Positions 1 through 64,000 of a DNA stretch of 64,000 bases are shown here, one piece after another. The notes beneath the pieces are model-generated. The model was not told the origin of the DNA. It was given only the letters and a program-made list of their open reading frames with translations, and searched no databases. Origin of the DNA: Arenicola marina (lineage: Eukaryota > Annelida > Polychaeta > Arenicolidae); the NCBI GenBank assembly GCA_964019135.1, contig OZ025265.1, positions 25,085,143 to 25,149,142 on the forward strand, read 5' to 3'. The translations under genes and the position numbers were made by a program. Every line of letters starts with the position of its first letter. The first letter of the stretch is position 1.

Positions 1-200
1 ACGTCAAGGATACCTATACCATGACGACTACGTTACCATGGGTTATAGAGATGTGAATACCCCTGGGGGGGTCCAGAGAGCACGTCAAGGATACCTATAC
101 CATGACGATTACCTTACCATGGGTTATAGAGGTGTGAATACCTTTGGGGGGGGCAGAGAGAACGTCAAGGATACTTATACCATGACGACTACGCTGCTTG
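1..200. repeat. 80-bp tandem repeat, left window edge
   Basis: About 2.4 copies of an 80-81 bp unit begin at 1, 82 and 162. Each starts ACGTCAAGGATACCTATACC and contains a CATGGGTTATAGAG segment and a G-run. The array is cut by the window edge, so its true length is unknown. Short ORFs here are by-products of the repeat. Confidence 0.85.
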
Positions 201-560
201 GTGTCTCAGGCCGTGTTTGTGCACACAAGAGCCAATTAAGGAACCTCCTGGGACTATGAGTGATGAATGGATGACGCACGTCCCGTATTAGGTGACCAGG
301 CCAGGGCGCGAACGCACGGCATAACGATCCGCGGTCTAGTGCATAGCTTTTTTTCAAAATCTGTTTTAACAACTTTATTCCTTTATATAGGTTTGCAACA
401 TCGTACAAAACATGTGAATTCTCACATCTGTTAATTATGCTACAAATTTGACGAAGCATGGAGAAGAGTATATATGCAATTGAAGCACAGATGTGCTTAT
501 TTAGGTTTAAAACGCTTACTCTCAAATATAAAGCTTTTGATTAATTTAAACAATTTAGCG
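201..560. other. AT-rich spacer with a tRNA-like scrap
   Basis: Positions about 290-340 contain a reverse-oriented tRNA-like B-box (CCAGGGCGCGAACGC) and a phrase, CGGTCTAGTGC, that recurs in the tandem array just downstream. The rest is AT-rich with no supported gene. Confidence 0.4.
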
Positions 561-570
561 CGTTAACTCC

Positions 571-870
571 TACACAAGGGAGGCCCCCAGGACCTATTGA
601 TCTGCGGTCTGGTGTGCTAACCACTACACCAGGGAGGCCCCCCCATAACCTATTGATCTGCGGTCTAGTGCGCTAACCACTACACCTGGGAGACTCCCAG
701 GACCTGTTGATCTGCTGTCTAGTGCGCTAACCACTACACCAGGGAGACTCCCAGGACCTATTGATCTGCGGTCTAATGTGCTAACCACTACACCAAGAAG
801 GCCCCGGGACCTATTTATCTGTGGTCTAGTGCGCTAACCCCTACATCGGGGAGGCTTCCAAGTACTCATA
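571..870 (-). repeat. Tandem array of tRNA-derived A-box units
   Basis: About five copies of a roughly 62-bp unit. Read on the minus strand, each copy carries GGTGTAGTGGTTAGCGC, the A-box half of a tRNA, followed by a segment ending AGATCAATAGGTCC. No B-box lies within the unit, so this is a tandemly amplified 5' half of a tRNA-derived repeat rather than true tRNA genes. The same half-element recurs at 27.84, 29.8 and 62.1 kb. Confidence 0.75.
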
Positions 871-1066
871 TTACCGATACTCTTGTAACACTAATGGTTT
901 GGCTGGTTTGCACATTTTGAACTGCAATGTCATGTCGTATCTATGGACAATAAAAGTTGGTGCAGGTGCCGACCAACTGGCCATGGGTTCGCGCCCTGGC
1001 GCCTGCATGTGGTGCCTGTTTTATCCATATATATGTAACCCCAAGAGTTCCGGATTATGTGCACAT
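871..1066. other. Spacer holding the LINE target site
   Basis: Positions 960-1010 hold a B-box-like phrase (GGGTTCGCGCCCTGG) of a decayed tRNA-derived repeat. The segment ends in the 14-bp sequence AACTGGCCTAGAGC, which is duplicated on the far side of the LINE insertion. Confidence 0.4.
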
Positions 1067-2531
1067 AACTGGCCTAGAGCTGTAGTTTAAACTACGACAG
1101 TAAAATCATTGAGATAGAAAGCTTTCTAGCATTGTACAAAAAAAGGCATTTATCGATGACAGGCAGGGTTACCGTCATAAAGACATTGGCATTACCGAAA
1201 CTTGTACATGTTCTGTCTGTGTTACCATCACCAGACAAAAAAACCCTTTTGTGAACTCAACCAGGTGATTCGCAATTTTATATGGAAAAAACAAGCCAGG
1301 ATAGGGATCAACCGCCTGGCTCAAACCTGTAAATATGGCGGTGCCGCTCTTACTCATGTGGAAACCTTTGCCCATGCCATCAAGATATCCTGGATTCGCA
1401 GGTTAATTTCTAGCGAAGGTGCATGGCAAGACTTATTTCGTACATCTATCTGTAAGGAAAAGGTTGTATGCTGGGAATTAGATTTAAGGTCACTGCAGAA
1501 GTTTTATAATGTGTCAAATAACTTTTGGTCAGATGTATTCAGAGCTTGGGTAAAACTGCGACATATACAGCCCAACGCAGACGTGAGATGCATGCCGATA
1601 TGGAATACATACTTTTTGTGCAATAGTAATTTAGCCAAGCGGAAGCAGGAGTTCATTGATAAAGGTATTATATACTTAAACGATTTAATAAATGAAAAAG
1701 GTACAATGTATAATAGGGGGGAATTTACAGTACGATATGGATTGCAAATTAACTTCGCAGATTACTACAGCCTCATGCATTGTATCCCCCGAGATTGGAA
1801 CAGAGAACTTGAGGAAGAAACGGATAGATTAGAAACAGTTACAAACCAGAGTATCCAATTTATTACGCGAAACGAACGAGTTGTAAATGCGAGTTATAAT
1901 ATATTGATAAGTGGTTTAAAGTTTAGCAAATGCAATGAAGTTAAGTGGGCTCAACATCTTAATGAAACTATCTCGGAAGCAGATTGGGAAAGGTATTATA
2001 TGGTGCCATATATATCGACAAAGGACGAACGAACAAGAAGCTTTCAGTATAGGTTATTACATCGCTGTATTCCAACAAATAAGTATCTATTCATGTGTAA
2101 GATGTCTAAAACCGAGCAATGCAGCTTTTGCAAAAGTGAAGTTGAGTCTTTAGAGCACCTGTTTTGGAGATGCCCTGTAATACAAGCCTTTTGGCGAGAT
2201 ATGGATAAGTGGTTACGTTCGGCTTTGGGTACAGATAATCGAGATAGTAACATTACCTTGGACTGCCAAATTATAATGCTTGGTGTGATTAAAACCGTAG
2301 AAAATGCGAAATTGATTAACCATATATTTATTATTGTGAAACGCTTCATATATTCATGTAAGTGGAGAAATTTGCCCTAGGGCAGATTAAGCATATTGGT
2401 TTTCTGGAAAACAACATGAGAAATATTTCAGATAAATGGCAGCCAATAATCCATATGTTTATATAAGAAACAGACCCATATGTTTATGTAAAATTATATA
2501 TTTTCCATGTTGGCGCCAACTGGCCTAGAGC
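1067..2531 (+). mobile_element. 5'-truncated Tx1/L1-like LINE with TSDs
   Basis: A LINE 3' end inserted between two copies of the 14-bp target-site duplication AACTGGCCTAGAGC (1067-1080 and 2518-2531). The body, 1081-2517, encodes the C-terminal part of a reverse-transcriptase ORF. First comes the thumb-like region (LSMTGRVTVIKTLALPKLV, about 1147-1203), then a 392-codon open frame, 1202-2380, containing IRNFIWKKQ and ALTHVETFAHAIKISWIRRL. It ends in a zinc-knuckle-like CSFC...H....C motif at about 2116-2175. A one-base frameshift near the A-run at about 1238 separates the first segment from the long frame. The endonuclease and catalytic RT core are missing, so the copy is dead on arrival. 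There is no poly(A) tail. The long open frame and the perfect 14-bp TSD suggest a fairly young insertion. Confidence 0.9.
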
Positions 2532-3190
2532 AAAAACATTTGAAGCATGGGCAGAGCTGTGAACCCCGGGAGTGACTTTCTACCCATTTTGAAGGAGGCT
2601 ATTATCTCGCACAGTCGGTCGCAAACCCCCAAACCTCGGCCCGACGGCTGGTCTGACAGACCTCGCGCGACAAAGCAGGCCGCGCTAACCACTAGACCAT
2701 TCGGGAGGTCCATGTAATTGTTCGAATTGAGAACAGCAACTACGGCGCAAGACAAAAATTAAATGTTAATGCAAACCGGTTTACAACCTGAGCTCAGTCG
2801 CCTCGTGTTATAACGTCATCAAATAACGTTTGGTGTTGACAAAACTAAGACAAAAACACAGTTAATGCACATGGAGCGACAAAAGTAAACCCTTGACTTA
2901 GCACGCACCAAATACAGGCGGCCTATTCATGCTGGTTTTTTAAGCACACCTATCCAGATTTGGTACTTGACAATAGGCCCAGCTAAAATTGTTTACGTCA
3001 ACGCCTTTCGTTGGTTATAAGCTCAATGGTATGGGGTACAATATATGCCATACATAGCAGGTAAAGTTTATCTATTTAACATGACAATGAATCTAGAAGA
3101 TATAACGCAATGTGTTTGTTTAGCGCTTGATGTTTTTTTAGGCCAGCTGACTTTTGGACGAATCAACCAACCGTGGGTAACAGAAAGCGA
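2532..3190. other. Spacer with decayed tRNA-like repeat
   Basis: At 2570-2716 the minus strand shows a decayed tRNA-like element, with an A-box-like GGTCTAGTGGTTAGCGC near 2700 and an altered B-box near 2575. The rest (2760-3180) is AT-rich with no supported gene. It ends in CAGAAAGCGA (3181-3190), the target site of the next SINE. Confidence 0.4.
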
Positions 3191-3452
3191 AGAGGGGCCG
3201 GCGGGATAGCTCAGTGGGTTAGAGCGCTCGCATTGAGTTCTCTGGCCACCTGAGAGCCCAACGGCACGTGGATCGGTGGTTCGAGCCCTGTTGTGGCCAG
3301 GTCTGTGTGGTCGCAGGATAAATATCCCATGTCTTTCTTCGTAAAGAGTAGGGGGTTACCCCCGGGGACATGGCTCCACTCTCCTTTCCTTCTACCATTG
3401 ACGCGATATGACCAAAAGTGGTTCAAGCGCCCTGAATAACCAACCAACTGAC
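3191..3452 (+). mobile_element. tRNA-derived SINE, copy 1
   Basis: A full-length SINE of about 262 bp with a pol III A-box (GATAGCTCAGTGGGTTAGAG) and B-box (GGTTCGAGCCC). The body passes through a CCCCCGGGGACATGG segment and ATGACCAAAAGTGGTT, and the tail is CCAACCAAC. It is flanked by the 10-bp duplication CAGAAAGCGA (3181-3190 and 3453-3462). Other copies lie at 7.0, 16.5, 46.8 and 60.7 kb, with a scrap at 8.7 kb. Confidence 0.9.
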
Positions 3453-3616
3453 CAGAAAGCGATAAGGCCAAGCAGGGAGTACGTCCAGTAATAGGATGTA
3501 AAAGGGCTGGTAAAAGAGTTAGTAAAGCCGAAGGTCAAATAGGACGTTAACAGGGCGTTATGACAGGAGCTAAAATGAAATGTAAAAAGAAGGAAATTAG
3601 GTATGCAAGAGGCAGA

Positions 3617-3757
3617 GTGGACAGGAGGCGAGAGTGGAGAGGAGGCGAGAGTGGTCAGGAGGCGAGAGTGGACAGGAGGCGAGAGTGGTCAGGAGGCGAG
3701 AGTGGTCAGGAGGCGAGAGTGGACAGGAGGCAAGAGTGGTCAGGAGGCAGGAAGGGG
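3617..3757. repeat. 17-bp minisatellite (GAGAGTGGACAGGAGGC)
   Basis: About eight tandem copies of GAGAGTGG(A/T)CAGGAGGC, purine-rich on the plus strand. The arginine/glycine/glutamate-rich ORFs over it are repeat by-products. Confidence 0.9.
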
Positions 3758-4084
3758 GCTGCGGTTTGTCCTTTGCCATCTTGTTGTAGTGTATTCGAGT
3801 GTATACGCCCGATACGTCGTAACGCGCCCGGTGGGCCTAGCTAAACCATGGACTAACATATGCGTAGAGACCATGCGAGCGCGTAATATGTCAATACTTT
3901 ACGGCGTAATGTAATCATGTAAAAACATTGGTCAAATTGTGGGCGATCTGCTATATATTTAAATTTAGGTTTTGTGATCTATCATCATGATTAACGTGAA
4001 CATCTTGTGATATAACAGAAGCAAATTCTGAGTCTGAGGTCTATTGATGGGAATGTAATTAAGATGAATAAAAAAAATACTAGC

Positions 4085-4400
4085 AATGACCCCAACACAC
4101 TTGTCATCACAGCGTGTATAACGCAATGACCCTGATGCCATCACAGCGTGTACAACGCAATGACACTAATGTCATCAGCGTGTATAACGCAATGACACTG
4201 ATGTCACCACAGCGTGTATAACGCAATGACACTAATGTCATCAGCGTGTATAACGAAATGACACTGATGTCATCACAGCGTGTATAACGCAATGACACTG
4301 ATGTCCCCACAGCGTGTATAACGCAATGACACTGATGTCCCCAAAGCGTGTATAACGCAATGACACTGATGTCCCCAAAGCGTGTATAACGCGATGACAC
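4085..4400. repeat. 34-bp minisatellite
   Basis: About nine copies of a 34-bp unit (AATGACACTGATGTC..., then CAGCGTGTATAACGC). Two or three copies are shortened by a few bases. The minus-strand ORF over it is a repeat artefact. Confidence 0.9.
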
Positions 4401-4773
4401 TAATGGAGAATAACATAAGTTAACATGATATTATGGCTTTTCCTTTATGTCATAAAAAATACTATGCATTTCTGTTCGGATCAGTTCCGAAATGCTGAAT
4501 AAATTGTAATATCCAACGTGTTTCAAGTTCACGTCAAGATGAGCTCTGATAAGCCTTCTCTGAATGCCCTAATTTCACGAAGCACAAATACACAGGGAAT
4601 CATTCTCCGCGTTAGTCTCCATGATATTCTTGTCGCAACTGCTGTGTCTGAGTGACACGTGAGCTGTGCTAAATCACGTTGAAGACCGATCACTGATTTC
4701 ATGCTAACAGTTTAAAGAGGCACAGACATAATCGTTTCTCATTCGTCTTCCACGGACACGTGGTTGATTGGAC
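4401..4773. other. Spacer, no supported gene
   Basis: AT-rich then mixed sequence with no repeat or ORF that I can support. If the minus-strand exon at 4778-4980 is real, this is the start of its first intron. Confidence 0.3.
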
Positions 4774-4777
4774 TCAC

Positions 4778-4980
4778 CTATCACCATGGTGATTATCGTC
4801 CACATGGTCGCTAAGGACTCCATTGCTCTCGACTGCCGGATGTGACGTGTCCAGCTCGGGCGTCCCACTGGCGCCCCCTAGCGGTGTGACGGTGTCTGGA
4901 TAGAGTCTGGATCTCCCCCAACGCCAGACATACAGAACGAGCAGCAAAGTCGCCGCTGACACGCCCACTTCTACCAGCAT
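4778..4980 (-). CDS. Candidate first exon of a membrane-anchored protein
   Basis: I do not recognise the family. On the minus strand an ATG at 4980 opens 67 codons plus two bases ending at a consensus donor (GATAG|GTGAGT, exon end 4778, phase 2). Residues about 5-20 (VGVSAATLLLVLYVW) form a hydrophobic segment followed by arginines (RWGRSR), as in a short signal anchor. The rest is hydrophilic and acidic (ELDTSHPAVESNG, DDNHHGDR). Three perfect TGACGTCA sites lie at and upstream of the start (4983-5090), which would suit a promoter. No downstream exon was found in the 4.7 kb remaining to the window edge, where the repeats lie. A chance ORF cannot be excluded. Confidence 0.4.
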
Positions 4981-4982
4981 TG

Positions 4983-5090
4983 TGACGTCATGGACACGAC
5001 TTCATATGGTGACTTGATTTTGTGACGTCACAAACACGGATTTAAATTGCGCGAAACCACAATCTATCCATTCACGACGTTGTGACGTCA
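4983..5090. promoter_or_regulatory. Cluster of three perfect CRE sites
   Basis: TGACGTCA, the palindromic CREB/ATF site, occurs at 4983-4990, 5023-5030 and 5083-5090. The nearest one abuts the candidate minus-strand start codon at 4980. That the cluster drives this exon is inference. Confidence 0.5.
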
Positions 5091-7002
5091 TCATCCGTCC
5101 ATGGCTGTTACGTCTTGACGTATGGTATCCTACGTTGATCATAATCTGACGCCAAACTGGAACTAATCAATATTCCACCGAAATTGACAATGTTCAGGAT
5201 CAGATGACTCGGCGAAAAGAACACATCCTTTGGTTGTTGGCACTGAAAGCAGTTGTTGGGTTCCTTAATCGCGCGCCGTTCGAAAGTGGTTTGCGGGTCG
5301 AGCCACAGCGTAGAGCGGGGCGCGGGCTATTTCATAGTCAAGGATCCATTCTAGCCATTCGCACCTGTCGTTAACATTTTCTGCGGACCTGCTCCGTGGA
5401 ATGTCCGTTTCTTCCTCCGAAAGTGTTCCTCCGTGTTCCCGAGGCGCTCTGAGACGTCTTGGCGCCTGCAACTAAGCAATTCCTGTCCATGGAGCACCGA
5501 AATGGCGGGTTTACCGCACCATTTTAAAGCCTCGGGATAACCCGGGCGAAAGAAAACCCCAAATGGCCCATCCTACAAGTTCCCCATAGCGAACTCCAGC
5601 AGTACAGCTCCAGCACCGATACACAATGGCTGTTCGAACATGCTAATCGCGTCACTAAGTGAGTGGTGGTCACTGCGTTAGCCGTACAAGTCAGTGTGGG
5701 TATATACTCCCTGGTAACCCAGGTACGTCAACAACAGGTAGATACCCCAATAGCAGTCGAGTGAAAAGGCGGACAAGCCCTAGAGGACAACGAAAAACAA
5801 AATTACCTCTCTAGGAAAACAACGTGGGCCACCCAGAGGCGATGGCTGTCTTTCTTCCTGAACCTGGCTTGCTACAAAAGTATCGGCGACGAGGGAGCGG
5901 GGTGATAGCGAGAAACGCAACGAGACATCAGGTTAAAAAAAAGTTATGTGCGCCAAACTACCTCCCCCCCCCCCCCCATCGGGTCTACCCCTCCTCCTTT
6001 GCCAATGTCACGCAAGGGTCTGTAGCTGTAAGCGATACAATAACCTGGTTCCCTGTCTAAGTCCTGATGTGCACCAGCACATTAGCAGCGCCCCCAGCGG
6101 CGAGAGTCGACACCCAATGACCTTCGACATGACACCTTCAAAGCAATCTTGGTCAGCGCAAAGATTTCATCAACAACAGTTTGCGTTCAAAGAGGAGTAA
6201 CAAATGTACTTCTTTATTGATATTTTTATAACTATTTAGTGGCCCGTTGTGGGTTTAAATGATTAGAAATATATGTTCATTTTCAGCCCGTGCTTCTCAT
6301 GATTCAGACATACTGCAAACAATGTGCATGTATTAACAATTTAGCAGAATTTACTATCCATGGTTTAGTTTTCGCATTTTTGTCATTGCATTATTTATCG
6401 ATATCCTTCCCCCGCTCTATGTGTTCAGTGCACAGCTCACTCAGAACTCATCTGAAGGCAAGGTATAGGCCATTAAAATAGTGTGCCCTCTTGCCATCTT
6501 CATGTACTGCATACGACACATGTAACTATGTAAATATGCATCCACATTCCGTTGAATAGTGCCGACGGTTGATAAAATCATGTTCTATACCAAGCTATCA
6601 CGTGTTTTTAAAAGTCTATGCAGTCTGACGCACTATTAAGATCAAGATAGTTAAAATGCCGCCACGTCGGGTGCTTTATTGTGACGAAGCAGCGCTGTGT
6701 AACTGGGCTATGTAACCACCACGGCGCCGCCAAGTGTTTGCTCAGGGAACTAACGGCTTCTTTATGTTGTAAGCCTGGGGAGTAAAACTCCTCTCCTCAT
6801 GTTATAAATAACACTAACTCATACAGTAAACCTCTCTAAATCGCCCGACAACAGGACTGCCGCTCATCGATCGACTTAGGGAGGTAGTTGGGTTACAGAA
6901 TATCAACACGTTCATGATTCATAAGACCAATATCCATACCTTATATAGCCGCTACTTGTATCTTATGTGTGTTATAACAAGAGGGAGTTGTGTATAGCTC
7001 TT
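5091..7002. other. Gene-poor spacer
   Basis: Mixed unique sequence with a 15-C run at about 5966. A 68-codon minus-strand ORF (5265-5471) upstream of the candidate exon has protein-like composition but no recognisable domain or splice context. No repeat family or gene can be supported. Confidence 0.3.
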
Positions 7003-7014
7003 GCGTCTAGCGGA

Positions 7015-7270
7015 TTGTTGGATGGTTATTCAGGACGTTTTAACCACTTTTCGTCATATGGCGTCAATGGGAGAAGGAAGGGAGAGTGGAGCCATGTCCC
7101 CGGGGGTAACCCCCTATTCTTTGTGAAGAAAGGCATGGGATCTTTATCCTGCGACCACAGACATGGCCACAGCGGGGCGCGAACGACCGACCCACGTGCC
7201 GTTAGGCTCTCAGGTGGCCAGAGCACTCAATGCAAGCGCTCTAGCCCATTGGGCTGTCTCGCCGGCCCCG
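7015..7270 (-). mobile_element. tRNA-derived SINE, copy 2
   Basis: Full-length minus-strand copy of the SINE seen at 3.2 kb, flanked by the 12-bp target-site duplication GCGTCTAGCGGA (7003-7014 and 7271-7282). The B-box is altered by a few bases. The ORFs across it on both strands are frame readings of the SINE. Confidence 0.9.
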
Positions 7271-7282
7271 GCGTCTAGCGGA

Positions 7283-8683
7283 GACATAAGCCAGGTGTCA
7301 GATAGGCACAATGTGAATATTGTTTTTGTAATTCAGGGAAGTCGACCATCAGTGTCAGTATACGGCTCAAAAGATTGGTTTGGTAGGCGTGACTGTTGTT
7401 GGTATATCAAACTGGGTCTGCGATTACCTGCTGCTACCAATATGCGTAACGTATCCATTGACGTTTACCTATTTTAGCCCTGTACTGCCGCATAAAACAT
7501 ATTCATGTGATATTTTCTTTGACCCGTCAGCCGCCAGCATAGCGTTATGCAATGATAGATCACACAGTGGAGCCCCACCTCCCGCCCCAAAACATCTTGT
7601 GTCGCCGTAAGCAGTTGTACAATGTGCGATGCATTCCTGGCACAAATGTCGGTCACGAACTTGGCTAAGTCGCCTGGCGAGAGGCAGAACGAGAACAAGC
7701 CGAGTGGGGTGGGGGGGGGGGAGAGAGAAAAGAAAGACTGGGGAGAGAGAGAGCGAGAGAGAGAGATAGAGAAGGAGTACGATGTATAGACAGATATCGT
7801 TTATCAATTTTCCAGTTTCTGCGGACACACATGATAAAATGATCTACCACACAAAGGGGTTGGTGATATATGACGATTTCACTGAGAAAACGAACCATGT
7901 GTTTACTCCGTTCTCGCCAAGTTGCGCCAGTGGGGTTAAGAGGGTGCGGGGGGGGGGGACTTGTTACTTACGAGACCCCCACCCCCCTTCCATAACCCAC
8001 CTTAACCGACCCACCTTCTCTAACCCTCCAACCCTGTAACCATAGCGATACTGATCGCGTCCCCATGACCCACGATGAGTATATCATTGCTCACAACAGA
8101 TGACGAGTGTATTCATTATTTCACATTCTACGCATTCTTTAGCGACATAGGGGGGGTGGGGTAAGATCGGTAGGGGGGGGTGGGGTAAGATCGGTAGGTG
8201 GGAGGGGGGGGGTACAATCGGTAGGTGGGGGGGGCGGGGCATTTAAGTTACGTCATGCGGTCATACGCCTACATACTGTCTTCCTGTTCGCTAAAGTAGC
8301 CATTGAACTAACCATGTACCAGGATCAGACTCCGGCTCTCACCCACGAGACACCTACACCCCTCTTTTCGGGCAGGGATACGGGACACACACCAGTGACC
8401 TGGACTTCCACGAAGCTGTTTGTATCACACTTCAAATAGCGGATGGACGGATTCACGTTAAGGCCACCTTTGTGCACGCATGGAAAATGCCTGGCTAATG
8501 GATATCGCGGGGCAGTGAAATGGTGTTGGATGAAGCACGACTTTGACAGTAGTGCCAGGATTCGAACCCATCACCTGCTGATCTACAGCCAACCCCACTT
8601 ATGGAAGGCTGCCTCACTTTAAATACGATTCGGGCCGTGTTTTCGGCATTAGAATTAAGTATGATGCTGTGTAGGTCATATCG
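7283..8683. other. Spacer with simple repeats
   Basis: Contains a GA-rich microsatellite (about 7714-7770) and G-rich repeats of GGTAGG...GGGGTA(A/C)(G/A)ATC (about 8150-8240). A reverse tRNA-like B-box lies at about 8562-8577 (AGGATTCGAACCC). No gene is supported. Confidence 0.4.
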
Positions 8684-8770
8684 CGAGAATGAGAAAGGTC
8701 AAGGTAGAAAAGAGCCATGTCTCCGGGTATAACGCCCTACTCTTTGCGAAGAAAAACCAGGGATTTTTGC
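8684..8770 (-). mobile_element. Diverged SINE scrap
   Basis: A short minus-strand remnant of the SINE body, recognised by GAGCCATGTCTCCGGG and CCCTACTCTTTGCGAAGAAA. Neither A-box nor B-box is left within this segment. Confidence 0.6.
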
Positions 8771-8887
8771 GAGTAAAGATGTGGGACTTTTTATCTCATG
8801 CACAAGCAGACATATTTGTACGGCTCTGGCTCGAACCAGGTACCGGTCGTTCGGCCATGGCCGAGCAGAGCACACTCGGCAATAGCC

Positions 8888-8952
8888 TAACATCACCTAA
8901 CATCACATAACATCACCTAACATCACCTAACATCACCTAACATCACCTAGCA
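8888..8952. repeat. 10-bp tandem repeat (CATCACCTAA)
   Basis: Six to seven copies of CATCACCTAA, one with CATCACATAA. A short microsatellite with no other visible function. Confidence 0.85.
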
Positions 8953-9597
8953 GAGAACAGGTTCAAGGTCGACCAGGAGAGGTTGTAAAGAGGGCGGCGG
9001 CAGCGGTAATCGCTAAGCAACCAAAGCAAGGTCATAGTATAACACTTCAGGTATTTTAACTTGCCCCAGAAACATTTCCACAACGTTTGCGAAGTGATGG
9101 ACGCTCCACTGTTTGCACTTCATTCCCGTTTTCACCTTTTCGCCGCTCGCCGTCTGTTATCGAGGTAATCGTATGTGCATAAATAGAAAGATCTAACACA
9201 AACGGCTTGGCAGCTGTAACTTTAAGTAGACGATGGGCGGTGTTCGTATCAATTTTAACCTGACTTGCGAACAAAAGTTTGTCAGTTATTTGTTAGTGTT
9301 TTAGGATACCTGAATGTATGAGGGTTAAGAAGACAATAAGATCGTCACATATTCAGGCTATTGTTATGTACGTGAAGGCTAAGCTGGACCAACATTTCCA
9401 GGAGCAATGCAATGGGTTTGTATTATACATGCGCCGGATGCAGTTGCCAGGGCGCGAAGCATATGGAATGAACTTTGCCTTTTGCACGTTATCTCGTGTT
9501 CTATAGCGAGCTACCCATGACCTGTTCAGAGATATTAAACAACAAAAGAAGCCGCACATTTTAACTGGCGCTAAATGACTAAATAAGCATAAAGTCT

Positions 9598-9797
9598 NNN
9601 NNNNNNNNNNNNNNNNNNNNNNNNNNNNNNNNNNNNNNNNNNNNNNNNNNNNNNNNNNNNNNNNNNNNNNNNNNNNNNNNNNNNNNNNNNNNNNNNNNNN
9701 NNNNNNNNNNNNNNNNNNNNNNNNNNNNNNNNNNNNNNNNNNNNNNNNNNNNNNNNNNNNNNNNNNNNNNNNNNNNNNNNNNNNNNNNNNNNNNNNN
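9598..9797. other. Assembly gap (200 N)
   Basis: Exactly 200 N, a placeholder-sized gap. The right flank (9798-10040) is strongly G-rich on the plus strand (GGGGAGGAGGAGGGGAGGGG and similar), a likely cause of the sequencing failure. Confidence 0.95.
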
Positions 9798-11440
9798 GGG
9801 AGTGGGTAGGTGAAGGGTGTGGGGGGTTAGAATGGGAGGGGAGGAGGAGGGGAGGGGGGAGGCGGAGGAGGGGGCAGAGGGTGGAGAGGATGGGGGTGGG
9901 GGGTGCTCGTGACGGTCGGGTTCAGGCAGCATGCAGCGTTGAGCGGTATATGAATACTGGGGTTAGAGGACAAACATTGTAAATTAGGAAAGCTGGACAG
10001 ATACGCAAGGGGCGGGGGGCAAAGGGGGGGGGGGGGTAGCATGAACTCTCCATGATGGTAGGGGGGGAGCTCATGGAACTGTGGGCCCCTTAGAGACTGA
10101 CAATGAATTTTATTGTGTCTACGGAATAAGAGCCGAAGAAGAGTCAGTGCAACAAGCAATCTGCCGAAGTGTTTGCATTTGCTTTGACAAAAAAAAAAAT
10201 ATATAATTATCTTGCCCATCTACAACAACACAAAATTTGCCTGGAGTCATATTATTAATCAATACAATGGCAATACTTTAGTAATATGTGAATGATAAGG
10301 TCTTCCCCACCAGCGTTGTGAAACAAAGAACACAAACAATGGGTACATAGAAATTGATTAAAGATAACAAAATGGCCCCCTTTGAAAAGACATGCATTGC
10401 CGTAAGGCATGTTCCAGCGTCATGTTTGTAGTCACCGCCAACTGTACTCACTATTAGAATTGCCTTTAAGCAATTTTGGCCCAAAAAATAACTTAAGCAA
10501 GAGGAGTTATTTCATTGTCTGGCATTTATTTAAAAAAATATTGTGCAACTCCAGGCGATTTGAATTGATGGGGGAACCGATTTCAAATTTGAACGCGTGA
10601 TCATCTATTCTTCTAATAGGACCTGCCTGGTTCAATAGGTTCTGGATTGGAATGGAGCATGTTCCATTCATTCCTCCTTCAACGTTCCGATAGATTTCTT
10701 GGCTCAGTTTAGCCCTCATGTGCACAAAAGCGGCGCAAAACACTAATTCTATTCCTATTACACTGACCACAAATTAGGTGTCCCCCCCCCCCTTCCCCCG
10801 CCCGCCACCTTCCCCCATCGAATCCATATGACAATGCATCAATTTTCGTAGTTGATGTGTTCTTTCTTAATCTTACCAACGACCATAGAGTGGGCAAATA
10901 GTACGTAAAGTGCACTACGGTCACTTACGTCTCAGGCTTTTACACACATTTTTGTGGAAGGATTTATTTATTGTGCCGACCCTTCGGTAGAGTTCCAGAT
11001 CAGCACGCACCAAATAAGGAAGAGATCTAGGCTGTTATGTGGGCAATGCACACATAACAATAACGAAGCCTAACGTTTAGATCGCTACTAAAAACAGTAA
11101 TGGATTCAAGTTGATAAATGTAACCGCAAAATGCAGATTCCTTGCATCAAATCAATATAGGTATACAGCATGCTTCATGCTTGAAATACATCGCTTGAGT
11201 CCCAGATATACAATGAGTGCCTCCAGGTATTGTTCAAATATTGTCTCTGTGGCTTCACTCTCTGCCGAGGACAATCGCCGCTGGGGAAGGCCAACCAGCG
11301 TGGTCGTACCTTTCATCCAGCCCGACAGAGGGCGTGTTCGGCGACACTAAGCTCTCTGCTCGTAGGTCAAATATAACCACGTGTTGCCCCTGCATAACAG
11401 TCACAAGATCACGTGATGCGCAAGGCCTGGTCGTGCACAA
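9798..11440. other. G-rich then AT-rich spacer
   Basis: 9798-10080 holds repeated G-runs able in principle to form G-quadruplexes. The proline-rich minus-strand ORFs there are composition artefacts. 10100-11440 is mixed unique sequence with a C-run near 10782. No gene is supported. Confidence 0.4.
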
Positions 11441-11445
11441 ATTAT

Positions 11446-12645
11446 AGCGGTACACACGGTCTACCGGTACACACGGTCTACCGGTAGACACTCTCTACCG
11501 GTACACACGGTCTACCGGTACTCATGGTCTACCGGTACACACGGTCTACCGGTACACACGGTCTACCGGTAGACACTCTCTACCGGTACACACGGTCTAC
11601 CAGTACACACGGTCTACCGGTACACACTTTCTAACGGTACGCACGGTCTACTGGTATACACGGTCTACCGGTACACACGGTCTACCGGTATACACGGTCT
11701 ACCGGTACATGCGGTCTACCGGTACTGACGGTTTACCGTTACTGACGGTTTACCGGTACACATGGTCTACCGGTAGACACTTTCTAACGGTACACACGGT
11801 CTACCGGTATACACGGTCTACCGGTACACACGGTCTACCGGTATACACGGTATACACGGTCTACCGGTACATGCGGTCTACCGGTACTGACGGTTTACCG
11901 TTACTGACGGTTTACCGGTACACACGGTCTACCGGTACACACGGTCTACCGGTACTGACGGTTTACCGTTACTGACGGTTTACCGGTACACACGGTCTAC
12001 CGGTACATACGCTCTACCGGTACACACGGTCTACCGGTACACACGGTCTACCGGTACATACGGTCTACCGGTACATACGGTCTACCGGTACACACGATCT
12101 ACCGGTGCACACGGTCTACCGGTACACACGGTCTACCGGTACATACGCTCTACCGGTACACACGGTCTACCGGTACACACGGTCTACCGGTACATACGGT
12201 CTACCGGTACATACGGTCTACCGGTACACACGATCTACCGGTGCACACGGTCTACCGGTACACACGGTCTACCGGTACACACGGTCTATCGGTACACACG
12301 GTCTACCGGTACACACGGTCTACCGGTACATACGGTCTACCGGTACATACGGTCTACCGGTACACACGATCTACCGGTGCACACGGTCTACCGGTACACA
12401 CGGTCTACCGGTACACACGGTCTATCGGTACACACGGTCTACCGGTACACACGGTCTACCGGTACACACGGTCTATCGGTACACACGGTCTACCGGTACA
12501 CACGGTCTACCGGTACACACGGTCTACCGGTACACACGGTCTACCGGTACACACGGTCTACCGGTACACACGGCCTATCGGTACACACGGCCTATCGGTA
12601 CACACGGTCTACCGGTACATACCGTCTATCGATACACACGTCCTG
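11446..12645. repeat. 17-bp satellite (GGTCTACCGGTACACAC)
   Basis: About 70 tandem copies of GGTCTACCGGTACACAC. Most copies contain the 8-bp palindrome TACCGGTA. Variants include CTGACGGTTTACCGTTA and GATCTACCGGTGCACAC. Variant CACACGATCT recurs at 12091, 12227 and 12363, exactly 136 bp (eight units) apart, so the right half is a higher-order array. The long ORFs rich in Tyr, Arg, Thr and His are by-products of a unit length not divisible by three. Confidence 0.95.
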
Positions 12646-12649
12646 TCTC

Positions 12650-15576
12650 ATCACCTCACAAGCTCTTGAAGTGGTCATTAACAGGAAGATAACCGCTACT
12701 CGACCGAAGACAGGGATCTAACCCACTCTATGCGTGTTATATTAAAGTGACTATTGTCTATTGTCAGCATTCGAGGCCCTTTTTTTCTGGGGTGACCCGT
12801 GCCGCTGGTTTCAGAGTGGAACCCTCTTGTGTTTTCTTTTGCAGGCCAGTCAACATAGCTCGCATAGCTTGCACATTGTCTGTTGTACATGGCACAGGGC
12901 TGGAGCGAACAAGCGCGGTTTGGCCACTCTGGTGGCAACAGAAATACTGCGACCCTCTTTTATGGGCCGCCAAATATTCCCAAGAGTATGTGACCTGCAC
13001 ACTCATTGACATTGGTACAGGTGAACGCCGACCCCCCAATGAAATATACACATGAAAATACTTTAATAATATGGGGTCTTTGAACTATACTGGTCTCTAT
13101 ACTGGTTCAGTTTGGTATAGGAACAGGTCTTCAGATTTCCAGAAGTACAAAATTGGAAATGCCATCGTCAAAAATGTTTTTGGCGAATTCTTTCTATATT
13201 ATTAGTTCAAGATTCAAGAATATGAAAATAAGTCTTTAGCAGACGGACCCCAGACCCCAGAGTACGCCAATGTTATATGCTGATCACGATGATGAACGGT
13301 ATAGTATCTACTGAATGGTAATGAACGTTAGTTCAAATCGGCGGAGGGTCAGTATTTTCCTCATTTCGGGGCCGAATGCCGTATAACCACAAGGAACAGC
13401 GACGCCATCTGGTGGGAGCATGCGTAACTACAAGTCTTCTACGCATGGTTGCAGGCTCGGCCAGTAGGGGGCACCAGTGTACGGCATCATCCCAGATGCA
13501 CCAGAGAGCCTCGATACCTTGGTTGAATTCGGATATGTGACCGGAGTAATCGGCGCAGATATTTGGAACATGCACACTCATACTTTCCGCTCATCTGCGG
13601 ATCAAGATAAACCGAAAGCAAAATACGCGGTCCGCGTGAATGTTGCACTTGCTGAACTGCACAAATCATGAAAATCGTTAAACAGTACCGTAAAATAAAT
13701 CAACGGATACGTGTTGTGTTAATTATTTTATTCTAGTCATAATATTATTTACAGATTTATTGCAGGTCGAAATACTACTTTATATATATTCTACGTATTG
13801 TTGGGCCTGGACGCCATGTTGGAAATCCTCGTGATCCTCCTCTGGGTGGGGAGTAAGGTTCGGGAATAAAATGTACCACGTGACCGCGTTATCGGACCAC
13901 AAGCTCCGCGTTCGCTTATGCACTCCGCGGAGGCCGACTACTCCGCTCGCATACCCGAACTCACCCCTAGTTGTTAATTTGAGCTGCAGGTCAGCCGGTC
14001 GTGGTGGGTTCGCACCCTGGCCATATCGCTTCATCCAACCACATGTCAGTGTCTCGGGAGTTTTTCTTGGCACAATTTAACGTTTGTTTGCACAGAGGTG
14101 GCCTAAACAACATCATTTCCATCCCCCACTTTACCCCATGTGTACGTGCCTTGGCGGCTCTACCAACTTATATACTGACAGCAATGCCCACCCCCATTCA
14201 GTAGCAGGGACACCTGTAGCATTGCACATGCAGTGGCGCCTCGCGGTGGCATAATCTGAACTACGATTTGCGAAGTTGTCTCTGGCACACTTGTACACAA
14301 TCCATTCCGGGTAGCATTGAAAGACACGGCTCGAGTCATAGAAAACAAAAAGAACAAACAAACTCCTAATCTTTGTCTAGCTCCGCCAGGGAGCGCGATG
14401 TGTATACACCAAGCTCGCGGGGCGCCCCCGTGCGGAGAGTGCGCAATGTGCGGTGGTAGATCGACAGGAAGTGTGAACCTTCCCGTCGACTGGAGTCTGA
14501 CGCGCTTCACGGTTGCGTTCTGATTATTCAGTTTGACGCTGTCGGACGCCAACAGACACAAACCGAAGGGAAAGTGTTTAAAGGCCGCTCTTGTGCTAAA
14601 TTGAGCCGCGAAATCCCGGTGGGGGGGTGGGGGGGGGACTGGTATACGAATCTTGTGGGGGGGTTCCGCGGGTGCGCCTTGATGCCTGAGATAGCGGACA
14701 TTTGGGATGAAAAAGTAGAGCGGATGTTTATGATGAAAGCGGATATTTTAAAATTTGTGACGGGGATGGCGGGGGGGGGGGGGGGTCTGATAATGTGCGA
14801 CATAGACAGCGTCAACGGAAATAATATCCCTTCCGATCGGATTTGGGCGGCAAAACGCCTCTTCTGGGAGGATTTTGGAGGTGACAGAGGGGGGCTTTAA
14901 CGCAGACCACCCCCAAAACCAGCGATGTATTAAATACCCCCCCCCCCAACTCCCGGGTGAGAAAGCTCACGGGACAATGCATCTTGGACAAGATGAAGTT
15001 GCCCCAGTTGCAGGTGCCAATTAAGGTCGAACCCAGTCGGCCTACTACCTGAACCTGGAAGATGTCCAACGAATTCGTACGACGAATTCGGTCGTCGTAC
15101 GCACACCGTGGACATGTTTGTGTTCATTAATAATATTTCAAATGATTGGACGGGGGGTGGCGGGGGGCGGGGGGGGTCCAGAGTGTCCTGAGCAGTCCCA
15201 TTCTTCCCCTCATTTGCCCGTTTGAATTATGATTACATTTAGGTCTGACGCCCCCCCCCCCCCCCCGCACCCCCACTCATCCCCAACGTCACATCGGCCC
15301 TGTTCTATTCTGTCGTGGATCCTTGGCATCAGGTTTCGGTGCTGACGCATGTGTTGAGGCGTGAGAGACACAGAAACGTCTGGCTGAATCTGGCATGCTA
15401 TCAACCTCTCTGCAGTGCCGTTGAAATTTTTGCTCAACTGGGGGAGGCAAGCTGCGTGACGAGGTCTCTTGAAAAACTGAAGACTGGTTGGACTAGAAGG
15501 ACGGGGGAGGCGAGGGGTGGTGGTGGGGGTGGGGGGGGGGGGGGGCAGGGCCAGGAGTTAATCCTGAGGAGGAGAC
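12650..15576. other. Spacer with one weak exon candidate
   Basis: Includes a weak plus-strand exon candidate at 12845-13020 (listed in findings), a B-box-like phrase at about 14000-14025 and poly-G/poly-C runs at about 14620, 14770, 14940 and 15250. A 10-bp-stem hairpin (CGTACGACGA with TCGTCGTACG) lies at 15076-15101. No gene is confidently supported. Confidence 0.3.
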
Positions 15577-15813
15577 CAATAGAACGATTCAGGCTGTCAA
15601 TCATTCACTGACGTCACTGTTGCTTTTATCCGATCATGTGGTGAAAAAAGTCGGACAAACGAAGTAGCAGGTTACTTTCTTGTCAGTTTCAGAGAAGAGT
15701 GCTTCTCACTTTTACATACAATCAGCCATGATTGTCAATTTTATACTCACGAGTAAGGAAAAAGGTCCCGGGCGTGGGCGGGGCTTAGTGTCGGAGCCTG
15801 GATCGGTCTATTG
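15577..15813. mobile_element. MITE with CAATAGACCGATCCAGGCT termini
   Basis: A 237-bp non-autonomous DNA element. The left end CAATAGAACGATTCAGGCT and the reverse complement of the right end (CAATAGACCGATCCAGGCT) differ at only two positions. It has no coding capacity. A perfect TGACGTCA lies at 15609-15616 inside the left end. Two further copies form the palindrome at 62.77-63.26 kb. The superfamily is not determined, as no clear target duplication is visible. Confidence 0.8.
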
Positions 15814-16464
15814 TTATGGGTGGCTAGAGGTGGGGGAGGACGGGGTAGGATGAAACAAACTACTCGCATTCGATTAACCACGTGTTTTGTGGGAGGGTGA
15901 GAGGTCCTTATGCTACCCTAACCTCCTCTCCCCCCCTCCTCCTCCTCCTCCTCCCCTCCCCACCCAGCACACATACTTTGTATGCCAATGACTGCTCCCT
16001 CTTGCTTAATTACCAGCGAAACAATTTCTCATTTAGCCGCCCCCAATCCCCCCTCCTCCGCGCCCCACCCACCCCTATCTTTCCCTCCCTACCTCACCCG
16101 CAACCATTCCCATGCCTTTCTGCGGATTGCCTAATTAATGAGTTCTCTCATTGTACGGATACGCGACACGTGCGGTCCATGCCGGAGCGCGGATGGTGGT
16201 TCCCCCGAGAGCATCAACAGTGTGCATTCCCTGGTCCGCACTGCCCGGCAACGAACGCAGAACCAGCTCAGCACGCACGTATACATTATGCACATCACTG
16301 CCAGACGGCAAATCCCATCAAAATAAATTTAAAAAAACGGTAACACGGCATAGGCCCGCCCCCCTGCGTCGCTGTGAAGTCGTCTTGAAGCTATGCAGTG
16401 GGCGATAAAGCGGCGACTCGGCATGAAACAAAAAACAAAATGGCTCCGTAATTACCATAGTAAC
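15814..16464. other. Spacer with CT-rich repeat
   Basis: A (CTC)n-rich stretch at about 15925-15965, otherwise unremarkable. No gene is supported. Confidence 0.3.
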
Positions 16465-16625
16465 GGCGGGGTAGAGCAGGGAAGGGAAGAGCGGAGCCAT
16501 GTCCCCGGGGGAAGCCCCTACTCATTGCGAAGAAAGACATGGAATATTTATCCTACCACCACACAAACATGGCCACAGCGGGGCTCGAATCACCGATCCA
16601 CGTGCCGTTAGGCTCTCAGGTGGGT
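16465..16625 (-). mobile_element. tRNA-derived SINE, copy 3 (truncated)
   Basis: A minus-strand partial copy that includes the CATGTCCCCGGGGG segment, an altered B-box and CACGTGCCGTTAGGCTCTCA. The A-box end and the 3' tail are missing, and no target duplication is visible. Confidence 0.85.
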
Positions 16626-17119
16626 TTGAATCTGGACACGGGCACCTAATCTTGTCATGTTTCATCCATATATCCTTCATCGTCCCGGCTCAGCTGAACC
16701 CTTGTATGCACCAAAGCGGAATAAGACACCAATTCATTTTATGTTCAACCCAAACAGTAGTGAAGAACACGCGCATTGGCGCATTGGCTCCACAGTGAAC
16801 GCGGTGGATATCTCAAGTTGTCACTCGCCATCTGCCTGTTTTTACTACTAGGAATAAGAATACGAATACTGCCATTGAACAATCTCACCAATGAGTCACT
16901 ACATTATCATGACAAAACACACGGTGTTCAAGCGCAGTCAGTAACTGGACGAGGTATTTTTCTATTTGTGATGGCGTCGTCGCCACATCTAACGTCACAG
17001 ACATTAAGATAATGAACTAAACAACCAATATTTCTGCCAGACTGCCTTTTACGGCACAACCTGGCCTTTGTGAGTGTGTCTGCCAGTTCTGGTGCGCCAG
17101 ACTATAGTACATAAAAGGC

Positions 17120-17650
17120 ACCTTAGACCATACAGCCTTTAGGTGACTTTGCGTTGATGAGTAACTCAACCTGGGCCGATGTAGCTAAATCGTGGTACCA
17201 CTTTAGGCAAACCTGCAAGGTTGATATCAACGTTCTAGAATATCCTCCGTGGAACACCTTTTTTATGACAAATGGAAATTTAATACGACCAAAAGAAGAA
17301 TTTCTAAAGAAAGGAGTTATTTTTGTTAATAATATTGTGGATGAAAATGGACTCTTTCTGAGCTGGAAACACTTTGTAAACAGATGTAAAATAAACATAA
17401 ATTTCGTAGATTTTTGTGGTTTTTAAACATTCTATACCAAGAGACTGGAAAGAACAATGTTCCGTACTGCAGCGGAAACAGGCATCCGTTACATATAACT
17501 TTACAGACGCTGTTTTGAAGGTAGCGAGCAAAAACAAACATTTTTCTTCTTGGAGTTCATTTTGACTTTTGTGATCGCCGAACTGGTGACACAAAATATA
17601 TTTGGAGTACACATGGGCGTATAATATATAATGAAAATAAAACCATTCAG
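17120..17650 (+). mobile_element. Second Tx1/L1-like LINE remnant
   Basis: An open segment at 17154-17426 encodes sequence homologous to the LINE at 1.1-2.5 kb. WADVAKSWYHF aligns with WSDVFRAWVKL, PPWNTFFMTNGNL with PIWNTYFLCNSNL, and FLKKGVIFVNNIVDENG with FIDKGIIYLNDLINEKG. After a stop the homology resumes out of frame at about 17428 (a diverged IPRDW match) and fades by about 17650. It is an internal fragment with no TSD seen and is clearly more diverged than the first copy. Confidence 0.85.
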
Positions 17651-18297
17651 TCACACATCGAATATCCTCTCGCTGCTAACTTCATCAAAACACCAACACA
17701 GACGCGAAGTAAACATAAAGTTTTATCCTTTGTCACCATGTTGTTTTCACATTCCAATGTATGACAGAAATGAGATATTTATATATTTATGTTATGAACT
17801 TGCGCATGAAACGACTGCAAAAGAGGAAGGGACCTCATTCAGTACTTACTAGTTGACTAAAAGTTTCACAAACCCTCGTCGTGAGCGGGAGAGAAAAATA
17901 GGTGCGGCCGCATTCTTCAAAGGCAAAGGTAAAATCCAACGACATTTTGACATTTACTGTCTGGACGTGACTGCATCAGAGCGGATAAGATAGACAAGTA
18001 AATCGGGTTAGTTAGACCATGAATCAGCCGTATCATCTGCCAGATGGTGCAGAAGGGCACATACATGTCACAGTCACAGCACCTGCTTGTTCTCCTGTAT
18101 AACTGGATGCATTTCTTTGAGACAGGACAGGTATACCGGCCGCCCCGTATACTTAACCTCTTTTAGGCGTGCCGACGGAACGGTAAAACAATCGACAAAC
18201 CTTGGGTCATCAACATGCTCTCCACTTTAAGATGTCACGTGAATCGCTTCACGGTTCATAACGATTGCATGACGTTGAAAATAAAATTAAAATATGG
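17651..18297. other. Likely first intron of the Rab27-binding gene
   Basis: Mixed AT-rich sequence. If the minus-strand exon at 18304-18425 is used, this is the 5' part of the intron that follows it. No further exon could be recognised. Confidence 0.3.
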
Positions 18298-18303
18298 ACT
18301 TAC

Positions 18304-18425
18304 TTTAAGCGTTCCTTTTCTTGCTGTCGAAGGTCAAAGTCCCTCTGTATGACCTTGAGCACTTTCTCGCACTCCTCCTCGGACAAGTGGGCAAGTTCCA
18401 CTTTTCGCGGCAAACGGGAAACCAT
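18304..18425 (-). CDS. First coding exon, Slp/MyRIP-like Rab27-binding protein
   Basis: Forty codons from an ATG at 18425 to a consensus donor (AAA|GTAAGT, exon end 18304, phase 2). Residues about 9-40 read VELAHLSEEECEKVLKVIQR then DFDLRQQEKERL. This is the first helix of the Slp homology / Rab-binding domain of synaptotagmin-like proteins, melanophilin and MyRIP (pattern L-S/T-xEE...hhxVhQRDFxLRxxExxRL). In that family this helix binds Rab27-GTP and is followed by a zinc finger and then C2 domains or a myosin-binding tail, linking secretory granules to membrane or actin. No zinc-finger exon is visible downstream on the minus strand within the window, so the rest probably lies to the left across long introns or beyond the edge. 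Which subfamily it belongs to cannot be decided from one exon. Confidence 0.8.
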
Positions 18426-18429
18426 GGTG

Positions 18430-21380
18430 ACTGTCGTCTGCGTATCGTTTGAATCGATCAAATTTTCCGCATGAACTCAATGCGGCAAGGTCAAGGTTAC
18501 GAGGATCTACTTCTTGAAAACAGTTGACATTTATCCATATTCACACGAAGTCGTATCCGTTGTCCATTCCTGGCGTGGTCACAAATTATCCATTTCTAAA
18601 GTTGATTTGACGATTATGTCTGTGAATCCAATGACTGACCTAAGTCAAACACCACGCGATATGCCACTAATTTTACTTATCTCGCGAATTATATACAACT
18701 TAATATCGTGTTGATAATATATATAGCTCCAACGTTCAATACGTCACATGTCGTACAATGACTATTCCATTATATGGAGACGAGCGGTCGCGTCGTTGGC
18801 ACTGGCTGAGGCGCGCGAGGCAAGTATCCTGTGGCGGTTTTGAGCTTTAGGATCATTAAAGTCACCACACATCAGTATCATCATGCTTAATGTCATCGTG
18901 CGTCCATGACTAGTATCCAGGCAGGGGCTGAGTTGTTGATGTGCTGAGTGGCATCCTCCAATTAATGTCGAGTTCAGATTCAATGTTGCTGTTCTTCTCG
19001 TTGGGTCAACATTACCATCTGAAAAAAAGTAACGGGTAAACAGAGTTAATTTTAAGGACAAAAATGTGCTTAGATATCGAATGGCAAAAGAAATGTTAAT
19101 GTCAAGTTCATTTGATTGACCTGAAAAGAGTTCGTTATTAGGAAAATTTGCAGCCTTTCAGAGGAAACGAGAACATACAACAACAGCACAGTATATGACA
19201 CTGACATTTTTAAGATTAGAAATTGTATCAGATGACATCCAATAGTGAGGTATGTTGTCGTGTCTACGACATGTAGAGGGACACGGGTACGCCCAACACA
19301 ACTAGCGACATAACGAAGAGACCTCATCATGGTACGAACTCTGACGCCAAGTTCCAATCTTCTCTTTTCGCATTTGGCCCCATGCCATCATAAGATAAGA
19401 TGAAGAGAGATGTCTTGTCGGGCAACTATGTATATAGCGTGTGGGCTCAAAGAGCTACCCCCCCCCCCCCCCCTCCCACACACACACACCTTGCATTGAA
19501 CATTGGGCACGGGCTCCCTGTGCCCCCCCCCCCCACCCCTCCGCCCCACTGGATGCGCCACTGGTTCCTAGCCAAGAAAATGATTATAATTCCCAGTACC
19601 TACTACTCTGCCTTGAGCACGTGCGGCATGTCCTGCGACGAGGATTCGAAGCTACAATGTGCCACATAGCCATAATGAAGCCGCATAAGTGTCTTTACTT
19701 TTTCTAACCATATAAGGGCTTCCATCAAAAGCCCATAAACTTTGATCAATATATAAGCATTGACTTTTACTTACCCTTGTCAAGGCGTGACATTTCAACC
19801 TATATATCATCACTCATTGTCAGCAAATCTTTATTTACTGTCGCCTTGCTACACTATTATAAGGTCGAGAGCGGGTTGGGGTAAAACTAATTTAGTCGAT
19901 ATCACACGGATGTTTTCTCCAGGAAGTACATTATATCATATAATATACGTTTCCAGTGACAAGATATTTTCGCCAGATACTTCCCGGAATAACCCCCATC
20001 CCCATCAAACACGTTAAGTTAGGATCAAGCAATTCCGTCGTATCATAATACGGAACGAAAAGGATCTAACGCCGCTGAAAAATTCTTCTAATGCAGCTTA
20101 TAATTTGCAGTCCTTGGGCCATTTGTTCACTTATCCCATTGATCCAAATACAACAGCTGGCGGGGTTGAAGTAGATCGCATTGCCGTGTCAATGGAATCG
20201 ATGAGCTGGGCCTGTCTGTACCAGTGGGTTATATAAGAACGCTCGCACTGAACTCATATCGATTAACCTAGATTAAGACTTCTAGGCAGGCAGCTGTTAC
20301 GTTGAGGTAAGTCGTAACCTGCTTAGCTTAGCAGTTGGTAAGCAGGCTGAGCTGCAGACAAACAGGTCGTGGGTTCGCGCCCTGACGCCTTCCTTTGGGG
20401 GGGTGGGGGGGGGGGGTCCAGGCAAGTCTCATGGCGTCGGGAAGGCGCCTTCCCGGCCACAACAGTGGCATAAAACATAAACATTGTGTTTCGTGACGTC
20501 ATGATGGCTGACATGCCGACTCGATGCCTCATGATATAATATAATATTGCAAGAGGTCACATGATAAGCACGTGACGCATTCGACGTCTCGGGAAACATG
20601 CGTTATGCCTTGGAACTCCGTCGTATCGGCTTTGCGCCAGACACAGGGATGCAAATAATCAACTTGTATATATCGGAACGACAAATAAAAACGCCAGGGC
20701 TAATAGGAGCGTCCGACAAACGCCAAGTAGTCACGTGATCCGTCCCAGACAAGGTGACGTCAGACATGTAGCGTTCTTTGGTAACGCCAAGCAAGAAACA
20801 GACAGGAATTCAGCGAGAAAGAGACCACGGTGTCGCGTCCGTCGTCGAGCTGCCTCCCGCTATTCAGTCCGCCATCAGTCGGATAAAGACCTCTGAAGCT
20901 CTCCATCCTTTTCCGGCTGCCACACAACACCATGCCGACGTAATGGTCCCCCCCCGCTCTCCCCAGACATCTATAATAGGACAACATGGAGGTCTCCCGT
21001 GTCTCTTAGACCAACTCCCTCCATCGCCCCTCGCACACGTCGACCATGCCATCAGCACATCTCCCCGTAACCTCCATGCAGCCCCCCCCCCCGCCTACCC
21101 CTTCCAAATGTGTCCCCCAGAGAGGCCGTCGCACCGATGGGTGCTAACCCCCAGATAATGGCTCTTCTGTCATGAGCAGTCATGGCGCACAGTCAATGCT
21201 TTGAAAGGTAATCATTTCCTTTTGGTGCGACAGACAACACGTGATGACGCCTCAGCGGCACGGATGGCGCCATCGGATTGGGATTGCATGGTTGGGATTC
21301 GAACCCCGGCCTGACCCGCATGTTAGCGTATCCCCATCCTCAGCGTGTACCCTGCACGACGTCCTAAGCTATAAAGATCA
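18430..21380. other. Upstream region of the Rab27-binding exon
   Basis: Should contain the 5' UTR and promoter of the minus-strand gene but shows no clear core promoter. Holds C-runs (about 19460, 19525), G-runs (about 20398-20416) and two isolated TGACGTCA sites (20494-20501, 20755-20762). A reverse tRNA-like B-box lies at about 21294-21318. ORFs over the C-runs are proline artefacts. Confidence 0.35.
20300..20390 (+). repeat. tRNA-like repeat (A- and B-box)
   Basis: CTTAGCTTAGCAGTTGGTAA resembles a tRNA A-box arm, and GTGGGTTCGCGCCCTG at 20368-20385 a B-box. The spacing is roughly tRNA-sized but the acceptor stem does not pair, so this is a tRNA-derived repeat and not a gene. Similar B-boxes occur near 0.98 and 14.0 kb. 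Confidence 0.5.
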
Positions 21381-21382
21381 TG

Positions 21383-24300
21383 ACACGCAACGAGTCATGA
21401 ACAGCATGGTGCAGTAGGCCGCCAAGCTGGGCCAATGAACCTCTCGGGCAACGGGTCATGAACAGCATGGTGCAGTAGGCCGCCACACTGGACCAATGAA
21501 CCTCTCGGGCAACGGGTCATGGACAACATGGTGCAGTAGGCCGCCACACTGGACCAATGAACCTCTCGGGCAACGGGTCCTGAACAGCATGGTGCAGTAG
21601 GCCGCCACACTGGGCCAATGAACCTCTCGGGCAACGGGTCATGAACAGCATGGTGCAGTAGGCCGCCACACTGGACCAATGAACCTCTCGGGCAACGGGT
21701 CCTGAACAGCATGGTGCAGTAGGCCGCCACACTGGGCCAATGAACCTCTCGGGCAACGGGTCATGAACAGCATGGTGCAGTAGGCCGCCAAGCTGGACCA
21801 ATGAACCTCTCGTCAACGGGTCATTAACAGCATGGTGCAGTAGGCCGCCAAACTGGGCCAATGAACCTCTCGGGCAACGGGTCATGAACAGCATGGTGCA
21901 GTAGGCCGCCAAGCTGGGTCAATGAACCTCTCGTCAACGGGTCATGAACAGCATGGTGCAGTAGGCCGCCAAGCTGGGTCAATGAACCTCTCGGGCAACG
22001 GGTCATGAACAGCATGGTGCATTAGGCTGCCAAACTGGGCCAATGAACCTCTCAGACAACGGGTCATGAACAGCATGGTGCAGTAGGCCGCCAAACTGGG
22101 CCAATGAACCTATCGGGCAACGGGTCCTGAACAGCATGGTGCATTAGGCTGCCAAACTGGGCCAATGAACCTCTCAGACAACGGGTCATGAACAGCATGG
22201 TGCAGTAGGCCGCCAAACTGGGCCAATGAACCTCTCGGGCAACGGGTCCTGAACAGCATGGTGCAGTAGGCTGCCAGACTGGGCCAATGAACCACTCGGG
22301 CAACGGGTCCTGAACAGCATGGTGCAGTAGGCCGCCACACTGGGCCAATGAACCTCTCGGGCAACGGGTCATGAACAGCATGGTGTAGTAGGCTGCCCAA
22401 CTGGGCCAATGAACCTCTCGGGCAACGGGTCATGAACAGCATAGTGCAGTAGGCTGCCAAACTAGGCCAATGAACCCTTCGGGCAACGGGTCATGAACAG
22501 CATGGTGTAGTAGGCTGCCCAACTGGGCCAATGAACCTCTCGGGCAACGGGTCATGGACAACATGGTGCAGTAGGCCGCCAAACTGGGCCAATGAACCTC
22601 TCGGGCAACGGGTCATGAACAGCATGGTGCAGTAGGCCGCCAAACTGGGCCAATGAACCTTTCGGGCAACGGGTCCTGAACAACATGGTGCAGTAGGCCG
22701 CCAGACTGGGCCAATGAACCTCTCGGGCAACGGGTCATGAACAACATGGTGCAGTAGGCTGCCAAACTAGGCCAATGAACCTCTCGGGCAACGGGTCATG
22801 AACAGCATGGTGCAGTAGGCTGTCAAACTGGGCCAATGAACCTCTCGGGCAACGGGTCCTGAACAGCATGGTGCAGTAGGCTGCCAAACTGGGCCAATGA
22901 ACCTCTCAGATAACGGGTCATGAACAGCATGGTGCCGTAGGCCGCCACACTGGGCCAATGAACCTCTCGGGCAACGGGTCCTGAACAGCATGATGCAGTA
23001 GGCCGCCACACTGGGCCAATGAACCTCTCGGGCAACGGGTCATGAACAGCATGGTGCAGTAGGCTGTCAAACTGGGCCAATGAACCTCTCGGGCAACGGG
23101 TCCTGAACAGCATGGTGCAGTAGGCTGCCAAACTAGGCCAATGAACCTCTCGGGCAACGGGTCATGAACAGCATGGTGCAGTAGGCTGTCAAACTGGGCC
23201 AATGAACCTCTCGGGCAACGGGTCCTGAACAGCATGGTGCAGTAGGCTGCCAAACTGGGCCAATGAACCTCTCAGATAACGGGTCATGAACAGCATGGTG
23301 CCGTAGGCCGCCACACTGGGCCAATGAACCTCTCGGGCAACGGGTCCTGAACAGCATGATGCAGTAGGCCGCCACACTGGGCCAATGAACCTCTCGGGCA
23401 ACGGGTCATGAACAGCATGGTGCAGTAGGCCCCCAAACTGGGCCAATGAACCTTTCGGGCAACGGGTCATGAACAACATGGTGCAGTAGGCCGCCAGACT
23501 GGGCCAATGAACCTCTCGGGCAACGGGTCATGAACAGCATGGTGCAGTAGGCCGCCACACTGGACCAATGAACCTCTCGGGCAACGGGTCATGAACAGCA
23601 TGGTGCAGTAGGCCGCCAAACTGGACCAATGAACCTCTCGGGCAACGGGTCATGAACAACATGGTGCAGTAGGCGGCCAGACTGGGCCAATGAACCTCTC
23701 GGGCAACGGGTCATGAACAGCATGGTGCAGTAGGCCGCCAAACTGGGCCAATGAACCTTTCGGGCAACGGGTCATGAACAACATGGTGCAGTAGGCCGCC
23801 AGACTGGGCCAATGAACCTCTCGGGCAACGGGTCATGAACAACATGGTGCAGTAGGCTGCCAAACTAGGCCAATGAACCTCTCGGGCAACGGGTCATGAA
23901 CAGCATGGTGCAGTAGGCCGCCACACTGGACCAATGAACCTCTCGGGCAACGGGTCATGAACAGCATGGTGCAGTAGGCTGCCAAACTGGACCAATGAAC
24001 CTCTCGGGCAACGGGTCATAAACAGCATGGTGCAGTAGGCCGCCAAACTGGGCCAATGAACCTCTCGGGCAACGGGTCATGAACAACATGGTGCAGTAGG
24101 CCGCCAGACTGGGCCAATGAACCTCTCGGGCAACGGGTCATGAACAGCATAGTGCAGTAGGCCGCCAAACTGGCCCCAATGAACCTTTCGGGCAACGGGT
24201 CATGAACAGCATAGTGCAGTAGGCTGCCAAACTAGGCCAATGAACCTCTCGGGCAACGGGTCATGAACAGCATAGTGCAGTAGGCCGCCAAACTGGCCCC

Positions 24301-27300
24301 AATGAACCTTTCGGGCAACGGGTCATGAACAGCATAGTGCAGTAGGCCGCCAAACTGGACCAATAAACCTCTCGGGCAACGGGTCATGAACAGCATGGTG
24401 CAGTAGGCTGCCAAACTGGGCCAATGAACCTCTCGGGCAACGGGTCCTGAACAGCATGGTGCAGTGGGCTGCCAAACTGGGCCAATGAACCTCTCAGGCA
24501 ACGGGTCATGAACAGCATAGTGCAGTAGGCCGCCAAACTGGACCAATGAACCTCTCGGGCAACCTGTCATGAACAGCATGATGCAGTAGGCCGCCACACT
24601 GGGCCAATGAACCTCTCGGGCAAGGAGTCATGGACAGCATAGTGCAGTAAGCCGCCAAACTGGGCCAATGAACCTCTCGGGCAACGGGTCATGGACAGCA
24701 TGGTGCAGTAGGCTGCCAAACTGGGCCAATGAACCTCTCGGGCAACGGGTCATGAACAGCATAGTGCAGTAGGCTGCCAAACTGGGCCAATGAACCTCTC
24801 GGGCAACGGGTCATGAACAGCATGGTGCAGTAGGCTGCCAAACTGGGCCAATGAACCTCTCGGGCAACGGGTCATGAACAGCATGGTGCAGTAGGCTGCC
24901 AAACTGGGCCAATGAACCTCTCGGGCAACGGGTCATGAACAGCATAGTGCAGTAGGCTGCCAAACTGGGCCAATGAACCTCTCGGGCAACGGGTCCTGAA
25001 CAGCATGGTGCAGTAGGCTGCCAAACTGGGCCAATGAACCTCTCAGACAACGGGTCATGAACAGCATGGTGCAGTAGGCCGCCACACTGGGCCAATGAAC
25101 CTCTCGGGCAACGGGTCCTGAACAGCATGGTGCAGTAGGCTGCCAAACTGGGCCAATGAACCTCTCAGACAACGGGTCATGAACAGCATGGTGCAGTAGG
25201 CTGCCAAACTGGACCAATGAACCTCTCGGGCAACGGGTCATGAACAACATGGTGCAGTAGGCCGCCAAACTGGACCAATGAACCTCTCAGACAACGGGTC
25301 ATGAACAGCATGGTGCAGTAGGCCGCCAAACTGGACCAATGAACCTCTCGGGCAACGGGTCATGAACAGCATGGTGCAGTAGGCTGCCAAACTGGACCAA
25401 TGAACCTCTCAGACAACGGGTCATGAACAGCATGGTGCAGTAGGCCGCCAAACTGGACCAATGAACCTCTCGGGCAACGGGTCATGAACAGCATGGTGCA
25501 GTAGGCTGCCAAACTGGACCAATGAACCTCTCAGACAACGGGTCATGAACAGCATGGTGCAGTAGGCCGCCAAACTGGACCAATGAACCTCTCGGGCAAC
25601 GGGTCATGAACAGCATGGTGCAGTAGGCTGCCAAACTGGGCCAATGAACCTCTCAGACAACGGGTCATGAACAGCATGGTGCAGTAGGCCGCCAAACTGG
25701 ACCAATGAACCTCTCGGGCAACGGGTCATGAACAGCATGGTGCAGTAGGCCGCCAAACTGGACCAATGAACCTCTCGGGCAACGGGTCATGAACAGCATG
25801 GTGCAGTAGGCTGCCAAACTGGGCCAATGAACCTCTCGGGCAACGGGTCATGAACAGCATGGTGCAGTAGGCTGCCAAACTGGACCAATGAACCTCTCAG
25901 ACAACGGGTCATGAACAGCATGGTGCAGTAGGCTGCCAAACTGGACCAATGAACCTCTCAGACAACGGGTCATGAACAGCATGGTGCAGTAGGCTGCCAA
26001 ACTGGACCAATGAACCTCTCGGGCAACGGGTCATGAACAGCATGGTGCAGTAGGCTGACAAGCTGGACCAATGAACCTCTCAGACAACGGGTCATGAACA
26101 GCATGGTGCAGTAGGCCGCCAAACTGGACCAATGAACCTCTCGGGCCACGGGTCATGAACAGCATGGTGCAGTAGGCTGCCAAACTGGACCAATGAACCT
26201 CTCAGACAACGGGTCATGAACAGCATGGTGCAGTAGGCTGTCAAACTGGACCAATGAACCTCTCGGGCAACGGGTCATGAACAGCATGGTGCAGTAGGCT
26301 GCCAAACTGGACCAATGAACCTCTCGGGCAACGGGTCATGAACAGCATGGTGCAGTAGGCCGCCAAACTGGACCAATGAACCTCTCGGGCAACGGGTCAT
26401 GAACAGCATGGTGCAGTAGGCTGCCAAACTGGACCAATGAACCTCTCAGACAACGGGTCATGAACAGCATGGTGCAGTAGGCCGCCACACTGGACCAATG
26501 AACCTCTCGGGCAACGGGTCATGAACAGCATGGTGCAGTAGGCCGCCAAACTGGACCAATGAACCTCTCAGACAACGGGTCATGAACAGCATGGTGCAGT
26601 AGGCTGCCAAACTGGACCAATGAACCTCTCAGACAACGGGTCATGAACAGCATGGTGCAGTAGGCTGCCAAACTGGACCAATGAACCTCTCGGGCAACGG
26701 GTCATGAACAGCATGGTGCAGTAGGCTGCCAGACTGGGCCAATGAACCTCTCGGGCAACGGGTCCTGAACAGCATGGTGCAGTAGGCCGCCAAACTGGAC
26801 CAATGAACCTCTCGGGCAACGGGTCATGAACAGCATGGTGCAGTAGGCCGCCAAACTGGGCCAATGAACCTCTCGGGCAACGGGTCATGAACAGCATGGT
26901 GCAGTAGGCCGCCAAACTGGGCCAATGAACCTCTCGGGCAACGGGTCATGAACAGCATGGTGCAGTAGGCTGCCAAACTGGACCAATGAACCTCTCGGGC
27001 AACGGGTCATGAACAGCATGGTGCAGTAGGCCGCCAAACTGGGCCAATGAACCTCTCGGGCAACGGGTCATGAACAGCATGGTGCAGTAGGCTGCCAAAC
27101 TGGGCCAATGAACCTCTCGGGCAACGGGTCATGAACAGCATGGTGCAGTAGGCTGCCAAACTGGACCAATGAACCTCTCGGGCAACGGGTCATGAACAGC
27201 ATAGTGCAGTAGGCCGCCAAACTGGGCCAATGAACCTCTCGGGCAACGGGTCATGAACAGCATGGTGCAGTAGGCTGCCAAACTGGACCAATGAACCTCT

Positions 27301-27797
27301 CGGGCAACGGGTCCTGAACAGCATGGTGCAGTAGGCCGCCAAACTGGGCCAATGAACCTCCCGGGCAACGGGTCATGAACAGCATGGTGCAGTAGGCTGC
27401 CAAACTGGGCCAATGAACCTCTCGGGCAACGGGTCATGAACAGCATGGTGCAGTAGGCTGCCAAACTGGACCAATGAACCTCTCGGGCAACGGGTCATGA
27501 ACAGCATAGTGCAGTAGGCCGCCAAACTGGGCCAATGAACCTCTCGGGCAACGGGTCATGAACAGCATGGTGCAGTAGGCCGCCAAACTGGACCAATGAA
27601 CCTCTCGGGCAACGGGTCATGAACAGCATAGTGCAGTAGGCTGCCAAACTAGGCCAATGAACCTCTCGGGCAACGGGTCATGAACAACATGGTGCAGTAG
27701 GCTGCCAAACTGGGCCAATGAACCTCTCGGGCAACGGGTCATGAACAGCATAGTGCAGTAGGCCGCCAAACTGGGCCAATGAACCTCTCGGCACGAG
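21383..27797. repeat. 6.4-kb satellite, about 105 copies of a 61-bp unit
   Basis: Uninterrupted head-to-tail array of a 61-bp unit (CCAATGAACCTCTCGGGCAA, then CGGGTCATGAACAGC, ATGGTGCAGTAGGC, CGCCAAACTGGG). The main variants are GGGCAACGG versus AGACAACGG, CCGCC versus CTGCC, GGGCC versus GGACC, and GGTCATGA versus GGTCCTGA. Higher-order structure is visible: a 122-bp dimer alternating GGGCAACGG and AGACAACGG around 25.26-25.75 kb, and a six-unit block (366 bp) repeated back to back at about 22.77-23.13 and 23.13-23.50 kb. The minus strand lacks stops over long stretches because 3 x 61 = 183 bp, giving a false 61-residue repeat protein. Both flanks carry tRNA-like fragments. Confidence 0.97.
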
Positions 27798-27838
27798 ACA
27801 GGATGTGGATCTGTGCATCCATCTCGCCCCCAGATTGG

Positions 27839-29789
27839 GTACCCGGGAAGGGATTCGAACCCATGACATATTGATCTGCGGCTTAGTGTGCTAACCACTA
27901 CACCATGGAGGCTTCGATCACTGGGGACGGTACAGGTTAGAGCGACGTCATGTCCCCCGGGGTTGGAGGTGGGGGGAGGGGGGGGGGGGTGCTAGTCCAC
28001 TCCTCAAAAAAGGACAGCATGAATTTAGACATGAATACCTGGGGGCACGAACCGCCGAACCTGATGGCTGGCCTGGCAGAGCTTGCTCACTGGACAACGC
28101 CGAGCGCGCTAACCATCAGACCATTAGAGTGAGACCTGCTGAGTTATGGTCATCACGGCGACGGGCGACGAGCCTGGGAACCAGCCAATACCGTGTGGCG
28201 AACGCCGTGTCTAGCGGCAGAATCCACTCTCTATCATCGCATACAGCAGTAGCAGACACGGGCTGTAACCCATGGAGCAGTGTGTCTGAGCCCTGATCCA
28301 CAGAGAGGGGCACCCGCGAGGGTGGGGGGGCTGTTGGTGGGGGGGGGGTGCATGCGTCGGGAGGGGATCGGAGGGAGGGGCGGATGTGACAATGGAATGT
28401 CTGGGGTGGTGTGTGTTGTTGGGGACGCGGGGTGGGGGCTGTCGCGGGCGAAGGAGGCAGGGGGGGTGGGATTAAATCTGATTTTCGAAGAAATCTTTCA
28501 CAGCTCTCAGCGAGATGAGGGTTTGCCATTTGCAGAAGATGTGACAAGGAATGTAATGGGAATAAAAGAAGTACCGCATTCCATGCGACATTCTTACCAT
28601 GTTTCCGCAGTGTCTGCACGCAATAAAGCCAAGAAGTATTGTACTTTGTTACAAAAATGAGAGAAACCAATGAGAAATACCCTAAATATACATATCCAAA
28701 ATGCAAATTTGGGAGTCGGAGCCCCTATATATGTCAGACCCCGTAACCACGAGAAAAAATTCGGCCACCGAATTGCGCACACATAATGGCTAAACTGGAC
28801 CAAGGAACGCAAGAAACCCAAGAAACCCAAGGAACCCAAGGAACCCAAGGAACCCAAAGAACCCAAGGAACCCAAGGAACCCAAGGAACCCAAGAAACCC
28901 AAGGAACCCAAGGAACCCAAGGAACCCAAGAAAGCGCGACGACGATGAATAAATAAGGTTAACAAGCCTCAGAGTAGGTGCCCGGGGCCGGATCGAACCC
29001 CGCGGTCTAGCGCTGTGACCACTACAACACGGAGGCCCCCCTCCGCCAGCGGCAGCGCGACGGCGCATGAGCGTACATCGTTGTACATATCGCCGCGGAC
29101 TGACCACAAACAAACGTCCATGCGAATGAGTCGTGCGTGTATACCTACCAGTTTAAAGTGCGAAGCTTACCACCATGCAAACCAGCTAGCAGGGTCAATC
29201 CAAACTCGCTTTGTTAGCCGTGCCCACATCCCCCCCCCCCCCCGCCCACGCTCCTCTCACCCTCCCCCATTAACCTTGTATATATATGACACACAATAAG
29301 CCTGGGGTTGCTCTAGAAAATTCGGGTGAACAGTGGGGGTTGGGGGTATTTATATATCTGTATATATCCGTGTGTCTGTAGATGTGTTTTCCAGACCACT
29401 CAGACCGCGGGTTGGGTGGCTGGATGGGTTGGGGATGAGGTGGAGGTGGTGGAGGAGGGGTTGACACAATCGGATACTTGCAGCGAGAAAGGCTTTTACG
29501 GTCTGTCGCGAATGGCACTACCTGCCTGCCGCGAACGGTGTCGTTAAAGCCGTAAAAGGCGACATCTACCGGAGAGTGCAGCTGCCAAGATAACAATGGA
29601 AGCCGTCAACAACAGCGGAACTCTACAACAATAAGACAAACGCCAGGTATTATGTATAAAACTGTAGCCCCCCCTCCCCCTCCCCCCTCCACCTTCCCAA
29701 CCCCCACCCCCTCCGGTCCTACTGGACAACAAATCCTGACATTGACGTGCGCGGTATATAGCTACCGTTCATTGGTATCGGTATTACCG
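27839..29789. repeat. 1.95-kb tandem duplication, copy 1
   Basis: A 1951-bp unit repeated directly at 29790. In order it contains a minus-strand tRNA-derived half element (27839-27914), a G-rich stretch, a tRNA-like A-box scrap (about 28105-28135) and a unique block with AATCTGATTTTCGAAGAAAT. A 9-bp repeat array (28801-28932) follows. Next come another minus-strand tRNA-like element (about 28980-29036) and a block with CTTTTACGG/CCGTAAAAG inverted repeats (about 29490-29560). Copies differ by scattered substitutions, small indels and above all the length of the 9-bp array, so the duplication is recent. Confidence 0.93.
28801..28932. repeat. 9-bp array (GGAACCCAA), short allele
   Basis: About 15 copies of (G/A)GAACCCAA. 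An ATG at 28786 reads through the array in frame as Met-Ala-Lys-Leu-Asp-Gln then Gly/Glu-Thr-Gln repeats, and stops at 28954-28956. The 9-bp unit keeps all three frames open, so ORFs here are weak evidence for a protein. Confidence 0.9.
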
Positions 29790-31789
29790 CCCCCCGGGAA
29801 GGGATTCGAACCCAGGACATATTGATCTGCGGTTTAGTGCGCTAACCACTACACCATGGAGGCTTCGATCACTGGGGACGGTAAAGGTTAGAGCGTCGTC
29901 ATGTCCCCCGGGGTTGGAGGTGGGGGGAGGGGGGGGGGGGGCTAGTCCACTTCTCAAAAAGGACAGCATGAATTTACACGCGCTCACTGGGCAACGCCGA
30001 GTGGGCTAACCACCAGACCATTCGAGTGAGCCCGACTGAGTTATGGCCATCACGGTGACGGGCGACGAGCCTGGGAACCAGCCAATACCCTGTGGCGAAC
30101 GCCGTGTCTAGCGGCAGAATCCACTCTCTATCATCGCATACAGCAGCAGCAGACACGGGCTGTAACCCATGGAGCAGTGTGTCTGAGCCCTGATCCACAG
30201 AGAGGGGCACCCGCAAGGGGTGGGGGGGGGGGGGAGTGCATGCGTCGGCAGGGGATCGGGGGGGAGGGGCAGATGTGACAATGGAATGCCTGGGGTGGTG
30301 TGTGTTGTTGGGGACGGGGGGTGGGGGCTGTCGCGGGCGAAGGAGGCAGGGGGGGGGGGATTAAATCTGATTTTCGAAGAAATCTTTCACAGCTCTCAGC
30401 GAGATGAGGGTTTGCCATTTGCAGAAGATGTGACAAGGAATGTAATGGGAATAAAAGAAGTACCGCATTCCATGCGACACTTTTACCATGTTTCCGCAGT
30501 GTCTGCACGCAATAAAGCCAAGAAGTATTGTACTTTGTTACAAAAATGAGAGAAACCAATGAGAAATACCCTAAATATACATATCCAAAATGCAAATTTG
30601 GGAGTCGGAGCCCCTATATATGTCACACCCCGTAACCACGAGAACAAATTCGGCCACCGAATTGCGCACACATAATGGCTAAACTGGACCAAGGAACGCA
30701 GGAAACCCAAGAAACCCAAGGAACCCAAGGAACCCAAGGAACCCAAAGAACCCAAGGAACCCAAGGAACCCAAGGAACCCAAGGAACCCAAGGAACGCAA
30801 GAAACCCAAGAAACCCAAGGAACCCAAGGAACCCAAGGAACCCAAGGAACCCAAAGAACCCAAGGAACCCAAGAAACCCAAGGAACCCAAGGAACCCAAG
30901 AAACCCAAGGAACCCAAGGAACCCAAGGAACCCAAAGACCCCAAGGAACCCAAAGAACCCAAGGAACCCAAGGAACCCAAGGAACCCAAGGAACCCAAGG
31001 AACCCAAAGAACCCAAAGAACCCAAGGAACCCAAGGAACCCAAGGAACCCAAGGAACCCAAGAAACCCAAGGAACCCAAGGAACCCAAGGAACCCAAGGA
31101 ACCCAAAGAACCCAAAGAACCGCGACGACGATGGAGAAATAAGGGAAACAAGCCTCAGAGTAGGTGCCCGGGGCCGGATCGAACCCCGCGGTCTAGCGCT
31201 GTGACCACTACACCACGGAGGCCCCCCTCCGCCAGCGGCAGCGCGACGGCGCATGAGCGTACATCGTTGTACATATCGCCGCGGACTGACCACAAACAAA
31301 CGTCCATGCGAATGAGTCGTGCGTGTATACCTACCAGTTTAAAGTGCGAAGCATACCACCATGCAAACCAGCTAGCAGGGTCAATCCAAACTCGCTTTGT
31401 TAGCCGTGCCCACATCCCCCCCCCCCACCTCCCGCCCTCAACCCACGCTCCTCTCACCCTCCCCCATTAACCTTGTATATATATGACACACAATAAGCCT
31501 GGGGTTGCTCTAGAAAATTCGGGTGAACAGTGGGGTTTGGGGGTATTTATATATCTGTATATATCCGTGTGTCTGTAGATGGGTTTTCCAGACCACTCAG
31601 ACCGATGGTTGGGTGGCTGGATGGGTTGGGGATGGGGTGGAGGTGGTGGGGGAGGGGTTGACACAATCGGATACTTGCAGCGAGAAAGGCTTTTACGGTC
31701 TGTCGCGAATGGCACTACCTGCCTGCCGCGAACGGTGTCGTTAAAGCCGTAAAAGGCGACATCTACCGGAGAGTGCAGCTGCCAAGATA
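29790..31789. repeat. 1.95-kb tandem duplication, copy 2
   Basis: Second copy of the unit, entering the assembly gap at 31790 just where copy 1 continues for about 200 bp more. Its 9-bp array is three times longer. A third copy hidden in the gap cannot be excluded. Confidence 0.93.
30690..31121. repeat. 9-bp array (GGAACCCAA), long allele
   Basis: 432 bp, that is 48 copies, against about 15 in the sister copy. The same ATG (30675) reads through in frame and ends in Ala-Thr-Thr-Met-Glu-Lys, almost as in copy 1. The minus-strand Leu-Gly-Ser and Leu-Gly-Phe repeat ORFs are by-products. Confidence 0.92.
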
Positions 31790-31989
31790 NNNNNNNNNNN
31801 NNNNNNNNNNNNNNNNNNNNNNNNNNNNNNNNNNNNNNNNNNNNNNNNNNNNNNNNNNNNNNNNNNNNNNNNNNNNNNNNNNNNNNNNNNNNNNNNNNNN
31901 NNNNNNNNNNNNNNNNNNNNNNNNNNNNNNNNNNNNNNNNNNNNNNNNNNNNNNNNNNNNNNNNNNNNNNNNNNNNNNNNNNNNNNNNN
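31790..31989. other. Assembly gap (200 N)
   Basis: Placeholder gap between the second duplicated unit and the left arm of the palindrome. Both flanks are assembly-hostile, so the true distance may differ greatly from 200 bp. Confidence 0.95.
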
Positions 31990-32238
31990 GGTTGGCATGG
32001 ATCTGCCCCTGTGCGTAATACGTGACCTATGCTGAAACAATTAATGGCATGCCCTTAAATGAAAGGAACACCCCCCACACCCCTTTGATCTTTCTCTTTA
32101 CGCTGATTTAGTGTGGCTGATGTGCATATACACTGATATAGTATACCTCATGACACTATCTGACGGTCAAGACTCAAGTGTCAGTGACACTGACTGTTAC
32201 AGACAGACTGGCACTGCCAGTGTCACTGAGTGCAACAT

Positions 32239-32440
32239 TGTTTTTATGCATTTAGGAATTTAATAAATGATTTAGAGCAATGTGTTGGAGACGCAATACT
32301 GTCCCACAGACACAAAATGTTCGTTGGACGCCAATGGAGGCACGGACACATAACTGCCACAGCTAGGCTCATCACCAATCGCAAAAAGTTCATCCAAGAC
32401 GGCGGTTAGCAACACATCTTGTTCCTTGTGCGCCATTTTG
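32239..32440 (-). CDS. Small ORF in left palindrome arm
   Basis: Mirror copy of the ORF in the right arm: ATG on the minus strand near 32438 in the context AAAATGGCG, about 54 codons (MAHKEQDVLLTAV... to ...VSNTLL) ending near 32275. It differs from its partner by a few residues. No domain is recognised. It may be the start of a longer, spliced or lost gene. Confidence 0.35.
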
Positions 32441-32751
32441 AAACAAACCCTCGCGCGGGAATTCTGGGAAAAATAAAAAATCGGCTGTGACCAATGTCGT
32501 TGCATAGCGAGCTCCGAGTGACCAAAAATGTTCGCGGCGGTCGAGCGTGCTCCGCAACTCAACCCCGGTCCCCCTGTGGCGTTGGCCGTCCGACACGCTT
32601 TTGACAACAACCGCAATTGACCAGGGTTGAGTTGCGGAGCACGCTCGACCGCCGCGAACATTTTTGGTCACTCGGAGCTCGCTATGCAACGACATTGGTC
32701 ACAGCCGATTTTTATTTTTCCCAGAATTCCCGCGTGAGGGTTTGTTTCAAA

Positions 32752-32916
32752 ATGGCGCACAAGGAACAAGATGTGTTGCTAACCGCCGTCTCGGATAAAC
32801 TTTTTGCGATTGGTGATGAGCCTAGCTGTGGCAGTTATGTGTCCGTGCCTCCATTGGCGTCCAACGAACATTTTGTCTCTTTGGGACAGTATCGCGTCTC
32901 CAACACATTGCTCTAA
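32752..32916 (+). CDS. Small ORF in right palindrome arm
   Basis: ATG at 32752 in a good initiation context (AAAATGGCG), 54 codons reading MAHKEQDVLLTAVSDKLFAI onward, stop at 32914-32916. A larger frame from 32617 runs through it. Conserved with the left-arm copy, but that may only reflect recent duplication. No known family. Confidence 0.35.
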   Translation: MAHKEQDVLLTAVSDKLFAIGDEPSCGSYVSVPPLASNEHFVSLGQYRVSNTLL

Positions 32917-33204
32917 ATCATTTATTAAATTCCCTAAATGCATAAAAACAATGTTGCACTCAGTGACACTGGCAGTGCCAGTCTGTCTGTAACAGTCAGT
33001 GTCACTGACACTTGAGTCTTGACCGTCAGATAGTGTCGTGAGGTATACTATATCAGTGTATATGCACATCAGCCACACTAAATCAGCGTAAAGAGAAAGA
33101 TCAAAGGGGTGTGGGGGGTGTTCTTCCATTTAAGGGCATGCCATTAATTGTTTCAGCATAGGTCACGTATTACGTACAGGGGCAGATCCATGCCGACCAT
33201 GGGG

Positions 33205-33325
33205 AAGTCTTCTATTTAACATATGAAAACCAAAAGCAGCCCCCCCCCGCTATCCAGCATATCTGGATCCGACCCACACACTAGCCCCCCCTATCTAGAT
33301 TTTCTGGTTCCCCACCTGTACGCAT
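33205..33325 (+). mobile_element. Diverged copy of the GGATCCGCCCCTG MITE family
   Basis: Shares TTTAACATATGAAAACC, CATATCTGGATCCGACCC and ATTTTCTGG with the copies at 56.1 and 57.8 kb. The terminal GGATCCGCCCCTG is degraded here. It abuts the right palindrome arm. Confidence 0.65.
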
Positions 33326-33339
33326 GCCTAGCATTTACT

Positions 33340-34189
33340 ACAATAATGCATTTTGTAGGCTCTATCATGGCCGGAATATGGAATGGATCTAGGATCCATA
33401 ATGCCTACTGCTTTGCAACTCCTTCCCCCCCCCCACCCCCCCAACCCCATTTCTGTGTCAGTTAATTTACTGTGCCTGTGGTAATATGTAAGATTTAGAT
33501 TCATATTTTTTAAAAAAATTCACATTCATGTCATAATTATTTCATTACCATATAGTATTCTTTTTTTCTTTGATATCTATACCTTTATGCTTTAAAGTCT
33601 ACTATATTAATATTTTACTCCTGCAAGGAGAACTATTGTTCACACTAAATTAAACCTACTTTATTTGAAGTTTAATGTCACCATGCTCTGTTTAGTGTTG
33701 CTGACCATTTATCTAACTTATGTACGTATCACTCTTACAACCTCTTTACACGAAACAGCACCATGCACACTGGACCACCTGGCCACAGATGAGCCCCATT
33801 CCAGTGCTATGGTAACGAATACTTCTTCTTTGATAAAGCCTACTTGCCGTGTTTTGCACAATTGAAGGCCAGTCTAAGTTTCCATTGAAGTAACATACAT
33901 GTTTAACAAAGAAGTCCTTGAAAGTCAAACTTTCACCGGCTTCATATTTTAGCGGGATTGATTTAACAACATAACAGTAATCATTTGGTCTTTGTTATCA
34001 CTGTTTCACTGGGAAATAATATGTTCTGTTGGCGTTACAGTGTAAAAATATAAATTGGATCTTTTTGTTTCTGCAGGCACTATATGTATAGTTGCAATGG
34101 AACGTTTAAATTATAGGACACCCATTTTACATTTCAGAATCCTGTGTCACGCATTGGCCCCATCCCTCACTGACTGGTGCCAAACTGTG
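33340..34189. other. AT-rich spacer
   Basis: AT-rich with a C-run at about 33425. Short ORFs only. No gene is supported. Confidence 0.3.
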
Positions 34190-34560
34190 GAGAAGAGTGT
34201 TAAGTTTGCTGTGGCTGCCTAGCAATCAGGAGTCCTTCCGCAGGGTTTGACTTGAGCAAGGGGTCTCTGCACTGTCTTGTAATGGCAGTGTGTAGTGCGT
34301 TGTACGGACCTTGCGAAACTTCATGGCCTGATAGGGCGGCTATGGAATTACATCGCAATTCTACCATGCCAAGTATGGATTGCCTGGAGTCATAGGCAGT
34401 GTGGATGGCACCCATATTGCCATACCGGCACCATCCGAGTTCCGGGATTATTTCATCAATATATAAGGGCCATTTGTCCGTCATTGAGAAGAAATTCAAT
34501 AAGATCGACACATTCCAGTCATCGGCCAGATGTGGAGAGAACAGTTGGACTTTGAAAGTG
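34190..34560 (+). pseudogene. PIF/Harbinger transposase remnant
   Basis: A diverged PIF/Harbinger-type transposase piece. The hallmark is LPGVIGSVDGTHIAIPAPSE at about 34380-34445, holding the first catalytic Asp of the DDE nuclease. Upstream, in other frames, are matches to the preceding helical region (VCSALYGPCETSWPDRAAME, about 34290-34347). At least two frameshifts and a stop soon after the DGTH motif make it non-functional. A Myb/SANT-like ORF on the opposite strand at 36.1-36.4 kb may be the partner gene that such elements usually carry. Confidence 0.8.
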
Positions 34561-35205
34561 TACAAGGACATATGACATTTTTGGAAAATTTGCAATGTGA
34601 AAGATATCCCTGTGGTGATGATGGCGGCATAAATGGTGCAGGTCATTCGGAGCACGAAAATGCCGAATTCATGGACATCTTTGAAGAACGCCAGCGTTTT
34701 TCCCTTTTAATAAGTGGTTATTGTGTGATGCTCTATATTCCCCTTGTCAGTTCAAAGTTCCATATCGGAAGATGATAAATATTTGGGGTTTCGCTTGTCG
34801 CAATAATTGATAAATCATTTAACAAAGAAATCCATATCTACATTTGGCCAACCCAGTAAGACCATTGTATTCATCTTACGGATATGTAGCTTAAAACTGT
34901 TTGTAAACGTGTATTCGTCGATACATGTTCTTTCTACAAGATTTTCTGTATTCGTTTAACTGTCCATGAATGTCTTTGGATCACGCTTTGTATTAGTCTC
35001 CCTTTCTCAAATAAGCCGGAACACAATGCTGTGGTTTGAGAGTTTCTTTTCGTTACGCATTGAATAGGATGGGAGTTGTAGTATAGCGACTTTAGCGACA
35101 AGGTTGTGAAGCCGATCGCCCACCATTCATTACCTAAGCAGATTGTCTGAAAGGAAAGCACGAGACCAGGCATCTGTCCACAGTGCAATTTATTTCATTT
35201 CTTAA

Positions 35206-35450
35206 CGTTCGAACATAATGCACGCATGATAGCGTTTCTTTCTCGTGTGGTGACGTTGCGCTGATGCTCCAGCACTAAGGAGCGCACCCTGAGTTTCTGT
35301 AGCTGCTGCTGCTGACTGTCTGTGCTCTTCCAAGAAAGTGCGGAACCACACTGGAGGCTAGACGGCTCGCCGCTTACGTTGGCGTCGGGCGGCGACGTTT
35401 CTATGACGCTGACGTGGAGCTGTAGTCGCCAGGCTCCTTTACCTATCGGT
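35206..35450 (-). pseudogene. Possible C-terminal exon of Myb-like partner
   Basis: Minus-strand frames read a basic segment (RRQRKRRAV), then FRTFLEEHRQ and, in a neighbouring frame, QQQQLQKLRVRSLVLEHQRN to a stop after CSNVKK. Basic-plus-coiled-coil tails like this are usual in Harbinger Myb-like proteins. The frame change suggests decay. Weak evidence. Confidence 0.3.
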
Positions 35451-36089
35451 CACTATGTCACCTGCAATGAATCACACCACTCAATTAGGCACTCCAATTA
35501 TGAGTGCCATCAAAGTTGTACAGTAAATATCATTAACCACCAGTTATTTCCGGCTTGCTTATTGGCAGTATATGTCGTCATGGCCACTATAATTCCTGGC
35601 GGTCAGGAACACGTACTAACCGTACCATGTGCTGTTGCTAATAACACAGGCCGGGGTTGCCCTTGCTAGAGTTTCACTTGTTACTGGCCTCATATGGCAG
35701 AGAAATTTCTCTACACAACCGCGCCATTATACCGCGTTTTCCTTCGCATTTTTTCATCAGCATAGGACTCACGATGGTATGACAGGAAAGCACTTCCACC
35801 TCTATTCCATTGCGTTATTTAAGAACACTAAAGATGCACTTGCAGCTCCTTTAGAGTTTGTAAATGAATGTCTCGCCTTAGCATCGAATCTACCTGCAGT
35901 GCAGCAAAACAGCAATCCTACAGCAATCGCACTCCTGGGTTGCCGGCATTTTCCCGCGATCATCCACGATGGTCTTGAAGCTGTGCAAGCTAAGATAAAT
36001 ACATATATAAGATACCAGATAAATTTGGTCCAAAAATAGGGAATGAATAACTTGAAAAGTTTACAGATCTACACAATAACAGTACAAGA

Positions 36090-36372
36090 AATGTGAAGTC
36101 AAACGAATATTTAAAAAAAATATACATGTATTCCGTCTTCTTAGCGAGCGCAGTGTTTTGTAAAAGACATCAGGGCTGAAAGCGTGCCCATATGCATTCA
36201 TGGGTTGGGCAATTTGACGCCACACGTCGGCTCCCCTGACATTTGGTGACTGGAACAGCGGCTCGACTGCTCTGTATGTCTCCACCAACACAACAGAAGT
36301 ACAGACTCTTGCTCCCACTGGGTTGCTGCGAAGAAAAACAGAGCTAGCTGTATAGGCCATATGCCGCAACAT
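36090..36372 (-). CDS. Myb/SANT-like DNA-binding ORF (Harbinger-associated)
   Basis: A 103-codon minus-strand ORF whose central part (LVETYRAVEPLFQSPNVRGA then DVWRQIAQPMNAYG and FSPDVFYKTLRSLRRR) fits the trihelix Myb/SANT pattern, with a W in helix 2 and a terminal KxxxLRR. Harbinger transposons carry such a gene to bind their termini and import the transposase. Its position 1.6 kb from a Harbinger transposase remnant fits one decayed element spanning about 34.1-36.4 kb. It could instead be an unrelated host MSANTD-type fragment. Confidence 0.5.
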
Positions 36373-36399
36373 CCATCATGCATGTATTCTGACGCTAAT

Positions 36400-38060
36400 A
36401 TCGCTGAGTAACCGGAACAAGGACTTGGTATTATCTCGGATTATTTTACAGGTGTCGCCTCACATAGTTAACCTTCACTTACTGCTGAAGTCCTGAAATA
36501 ATATCTGAGACACATGCCTGTAGTTTACATAGATTCTGGCTTCATTGTCTATGTAATTTTTTCATCAAGGTGAAAACAATGCAACTCAATCTTAAAACAA
36601 ATGCAATTCGGCATCATGCAATTGAACATTATTGCCACAATAAAAAGCATTTAGCCACATCTTAAGCAACCAGTACATTACATGTTTGAATGGAAAGACT
36701 GTGCTAATATTCTGATAATGATTGATAAATTGACATGTACATTTTTTACAAAAAAGACTTACCCATTTTCTATTACCTCATTTGTGGAAACCATATGGAA
36801 GGTGTGTCCATAACCATGTGACACTTTCTTAGCCTGATGTTCACCTTCGCCAAGAACGACAAGACATAGGAACATGCAGAACAGCTCCTGTACTTCCTGC
36901 CACATGTTTCATCAGTTTTATACCTGACATACATCAGTTAAGCATTGCAATAATTCAATACACATGCCCTCCCCAGTTCTAGAGGACGTGGGGAAAATGG
37001 AACTTCCCTCATCAACTACAGGCTTGGGACTGACAACTACCTGTACCTTTATTGCATGTGGATGACTTGTTGGTAATTGCCAATAAGTGATCTCAGTCTA
37101 AGTTTCATTATTGAAACCTGCATATGAGTGCAAAAAGTACAGGCAGTTGGCGGGTTACATGTGTTGTTACATGTAAAAGCTTTTTAGTTAACAGCCCACT
37201 AGAATAGAATCAATAAAATTAGGGCATAGAGATGTGTTCCAGTTAAAAGGAAAGTGACATTTCCACAAATATGTTCAATAGTTATTGCAGACCTAAAATC
37301 TAACATTTATATGTATTACAGTACTTATCGATATGGTGTTGATGCTATATAGTGTGACTACAATCTTAAACAGCGAATATAACAGTGCAATAACATCATT
37401 TTCGACATTACCAATGACCATTATTACATTTGAGCATATATTAATGCAGGTGACTGGCTTAATGGATATGCCTATTGCAATCAAATACATATTCACTGTT
37501 TGAGCTGGATACAATTGGCATGCCAATTAAACATACATGCACTGAACCTGTGCGAATGAAGTGTCAGTGGGGTAAACAGGCCACCAAACTAATGCCCCCA
37601 GTAAATCAGTAGAGGGAAGGGTTAGGGGGAGGGATCAAGCCTGGGGTACCACACACACATTGTAGATACAATGTAGTCCACCCCCCCCCCCCCCCACCTA
37701 TAACCCCATCCCTCTACTAATTTACTGTGTCTGGGCCCATGGTCCATGCCATGGGGCCAGGCCGGTATAAAACATGCCTATAAATCTCTGGTTAGGGGTC
37801 GACATCCGTGTCAGCGCCTGTGCATTTTCCCATTGGTCTAAGCTGGGCAGTTTCGGTTTTCACGTTTGTTTACAGTGTTTATGGTAATTTTGAGTCATAT
37901 ATCACAGGTGGCACAACTTTTCATACATACAACGCACGTATCGGATTGAAACTTGTTTGGTCACACATCGTTACCACGCGAATGGTCTAGTAATAACGAG
38001 AAATCGGTGAATATAATCTTGTAAGTCGCACACTTGTAGCTTCTGGCGGCCATGCTTATC
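36400..38060. other. AT-rich spacer
   Basis: AT-rich unique sequence with a C-run at about 37680. No ORF or repeat family is recognised. Confidence 0.3.
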
Positions 38061-38069
38061 GTCGTGTGC

Positions 38070-39180
38070 GGGACTACTCTTGCAGCGCCACCCTGCGGGG
38101 AGCAAGGATTTTAATAGCGGCGTACCATACCCCACTTCCGGTTCAAAATTGTACGCGTCCTTGCTGTGCTCTACTTGGCGGTACTGGTGGACCACAACGT
38201 TGTGCAGCATGTCGACCAGTCCCACCAGGGATTGGGGTTTTCATTGGGTTTCTAATTTGAGAACATGATTAATGCTCTCGCAGTTTTTGTTTGTCCAAGA
38301 AGGGGAGATGCCGTGTCTTGATGATGTTGCGTAGTTTTCCTTCAGGATGGGAAGGATCCGTGTCTTGAAGTAGTGAGTGGCCTGTGGTGCGTGGGCGGCA
38401 AATCGTTGTTCTGCGTCAAGGGCACGCATGTCGAATACGGCCGCGGACTCAGCGTTGACAACGCCCTGGCGTCCAAACACAGACTGCGTTATATCCGTCC
38501 TCAGCTTGGTGCTGACGCCGACCTTGTCTTGCAAGTAGTCATTCAAGTTCCCCTTGAGGTGGCGGGTGCAGCTCATCCTGCGGCTGGACGGGAAGGCCTC
38601 AGCGATCGCATTCACCATGGCCTTTTCGTTATCGGACCCGAAGACAGGGTCTGCCGCGGTGCCGTGCAAAAGGACAGACAGGAGAGAGAAAAAGTCGAAG
38701 TAGGTAGAGAAGTCTGAATTTCCATGCAAGAACATGGGTCCGGCGAAGATCGGGTGGTCCCCGGTTGTTCGGCGTTTCACTCCAAGATGTTTGAACACGC
38801 CGACAGTGACGTGCACCTCCCCGAGGTTGAAGGTCTTGTCAAACCCAAGTATTGTTGACGTAGAACCGGGTCCCGAGCAGCAGAAACGTTTGATGTCCTG
38901 TATCTGGGCGTCGGTGTACAGCATTATCGATGGCACAAGGCTGTCACCTTTGTAATGCGTCTCAAAAAGTCGTCGCCTCCTCGAGCTCGAGTTAGCAATT
39001 GCTGTAGGTTGTCTGCGAAGTTAGCAGTACACCCTTCAACACCTCCTTCTTTCCGGCTCCGATATTGGGCACTTTCCAGCTGCTTCATTGACTTAGGAAG
39101 GGCATAAACATCCCCTCCCGCCGCCTTACACAGAGAGTCGAACGCCTTCCTGGGTTGTTTGTGTGTTACTTCCGCCTTAA
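38070..39180 (-). pseudogene. MULE-type transposase, decayed
   Basis: On the minus strand, 38936-38241 is a 231-codon open frame with MULE-type DDE features. These are the first Asp in LGFDKTFNLGEVHVTV, HPIFAGPMFLHGN, the second Asp in FGSDNEKAM, and the C-to-H signature MSCTRHLKGN. A later Glu in NCESINHVLK is a candidate third acidic residue. Upstream coding sequence continues to about 39175 (FDSLCKAAGGDVYALPKSMK), but a frameshift near 38960 separates it. Downstream a TGA replaces an expected Trp at about 38240, after which the frame goes on (KPQSLVGLVDMLHNVV, EHSKDAYNFEPEVGYG) to about 38090. One frameshift and one stop make it recently dead. It was probably intronless. Confidence 0.85.
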
Positions 39181-39399
39181 TCGTCCTTAGATGTAAACTC
39201 GATCTAACAAACTAATTGGTGTTAACTGATTAGCCCTGCACGAAACCGGCGCCCCGCGAAACCGGGTGTCTCCCGACTTCTACCTCCACTAATTGGTGTC
39301 CACTAACTGCGGCATGCGCGTCTCCTACCCCAATAATACTAACATTTTATTTCGTGGAAAATGGCAACAACAAAAAAATATGACTAATGCTTTAAGTGT

Positions 39400-39776
39400 C
39401 TTTTATCAGCGATACATGTCCCTTTTACGCCGATGTAACCGTCTTTTCGCGAAAAAGACCTCATAACGCAAACATGTATGTAACATCATTTGCCGCGTTA
39501 CGCCATCTAGTGAGGCAGCGGGCAAGTATGTATCCAACATGGCGGCAGCCGTACCGATCGCTGAACGGCGTCCGTGTTGAAATATTTGTTAAATACGTAT
39601 ATGAACCCGATTAAACAATACAGTTTTTCATTAAATCATTCAGTAAAGACATTACAAATCGAATTAGCTGGTTCAACAGCTTCAAATCGGTGTTAATTGG
39701 CATTTGGACTGTCTTTTCGCGAGATTAGTGTCTTTTCGCGAAAAGACACGTCTTTTCGCTATACAGTGAGACCGCT
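39400..39776. repeat. Region with repeated GTCTTTTCGCG motif
   Basis: The motif GTCTTTTCGCG occurs near 39441 and 39710 and twice more at 39728-39760. Positions 39728-39749 form a perfect 22-bp palindrome with centre TTTTCGCGAAAA. It may be terminal or subterminal motifs of another small DNA element. No gene. Confidence 0.45.
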
Positions 39777-39930
39777 GCGGGGAGCAAGGATTTTAATCGC
39801 GGCGTACCATACCCCACTTCCGGTTCAAAATTGTACGCGTCCTTGACCAATTCGCCAAGTTCAAATCCTTATTTGTCGTTGCATATGGCGTGAAAACCGG
39901 CTTGACAGCCATAAGCAACGCACCCCGGGG
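39777..39930 (-). mobile_element. MULE transposase C-terminal fragment, copy 2
   Basis: About 70 bp match the end of the transposase gene at 38.09-38.16 kb (minus strand KDAYNFEPEVGYG), followed by a segment shared with the fragment at 40.2 kb. At 39925 it is joined to the 80-bp sequence found at the centre of the palindrome at 32.6 kb. Confidence 0.75.
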
Positions 39931-40187
39931 TTGAGTTGCGGAGCACGCTCGACCGCCGCGAACATTTTTGGTCACTCGGAGCTCGCTATGCAACGACATT
40001 GGTCACATCGAACTATTTCCATTTGTTGCGGGGATATCTACTAAATAAATGTCCTTACTTTGGAAATAGCAGCACAATCTAAATAGTGTAAATATTGATA
40101 AATAAAAAATAACTATAAAGCATCGATATTTACGGGTTATCCCCACTTATTTGAGAAGAATCGTCGTCCAGAGTTTAATATTATCAT

Positions 40188-40335
40188 GCGGGGCTGCTCT
40201 TGATCGCGGCGAACCATACCCCACTTCCGGTTCAAAATTGTACGCGTCCTTGACCAATTCGCCAAGTTCAAATCCTTATTTGTCGTTGCATATGGCGTGA
40301 AAACCGGCTTGACAGCCATAAGCAACGCACCCCCG
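40188..40335 (-). mobile_element. MULE transposase C-terminal fragment, copy 3
   Basis: Near-identical to the fragment at 39.78-39.92 kb over about 130 bp, in the same orientation, but without the palindrome-derived 80-bp tail. The pair looks like two copies of a non-autonomous MULE relative. Confidence 0.75.
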
Positions 40336-40339
40336 ATTG

Positions 40340-41039
40340 ACGGGGTTGACGGACAATCTGCGACGACCTTCACCTTCAGGCTTGCGCTCCCCGCGCGGCC
40401 ACCGCGCTACCTTAGACTCTCTCCGCTAGAAAAAAAAGTAGGCCTACTAAGCTTATAACAAATTCAGGAACCGATTTAAACTTATAAATAGTACTTATTT
40501 TTGAGGTATTTAGATAACTTACATAGTACTTATTATTGCGTTAAAGCTCTAATTTATTTTACTTTTTCACTACGTCACATGATTTGCTACATGCGCATGA
40601 ATTCAATTCTTCAAAGTTGCCGCCCCAAAGCGCCTTAGCAGCCTAGAAAAGGTAAGCAAATAGATCTATTATTTGTTATACCATTATCTGTAAATACAAT
40701 TCATGATTTCACAAGGGCGTAAGGGCCTATACCAAACTAAAGGCATATCACCTAAAGGAAATAAGGAACAACACCCGTGTGCGGAAGTTCGGCGATCATT
40801 TGTTATACATTTTGTCTATTACAGCCGTTTATCGCCCACCCCGGTGAAATAGCCCACTCCGACCGAACACCCTCCGACCGCGGGGCATTTGAACAGCAGA
40901 GTGGTTAGGAGGGTGGCTACCTGGGAGTGTAAGGGGGGGTGGGGGCCCATGGTGTCAGGAGTGGTGAGAATTGTTGGCGGCGTGCAGGGGAGGGGCAGAC
41001 AGTGGGTGGGTATAGAGCTGTTATTAAAGCGGAAGTTCT
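40340..41039. other. Spacer, no supported gene
   Basis: AT-rich (40430-40800) then G-rich (40930-40960). No coding sequence or repeat is recognised. Confidence 0.3.
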
Positions 41040-41980
41040 AATGCAGGACAGTCCCAGTGAAACGGAATGACACTGCACACAAATTGAAAAAGAACTGCTG
41101 GCGGTATAGTGTTTGGATTGTAAACATTTCATATATATGTATATATATGGAAGAAACATCAAAGTTTCATTCAGATCACAAGCCTTTGGAGGTAATCTTA
41201 AAGAAGACATTGTGTTCAGCACCAAAGATAATCTAACGGATGATGATGTGATTCCAATTATATAATATTGACTTTTCATACAAACCTGGCAAACAGATAT
41301 ACCTTTATACTATCATACAGAAGCTAAAGAGACAATTTGCACCCCATGGTATTCCAGACCAAGTTATTTCAGGTAATGGACTGTAATATGCCTCATCAAA
41401 ATTTCATAAGTTTGCACAAACCTGGGATTTTGAACATCTAACATCATCTCCAGGTTATCTCCAGAGTAATAGCAAGGCCGAACAAGCAATGAAAACTGCG
41501 AAAACCTCTTTCGAAAGGCTAAATATTCAACTTCAGACCCATATTTGCCAATTCTAGATCTCAGGAATATATCCATACAGGACATGGACTCAAGCCATGT
41601 ACAAAGACTTGTGAGTCGTAGAACTAAAACACTTCCACCCACTCATAAGTCTCTGTTACTGCCAAAGTTGTCAAAAATGTCCAGGATAAACAAAGGCTTA
41701 TCAAATACAGACAAGTACATTATAATCAACAAGCCAGGGATCTACCACCTTTGAGAGAAGGAGTTGTTGTGAGGATATAGCTATATGCAGGTGAAAGACA
41801 CTGATAACTTGTTGACAGACCATCATCATATATTACAACGTAACAGTCACTTACATCTGATGACAAAGTATTGGTGCTGACCAGTGATTTACCAAAACCA
41901 GAGTTGAGGAGCTGAAAAAGACTACGCCTAGCTATCTTACGGACTATGGTGAATGATCTGTTCTAGATCCCTGAAAATAC
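41040..41980 (+). mobile_element. Ty3/Gypsy LTR retrotransposon fossil
   Basis: An internal piece of a Ty3/Gypsy-type pol region in its normal order: an RNase H-like part (about 41050-41240, with the family's HSDHKPLEVILKK signature), an integrase core part (about 41330-41510), and weaker C-terminal integrase similarity to about 41975. No LTRs, gag, protease or reverse-transcriptase core are recognised nearby. It is a broken, old fragment with several breaks. Confidence 0.85.
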
Positions 41981-42841
41981 TGACTCTTCATCAAGTTTAG
42001 AATAACTTATTGAATGAAGTAGGTAATGAAAGGTGTATATGTATTAACTAAAGGTCGATTTGCTCTAAGAGTTTACTAAGAAGCATAAAATAGCTTTTGG
42101 AGTAAAGTATGATATGATAGGAGCAGGACAACCCTCCCCTCAGACAATTCCCCCCTGGTCAGTCCCCCCCCCCCCCCCCCACCAACAACCTCCCACCCCT
42201 TGAGATCCACAGGATCTGGAGGCCAAGGGCTTATTGCCAGCTTGTTGAGACAGCACTTCTCAGTGTATATGAAAATATAATATGAAACGTGCACATCTAC
42301 AATGTGACCTAATGGGTTACGGAACAGACAATGCCACGCTCCTTCACATGCTCAACATACTGTTGGTGGTCCAGAATTGGGACCGATGGGGATTGTCTGG
42401 AGGGAAGGGGGGGCGAGGCTTCTCTGTTTGGGGAGACATGGGTGGCCATGTCTGGGAAATTGTCTCAGGGGGTGGGGGAGGGACTTGTCCTAGTGGTGAA
42501 TTGTCTTAGGGGGGAAATACCCGGGGGGGAGTTGTCCCAGAATCATGATAGACATAGGATATGTATATTAACTAACTCTAAATAAAGTAATTTAAGTGAT
42601 AAAGAATATATTTACTTTAAGTTCGCTTTAAATGAAGAAGTAACATGCATCATGTAACATGCGCCGCCTGACGCAAGATGTAAAGCGTGCATTGTTAGCT
42701 GTTGTGATGCCGGAGAAAGCGGCAGAATAAGTGATTGAATATTAAAAGCATCTAAACGTCACTGCTGTGCAAAGAGCAGATCATCTAGAGTGGGGTTATT
42801 GAATTTTGGATTGCTGTTTAATATGCCCAGTGCATCCTAGG
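41981..42841. other. Spacer with G/C runs
   Basis: Contains a C-run at about 42167-42180 and repeated G-rich GGGGG(A/G)-type phrases at 42400-42530. No gene is supported. Confidence 0.3.
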
Positions 42842-43297
42842 TACAATCCCATCCTATATCATATCTAGACAACCATCAAGGTTGGGTTCCGACAGAATGA
42901 TGCAAGGCAACAATTTAGCCCTATCAATTCCACACCATCTATATTTATTGTATAAAACCATTGGTCTTGGATGGGTTGGTACAGAGCTTCCCTCTAGCAT
43001 GCATGCGTTGAAATGTTTGCTGCAAGTTGTATCACATCTGTCAAATGTCATGCACCTCATAACATCAAAGTATTCCATGGTTCCGTGTAACGTCGCTATG
43101 TTTCTATAAGTGGAGTATTTATAATTGCTTTCAAACACGATTAACGTTACAGTAGCTAGTTGGCGGACAAATAAAAAGATTGAGGGTTGGAGGTTTATGG
43201 TCAGTTTATTAATGATGCAACGTTATACAACTAGCTTGCACATTAAAGTGGCCAAATATGGCAAGATACTATAATTTGCCACATGTCCATATACGGG
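42842..43297 (+). repeat. Interspersed repeat family B, copy 1
   Basis: About 450 bp that recurs in inverted orientation at 52.35-52.7 kb. Shared landmarks are GCATGCATGCGTTG/GGCGCATGCGTAC, GCTATGTTTCTATAA, AGCTAGTTGGCGGACAAAT, GATTGAGGGTTG, AAAGTGGCCAAATATGGCAAG and TTTGCCACATGTCC. Non-coding and of unknown class, probably a DNA-transposon derivative. Confidence 0.75.
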
Positions 43298-43299
43298 AG

Positions 43300-43740
43300 G
43301 GGTGCTTTCATGCAGAGACGCTGAATGTCCCTTTTCATCAAATTGATCTCAACGAAAAGCAAGTAACCGTGAAGAATACAATCCGTGTACAGCATTACAG
43401 CCCACATAGCCATTTTGTGCATAGTGGGGGGAGGGCTGGGGGGGGGGGGGGGGGCAAGGGGTATTTCCGTTCCTCGGGAATGAGGTTTTCATTTCACTGT
43501 GAACTGGGAATGAGGCAAATAATTCTTTGTGAACTCTGAATAGAGTATTAACCACCCGTCGTGATCATGGATTTGCATTAATCGTGAACTGTGAATTTTG
43601 AACTGGGAATCCGCCCTTCCTATGCATACTCGAAGTTATTCTTTTTAATTTGTGGTGACATGGGAATAAAAACCTTTTTTCTGCTTCTTCGTGATCTGGG
43701 AACCCCCCCCCCCCTAGGTTTCAGTGAACCAGCCCCCCAC
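43300..43740 (+). repeat. Interspersed repeat family A, copy 1
   Basis: Shared with 54.37-54.84 kb and partly 58.16-58.40 kb. It begins GGTGCTTTCATGCAGA, has an internal G-run (about 43437-43454) followed by CAAGGGGTATTTCCGTTCCT, then variants of a short motif, CGTGA(A/T)CTGGGAAT, and ends in a C-run. Non-coding. Confidence 0.75.
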
Positions 43741-43744
43741 CAAA

Positions 43745-44580
43745 TTGTATAGCCATGGATATTTGTGTTAAAAAATGTAATGAGATTTTGGTTCATGCCA
43801 TATCTTTGTCAGATGCTTATTTTATGGGGAGACACAGTTATAGGAAAAGCTTCTCCACCCCCCCCCCCCCCCCCCCCCCACTCCACCTGTGCATAAAAAT
43901 GAAGTTCCGGATAGGCATGTTTAATTTTAAGGGGAGGACTATGATTTCTATATTGTTGTAAAATAGATGGTCAGGTTGCTTCTAGAAACTTAATGTCCAC
44001 GAAGAACAGCGATGTGCAACAGAGATTAGCAGCCTTTGTTTTTTATGCTGTCAAATGTCATGATATGTATCATAACAATATTACTACAGTTTGAATTATA
44101 AGACCGGCTTAAATTTGACATTGTTTACTGCAGTTTGAATTATAAGACCGGCTTAAATTTGACATTGTTTACTGCAGTTTGAATTATAAGACTGGCTTAA
44201 ATTTGACATTTTTGTGTACTATGGGCCTGAGGCCTTGAAGTGAAATAATAAATTTCTGTTCATTTGATATCGGGGGAGAAGGAGGGGGAGGGAAGGTCTG
44301 TAGGCTTTTGCTTTTTAAAACAATGTAAATTAAATACATTCAGGTGGTCGCAGTTACATTCAAATATTTGGCCCTTTGTGCAGATTAGATTGTAAGGTAC
44401 TTTGACACTCAAGAATTTAGCTTCTGCACATGCATGCGTCAGGTGCAAATATTGGGCAAGTTGTGTATATTTATAATTTTGAACGATTTGACCCGATTTT
44501 AAAGTTTATTGAAAGTCCTTGCACCATTTTTTGGTGTCAAAGGTCAGAATAAACACTATTGCATGCTTTAGAAGGCCTGA
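43745..44580. other. Upstream region of the RFX-like gene
   Basis: Contains a 22-C run (43858-43879) and the 44-bp tandem repeat described separately. Otherwise AT-rich. No gene is supported. Confidence 0.3.
44081..44210. repeat. 44-bp tandem repeat, three copies
   Basis: Three copies start at 44081, 44125 and 44169 (TTACTGCAGTTTGAATTATA, then AGACCGGCTTAAATTTGACA). They lie about 400 bp upstream of the putative promoter of the RFX-like gene. Confidence 0.9.
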
Positions 44581-44601
44581 CAAAAATGGTATATATATAT
44601 A

Positions 44602-44660
44602 TATAAAAAGAGCCAATGTTTGTTCAGGCTTCTCTCACATGTTGCATATTCTGTTGCAGA
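44602..44660 (+). promoter_or_regulatory. Putative TATA promoter of the RFX-like gene
   Basis: A (TA)n run ends in TATAAAAAG at 44602-44610, followed by TTCAGGCT and TCTCTCACAT, either of which could be an initiator 25-35 bp downstream. The first in-frame ATG is at 44731. An alternative reading is that CTGTTGCAG at 44651-44659 is a splice acceptor for an upstream exon. Confidence 0.4.
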
Positions 44661-44730
44661 TATAGATCAAAGTGTACTGTTCCAAGTGGATGTGTGCTGT
44701 ACAGCTTCAGCGGAGAGCTCAGGCTTAAAA

Positions 44731-47700
44731 ATGACTTCAAATACAGACTTGGTGTCATGGTAAGTAAAATATAATTATTTAATTTTCTCATAAGACTTAG
44801 ATCTTTATAGATTGGCTATTTCTGATATATAGATGTGTCAACCATCCAGCCCTTACCTATTTCGATCGATCAAGCAAAGCCCTTTGACAGGTTTTAAATA
44901 TTGCAGTGACAATTTTCGGTATGGATTAACTACAGGTACTTTCACATGTACTTGTGAACATTGTGGACCTCGGTTATACATCAACAACTCTGTGACGTGT
45001 TACACAAGAGGACCGCTTTTGTGGTGAGCAGAACTGATATCAGATTAACTCTGCCCCCCAGCCACCCGTTTTTTGTTGTTGACATTTTGAGATGATAATC
45101 AATTGGGAGGGTCCTACTTTATCCATGAAGCTTAGCAGTGGAAAACTAGGAAATCTACATATGTCAGATAATTGAGACTTTTATTGAAATTATTGCGAAT
45201 AACAAGTATAGTTCTCATGACACATACAATATGTTTCATTTTACACTAGCAATACAATTGACAATGAGCATTTGCTTTACATGACGGGTTCAAAACACAT
45301 TGCTAGCACAGTGATTTTGCAGGGTGCGCACAGGCTTGAAAAATGCTTGAATTTTGACTGATGCTTGGAAAAGGTCATAAAAACAGAAATGTGCCTTGAG
45401 GTCGATCCAATGTACTTGAATTTGCTTGAAAATAGGGCAGTTACGATGAAAAGTGGACTGGGCACTGTCAAAGACCCAAGAAAAAATCGAACAAAAGCTG
45501 GCTGAATTGAAGAAGTAGCAACTAATAAAAGTAAAGTGATTAGCTCCAATAAATGCTGTTGGCTCGTAATAAATAAACGTGCACACTTATTTCCCCATAT
45601 CAAAATTGTATGCATTAAATTTAGTCCCAAGTTTTGCAATTTGTATGCTTAAAATAAGACCAGAGAAGGTACAAATTGTCCTTGAAACGTCCTTGAATTT
45701 TTCTAGTACTTGCCTTAAAAAGGCTTGAATTTGATGGAACCTTACCTGTATGAACCCTGCGTTTGCTTTACTTTGTGCATTGCGACTTACACAATCCATG
45801 ACCAGTAGATGGCAGCACACGGCTGGTCGACGGCTCCCTCATTTACCACCTTATCCACATGCCACAGTTTCTTCCTGAATCACCTGTTAGCCCTCAAGGC
45901 TTGCAACAAAACCGCGGCAACACCTGCCATGAAAGTGCTGTGGCTATCCACGACCACCCTATTCAGCGTTTGTCCCTGCGCCTTGTGAACGTCATTGCAA
46001 ATCCGACGCGCAGAGGAACTTCACTCCGGTTAGCGACTATATCACCGTCGCCTCCGTGTTCGGAGAAATTGCGTTTCTGCAAACTTTGAAGTTGGCTGTC
46101 AAGAAAGAAATCCGATCTTCAAAGTCAACACCTTTGGCGTGTGGGTCTCACGTGGTCTCCTAAGCTTACGTGCCCGTGGAAAGGACCAAAATGACATTAT
46201 TAAAACCACAAGAGATACATACAATTATCTCTCCGACAGACCACTCGGACGGCGCTTATGGCGTATTGTTGTTCACAGAAATTATTATTTTTCATTCAGA
46301 AGATTTGTAAATATAAAATTTGCGGACATGCACATTTAACACAATTTTTTTCATTTATAGATTGCAAGTCCCTACACATTTCTCGTGTTCCAGACAGAGT
46401 TATCGCTCTACTGACAATACTCACCTGAATCGCCACGCCTGTACGACTTCCGTTCCTCGTCTAGGGCTTCCAACTCGTCGTAATTGTTCATATCGACTTC
46501 AAAGTTCGTGGCGTATAGATCTGTAGATATACGGGCCCTCGCCTTTAAGCAAGGGCCGCGTCAGATACCGCATGAGGGCATGGGCCTCTTCTGATGGAGC
46601 ACCCTCGCACAGCTCGGCGATAGCTCGGATTAGCACCCGATCGTTCTGTCGCCTAACCACTGCCGCAGTCGAGCGATGGCAACACTGGAGGGATTCAGAT
46701 TGATCTTGCTAACATCGAGGAAAGTCGTCGTATTGCTGCCCTCGAGGAACTCTCATGCCATCCAGTCCACATCCGCCTAGTGGGGCCGCCTCGATAGCTC
46801 AGTGTGTTAGAGCGCTCGCCTTCAGTGCTCTGGTCACCTGAGAGCCTAACTGCACGTGGATCGGTGGTCCGAGCCCCGCTCTGGCCATGGCTGTGTGGTC
46901 GGAGGATAAATATCCCATGTCTCTCTTCGCACAGAGTAGGGAGTTACCCCCGGGGATATGGCACCACTCTCCCTTCTTCTCCCATTGACGCGATATGACC
47001 AAAAGTGGTTAAAGCGTCCTGGATATACAAGCAACCTCCTTTATTCTATCCAAGAGTCTATGGTTTCGTTGCCATCTTCCTTGCCGGGCCAGTGGCGTAG
47101 CGGGGTTTCTCCCTGACGCTTGAATTCCCAACTAGACATCTCCGTGTTCAAAGTAACCGAAATCTCCTAGCGAAGGCGTCGGAGTTCATTGATGATTTGC
47201 CGGCAAATGACATAGTGAATTTATTTGTAATCTTCTTTTTTTTCTAGGATCGCTGGCCATCTCGAAGGTGCCAGCTACGGCACAACCGTCGTGGCCGCAG
47301 AGGTATACCAAGCCTATGCGAAACATTGCAGTGAATCCCCTGGTACACTTTATAGCGCAACGACAGATGCCATGGGCAAAGTCCTGCGGGATTTTTTCCC
47401 GCATGTGGTGCATACTCATAGACGGTACGATGGCCTGTACTGGAAGAAAACCGACCCCGAGCAGTCCCTTCAACTCCCCGAATACTGTACGCTGACCAGT
47501 ACAGCGAGTGGGATGTCTATCAGCGTGGCAACAAACCATGTAGTCGATGGACACAATTTGACGATAGACATCCAAATCAGACCAGATCTCAGTGTGGAAA
47601 TGTACATCGGCGAGAATAAAATCTCACTGGCGAACTATGGAATCTCCGAACAGTTACCGGATAAGAGCCAGCCCTCCGTAGACGGCGTCGTGATCCCAGC

Positions 47701-49593
47701 ATACAAGGCCAATTTGTGCCGGGGCGTGCCGCGCCAACCCGAGCACGAGGAAGCCAAGTCGGCCGTGCGGGAAAGGTGGTCGGCGCTGGGGTTCGAGAGC
47801 TATGGAGAAGACAGAACTCGGACTAAGACATGTCTCCGGTTTATACCATTCAACTCGAAAGCCGGCATAAGTACATGCACCAGTTGTAGGAAGTTTTATC
47901 GCTATCACTCCAAGAAGAGGAAGCTGGCAGCCCTCGACTCCGAATCAGAAACGGACGACACGGAAGCCACACTGGGCGAGGATGGCAGCAGAGACCTGGC
48001 GTCCATTCTTGAGAACGTGTTGCCATCGGCCCCTAGCAATTTTGAGATGTTGCTCCAGTCACAGTTGGACAATTGCGGCAAGCACCCGAAACAGCGAAGG
48101 TGGCCTCCCAAGCTGATCAGCATTTGTATGGCTCTGTGTAATCGGTAAGTCTCACGGGGTTTAAACATATTTATTTAACGATGATACCCCGAATAGCTAA
48201 TTGCGCTAGAAACATGGGGCTTCCTAAAAAAAAGTGAAAAGCAAAATGTTACAGTGTAAAACAAAATATGCAATACTACAAAGGCGAGGCAAATTTGATC
48301 CCATATAACAGGGACGTGGAAAGAGACAGGACGATGGATAGACTTAAAGGCTTACTCCAGCTAGATTATTGGTATCTGAAACGATGAGTAGATAATACAA
48401 ATGTAGATACAGCGTCAATAAGAGTTTTCAGTTGGACGCTCGTGGCCACAGAAGAATAAATGTACAATATCTTTTCGATTGAAGTCTTGTTATCCTACTG
48501 AGAGTGCCGAAAAAAATATGCTCTCTCGCGGTCATAATTCGAACAGTAGAGAAAAAATATACATAAGCTTCACTAACAGCACCACATGAATATTAAGGGC
48601 TTTCGTTGCAGAGTTTATTGTGCGGATTTTTTTAAATTGCTAAAACCCAGTCGCATTTGCGCTGTCACTTGCAATTTTCTGGAAACCATATAGAAGCAGC
48701 TTATCTTGACGCATCGTATAAAGAGAGCAATATAGTGACCGAAATTGACAACTACGTAGTGCACGCGATAAAGAGTTCCGCATTCGTGTACCTGCGGGGA
48801 AGAAACTAAATATGTAGCTATTGGTTGTACAATGGATGGTGCGGAATTGATGGCATCGTTGCCTCTCGTCGTTCTTTTTGATCCCGACCTGGGTGGTAGT
48901 CTAGATATGATATAGGATGGGGTTGCGCCTAGGACGCACTTGGCATATTTAACAGCAATCTGAATTGTCGGCGGTCTGTGAGTGAGGGCAAACCGCTGAT
49001 TGAATAACCCCACTCTAGATGATCGGCTCTCTAAGTTTCACTTTCTATACCCTGCATGACCAATCCAAACAGTTAATATTTGTGGGGAGCTCTGTTCGAT
49101 TCATAGGAAATATATCACAGATGAGCGGCCCTGTCACATACAAGGACATAAACTATTAAAAGATGGAACCCCCTACATAACACGTCCCAGCAGATCACAG
49201 CCTCCTCCAAACACTGTCAAATGAAACCTGTCGGAGATTTGCTGAAATGGTCCCAAAGTGACATTAATTTTTTAATTCATTAATGTAAGTGACCTTAATT
49301 CCAGGATCGCCAAGTGAAATGCTCCATGGCAATTTGAAACCGAGTTGATCCGTGGACCCCTCCCTTTTCAAATTTCTGGATCCGCCACTTTAATTATGAT
49401 GAATAAATCATGGACTATGTACGTAATGCTGTAATGGTGTGCATGCACGTGTTATTCCAGATCCGTGCCGGCATATGAAATACTGCGGAACAGTGACCTG
49501 CTGGTGCTGCCTTCAGTGCGGCTCCTGAGACTCTACAAGAAGTCTTTGTCAGAGGCCGCAGAAGTATCCGAGGACAGCCTGGATGATCAATAA
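44731..49593 (+). CDS. RFX-like winged-helix / P-element-transposase-like fusion
   Basis: Three exons join in frame: 44731-44759 (donor GTAAGT), 47248-48144 (acceptor TTTTTTTCTAG, donor GTAAGT) and 49461-49593 (acceptor TTATTCCAG). Together they give 352 codons and TAA. Residues about 10-77 fit the RFX winged helix, with W10 (split by intron 1) and then AAEVYQAYAKHC, MGKVLRDFFPHV and YDGLYWKK, matching the RFX pattern W..., LYxHYxxHC, FGKLIRxxF, YxYGLxxK. Residues 220-235 hold a CxxC and basic run (CTSCRKFYRYHSKKRK), followed by an acidic stretch. Residues about 285-335 (HPKQRRWPPKLISICMALC, SVPAYEILR, LLVLPSVRLLRLYKK) resemble the N-terminal segment of P-element/THAP9 transposases. No DDE nuclease or THAP finger follows, so it cannot transpose. 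It is likely a nuclear DNA-binding protein. The assignments are by eye, and the start could lie upstream. Confidence 0.6.
45320..45759. mobile_element. hAT-like MITE in intron 1
   Basis: A 440-bp element with terminal inverted repeats CAGGGTGCGCACAGG and (right end, reverse complement) CAGGGTTCATACAGG, the style of many animal hAT elements. Repeated CTTGAATTT/CTTGAAA motifs lie just inside both ends. No clear 8-bp duplication survives. The minus-strand 120-codon ORF across it has no known homology and is probably chance. Confidence 0.75.
45850..46700 (-). pseudogene. Decayed PIF1-like helicase
   Basis: Minus-strand pieces of a PIF1-family DNA helicase in correct order. At about 46665-46540 is RRQNDRVLIRAIAELCEGAP SEEA (domain 1B end, with the RQND motif). 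At about 46525-46425 is LYATNFEVDMNNYDELEALD ending in RRGDSG at a donor-like GTGAGT. At about 46078-45855 are PLRVGFAMT, then VHKAQGQTLNRVVVD (motif V/VI region) and AGVAAV. Frames change at least twice (near 46535 and within FAMT/VHK) and the ATPase N-terminal half is missing. Such helicases are encoded by Helitron transposons and by amplified host genes. No Rep domain is seen, so the source is open. It sits antisense inside intron 1 of the RFX-like gene. Confidence 0.75.
46785..47040 (+). mobile_element. tRNA-derived SINE, copy 4
   Basis: Full-length plus-strand copy with A-box CGATAGCTCAGTGTGTTAGA and a slightly altered B-box (GGTCCGAGCCC). The tail is degraded (CAAGCAACC) and no target duplication is visible, so it is older than copies 1, 2 and 5. 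It lies in intron 1 of the RFX-like gene. Confidence 0.88.
48145..49460. other. Intron 2 of the RFX-like gene
   Basis: A 1316-bp intron (GTAAGT...TTATTCCAG). It contains a short scrap of the GGATCCGCC MITE terminus at about 49370-49392. Nothing else is recognised. Confidence 0.5.
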
Positions 49594-50083
49594 AGCCTCC
49601 CCATTGGGCACACCCGCCACTTTTGAAATCCGCGCCATATATGGTCATCGTGCAAGGACACTGATTTCAGTAACGCTGATTTCTTTAAATAATTAATTAT
49701 TAATAATAATAATAAGTAATAAGAACTTACAACTGTTCTTTTTAGATTTTCTTTCTTTTTGGGGCATAATTTTGTTTAAATGTTTTTTTTCTTTCTATTC
49801 ATCCGCAGTATGTATGCAAATAAGCACTACATTCTGAACTTTTCAGGCGTTCATGCTGATTGTGTTTTGTTCGGGCCCCACCTTCGATCAAAGTTACACA
49901 AACTGGATCCCCCCTTACTCTGTGCGATGCATCGCTCAGTCAGAATGTTTGATCTTCAGACCCCATAACATACTTGGAGGTTTCCCTTTCCATTTACGTA
50001 ATTATATGCGTCTTGTACAATAAGTATTAAGTAATCAACAGCACCGTGTATCGGAAAGACCAAATATAATATCGGTGACAGAC

Positions 50084-50089
50084 AATAAA
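50084..50089 (+). terminator. Polyadenylation signal AATAAA
   Basis: AATAAA followed within 10 bp by GTGTTGTGTT, a GT-rich downstream element, 490 bp after the stop codon of the RFX-like gene. A second AATAAA (49589-49594) overlaps the stop codon itself. Confidence 0.5.
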
Positions 50090-50706
50090 GGTGTTGTGTT
50101 ATCACGTATCTGCAACTGTTCCATACTTCTCTCTCCTCACAACATAGGTGTCACTTCTCGTAGTCTACCTGCCACAGTAACGTTAATGATTACTTCGTTT
50201 GGCTTCGATATGAGTTGTTATCCTTCGCTGTAAAAGGGGGTATCGTGGGGCTGTTATTGTCCTTCGATCAGGCTCAGTGAATGAGGGGGCGGGAGATAAT
50301 ACCCCCTCTGGATCGCGAATCCCCAAGAATTAGGGAGAGCAATATCGAATCTCCCAAGGTTAGGATATTATAAAGCTGGGCGCGAATTAATGGTGATATC
50401 GCAAATATCGAGAAAATCACAGACTGTTACAACGGTTCGCGGTAAATAGGCATCCGGTCTTAGCGTTGAACCAGGAATTGTACGGATAACGACCCCTCAA
50501 AATTGCCAACAGCTGATCGCGAATCTCCAAGAATTGATGAATGTCAATCGGAAAACGTATCCCCCCCCCCACCCTGAATAATGATTTGACGGCAAAGTTA
50601 AGGCGAACCTTCTTGCTTCATGTTTTTAAATTGAGAAAGAATGTGAATGACGTACTGTTTGAAATGGCTAAAAAAACATTGCAAATCAGAAGACCCTCCC
50701 TGCATT

Positions 50707-50922
50707 TATTAGCAATAATACTTTAATAGGATAACAATAATACTTTAATAGGATAACAATAATACTTTTATAGTATAACAATGATACTTTAACAGTATAG
50801 CAATAATACTTAATAGTATAACAATAATACCGGTACTGCAATAGTATAACAATAATACCGGTACTTTAATAGTATAACAATAATACCGGTACTTTTATAG
50901 TATAGCAATAATACTTTAATTA
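50707..50922. repeat. 22-bp AT-rich minisatellite
   Basis: About nine to ten copies of AATAATACTTTAATAGTATAAC. Three copies carry the inserted phrase ACCGGTA. Confidence 0.9.
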
Positions 50923-52325
50923 AGTCACTCATTCCCAGCGTGCCCATGCTGACAACTACGACCCTTTTATTGCACGTGTATTTGATCCAATTGGAGCACT
51001 ACAATAGACCGATCTAAGCGGTCAGCTATCCGGTGACGTCACGTGCATATTCAGCCAATCAGGTGGCGAGTAGCCAGGGGCACGAAAGCCAAACAGAAAA
51101 TTCGGTCATACCAAACGCGGCGACGTGACGCAGTTACCCGCTCCTAGAGAACTTCTTTCTGCACATTTTGAGCCAAACCGGGACTTTTTGCGTAGATATT
51201 GAAGCTAAGGACAATAACAGTATGATTGATAATTGTTATCAATGCATTATGTAACAAAATGCTACTGTATGTTGACCTGGAGGTGCAAGACGCGCAGCTT
51301 TCCTAACCAAGCCTTCACATCGTCTGCCAAACGATAATAGCATGATAACGTTAAGTTAACGTTAGATTGTGGTTTGCATAGTTGATATATGATTGCTTGT
51401 TAACTGACCATGTTCCCGCTGCGGTAACTTAACGCTTGCAAGAAACGGTAGAATGATGAAGAAATAACTACTTTACTACGTTAAATTAACGTTTATTTTT
51501 CGCTTACAAATAAACGTTTGCAAGTTAAACTGAAAAACGTGATCGAAATGTTTAAAACCTCGAAAAATAAAAGGCAAATAAATTAAGATTCATTTTAATA
51601 ATAGTTTTTCGAACAAAAGTTTGGGGGTTATAAGTAACATAAAATTAAACTATCGCACGGCCATATCAAACCAAGCATTCTCGCCGTCTGCCAATCCCTT
51701 TGGTAAACATATATTTTCTAAGGTTGTTACAGATCAAACTTAATTCTCGGGGGGCTAAATCTGTCGGTGCGGGTGGGGGGGGGGGGGGCTTCTGCGGCTT
51801 GACCAGGGGTTGGGGGGGGGGCGGGTCTATAGCCGCTGGATCCACCACTGGGCGGTGGGGGTGGTTGGCGGGTGAGGGATGGGTTACGCGTTACAAGTAA
51901 TTTTATGCGGTTTTAAACGCACCGCGTATGTCATTGTCTTCTTTCTGTACGCGACACTTTGAATGTCTGGGTGGATTATGTCACTATAAGCCTGTACGTT
52001 TCTTGGTCCAGACTGTTGTCACTATGTTTCCGTGCCCAGTGCAAGGTTTCCGGTCATTGTTGTAGCGTTCCTTCCATGCCAGTAAGTTTCCCGCCCCCCT
52101 GGCGCGTGACTCCTGCTACGTTAGGAGCGCCACCTGTTTATGAGATCATCCGGTCGCGCATGCGCGATAGGCGCCTGAAGCGCCACCTATATAACCAAGT
52201 GTTCGTCTGGATCTCACCCTCTCCTGGATCTCTGGCGGCCTGAACGGACTGAACTCCAAGCATCCACCCACCACCCCATCCGCACCCTTTGTTTTGGTTT
52301 TGGGTTTTGGCCCGCTTGGCCCCTA
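50923..52325. other. Spacer with promoter-like and TIR-like motifs
   Basis: At 51003-51065 is CAATAGACCGATC, matching the terminus of the 15.6-kb MITE family, then TGACGTCACGTG (51034-51045) and CAGCCAATCAG. It may be a diverged MITE end carrying a CRE and CCAAT box. Elsewhere there are AACGTTA-rich sequence (51340-51540) and G-runs (51775-51830). No gene is supported. Confidence 0.35.
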
Positions 52326-52353
52326 CCCCCCCCCCCCCCCCCCCCCCCCCCCC

Positions 52354-52860
52354 ATACTTGGACACATGTGGCAAATTATAGTATCTTGCCATATTTGGCC
52401 ACTTTAATGTTCAAACTTGTTGTATCATGTTGCGTCATAAACTGACCATAAAACTCAACAACCCTCAATCTTTTCATTTGTCCGCCAACTAGCTACGGTA
52501 ACGTTAGCCGTGTTAGCAAGCAATTATAAATACTCCATTTATAGAAACATAGCGACGCTACGCTGAACCATGGCACACTTTGATGTGATGAGGTGCATGA
52601 CATCGACAAATGGAATACAATTTGCAGCAAATATTTCGGCGCATGCGTACTAGAGGGAAACCAACTCATCCAAGACCAATTTATGGGTCGGATAGGTATT
52701 TATATACTTATACGCGGGTCCCGTTGTATTAAAGCTCCACGCCAGTACACTATGAGCAATGTGTGTACTGCGGTATGCGTGCCGTCATCATGGTCATGTG
52801 CCCTATACACTGCATTTAACCCGGACATATCACGTCTACATTTACAACGTTAGACAAATG
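52354..52860 (-). repeat. Interspersed repeat family B, copy 2
   Basis: Inverted relative to the copy at 42.8-43.3 kb and clearly homologous over about 52360-52690. It abuts a 28-C run (52326-52353), one of the longest homopolymers in the window. Confidence 0.75.
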
Positions 52861-53412
52861 GATAGTGTGGAGAATCGGTAGGAGTTTGCGCAGTAGTTGG
52901 ACGTTCAAAGTTACTGTTCAAAGATACATTTAAGGTACGTTTGCAAAGATAAAGTAAAAGAAGTAGCCTAAATGTTCCATAGCATTACAGGGTTATGTTG
53001 ATGTTCACCTCAAGCAGGAACAGGCAAAGGTTATGGCTGGCTTCTATATATATTTCTATATATGTGGCGGGGGACAAGCGGAACAAACCATGATACCATG
53101 ATAATGTGACGGTTGGTGAGGATACCACTAAACACGTATTTCAAATAAAAACTTCAGGATCTAGGTTTTGTTTGAGGGGGGTGGGGGTGGGGGGCGGGGG
53201 CGAGGGCAAATGTCCTGTGTGATGGCCATAACAAATTGGCAGGGCCCGGGGAGCAATGGAGCGAGTCCCCCCCCCCCCCCCCCCCCCCCCGCAAATCCGA
53301 TGTATGATGCGATGAAGTCTGTACATTGTAGTCGTCTGAGGTTGAATAATATATGTTGTACATGTCGATAATACGTACCATACGAATAAAACTGGACTGA
53401 AGCTGGCTAATA

Positions 53413-53885
53413 TGCAACGTCATGACAACGTCGACACAAAGTTATTTTTTGTTGCGATAACGTTGTCAGGACGTGAAAATGTATTATTTTTTTTACGTTG
53501 TCGACGTTGTCAGACTTTCTGTCCAATATTAAATTGTACCTTCTGTGAGAAACAAATGCGTATATGATGAATTAATTAGAAGCATGACTGTCGAAGGCAA
53601 TCCATTACATATTGTTTTCATAACGTCCGATTGTTCAGGTAACGTTGTCAAACGTCCACTCCCGACTTCTAACCATTTTGTATTTATAACACCTGCTACA
53701 CGCCGCCAATTTGTATTAGTCACTACACATGGCAAAAGTTTTATTTTTATGGAATTTACTCTCGAAAATATTAGTTCAATGTTTGCGACAACGTTGTAAC
53801 AACGTTGTCCTGATGTTACCACTTTGAGCTGATATGATTACAACCAAAATCAACGTTATGCGAACGTTGTGTGTTTGCTGGGATA
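53413..53885. mobile_element. AACGTTGT-rich non-autonomous element
   Basis: About 470 bp saturated with AACGTTG/CAACGTT motifs (for example CGACAACGTTGTAACAACGT near 53787), ending in GAACGTTGTGTGTTTGCTGG. Near 53413 are GCAACGTCATGACAACGTCG and further copies. Short inverted AACGTT arrays with a GTTTGCTGG terminus are typical of certain animal MITEs. The superfamily is not assigned. Confidence 0.55.
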
Positions 53886-54369
53886 TAGATTAAAACGCGT
53901 GTATAGTTGCTATTCGCCTTGACCGGAGACCTCAGTTGTATAATGATGCGCCCCACTTGTTATTTATTCATAATGGCCGATTCGGATAACTACACCGATC
54001 ACGTTGTTCATCGTGGCGCACTTGGGCACATTATGACGCCCTCTATCATTAAACACGCGTGGACGTGTGACAAGTTATAACCAGGTTATAAATACGGGTG
54101 CCGGTTACAATAACACAGCTGCAGATCTACGCCGTATGGAACGAATGTCTAAGATAATGTAGGCCTACTTCTTGTCAACTCCAAAATAGTAATTAATAAT
54201 AATGATAGTAATAATGCCCAAATAAGCAAGGCTTTTGGAATTCCAGAGTTATAATGCATAAATTAATTGTAGGGTGAAGTCGTATTCTGAGTTTATATTG
54301 AGCTGATTGTGAGCGGGGATGGGGAGCGGTGGGGGTTGGGGGCGGGTAACGCCATAGCGACACACAATA

Positions 54370-54840
54370 CCCAGGTGCTTTCATGCAGACTTGATCTCAA
54401 CGAAAAACAACTAACCGTGAAGAATACAATATGTCTTCGCGACAGCAGACGCTCGTGTACAGCCTTGCAGCCCAAATGGCCATCTTGTGCATAGTGGGGG
54501 GGGGGGGGGGGGGCAAGGGGTATTTCCGTTCCTCGAGAATAGGCTTTTCATTTCGCCGTGAACTGGGAATGAGGAAAATAATTCTTCGTGATTTGGGAAT
54601 TTTGTTTTTTTTCGTCTTCTTTTTATATTTGGATTAGCCGACCGTCGTGATCAAGGATTTTCATCAATCGTAAACTGTGAATTTTAATATTAGATAACCA
54701 TGAATCGGGAAATCGAGCCCCCTTCCTTTGTATGCGGGGACTTCTCGGCCTAATTCTTCGTGACCTGGGAATAAAGACATTTTACTTCGTGATCTGGGAA
54801 CAGGACCCCCCCCCCCCCCTTGCCCCCCCCTATAGTTAGA
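54370..54840 (+). repeat. Interspersed repeat family A, copy 2
   Basis: Matches the copy at 43.3-43.7 kb from GGTGCTTTCATGCAGA through an 18-G run (54496-54513), GGGGTATTTCCGTTCCTCG and the CGTGA(A/T)(C/T)TGGGAA motifs to a terminal C-run. Confidence 0.75.
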
Positions 54841-55530
54841 TTCGAATGGCGCTCATGCGCAGTACTCCCAGAAATAACCAGGCTGAATGTTTTTGCTCTT
54901 AATATGATGCATGAGTTACATGGACCAAAAGTCGTCATTTATTATTCAAATCCGTTCTTTATTTGTCTAGATCTTCAATGACAGATTTAACTTTGATTAA
55001 CAATAACGTGGCCCTAACACTTTTGACATGCTATTACAACAACGGGTCAAAGCTCGTACGAACTTCCGATTAGTCGTAGATACATATATTGGACGGATAA
55101 GTTGTCTTCCAAACGGATTAACTTGGGGAGTACCACATTGTTGAGAGAAATTAGCTGTTGCTATATGTCAACCCAAAAGAAATACTCGGGAATATAACAA
55201 CCACCTTATATATAAACTTTAAATTCAGATGCTCTACTGACTGAGTCAGGCAAAAGATTCTGGGGTGTGTATCATCCAACCCCATTCCACTATTGTGGGA
55301 AATTTCCTAATGGGTACAAAAGTGCCATTAAACGCCAACATATTATGTCATTTTAAGCCGCTGAGCTTAATCGGGCTTCATAGCGATCGATCGCGTTTGA
55401 ATGCTCCTCTTGGCTCTGAAAATTTAGTTAGTTTAGTTTAAAGGCAGAGTATCTGTTAAGGTTTTACCTTTATTTTCTAACTATATTAAATTCGGACCAA
55501 TAATATCGTTTGTGCTGATCTTCAGATCTT
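54841..55530. other. Upstream region of the C-type lectin gene
   Basis: AT-rich with no repeat recognised. It should contain the promoter of the lectin gene. No convincing TATA box is visible near the CRE pair. Confidence 0.3.
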
Positions 55531-55532
55531 AG

Positions 55533-55580
55533 TGACGTCATTCGTCCCGCCATCATAGGACCGATAGCGCAATGACGTCA
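55533..55580 (+). promoter_or_regulatory. CRE pair at the start of the lectin gene
   Basis: TGACGTCA at 55533-55540 and 55573-55580. The second overlaps the initiator (ATGACGTCA, ATG at 55572). The 40-bp spacing is the same as between two of the sites at 4983 and 5023. A third site lies inside the exon (55743-55750). Function as CREB/ATF sites is inferred. Confidence 0.45.
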
Positions 55581-58500
55581 CGAAAGTCCTATGCAATGCC
55601 GTCACCCGAGCATCTATCCCGTGAAGGCGAAGACTTACCCATCTACACGGACGTTGAGGACAAACCAGATAATCCGGTAGACGCCAATACGCCAAGTCAG
55701 GATAGCCCATCAAATCGGACTAACGCCAACGCCAGCCACGATGACGTCACAAAGAAGGGTGATCCGTCAAGCGGCCGAGAGAGTCCTGCCGTCCCTCTGA
55801 GGACTCCAAATAAAAACCCCAGAAGCAATCTGGACAGCAACACCTCTCATGTCTATGAGTCGCTAATGACGGTGCCTGGATCTCGTGTACGGGATCCTGA
55901 ATCCACATGCATGATCCAGTGTTCACGAGAGAGGCGGATTGCGGTCGGGATAGCCATGTCAGCCCTCGTCTTAGGCTTTCTCCTGGGCTTCCTGCCGATG
56001 TATTTCGCTAGGACAGCAGGTGAGGTCCCCGGGATGAGGTTCTTTCAAGCTCCATTCGCTAGGTGGAGCTTCGTTCCTCACCTCAGCTGGGGGGCTGGGG
56101 GGCGACCCGGCCTCGGCTCCTCCTTTTAGGGCCGAATTTAGACCATTTACCATATGAAAACCGAAACCGCCTCTCCCCCTATCCAGCATATCTGGATCCG
56201 ACCCTGAAACCGGCCCCTTTTTTCCCGATTTTCTGGATCCGCCCCTGGCGAGTGTGCGATGGATGTAGCCGACAACGGAGACATAGAGGGCCCCAGAGGG
56301 GCTTTTTCGACACGGCGACACGGCGATTTTTAAAATCGACAACGTGACATTGGGGTTGTCTTAGAATCGACATGCGACATGGACCTTTTCTTAAAATCGA
56401 CACGCGACATGGCTACCCCTCTCAGGGGCCCTACATATGGGTCTGGCAGGGGTAAACGGCGACATGCGACAACCCTTTCTGAAAAGTCGACACGTGCCCG
56501 ATATTGGCNNNNNNNNNNNNNNNNNNNNNNNNNNNNNNNNNNNNNNNNNNNNNNNNNNNNNNNNNNNNNNNNNNNNNNNNNNNNNNNNNNNNNNNNNNNN
56601 NNNNNNNNNNNNNNNNNNNNNNNNNNNNNNNNNNNNNNNNNNNNNNNNNNNNNNNNNNNNNNNNNNNNNNNNNNNNNNNNNNNNNNNNNNNNNNNNNNNN
56701 NNNNNNNNGGGTCAGACCAACACTCCGACAACACTCGTTAGATGGCGCGAATAATGTCCGCTATGGCCATTTTGAAATTCAAGATTATGTAACCTGAGTA
56801 TATCTGGATGTGTAAAAATTAGACATTAATAAATTCCTAATGGGACTGCTATTTTTGTTCTAGGTCATAGAGAAATGATTGCCACCCCATGATATTGAGA
56901 CGAACTGTTTTTACAAATACTGCTATAGAATCTCAGTATTGGCCAATGATACTGTGATATGCTTGTTTACTATGTTTTGCTTACTAAAGCTTGTTCATTA
57001 CTTTAATTCAGAGCAGATATTAATAACAAATATATACAGTGCAGACAACCAATTTCTTTGTCTGGTATTTAGTACCGTACTCTATGCGGGATATTACCAT
57101 ATATCTCGGTAATTCGCACGGTTTTGTGGGGGATCACAGGATATTGTGTTTTATCGAGAGAGAGAGAGAGAGAGACAGAGAGGGAGAGGGAGGGAGAGAG
57201 AGAGGGAGGGAGAGAGAGAGGGAGGGAGGGAGAGAGAGAGAGGCGGGGGAGGAGGGAGGGAGGGAGGGAGGGAGGGAGGGAGAGAGAGAGAGAGAGTAGG
57301 TGTATATGGACGGGCCTAGGTGGAGCAAGCTTCCATTCGCTAGGTGGGGCTCCATTTCTCCGATAATTATAGTAATTGAAAAGTGAACGTATCGAGCCTT
57401 GCAGGAACAGGAGCGATAACTCATAGGTTTGGATGCACTTTTAACTAGTTGTTGGCGGTTATATGCTCGTAAAATATATATATATAAATATATAAATATG
57501 TGGCACCAAGGCATTCATTCAGTTATGCCGTGGAGTCCACTTGTGCACAAGACAGGGCTAAAGAATCATTTCATTTCATTTCAATCATTCACTGATGCGA
57601 AGTCAACCTTGTTTAAAAGGCACTTAAATTCATTCGATGTCCCGGGTTTTTTAAGTCGCTAAATTGTGTGGCTACCATTGCTTACAAATAAATACAGTGA
57701 ATTCAATGGCGTGTCATATCTCTATTGATTTCCTACTGATCTTATGTCTAAGCCTATGTGAAAACAACGTGTGCAGGGGCGGGTGCAGCGCCCCCCCCCC
57801 CTTTATGGCCGAAAATTAGATCATTTAACATATGACAACCGAAACCGAACCCGAGCCCCCCCCCCCCCCTAGGCCATATCTGATCCTACCCTGAAACCGA
57901 CCCCCCCCCTAAAGAAGCCCCCCCCCCTCTATCCAGATTTTCTGGATCCGCCCCTGGTGCGGTGGTGTAGTACGAGTTGGCAGCTCGTGTGTTTTGCCAA
58001 TGACATTCACGTTTAACCAATTGACTGTGTGAGCAAGTGTACCGTGTAGTGTAGTGGAAGGATATGTTGATATTCTGTAACCCGATCGATGAGCGGCAGT
58101 CCCGTCCTCGGTTGACTGAAGTAATATGAAATGGGGCTTGGGATGAACACGATCGATCGACGTGCAAAGTTCGTGAACTGGGAATGGGGTATTAGCCGAT
58201 CGCCGTGATCAAGGATTTTCATTAATCGTGAACTGGGAATTTTAATAATAAACAACCGTGAATCGGGAAATCGTCAATTCAGTATCGTTTATCCGCCCTT
58301 TCATTGCATGCGGAGAGTTTTGCTTTTAATTCATCGTGACATGGGAATAAAGACATTTATTCTTCGTGATCTGGAAACACGACCCCCCCCCCCCCTTGCC
58401 CCTCCCTCTCCCCCTCCCCCTAGGGAGGTGATCGGGTTATAGAATACTGTCGGAACTGGAAAAAAATGTGGTCGGGCAGGGAGGCTGTACTGTAATTGAA

Positions 58501-61500
58501 CCATGTCACCAAATACAAGGATCGTCCCATGGCTCATTGATGTCACTTATTTTCCACACGTTGTAGCTGTTCAAATTTTAAGCTCCACCGACTTAGCCCC
58601 CCCCCGTCCCCAACCTAACGCCATGGCGCACGTGCCACGCCGTCCGACATATGAGGGACAGATCCAGATCCCTTCGTGACCTGCATCTTGGCGGGAGGCA
58701 AGGAAGTCCAGCGGTATACGGGGCACATAGGGTTTCATGGAGTGGGTGACCGGATCTGCGCAAATGAAGTAACTTCCTTGAAATCCGAAGGATATATATG
58801 ACACTGAGCGTGCGTGTGTGTGGGGGGGGGGGGGGTGGAGGGGGGGGGGGCTAGGGGTGGGGTTGGGGTATATATTTCCACTGAAGCCGTGGTGCAGAAA
58901 TTGTGCCTCTGGACATGTATTGCCCGAGCGGACAAACACGCCGGGAAGGCAGAACAAATGAAACTCTTGAGATTAACAAATTTAACTTACCGCAATGCTA
59001 TTTTATATATAATGATATGATGATATGATGTATTTCATATGCTTATTGAAAGTTTCTATTCATTATATTTATTATTAACTATGGTATATGTGTTGATCGA
59101 ACTGACAGTTCCGCAGGACCGAAACCGTCAAACCAGCTTTCTCGGTGATGCACGGTTTCGCGCAAACCGGTTTCGGTTCTTCTCTTGTCGAACATCAGTT
59201 CGGGCAAACTGATGCTTGCTTTGGAGGCTTCATCTTGCAGTTACAGTTGCGGTTACATGCAGATATGTGTATGTCATTCTCACTAAAAAATAACATGGAT
59301 GTGCCAAACGATCTTGGAATCACAATATTGCTCCACATTTTGTAAACGAAAACCATTAACTTTGCATAAACGAGAATAAAATCTACTAGGAAGCGGTGTT
59401 TGATGTAGGCATGATCAATTGGCAATAACAATTAAAGTTGCATATTGCGCTCTTTCCCGCCAAAAACTAAGACAAGACGACATATAAGTCTTATATCACA
59501 ATTTGCAGAAAACTCGATTGTACCAGTCTATAAATTCAGAAAGCAATGCTACTACTTATAACAAAGCATCGCGAAGCACAAAAACTGATGACGTTTACCA
59601 CTAAGTCTAAGTTGAAAACCTAAAAATTAAAAATTAAGAGACGGCAAGACAAACATGTTCGTCAGAATAAGAGACTCCATTTGGCAGTCTGGCATGCGCG
59701 GAATATAGACAAAAGAAATCTTGGATGATTCAAGGACTGTCTCTTATTTGTATTTTGATCTCTTTTGTTTTGGCGGGAAAGAACTCGATATACAAATTTA
59801 ACCTGTATTTTTATCATGTTCTACACGGACAAAACACCTACGACTAGCTATTCGCAGCGGAAAATTAACCATCGGGATATGGGTCGCTACCAACGGATCA
59901 AAAACCGTGGTCTCTATTTTCACCGCCAGATGGCATACATGCTCTGGAAACCGTCTACTGACTGTGCCGGGAAGTGTAATAGAATAATGTCACCAATACA
60001 TGACACGAATAGAGTTATAGCATAATGGGGCTATGCTGTTACTGTAACTTACGGATGCAACTAAATATAGATCCAAACTTGCGAAGTCTGTTCTACCTAA
60101 CAGAATACCCCAAGCGGCTACTTAAGACCGTCCTGTCATACCGCTGAAAACTCCAGACCCGCCAAGAGCCCTCTGGACAGCAAGAAGTCTGACGTCTACG
60201 AGTCCCCAAGTACTGTACCTGGACACGATGGTCGGTATGGCCATGTCCGCGCTCCTCGCCTCGGCATTTTTGGTTATGGGCTTCCTGCCGACGTCTTCTG
60301 CGTGGCTAACAGGTAAGTAAGCGTCGCGTTGTTATTCGAATTGAGTTGCGTTTCAAGTATTGAATCGCGTTTGCACTTAGCACCAATGGCCAGGCAGCAT
60401 GTCAGGAAACGTTAAGCCATAGAGCTATCTCGATTATTCATTCCGCTTTGCAATATAGAAGCATAATCTTGTGATGTGCCGAGTTGTGGCGACTGCGCAG
60501 ATACTATGGCTTGGTGTCGGGTTATGGTTAAAACTCGTCTCTCAAGCATTATTACTACTCTATTGTTTCTTCATATGAATCGAGTTCGATATTGTAGCCA
60601 GCAAACACACAAGATAAATCAGGTGCAGATAGACCTTTCCAGTATTTACTTGTAAAAACCATGCATCATTTCTTGTAAAAATAACTTTGCCTTTTATTGC
60701 CAATCTGATTCAAAACCTGTGGGGGCCGGCCCGATAGCTCAGTGGGCTGGAGCGCACGCATTGAGTGCTCTGGTCACCTGAGAGCCTAACGGCACGTGGA
60801 TCGATGGTTCGAGCCCTGCTGTGGCCATGTCTGTGTGGTCGCGGGATAAAGATCCCATGTCCTTCTTCGCAAAGAGTAGGGGGTTAACCCCGGGGACATG
60901 GCTTCACTCTCCCTTCCTTATCCCATTGACGCGATATGACCAAAAGTGGTTAAAGCATCCTGAATTTACAACCAACCAACCAACCAGTCAAAACCTGCGA
61001 TTAATGCCTGTTAAAGCAGCGGATATTGCGGCATACACATGGCAAGCACCAGCTCTCCTAATTCGACCCACAAGAGCTACCTTGACCTCACGCTAAAGAA
61101 TAGAGAAAGGGCTACCTCACAGAAAACAATGGCAGATAAATACTGAAACAGCAGGAGCTTCGCATACGGAATGGTGGGTCCCAGGCCCGGGGGGGGGGGG
61201 GGGCACTACATGTAGTTGGCTATACACATAAGTGCCGCCCAAATGACCCCTTTTTTCGCTTGTTTTCTCTCTTTCCTCGGAACAAAAACGGGCTTTTTCT
61301 CTCAATGCTCCTATCTGAGACTCAAAATTTCTCTCAATCCCCAAAGAAAAGAAATGGTCCATATGAAATGGCTAGCATAACAAACATACGACTGACCAGA
61401 AATGCTTACAATGTTTGTAAAACCTTATCCATACGTACACTAATGTGTATGCCGTAATAATAAACCTCTATATACGTTGCATATTTTTGAGCGCCTTATT

Positions 61501-64000
61501 TGGATGCCATTTTTTCACCAAAATACTCTCTCTCTCGAGGACCGAAAGATCCGCCCTTTTCTCTCGCTCTCCATGCGCCATACATGACCCGGGCGGCACA
61601 CCCCCATCACTGTTACAATATAGTGCCCCCCCCCCCCCCCCCGGGGTCCCAGGCTCCCAACGGGCCGCCGCGCACCACAGCATAGGCCGGTAAAATTTCG
61701 TAGCTCAACTAATGGTTAAAAATTAAGAAAACGGCAAGACATATATATGTTCGTCAGAATAAGCATTTGATTAATTCCTTCGCCGCATTTCAGGGAGAAT
61801 GAAATTCCCCCTATTTCACATGAATAAAGGTCATTGAATCCCCAAATTCTAAGGTTTAATCTGCATATGTTGAGGTTTTACGCCATGTCTATTTCTTATA
61901 TGATAATTACCAATACATGACATCACACATTATTTGAATTATGGATGAGAGCTGGCGTTGTATCAGCGTGTTATAACCTTTCTCTCCCTTGTAATGTATT
62001 AGACCGGGACTCATTGAATGCTTTGAATGAAATATGCCCCAGATTATGCCCCAGATTATGCCCCAGATGCCCAAACCGTTTTGCCTCATCAGGGACCTAT
62101 AGACGAGTGTTCTATCATTAGACCACTGAGGCTTCACCCGGCCGTTTGAACAAAGGAGGTTCCTGGGTTTCTGGGTACAGTTTATAGCCTTAAAGTGTTG
62201 CAGACCACGTCTGCCACACCAACATTTTTTATTTTTAAATGGGCGTCGTGTTGGCTTAAAAGCAATCGTCGTTTTGTAATATGAATCGGAAATTACCGTC
62301 TCAATCTTCTGGCAAATAAAAGCTGCGTGGACGGTCGCTGTGCAGTATACACTGTCTGACGTAATGAAGTGTCTTCAAATTATTATGTTGTCTTCTATTT
62401 CACTTCAACAAGGTTAGTCCAGCAGCCATCCGAAATGCATGGGTGAAGGACGAATCGCCACCTAGTGAAGGAAAGATTTTAGATGCCACGATTTATGACG
62501 TTTATAACGTTTGCCTTACAATTATGTGACCTTTCTTTGACCCCGACAGGTCGGCACTCTTCATGTCCGCCGGGATTCGCCCAGTCGCCCCGGGTGCCCA
62601 AGTGCTACCGCTTTGTGTTGATTCTACGGTCGTGGGAGGAGGCGAGGGAACAATGTCTGGCGGAGCGTGGGGTCCTTCTGCAACTCGCCAACCGCGCTGA
62701 GATCCACGCTCTCGTCGCTCTGGGTGAGTCACTGGCATTGCGCGGTTTCTTCCTCGAAAATAAACCAATCCAGACTCAATCAATCACTGGCCTCACTGTT
62801 GCTTTTATCCAATCGTGTGATCCAGTCTTCCGCGTCCGTTATGTCGGACAAACAAAGCAGCATGTCACTTTCTTGTCAGTTACAGGGATGAGTCCTTCTC
62901 ACTTGTACCAAACATCAGCTAAGATTGTCAATTTTTTTACTCACGATTGAGGAAAAGTACTCAAGCGTGGGCGGGGGCTTAGGGTCGGAGTATGGATCGG
63001 TCTATTGTGTTCCGACACCACGCCCCGCTCACGCTTGAGTCCATTTTCCTTAATCGTGAGTAGGAAATTGACAATCATAGCTGATGGTAAGTACAAGTGA
63101 GAAGTACTCATGTTTGAATATGACAAAAAATGCCATGCTGCTTTGTTTGTCCGACTTGTTTGTCCGACATAACGCACGTGAAAAAAACTTTTTTTTACCG
63201 CATGATTGGATAAAGCAACAGCGACGTCAGTGAATGATTGACAGCCTGGGTCGGTCTATTGGCATGCCTTGCACGTAAATCATACCGAGCACAACATGAA
63301 CACACGAGACTTACAACACAGTATGGAATTCAAAGTATGAGTAACCAAACAAAAATGAGCATTATTCATACGGCACTGCAGTAAATGGTGTCCAGCACTA
63401 TAACATGGACTGATGCATTTCCCTTTCATGACATTCACTTCACATCGAGTGAATCCATTGGAAGAAACCACACAGTCAATAGTTGAAATATCGTTGAAAT
63501 ATAATGTTATTATATGCACTGGTAAGCTTAGTAAGAGGTTGTAACCCCTTGTGCATCGACAAGGTCATTTTTTTGAAAGATTTACTCCGGACCCCCGCTG
63601 TAAGGCTCATAACTGCCATCGGCTACTGTATCTGTTTTCCAAAAATCTGGCAATTGTGTCACAAAAGCTAAATAATTTGACAGACGTTACCAGGAGAGAA
63701 ATGTAAAAGCCATGATGCTGAATCCAGATTCCTTTTCGAGGATTGAATATCAAACCTCTGCCCTATGTGATGTCGGAGTGAACCATGACCTGGGCATTCC
63801 TTAATCACTGTTCCTGTGTGGACGGGGTTTGCAATAATCAGCAGCTCCCCATTGCGTCTCATCGTGTTCGTCGCAAGTTTAACATATTCTCACGAAAGTC
63901 ATGTTTGTGTTAATTTCAGCCAACCAGGAGAATGTTCCCATTGAGATAGGCAGTCCCGCCGTTCACTTCTGGACCGGCGGGCGGCGCGTGGGAAGTTCCT
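55572..64000 (+). CDS. Type II membrane C-type lectin (3' end beyond window)
   Basis: Exons are 55572-56019 (donor CAG|GTGAGG), 62550-62723 (acceptor CCCGACAG, donor GTGAGT) and 63920 to beyond the window (acceptor TTAATTTCAG). All junctions are phase 1. Exon 1 gives a 120-residue Ser/Pro/Asp-rich cytoplasmic tail with two Yxx-hydrophobic motifs (Y25TDV, Y95ESL), possible endocytic or hemITAM-like signals, juxtamembrane C113 and C117, basic RERR, and a transmembrane helix at about 123-145. Exons 2-3 begin the CTLD: SSCPPGF, CYRF, SWEEAREQC, ALVAL, then VHFWTGGRR at the WIGL position. The sugar-binding and calcium residues lie beyond the edge, so ligand and calcium dependence are unknown. Likely a cell-surface pattern-recognition or adhesion receptor. 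Intron 1 is 6.5 kb and full of repeats and one gap. Confidence 0.85.
56120..56247 (+). mobile_element. GGATCCGCCCCTG MITE, copy in lectin intron 1
   Basis: Homologous to the MITE at 57774-57956 from AGACCATTTACCATATGAAA through CCAGCATATCTGGATCCG to the terminus TTTTCTGGATCCGCCCCTG. The left terminus is lost. Confidence 0.75.
56300..56508. repeat. Irregular ATCGACATGCGACATGG repeats
   Basis: Four to six irregular repeats of AA(A/G)TCGACA(T/C)GCGACATGG with variable spacers, running into the third assembly gap. Confidence 0.6.
56509..56708. other. Assembly gap (200 N)
   Basis: Placeholder gap within intron 1 of the C-type lectin gene, entered from the left by a tandem repeat. Confidence 0.95.
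57155..57297. repeat. GA/GGGA microsatellite
   Basis: Pure purine tract of GA and GGGA units on the plus strand. ORFs of Arg/Glu or Ser/Leu/Pro across it are artefacts. Confidence 0.95.
57774..57956. mobile_element. GGATCCGCCCCTG MITE, complete copy
   Basis: 183 bp with terminal inverted repeats CAGGGGCGG...CCGCCCCTG, flanked by the trinucleotide GTG on both sides (57771-57773 and 57957-57959), a possible 3-bp target duplication. The interior is C-rich and non-coding. Confidence 0.8.
58165..58405 (+). repeat. Interspersed repeat family A, copy 3 (3' half)
   Basis: Matches the 3' halves of the copies at 43.3 and 54.4 kb from TTCGTGAACTGGGAATG through GTGACATGGGAATAAAGAC to a C-run. The left half is missing. 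Confidence 0.75.
58406..59445. other. Lectin intron 1, no recognised element
   Basis: Contains G-runs at about 58820-58850 and a GAAACCG-rich inverted motif at 59110-59180. No exon is recognised. Confidence 0.3.
59450..59783. mobile_element. MITE with CTCTTTCCCGCCAAAA-type termini
   Basis: Inverted termini (left GCTCTTTCCCGCCAAAA, right reverse complement GTTCTTTCCCGCCAAAA) bound a 334-bp non-coding, AT-rich body. An internal phrase (AAAAATTAAGAGACGGCAAG) recurs near 61717, so fragments are dispersed. The superfamily is unknown. Confidence 0.65.
60228..60312 (+). CDS. Possible alternative first exon of the lectin gene
   Basis: A duplicate of the end of exon 1. From about 60148 the sequence aligns with exon 1 (CTCTGGACAGCAAGAAGTCT; GACGTCTACGAGTCCC), but about 50 bp covering the CxxxC/RERR region are lost and the frame shifts twice. 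From the ATG at 60228, 28 codons follow (MVGMAMSALLASAFLVMG, then FLPTSSAWLTG) to a consensus donor (ACAG|GTAAGT), again phase 1, matching lectin exon 2. The peptide has the shape of a cleavable signal peptide, hydrophobic core then SSA-W, rather than a type II anchor. If transcribed from its own promoter it would yield a secreted CTLD. It may equally be a dead exon. Confidence 0.4.
60720..60987 (+). mobile_element. tRNA-derived SINE, copy 5
   Basis: Full-length copy with intact A-box (GATAGCTCAGTGGGCTGGAG) and B-box (GGTTCGAGCCC) and an AACCAACCAACCAACCAG tail. It is flanked by the 10-bp duplication TCAAAACCTG (60710-60719 and 60988-60997). It lies in lectin intron 1, in sense orientation, and is among the youngest copies. 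Confidence 0.93.
60998..62030. other. Lectin intron 1, no recognised exon
   Basis: Holds a 17-G run (about 61188-61203) and an 18-C run (about 61624-61643), in partly inverted contexts (GGTGGGTCCCAGGCCCGG / CCGGGGTCCCAGGC). A dispersed AATTAAGAAAACGGCAAGAC fragment is at about 61723. No exon is recognised. Confidence 0.35.
62034..62145. repeat. 12-bp repeat and tRNA-like A-box
   Basis: Three copies of CCCCAGATTATG at about 62037-62070. These are followed on the minus strand by GCCTCAGTGGTCTAATGATA, a tRNA A-box half like those at 0.6 and 27.9 kb, and a partner GGACCTATAGACG phrase. Confidence 0.55.
62768..63261. mobile_element. Head-to-head pair of the CAATAGACC MITE
   Basis: Two inverted copies of the 15.6-kb MITE share a centre near 63005 and form a 494-bp imperfect palindrome in lectin intron 2. 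Shared phrases are TCACTGTTGCTTTTATCC, GTCGGACAAACAAAGCAGCA, TTGTCAATTTTTTTACTCAC and CGGTCTATTG. The outer right end (CGGTCTATTG) is intact. The outer left end is partly lost. Confidence 0.85.
63262..63919. other. 3' part of lectin intron 2
   Basis: Unique AT-rich sequence ending at the acceptor TTAATTTCAG. No element is recognised. Confidence 0.4.

Follow-up and report, generated by a model that had tools for sequence, protein, structure and literature searches.

A three-exon gene of Arenicola marina joining an RFX-like winged helix to a possible P-element-like segment

Three plus-strand exons in the window (the whole 64-kb stretch of Arenicola marina DNA that was analysed) can be joined and translated in frame to an open reading frame of 352 codons. 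The coding part of exon 1 (44731..44759), as read from the spliced translation, encodes MTSNTDLVS followed by the first two bases of a Trp codon and ends at a GTAAGT donor at 44760. Intron 1 (44760..47247; phase 2; GTAAGT...TTTTTTTTCTAG) lies within the RFX-like domain and contains transposon-like relics. Exon 2 (47248..48144), which is identified by its 305-codon frame, its period-3 signal and its match to PF02257, carries most of the RFX-like domain, a middle region and the start of a P-element-like helix-turn-helix (HTH). Intron 2 (48145..49460; phase 2; GTAAGT...TTATTCCAG) splits this P-like HTH, and exon 3 (49461..49593), likewise read from the spliced translation, is coding to 49590, supplies the second part of the HTH together with a 17-residue tail, and ends with the stop codon TAA at 49591-49593. 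Both introns are of the GT-AG type, with acceptors TTTTTTTTCTAG and GTTATTCCAG. An earlier note, made from the sequence, had proposed this three-exon model and called the gene intact-looking; splicing, translation and the GT-AG boundaries confirm the model, and the description as intact is borne out for the reading frame.

The same GTAAGT hexamer serves as donor of both introns and occurs nine times on the plus strand of the window. Three of these sites (44760, 48145 and 49285) fall between 43 and 51 kb, and two of the three are the donors of the gene. Intron 1 splits the Trp codon as TG|G, and splicing restores it exactly, as had been claimed. Since TG precedes 14 of the 190 GT sites in 43800-47200, the split is weak evidence by itself. 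The reading frame is also open 5' of the ATG, as far as 44581, so an additional 5' exon is possible. In the middle region of the protein, encoded by exon 2, Cys167, Cys205, Cys220 and Cys223 might form a putative metal site.

Exon 2 lies inside a 305-codon stop-to-stop frame, and a frame of at least 305 codons appeared in 1 of 300 simulated 9-kb sequences of matching composition (longest, 329). When period-3 scores were compared, 4 of 300 windows reached the 28.2 of exon 2; windows containing N, those in two tandem-repeat stretches and those over exon 2 itself had been excluded beforehand. These four windows overlap one another, with starts at 37801-38251, and lie over a relic of a MULE transposase. 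The relic itself (38241-39020, minus strand) matched PF10551 at 6.4e-5 with 23.8 bits, below the cut-off of 27.6, and at 0.0018 in another scan; it is the sole stretch among the compared windows to exceed exon 2 in period-3 score. From the long open frame together with the periodicity, we conclude that the exon 2 region codes for protein, or did so until recently.

The earlier note had also described the unit as framed by a TATA box upstream and by AATAAA with a GT-rich element downstream. These elements are indeed present, but they do not discriminate, because TATA[AT]A[AT] and AATAAA each occur 52 times on the plus strand of the whole window. The TATA box is the terminal part of a TA dinucleotide run. 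The distal AATAAA (50084..50089, plus strand), one of the 52, is immediately adjoined by the GT-rich stretch; ten AATAAA fall between 44 and 51 kb, one of them, at 49589, overlapping the stop codon. Being too common in the window, the TATA box and AATAAA were rejected as evidence for the gene.

The N-terminus of the protein resembles the RFX DNA-binding domain, and a Pfam match as well as a PDB match support its assignment as a divergent winged helix of the RFX type. Residues 1-87 matched PF02257 at 5.4e-6 with 27.4 bits, and their best match among 177635 PDB sequences was RFX5 (8zjr_M; E=4.4e-4). With the whole 352-residue protein the same Pfam model aligned to residues 8-64 at 8.6e-5 and 23.5 bits; the curated cut-off being 27 bits, the domain alone (27.4-27.6) is above it and the whole protein below. 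PF02257 was the sole Pfam family found for the whole protein up to E=10. The profile search proposed in the earlier note supported the RFX part, whereas no P-element profile matched. RFX5 was absent when the whole protein was compared with the 177635 PDB sequences; the sole match there, to an S-layer protein (E=0.64), was taken as chance.

Most of the RFX-like region is encoded by exon 2 (47249..47458, plus strand); residues 8-10 lie in exon 1, and a diverged wing extends to about residue 80. Restoring the split codon improves the RFX match as well: PF02257 gave 22.5 bits with exon 2 in its unspliced frame, 23.1 with exon 2 alone and 27.6 with the spliced sequence, and changing the restored Trp to Phe lowered the spliced score to 24.1, a cost of 3.5 bits. 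With exon 1 included, the alignment begins at model position 5 rather than 18. The likeness to RFX proteins (PF02257; RFX5, 8zjr) covers the region of helices 1-3, where the conserved Trp of helix 1 is present and GKVLRDFFP aligns with GKIIREIFP of RFX5. Unlike in RFX proteins, the alignment ends at model position 58 of 79, before the wing. The wing motif of RFX proteins reads RLGxRGxSKYHY; it is not kept in the protein, which has THRRYDGLYWKKT at that place, and X-box binding is therefore not to be assumed. A single-sequence structure model of 88 residues, made from the unspliced exon 2 frame, showed the element order H-H-H-E-E but had a mean pLDDT of 53.8, and of the 12 Foldseek matches up to E=10 none reached E <= 0.001. 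The structure model of 305 residues had a pLDDT of 32.9, and both models are of low confidence.

The C-terminus had been likened to the first part of P-element and THAP9 transposases, and on this point, where support is weaker than for the RFX part, the comparisons divide. The P-like HTH, as placed by a hand-written P-like transposase segment and by a fixed alignment to the Drosophila HTH, runs from residue 294 in exon 2 (48098..48144, plus strand) to residue 335 in exon 3 (49461..49539, plus strand). None of the Pfam P-element models, PF12017 included, matched the protein. The Drosophila transposase TNP itself scored 18.4 bits on PF12017, below the cut-off of 23, and this model is thus insensitive here. 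Local alignment to Drosophila P transposase gave chance scores, reached by 598/2000 and 1007/2000 shuffles for the C-terminal 93 residues and by 1624/2000 and 1912/2000 for the whole protein. In a fixed alignment, on the other hand, residues 301-334 compared end to end with the Drosophila HTH scored 8, where shuffles averaged -23.7, and 17 of 20000 shuffles reached this score. The stretch, which was picked after looking at the data, ranked top among the 34-residue windows of the protein (319 in all), and its score was reached by 26 of 13692 background ORF windows.

A closer likeness was seen with the hand-written P-like segment, which was set down after the window protein had been read, so that bias is possible. 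Residues 294-335 align with residues 1-47 of this segment; 40% of the 47 columns are identical, BLAST run on just the two sequences gave E=1.7e-8, and none of 3000 shuffles reached the match. From its residue 53 onward the segment matches PF21787 (TNP-like RNase H) at 2.1e-29, and its own HTH is weakly similar to the Drosophila HTH, with 48/1000 shuffles reaching the score under BLOSUM62 and 290/1000 under BLOSUM45. Against the segment, the exon 2 part scored 41, the exon 3 part 55 and the joined sequence 86; the higher joined score supports intron 2. What the C-terminus would share with the P superfamily (Drosophila TNP 6p5a; THAP9; PF12017, PF21787) is the pattern RW-P-LI-C-L-S-AY-LR-LPS-LL-Y, located just before the position of the RNase H domain. 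We regard the match to the hand-written segment as a strong lead, not proof, for a P-like C-terminus.

Several other matches were taken as chance: two PDB matches of the C-terminal 93 residues, at E=1.1 and 3.2, and the Pfam matches DUF4674 (0.071) and DUF2950 (0.051), both below cut-off. No relative was found for the window protein among phages and viral contigs, for the hand-written segment among viral contigs, genome contigs and plasmids, or for an alignment of the hand-written and Drosophila segments among viral and genome contigs, these collections being of viruses, plasmids and prokaryotes and thus having little bearing on animals.

The protein had further been said to stop before any nuclease domain, and at the sensitivity of Pfam this is upheld. 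In scans run with X at stops, no RNase H domain (PF21787) was detected in the six frames of 44.0-53.8 kb (E up to 1) or on the plus strand to 63.7 kb (E up to 0.1). The N-terminus gave no THAP zinc finger with Pfam up to E=10. The protein is unlike known members of the P superfamily in its RFX-like N-terminus in place of THAP and in that neither a nuclease domain nor a match to PF12017 was found. P-element and THAP9 elements carry terminal inverted repeats flanked by an 8-bp target duplication. Flanking inverted repeats, which according to the earlier note would speak for an active element rather than a host gene, were sought in 43000-51500, and none was recognised as element ends among 25 listed of the 27 pairs of at least 16 nt, a floor that shorter ends would escape. 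No second copy of the gene was seen in the window, where tblastn of the protein recovered the three exons of the gene itself and no other match below E=3.5.

The introns contain relics and repeats. Intron 1 contains a PIF1-helicase-like relic (45883-46020, minus strand), which matched PIF1 in the PDB (7otj; E=0.0066) and, below cut-off, UvrD_C_2 in Pfam (0.044); it is broken, and a nearby stretch in another frame is presumably the preceding helicase motif. A further piece at 46411-46560, without a Pfam match, looks PIF1-like to us. The intron also holds one copy (46782-47036) of a dispersed repeat that is 85-88% identical to four more copies in the window (60722-60977, 3191-3448, 7027-7269 and 16481-16622). 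This repeat looks SINE-like; ARAGORN reported no tRNA anywhere in the window. Intron 2 contains a repeat (48832-49030) whose inverted counterpart at 42773-42942 consists of two pieces, of 81% and 94%. Elsewhere, a weak match to the integrase core (rve; E=0.03, below cut-off) lies on the plus strand at about 41312-41455, and an open frame at 62483-62950 (plus strand), with no Pfam match, resembles, as we take it, the start of a C-type lectin. Three runs of exactly 200 N each (9598-9797, 31790-31989 and 56509-56708) are probably assembly gaps.

These insertions bear on the age of the gene. Since intron 1 interrupts the RFX domain, exons 1 and 2 were joined before anything was inserted between them; the split gene thus probably predates the intron 1 insertions, and its frame has remained open since. 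That the exons stayed open while the insertions decayed points towards selection without proving it, because the PIF1-like relic may have arrived already broken.

Taken together, the features describe a three-exon gene in which an RFX-type winged helix would be followed by a Cys-bearing middle region and a P-type HTH, with the end of the protein falling before the RNase H domain. The winged helix would occupy the position of THAP in known P-element proteins. We give a probability of about 0.5 to the reading that the gene codes for the front, DNA-binding half of a P-like transposase in which RFX replaces THAP, perhaps kept as a repressor. Whereas the open spliced frame, the likeness to RFX and the lack of any detected nuclease domain nearby are observed, a P-like origin for the C-terminus, the function and domestication are inferred. 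Binding without cutting would be expected of a protein that combines a P-type HTH with a winged helix of the RFX type but lacks a nuclease, and this protein most likely binds DNA, ancestrally the ends of transposons.

Truncated products of the Drosophila P element offer an analogy for how such a protein might act. Passages of PMC7776569 describe how the P-element HTH contacts the terminal repeats and how truncated products, of 66 kDa and the 207-residue KP, bind P-element DNA or repress transposition; the 66-kDa form, in the same passages, lacks the C-terminal third only. Like these repressors, the window protein would be a truncated transposase product that keeps DNA-binding parts, and by analogy it may repress related transposons in a dominant-negative manner. 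It differs from them in that RFX takes the place of THAP and that DNA binding is a prediction, the 66-kDa and KP forms being, as that source describes them, products of the P element itself. Alternatively, it could serve as a DNA-binding regulator derived from a transposon. Beyond the single locus, we propose tentatively, and with less confidence than the reading above, that a clade of P-like transposases in this animal lineage bears RFX instead of THAP and that the locus is a host gene derived from its DNA-binding half, acting as a repressor or a transcription factor.

Among the other explanations, the most serious is that the locus is a truncated P-like transposon copy that still has an undecayed frame, has no host function and has full-length relatives elsewhere in the genome. 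The transposon relics and repeats around and within the gene fit such a remnant, as does the end of the protein just ahead of the catalytic-domain position. However, the intron 1 insertions have decayed while the exons remain open, terminal inverted repeats were not recognised in 43.0-51.5 kb, and tblastn found no second copy within the window. We consider an undecayed remnant possible, though at odds clearly short of even. A much less probable explanation is that the model is incomplete: exon 3 would be an alternative terminus, with the RNase H domain located in exons beyond the window or hidden from the scans through being split by introns. Introns and alternative splicing are reported for the Drosophila P element in passages of PMC7776569, and the open frame 5' of the ATG leaves room for missing exons, but Pfam detected no RNase H on the plus strand to 63.7 kb, about 14 kb past the stop. 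It is just as improbable that this is a host RFX-like gene without any link to transposons, its P-like C-terminus being a convergence of a short helical motif: the RFX part alone reaches the database threshold, and direct local alignment to Drosophila P transposase scores no better than chance, yet the hand-written segment (40% over 47 columns, 0/3000 shuffles), the fixed-HTH test (17/20000), the diverged RFX wing and the lack of a further Pfam family for the protein all argue against it.

Among the titles and opening lines of abstracts screened in open-access PubMed Central, none describes a fusion of RFX with a P-type transposase, and the main text of PMC10027918 contains neither "RFX" nor "winged" (0 occurrences each). 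Should the locus be no more than a remnant with an open frame, it would simply be a further transposon relic. As the THAP proteins illustrate, P-element transposases and animal DNA-binding proteins have modules in common. If an RFX-type domain has indeed replaced THAP in a P-like lineage, this would be an independent swap of the DNA-binding domain within the P superfamily and would add a new architecture to those that contain RFX. The module by which the superfamily reads DNA would then be exchangeable, and RFX domains would also travel on transposons. The gene would also offer a testable case of a truncated transposase, dead for cutting, that has been retained as a repressor.
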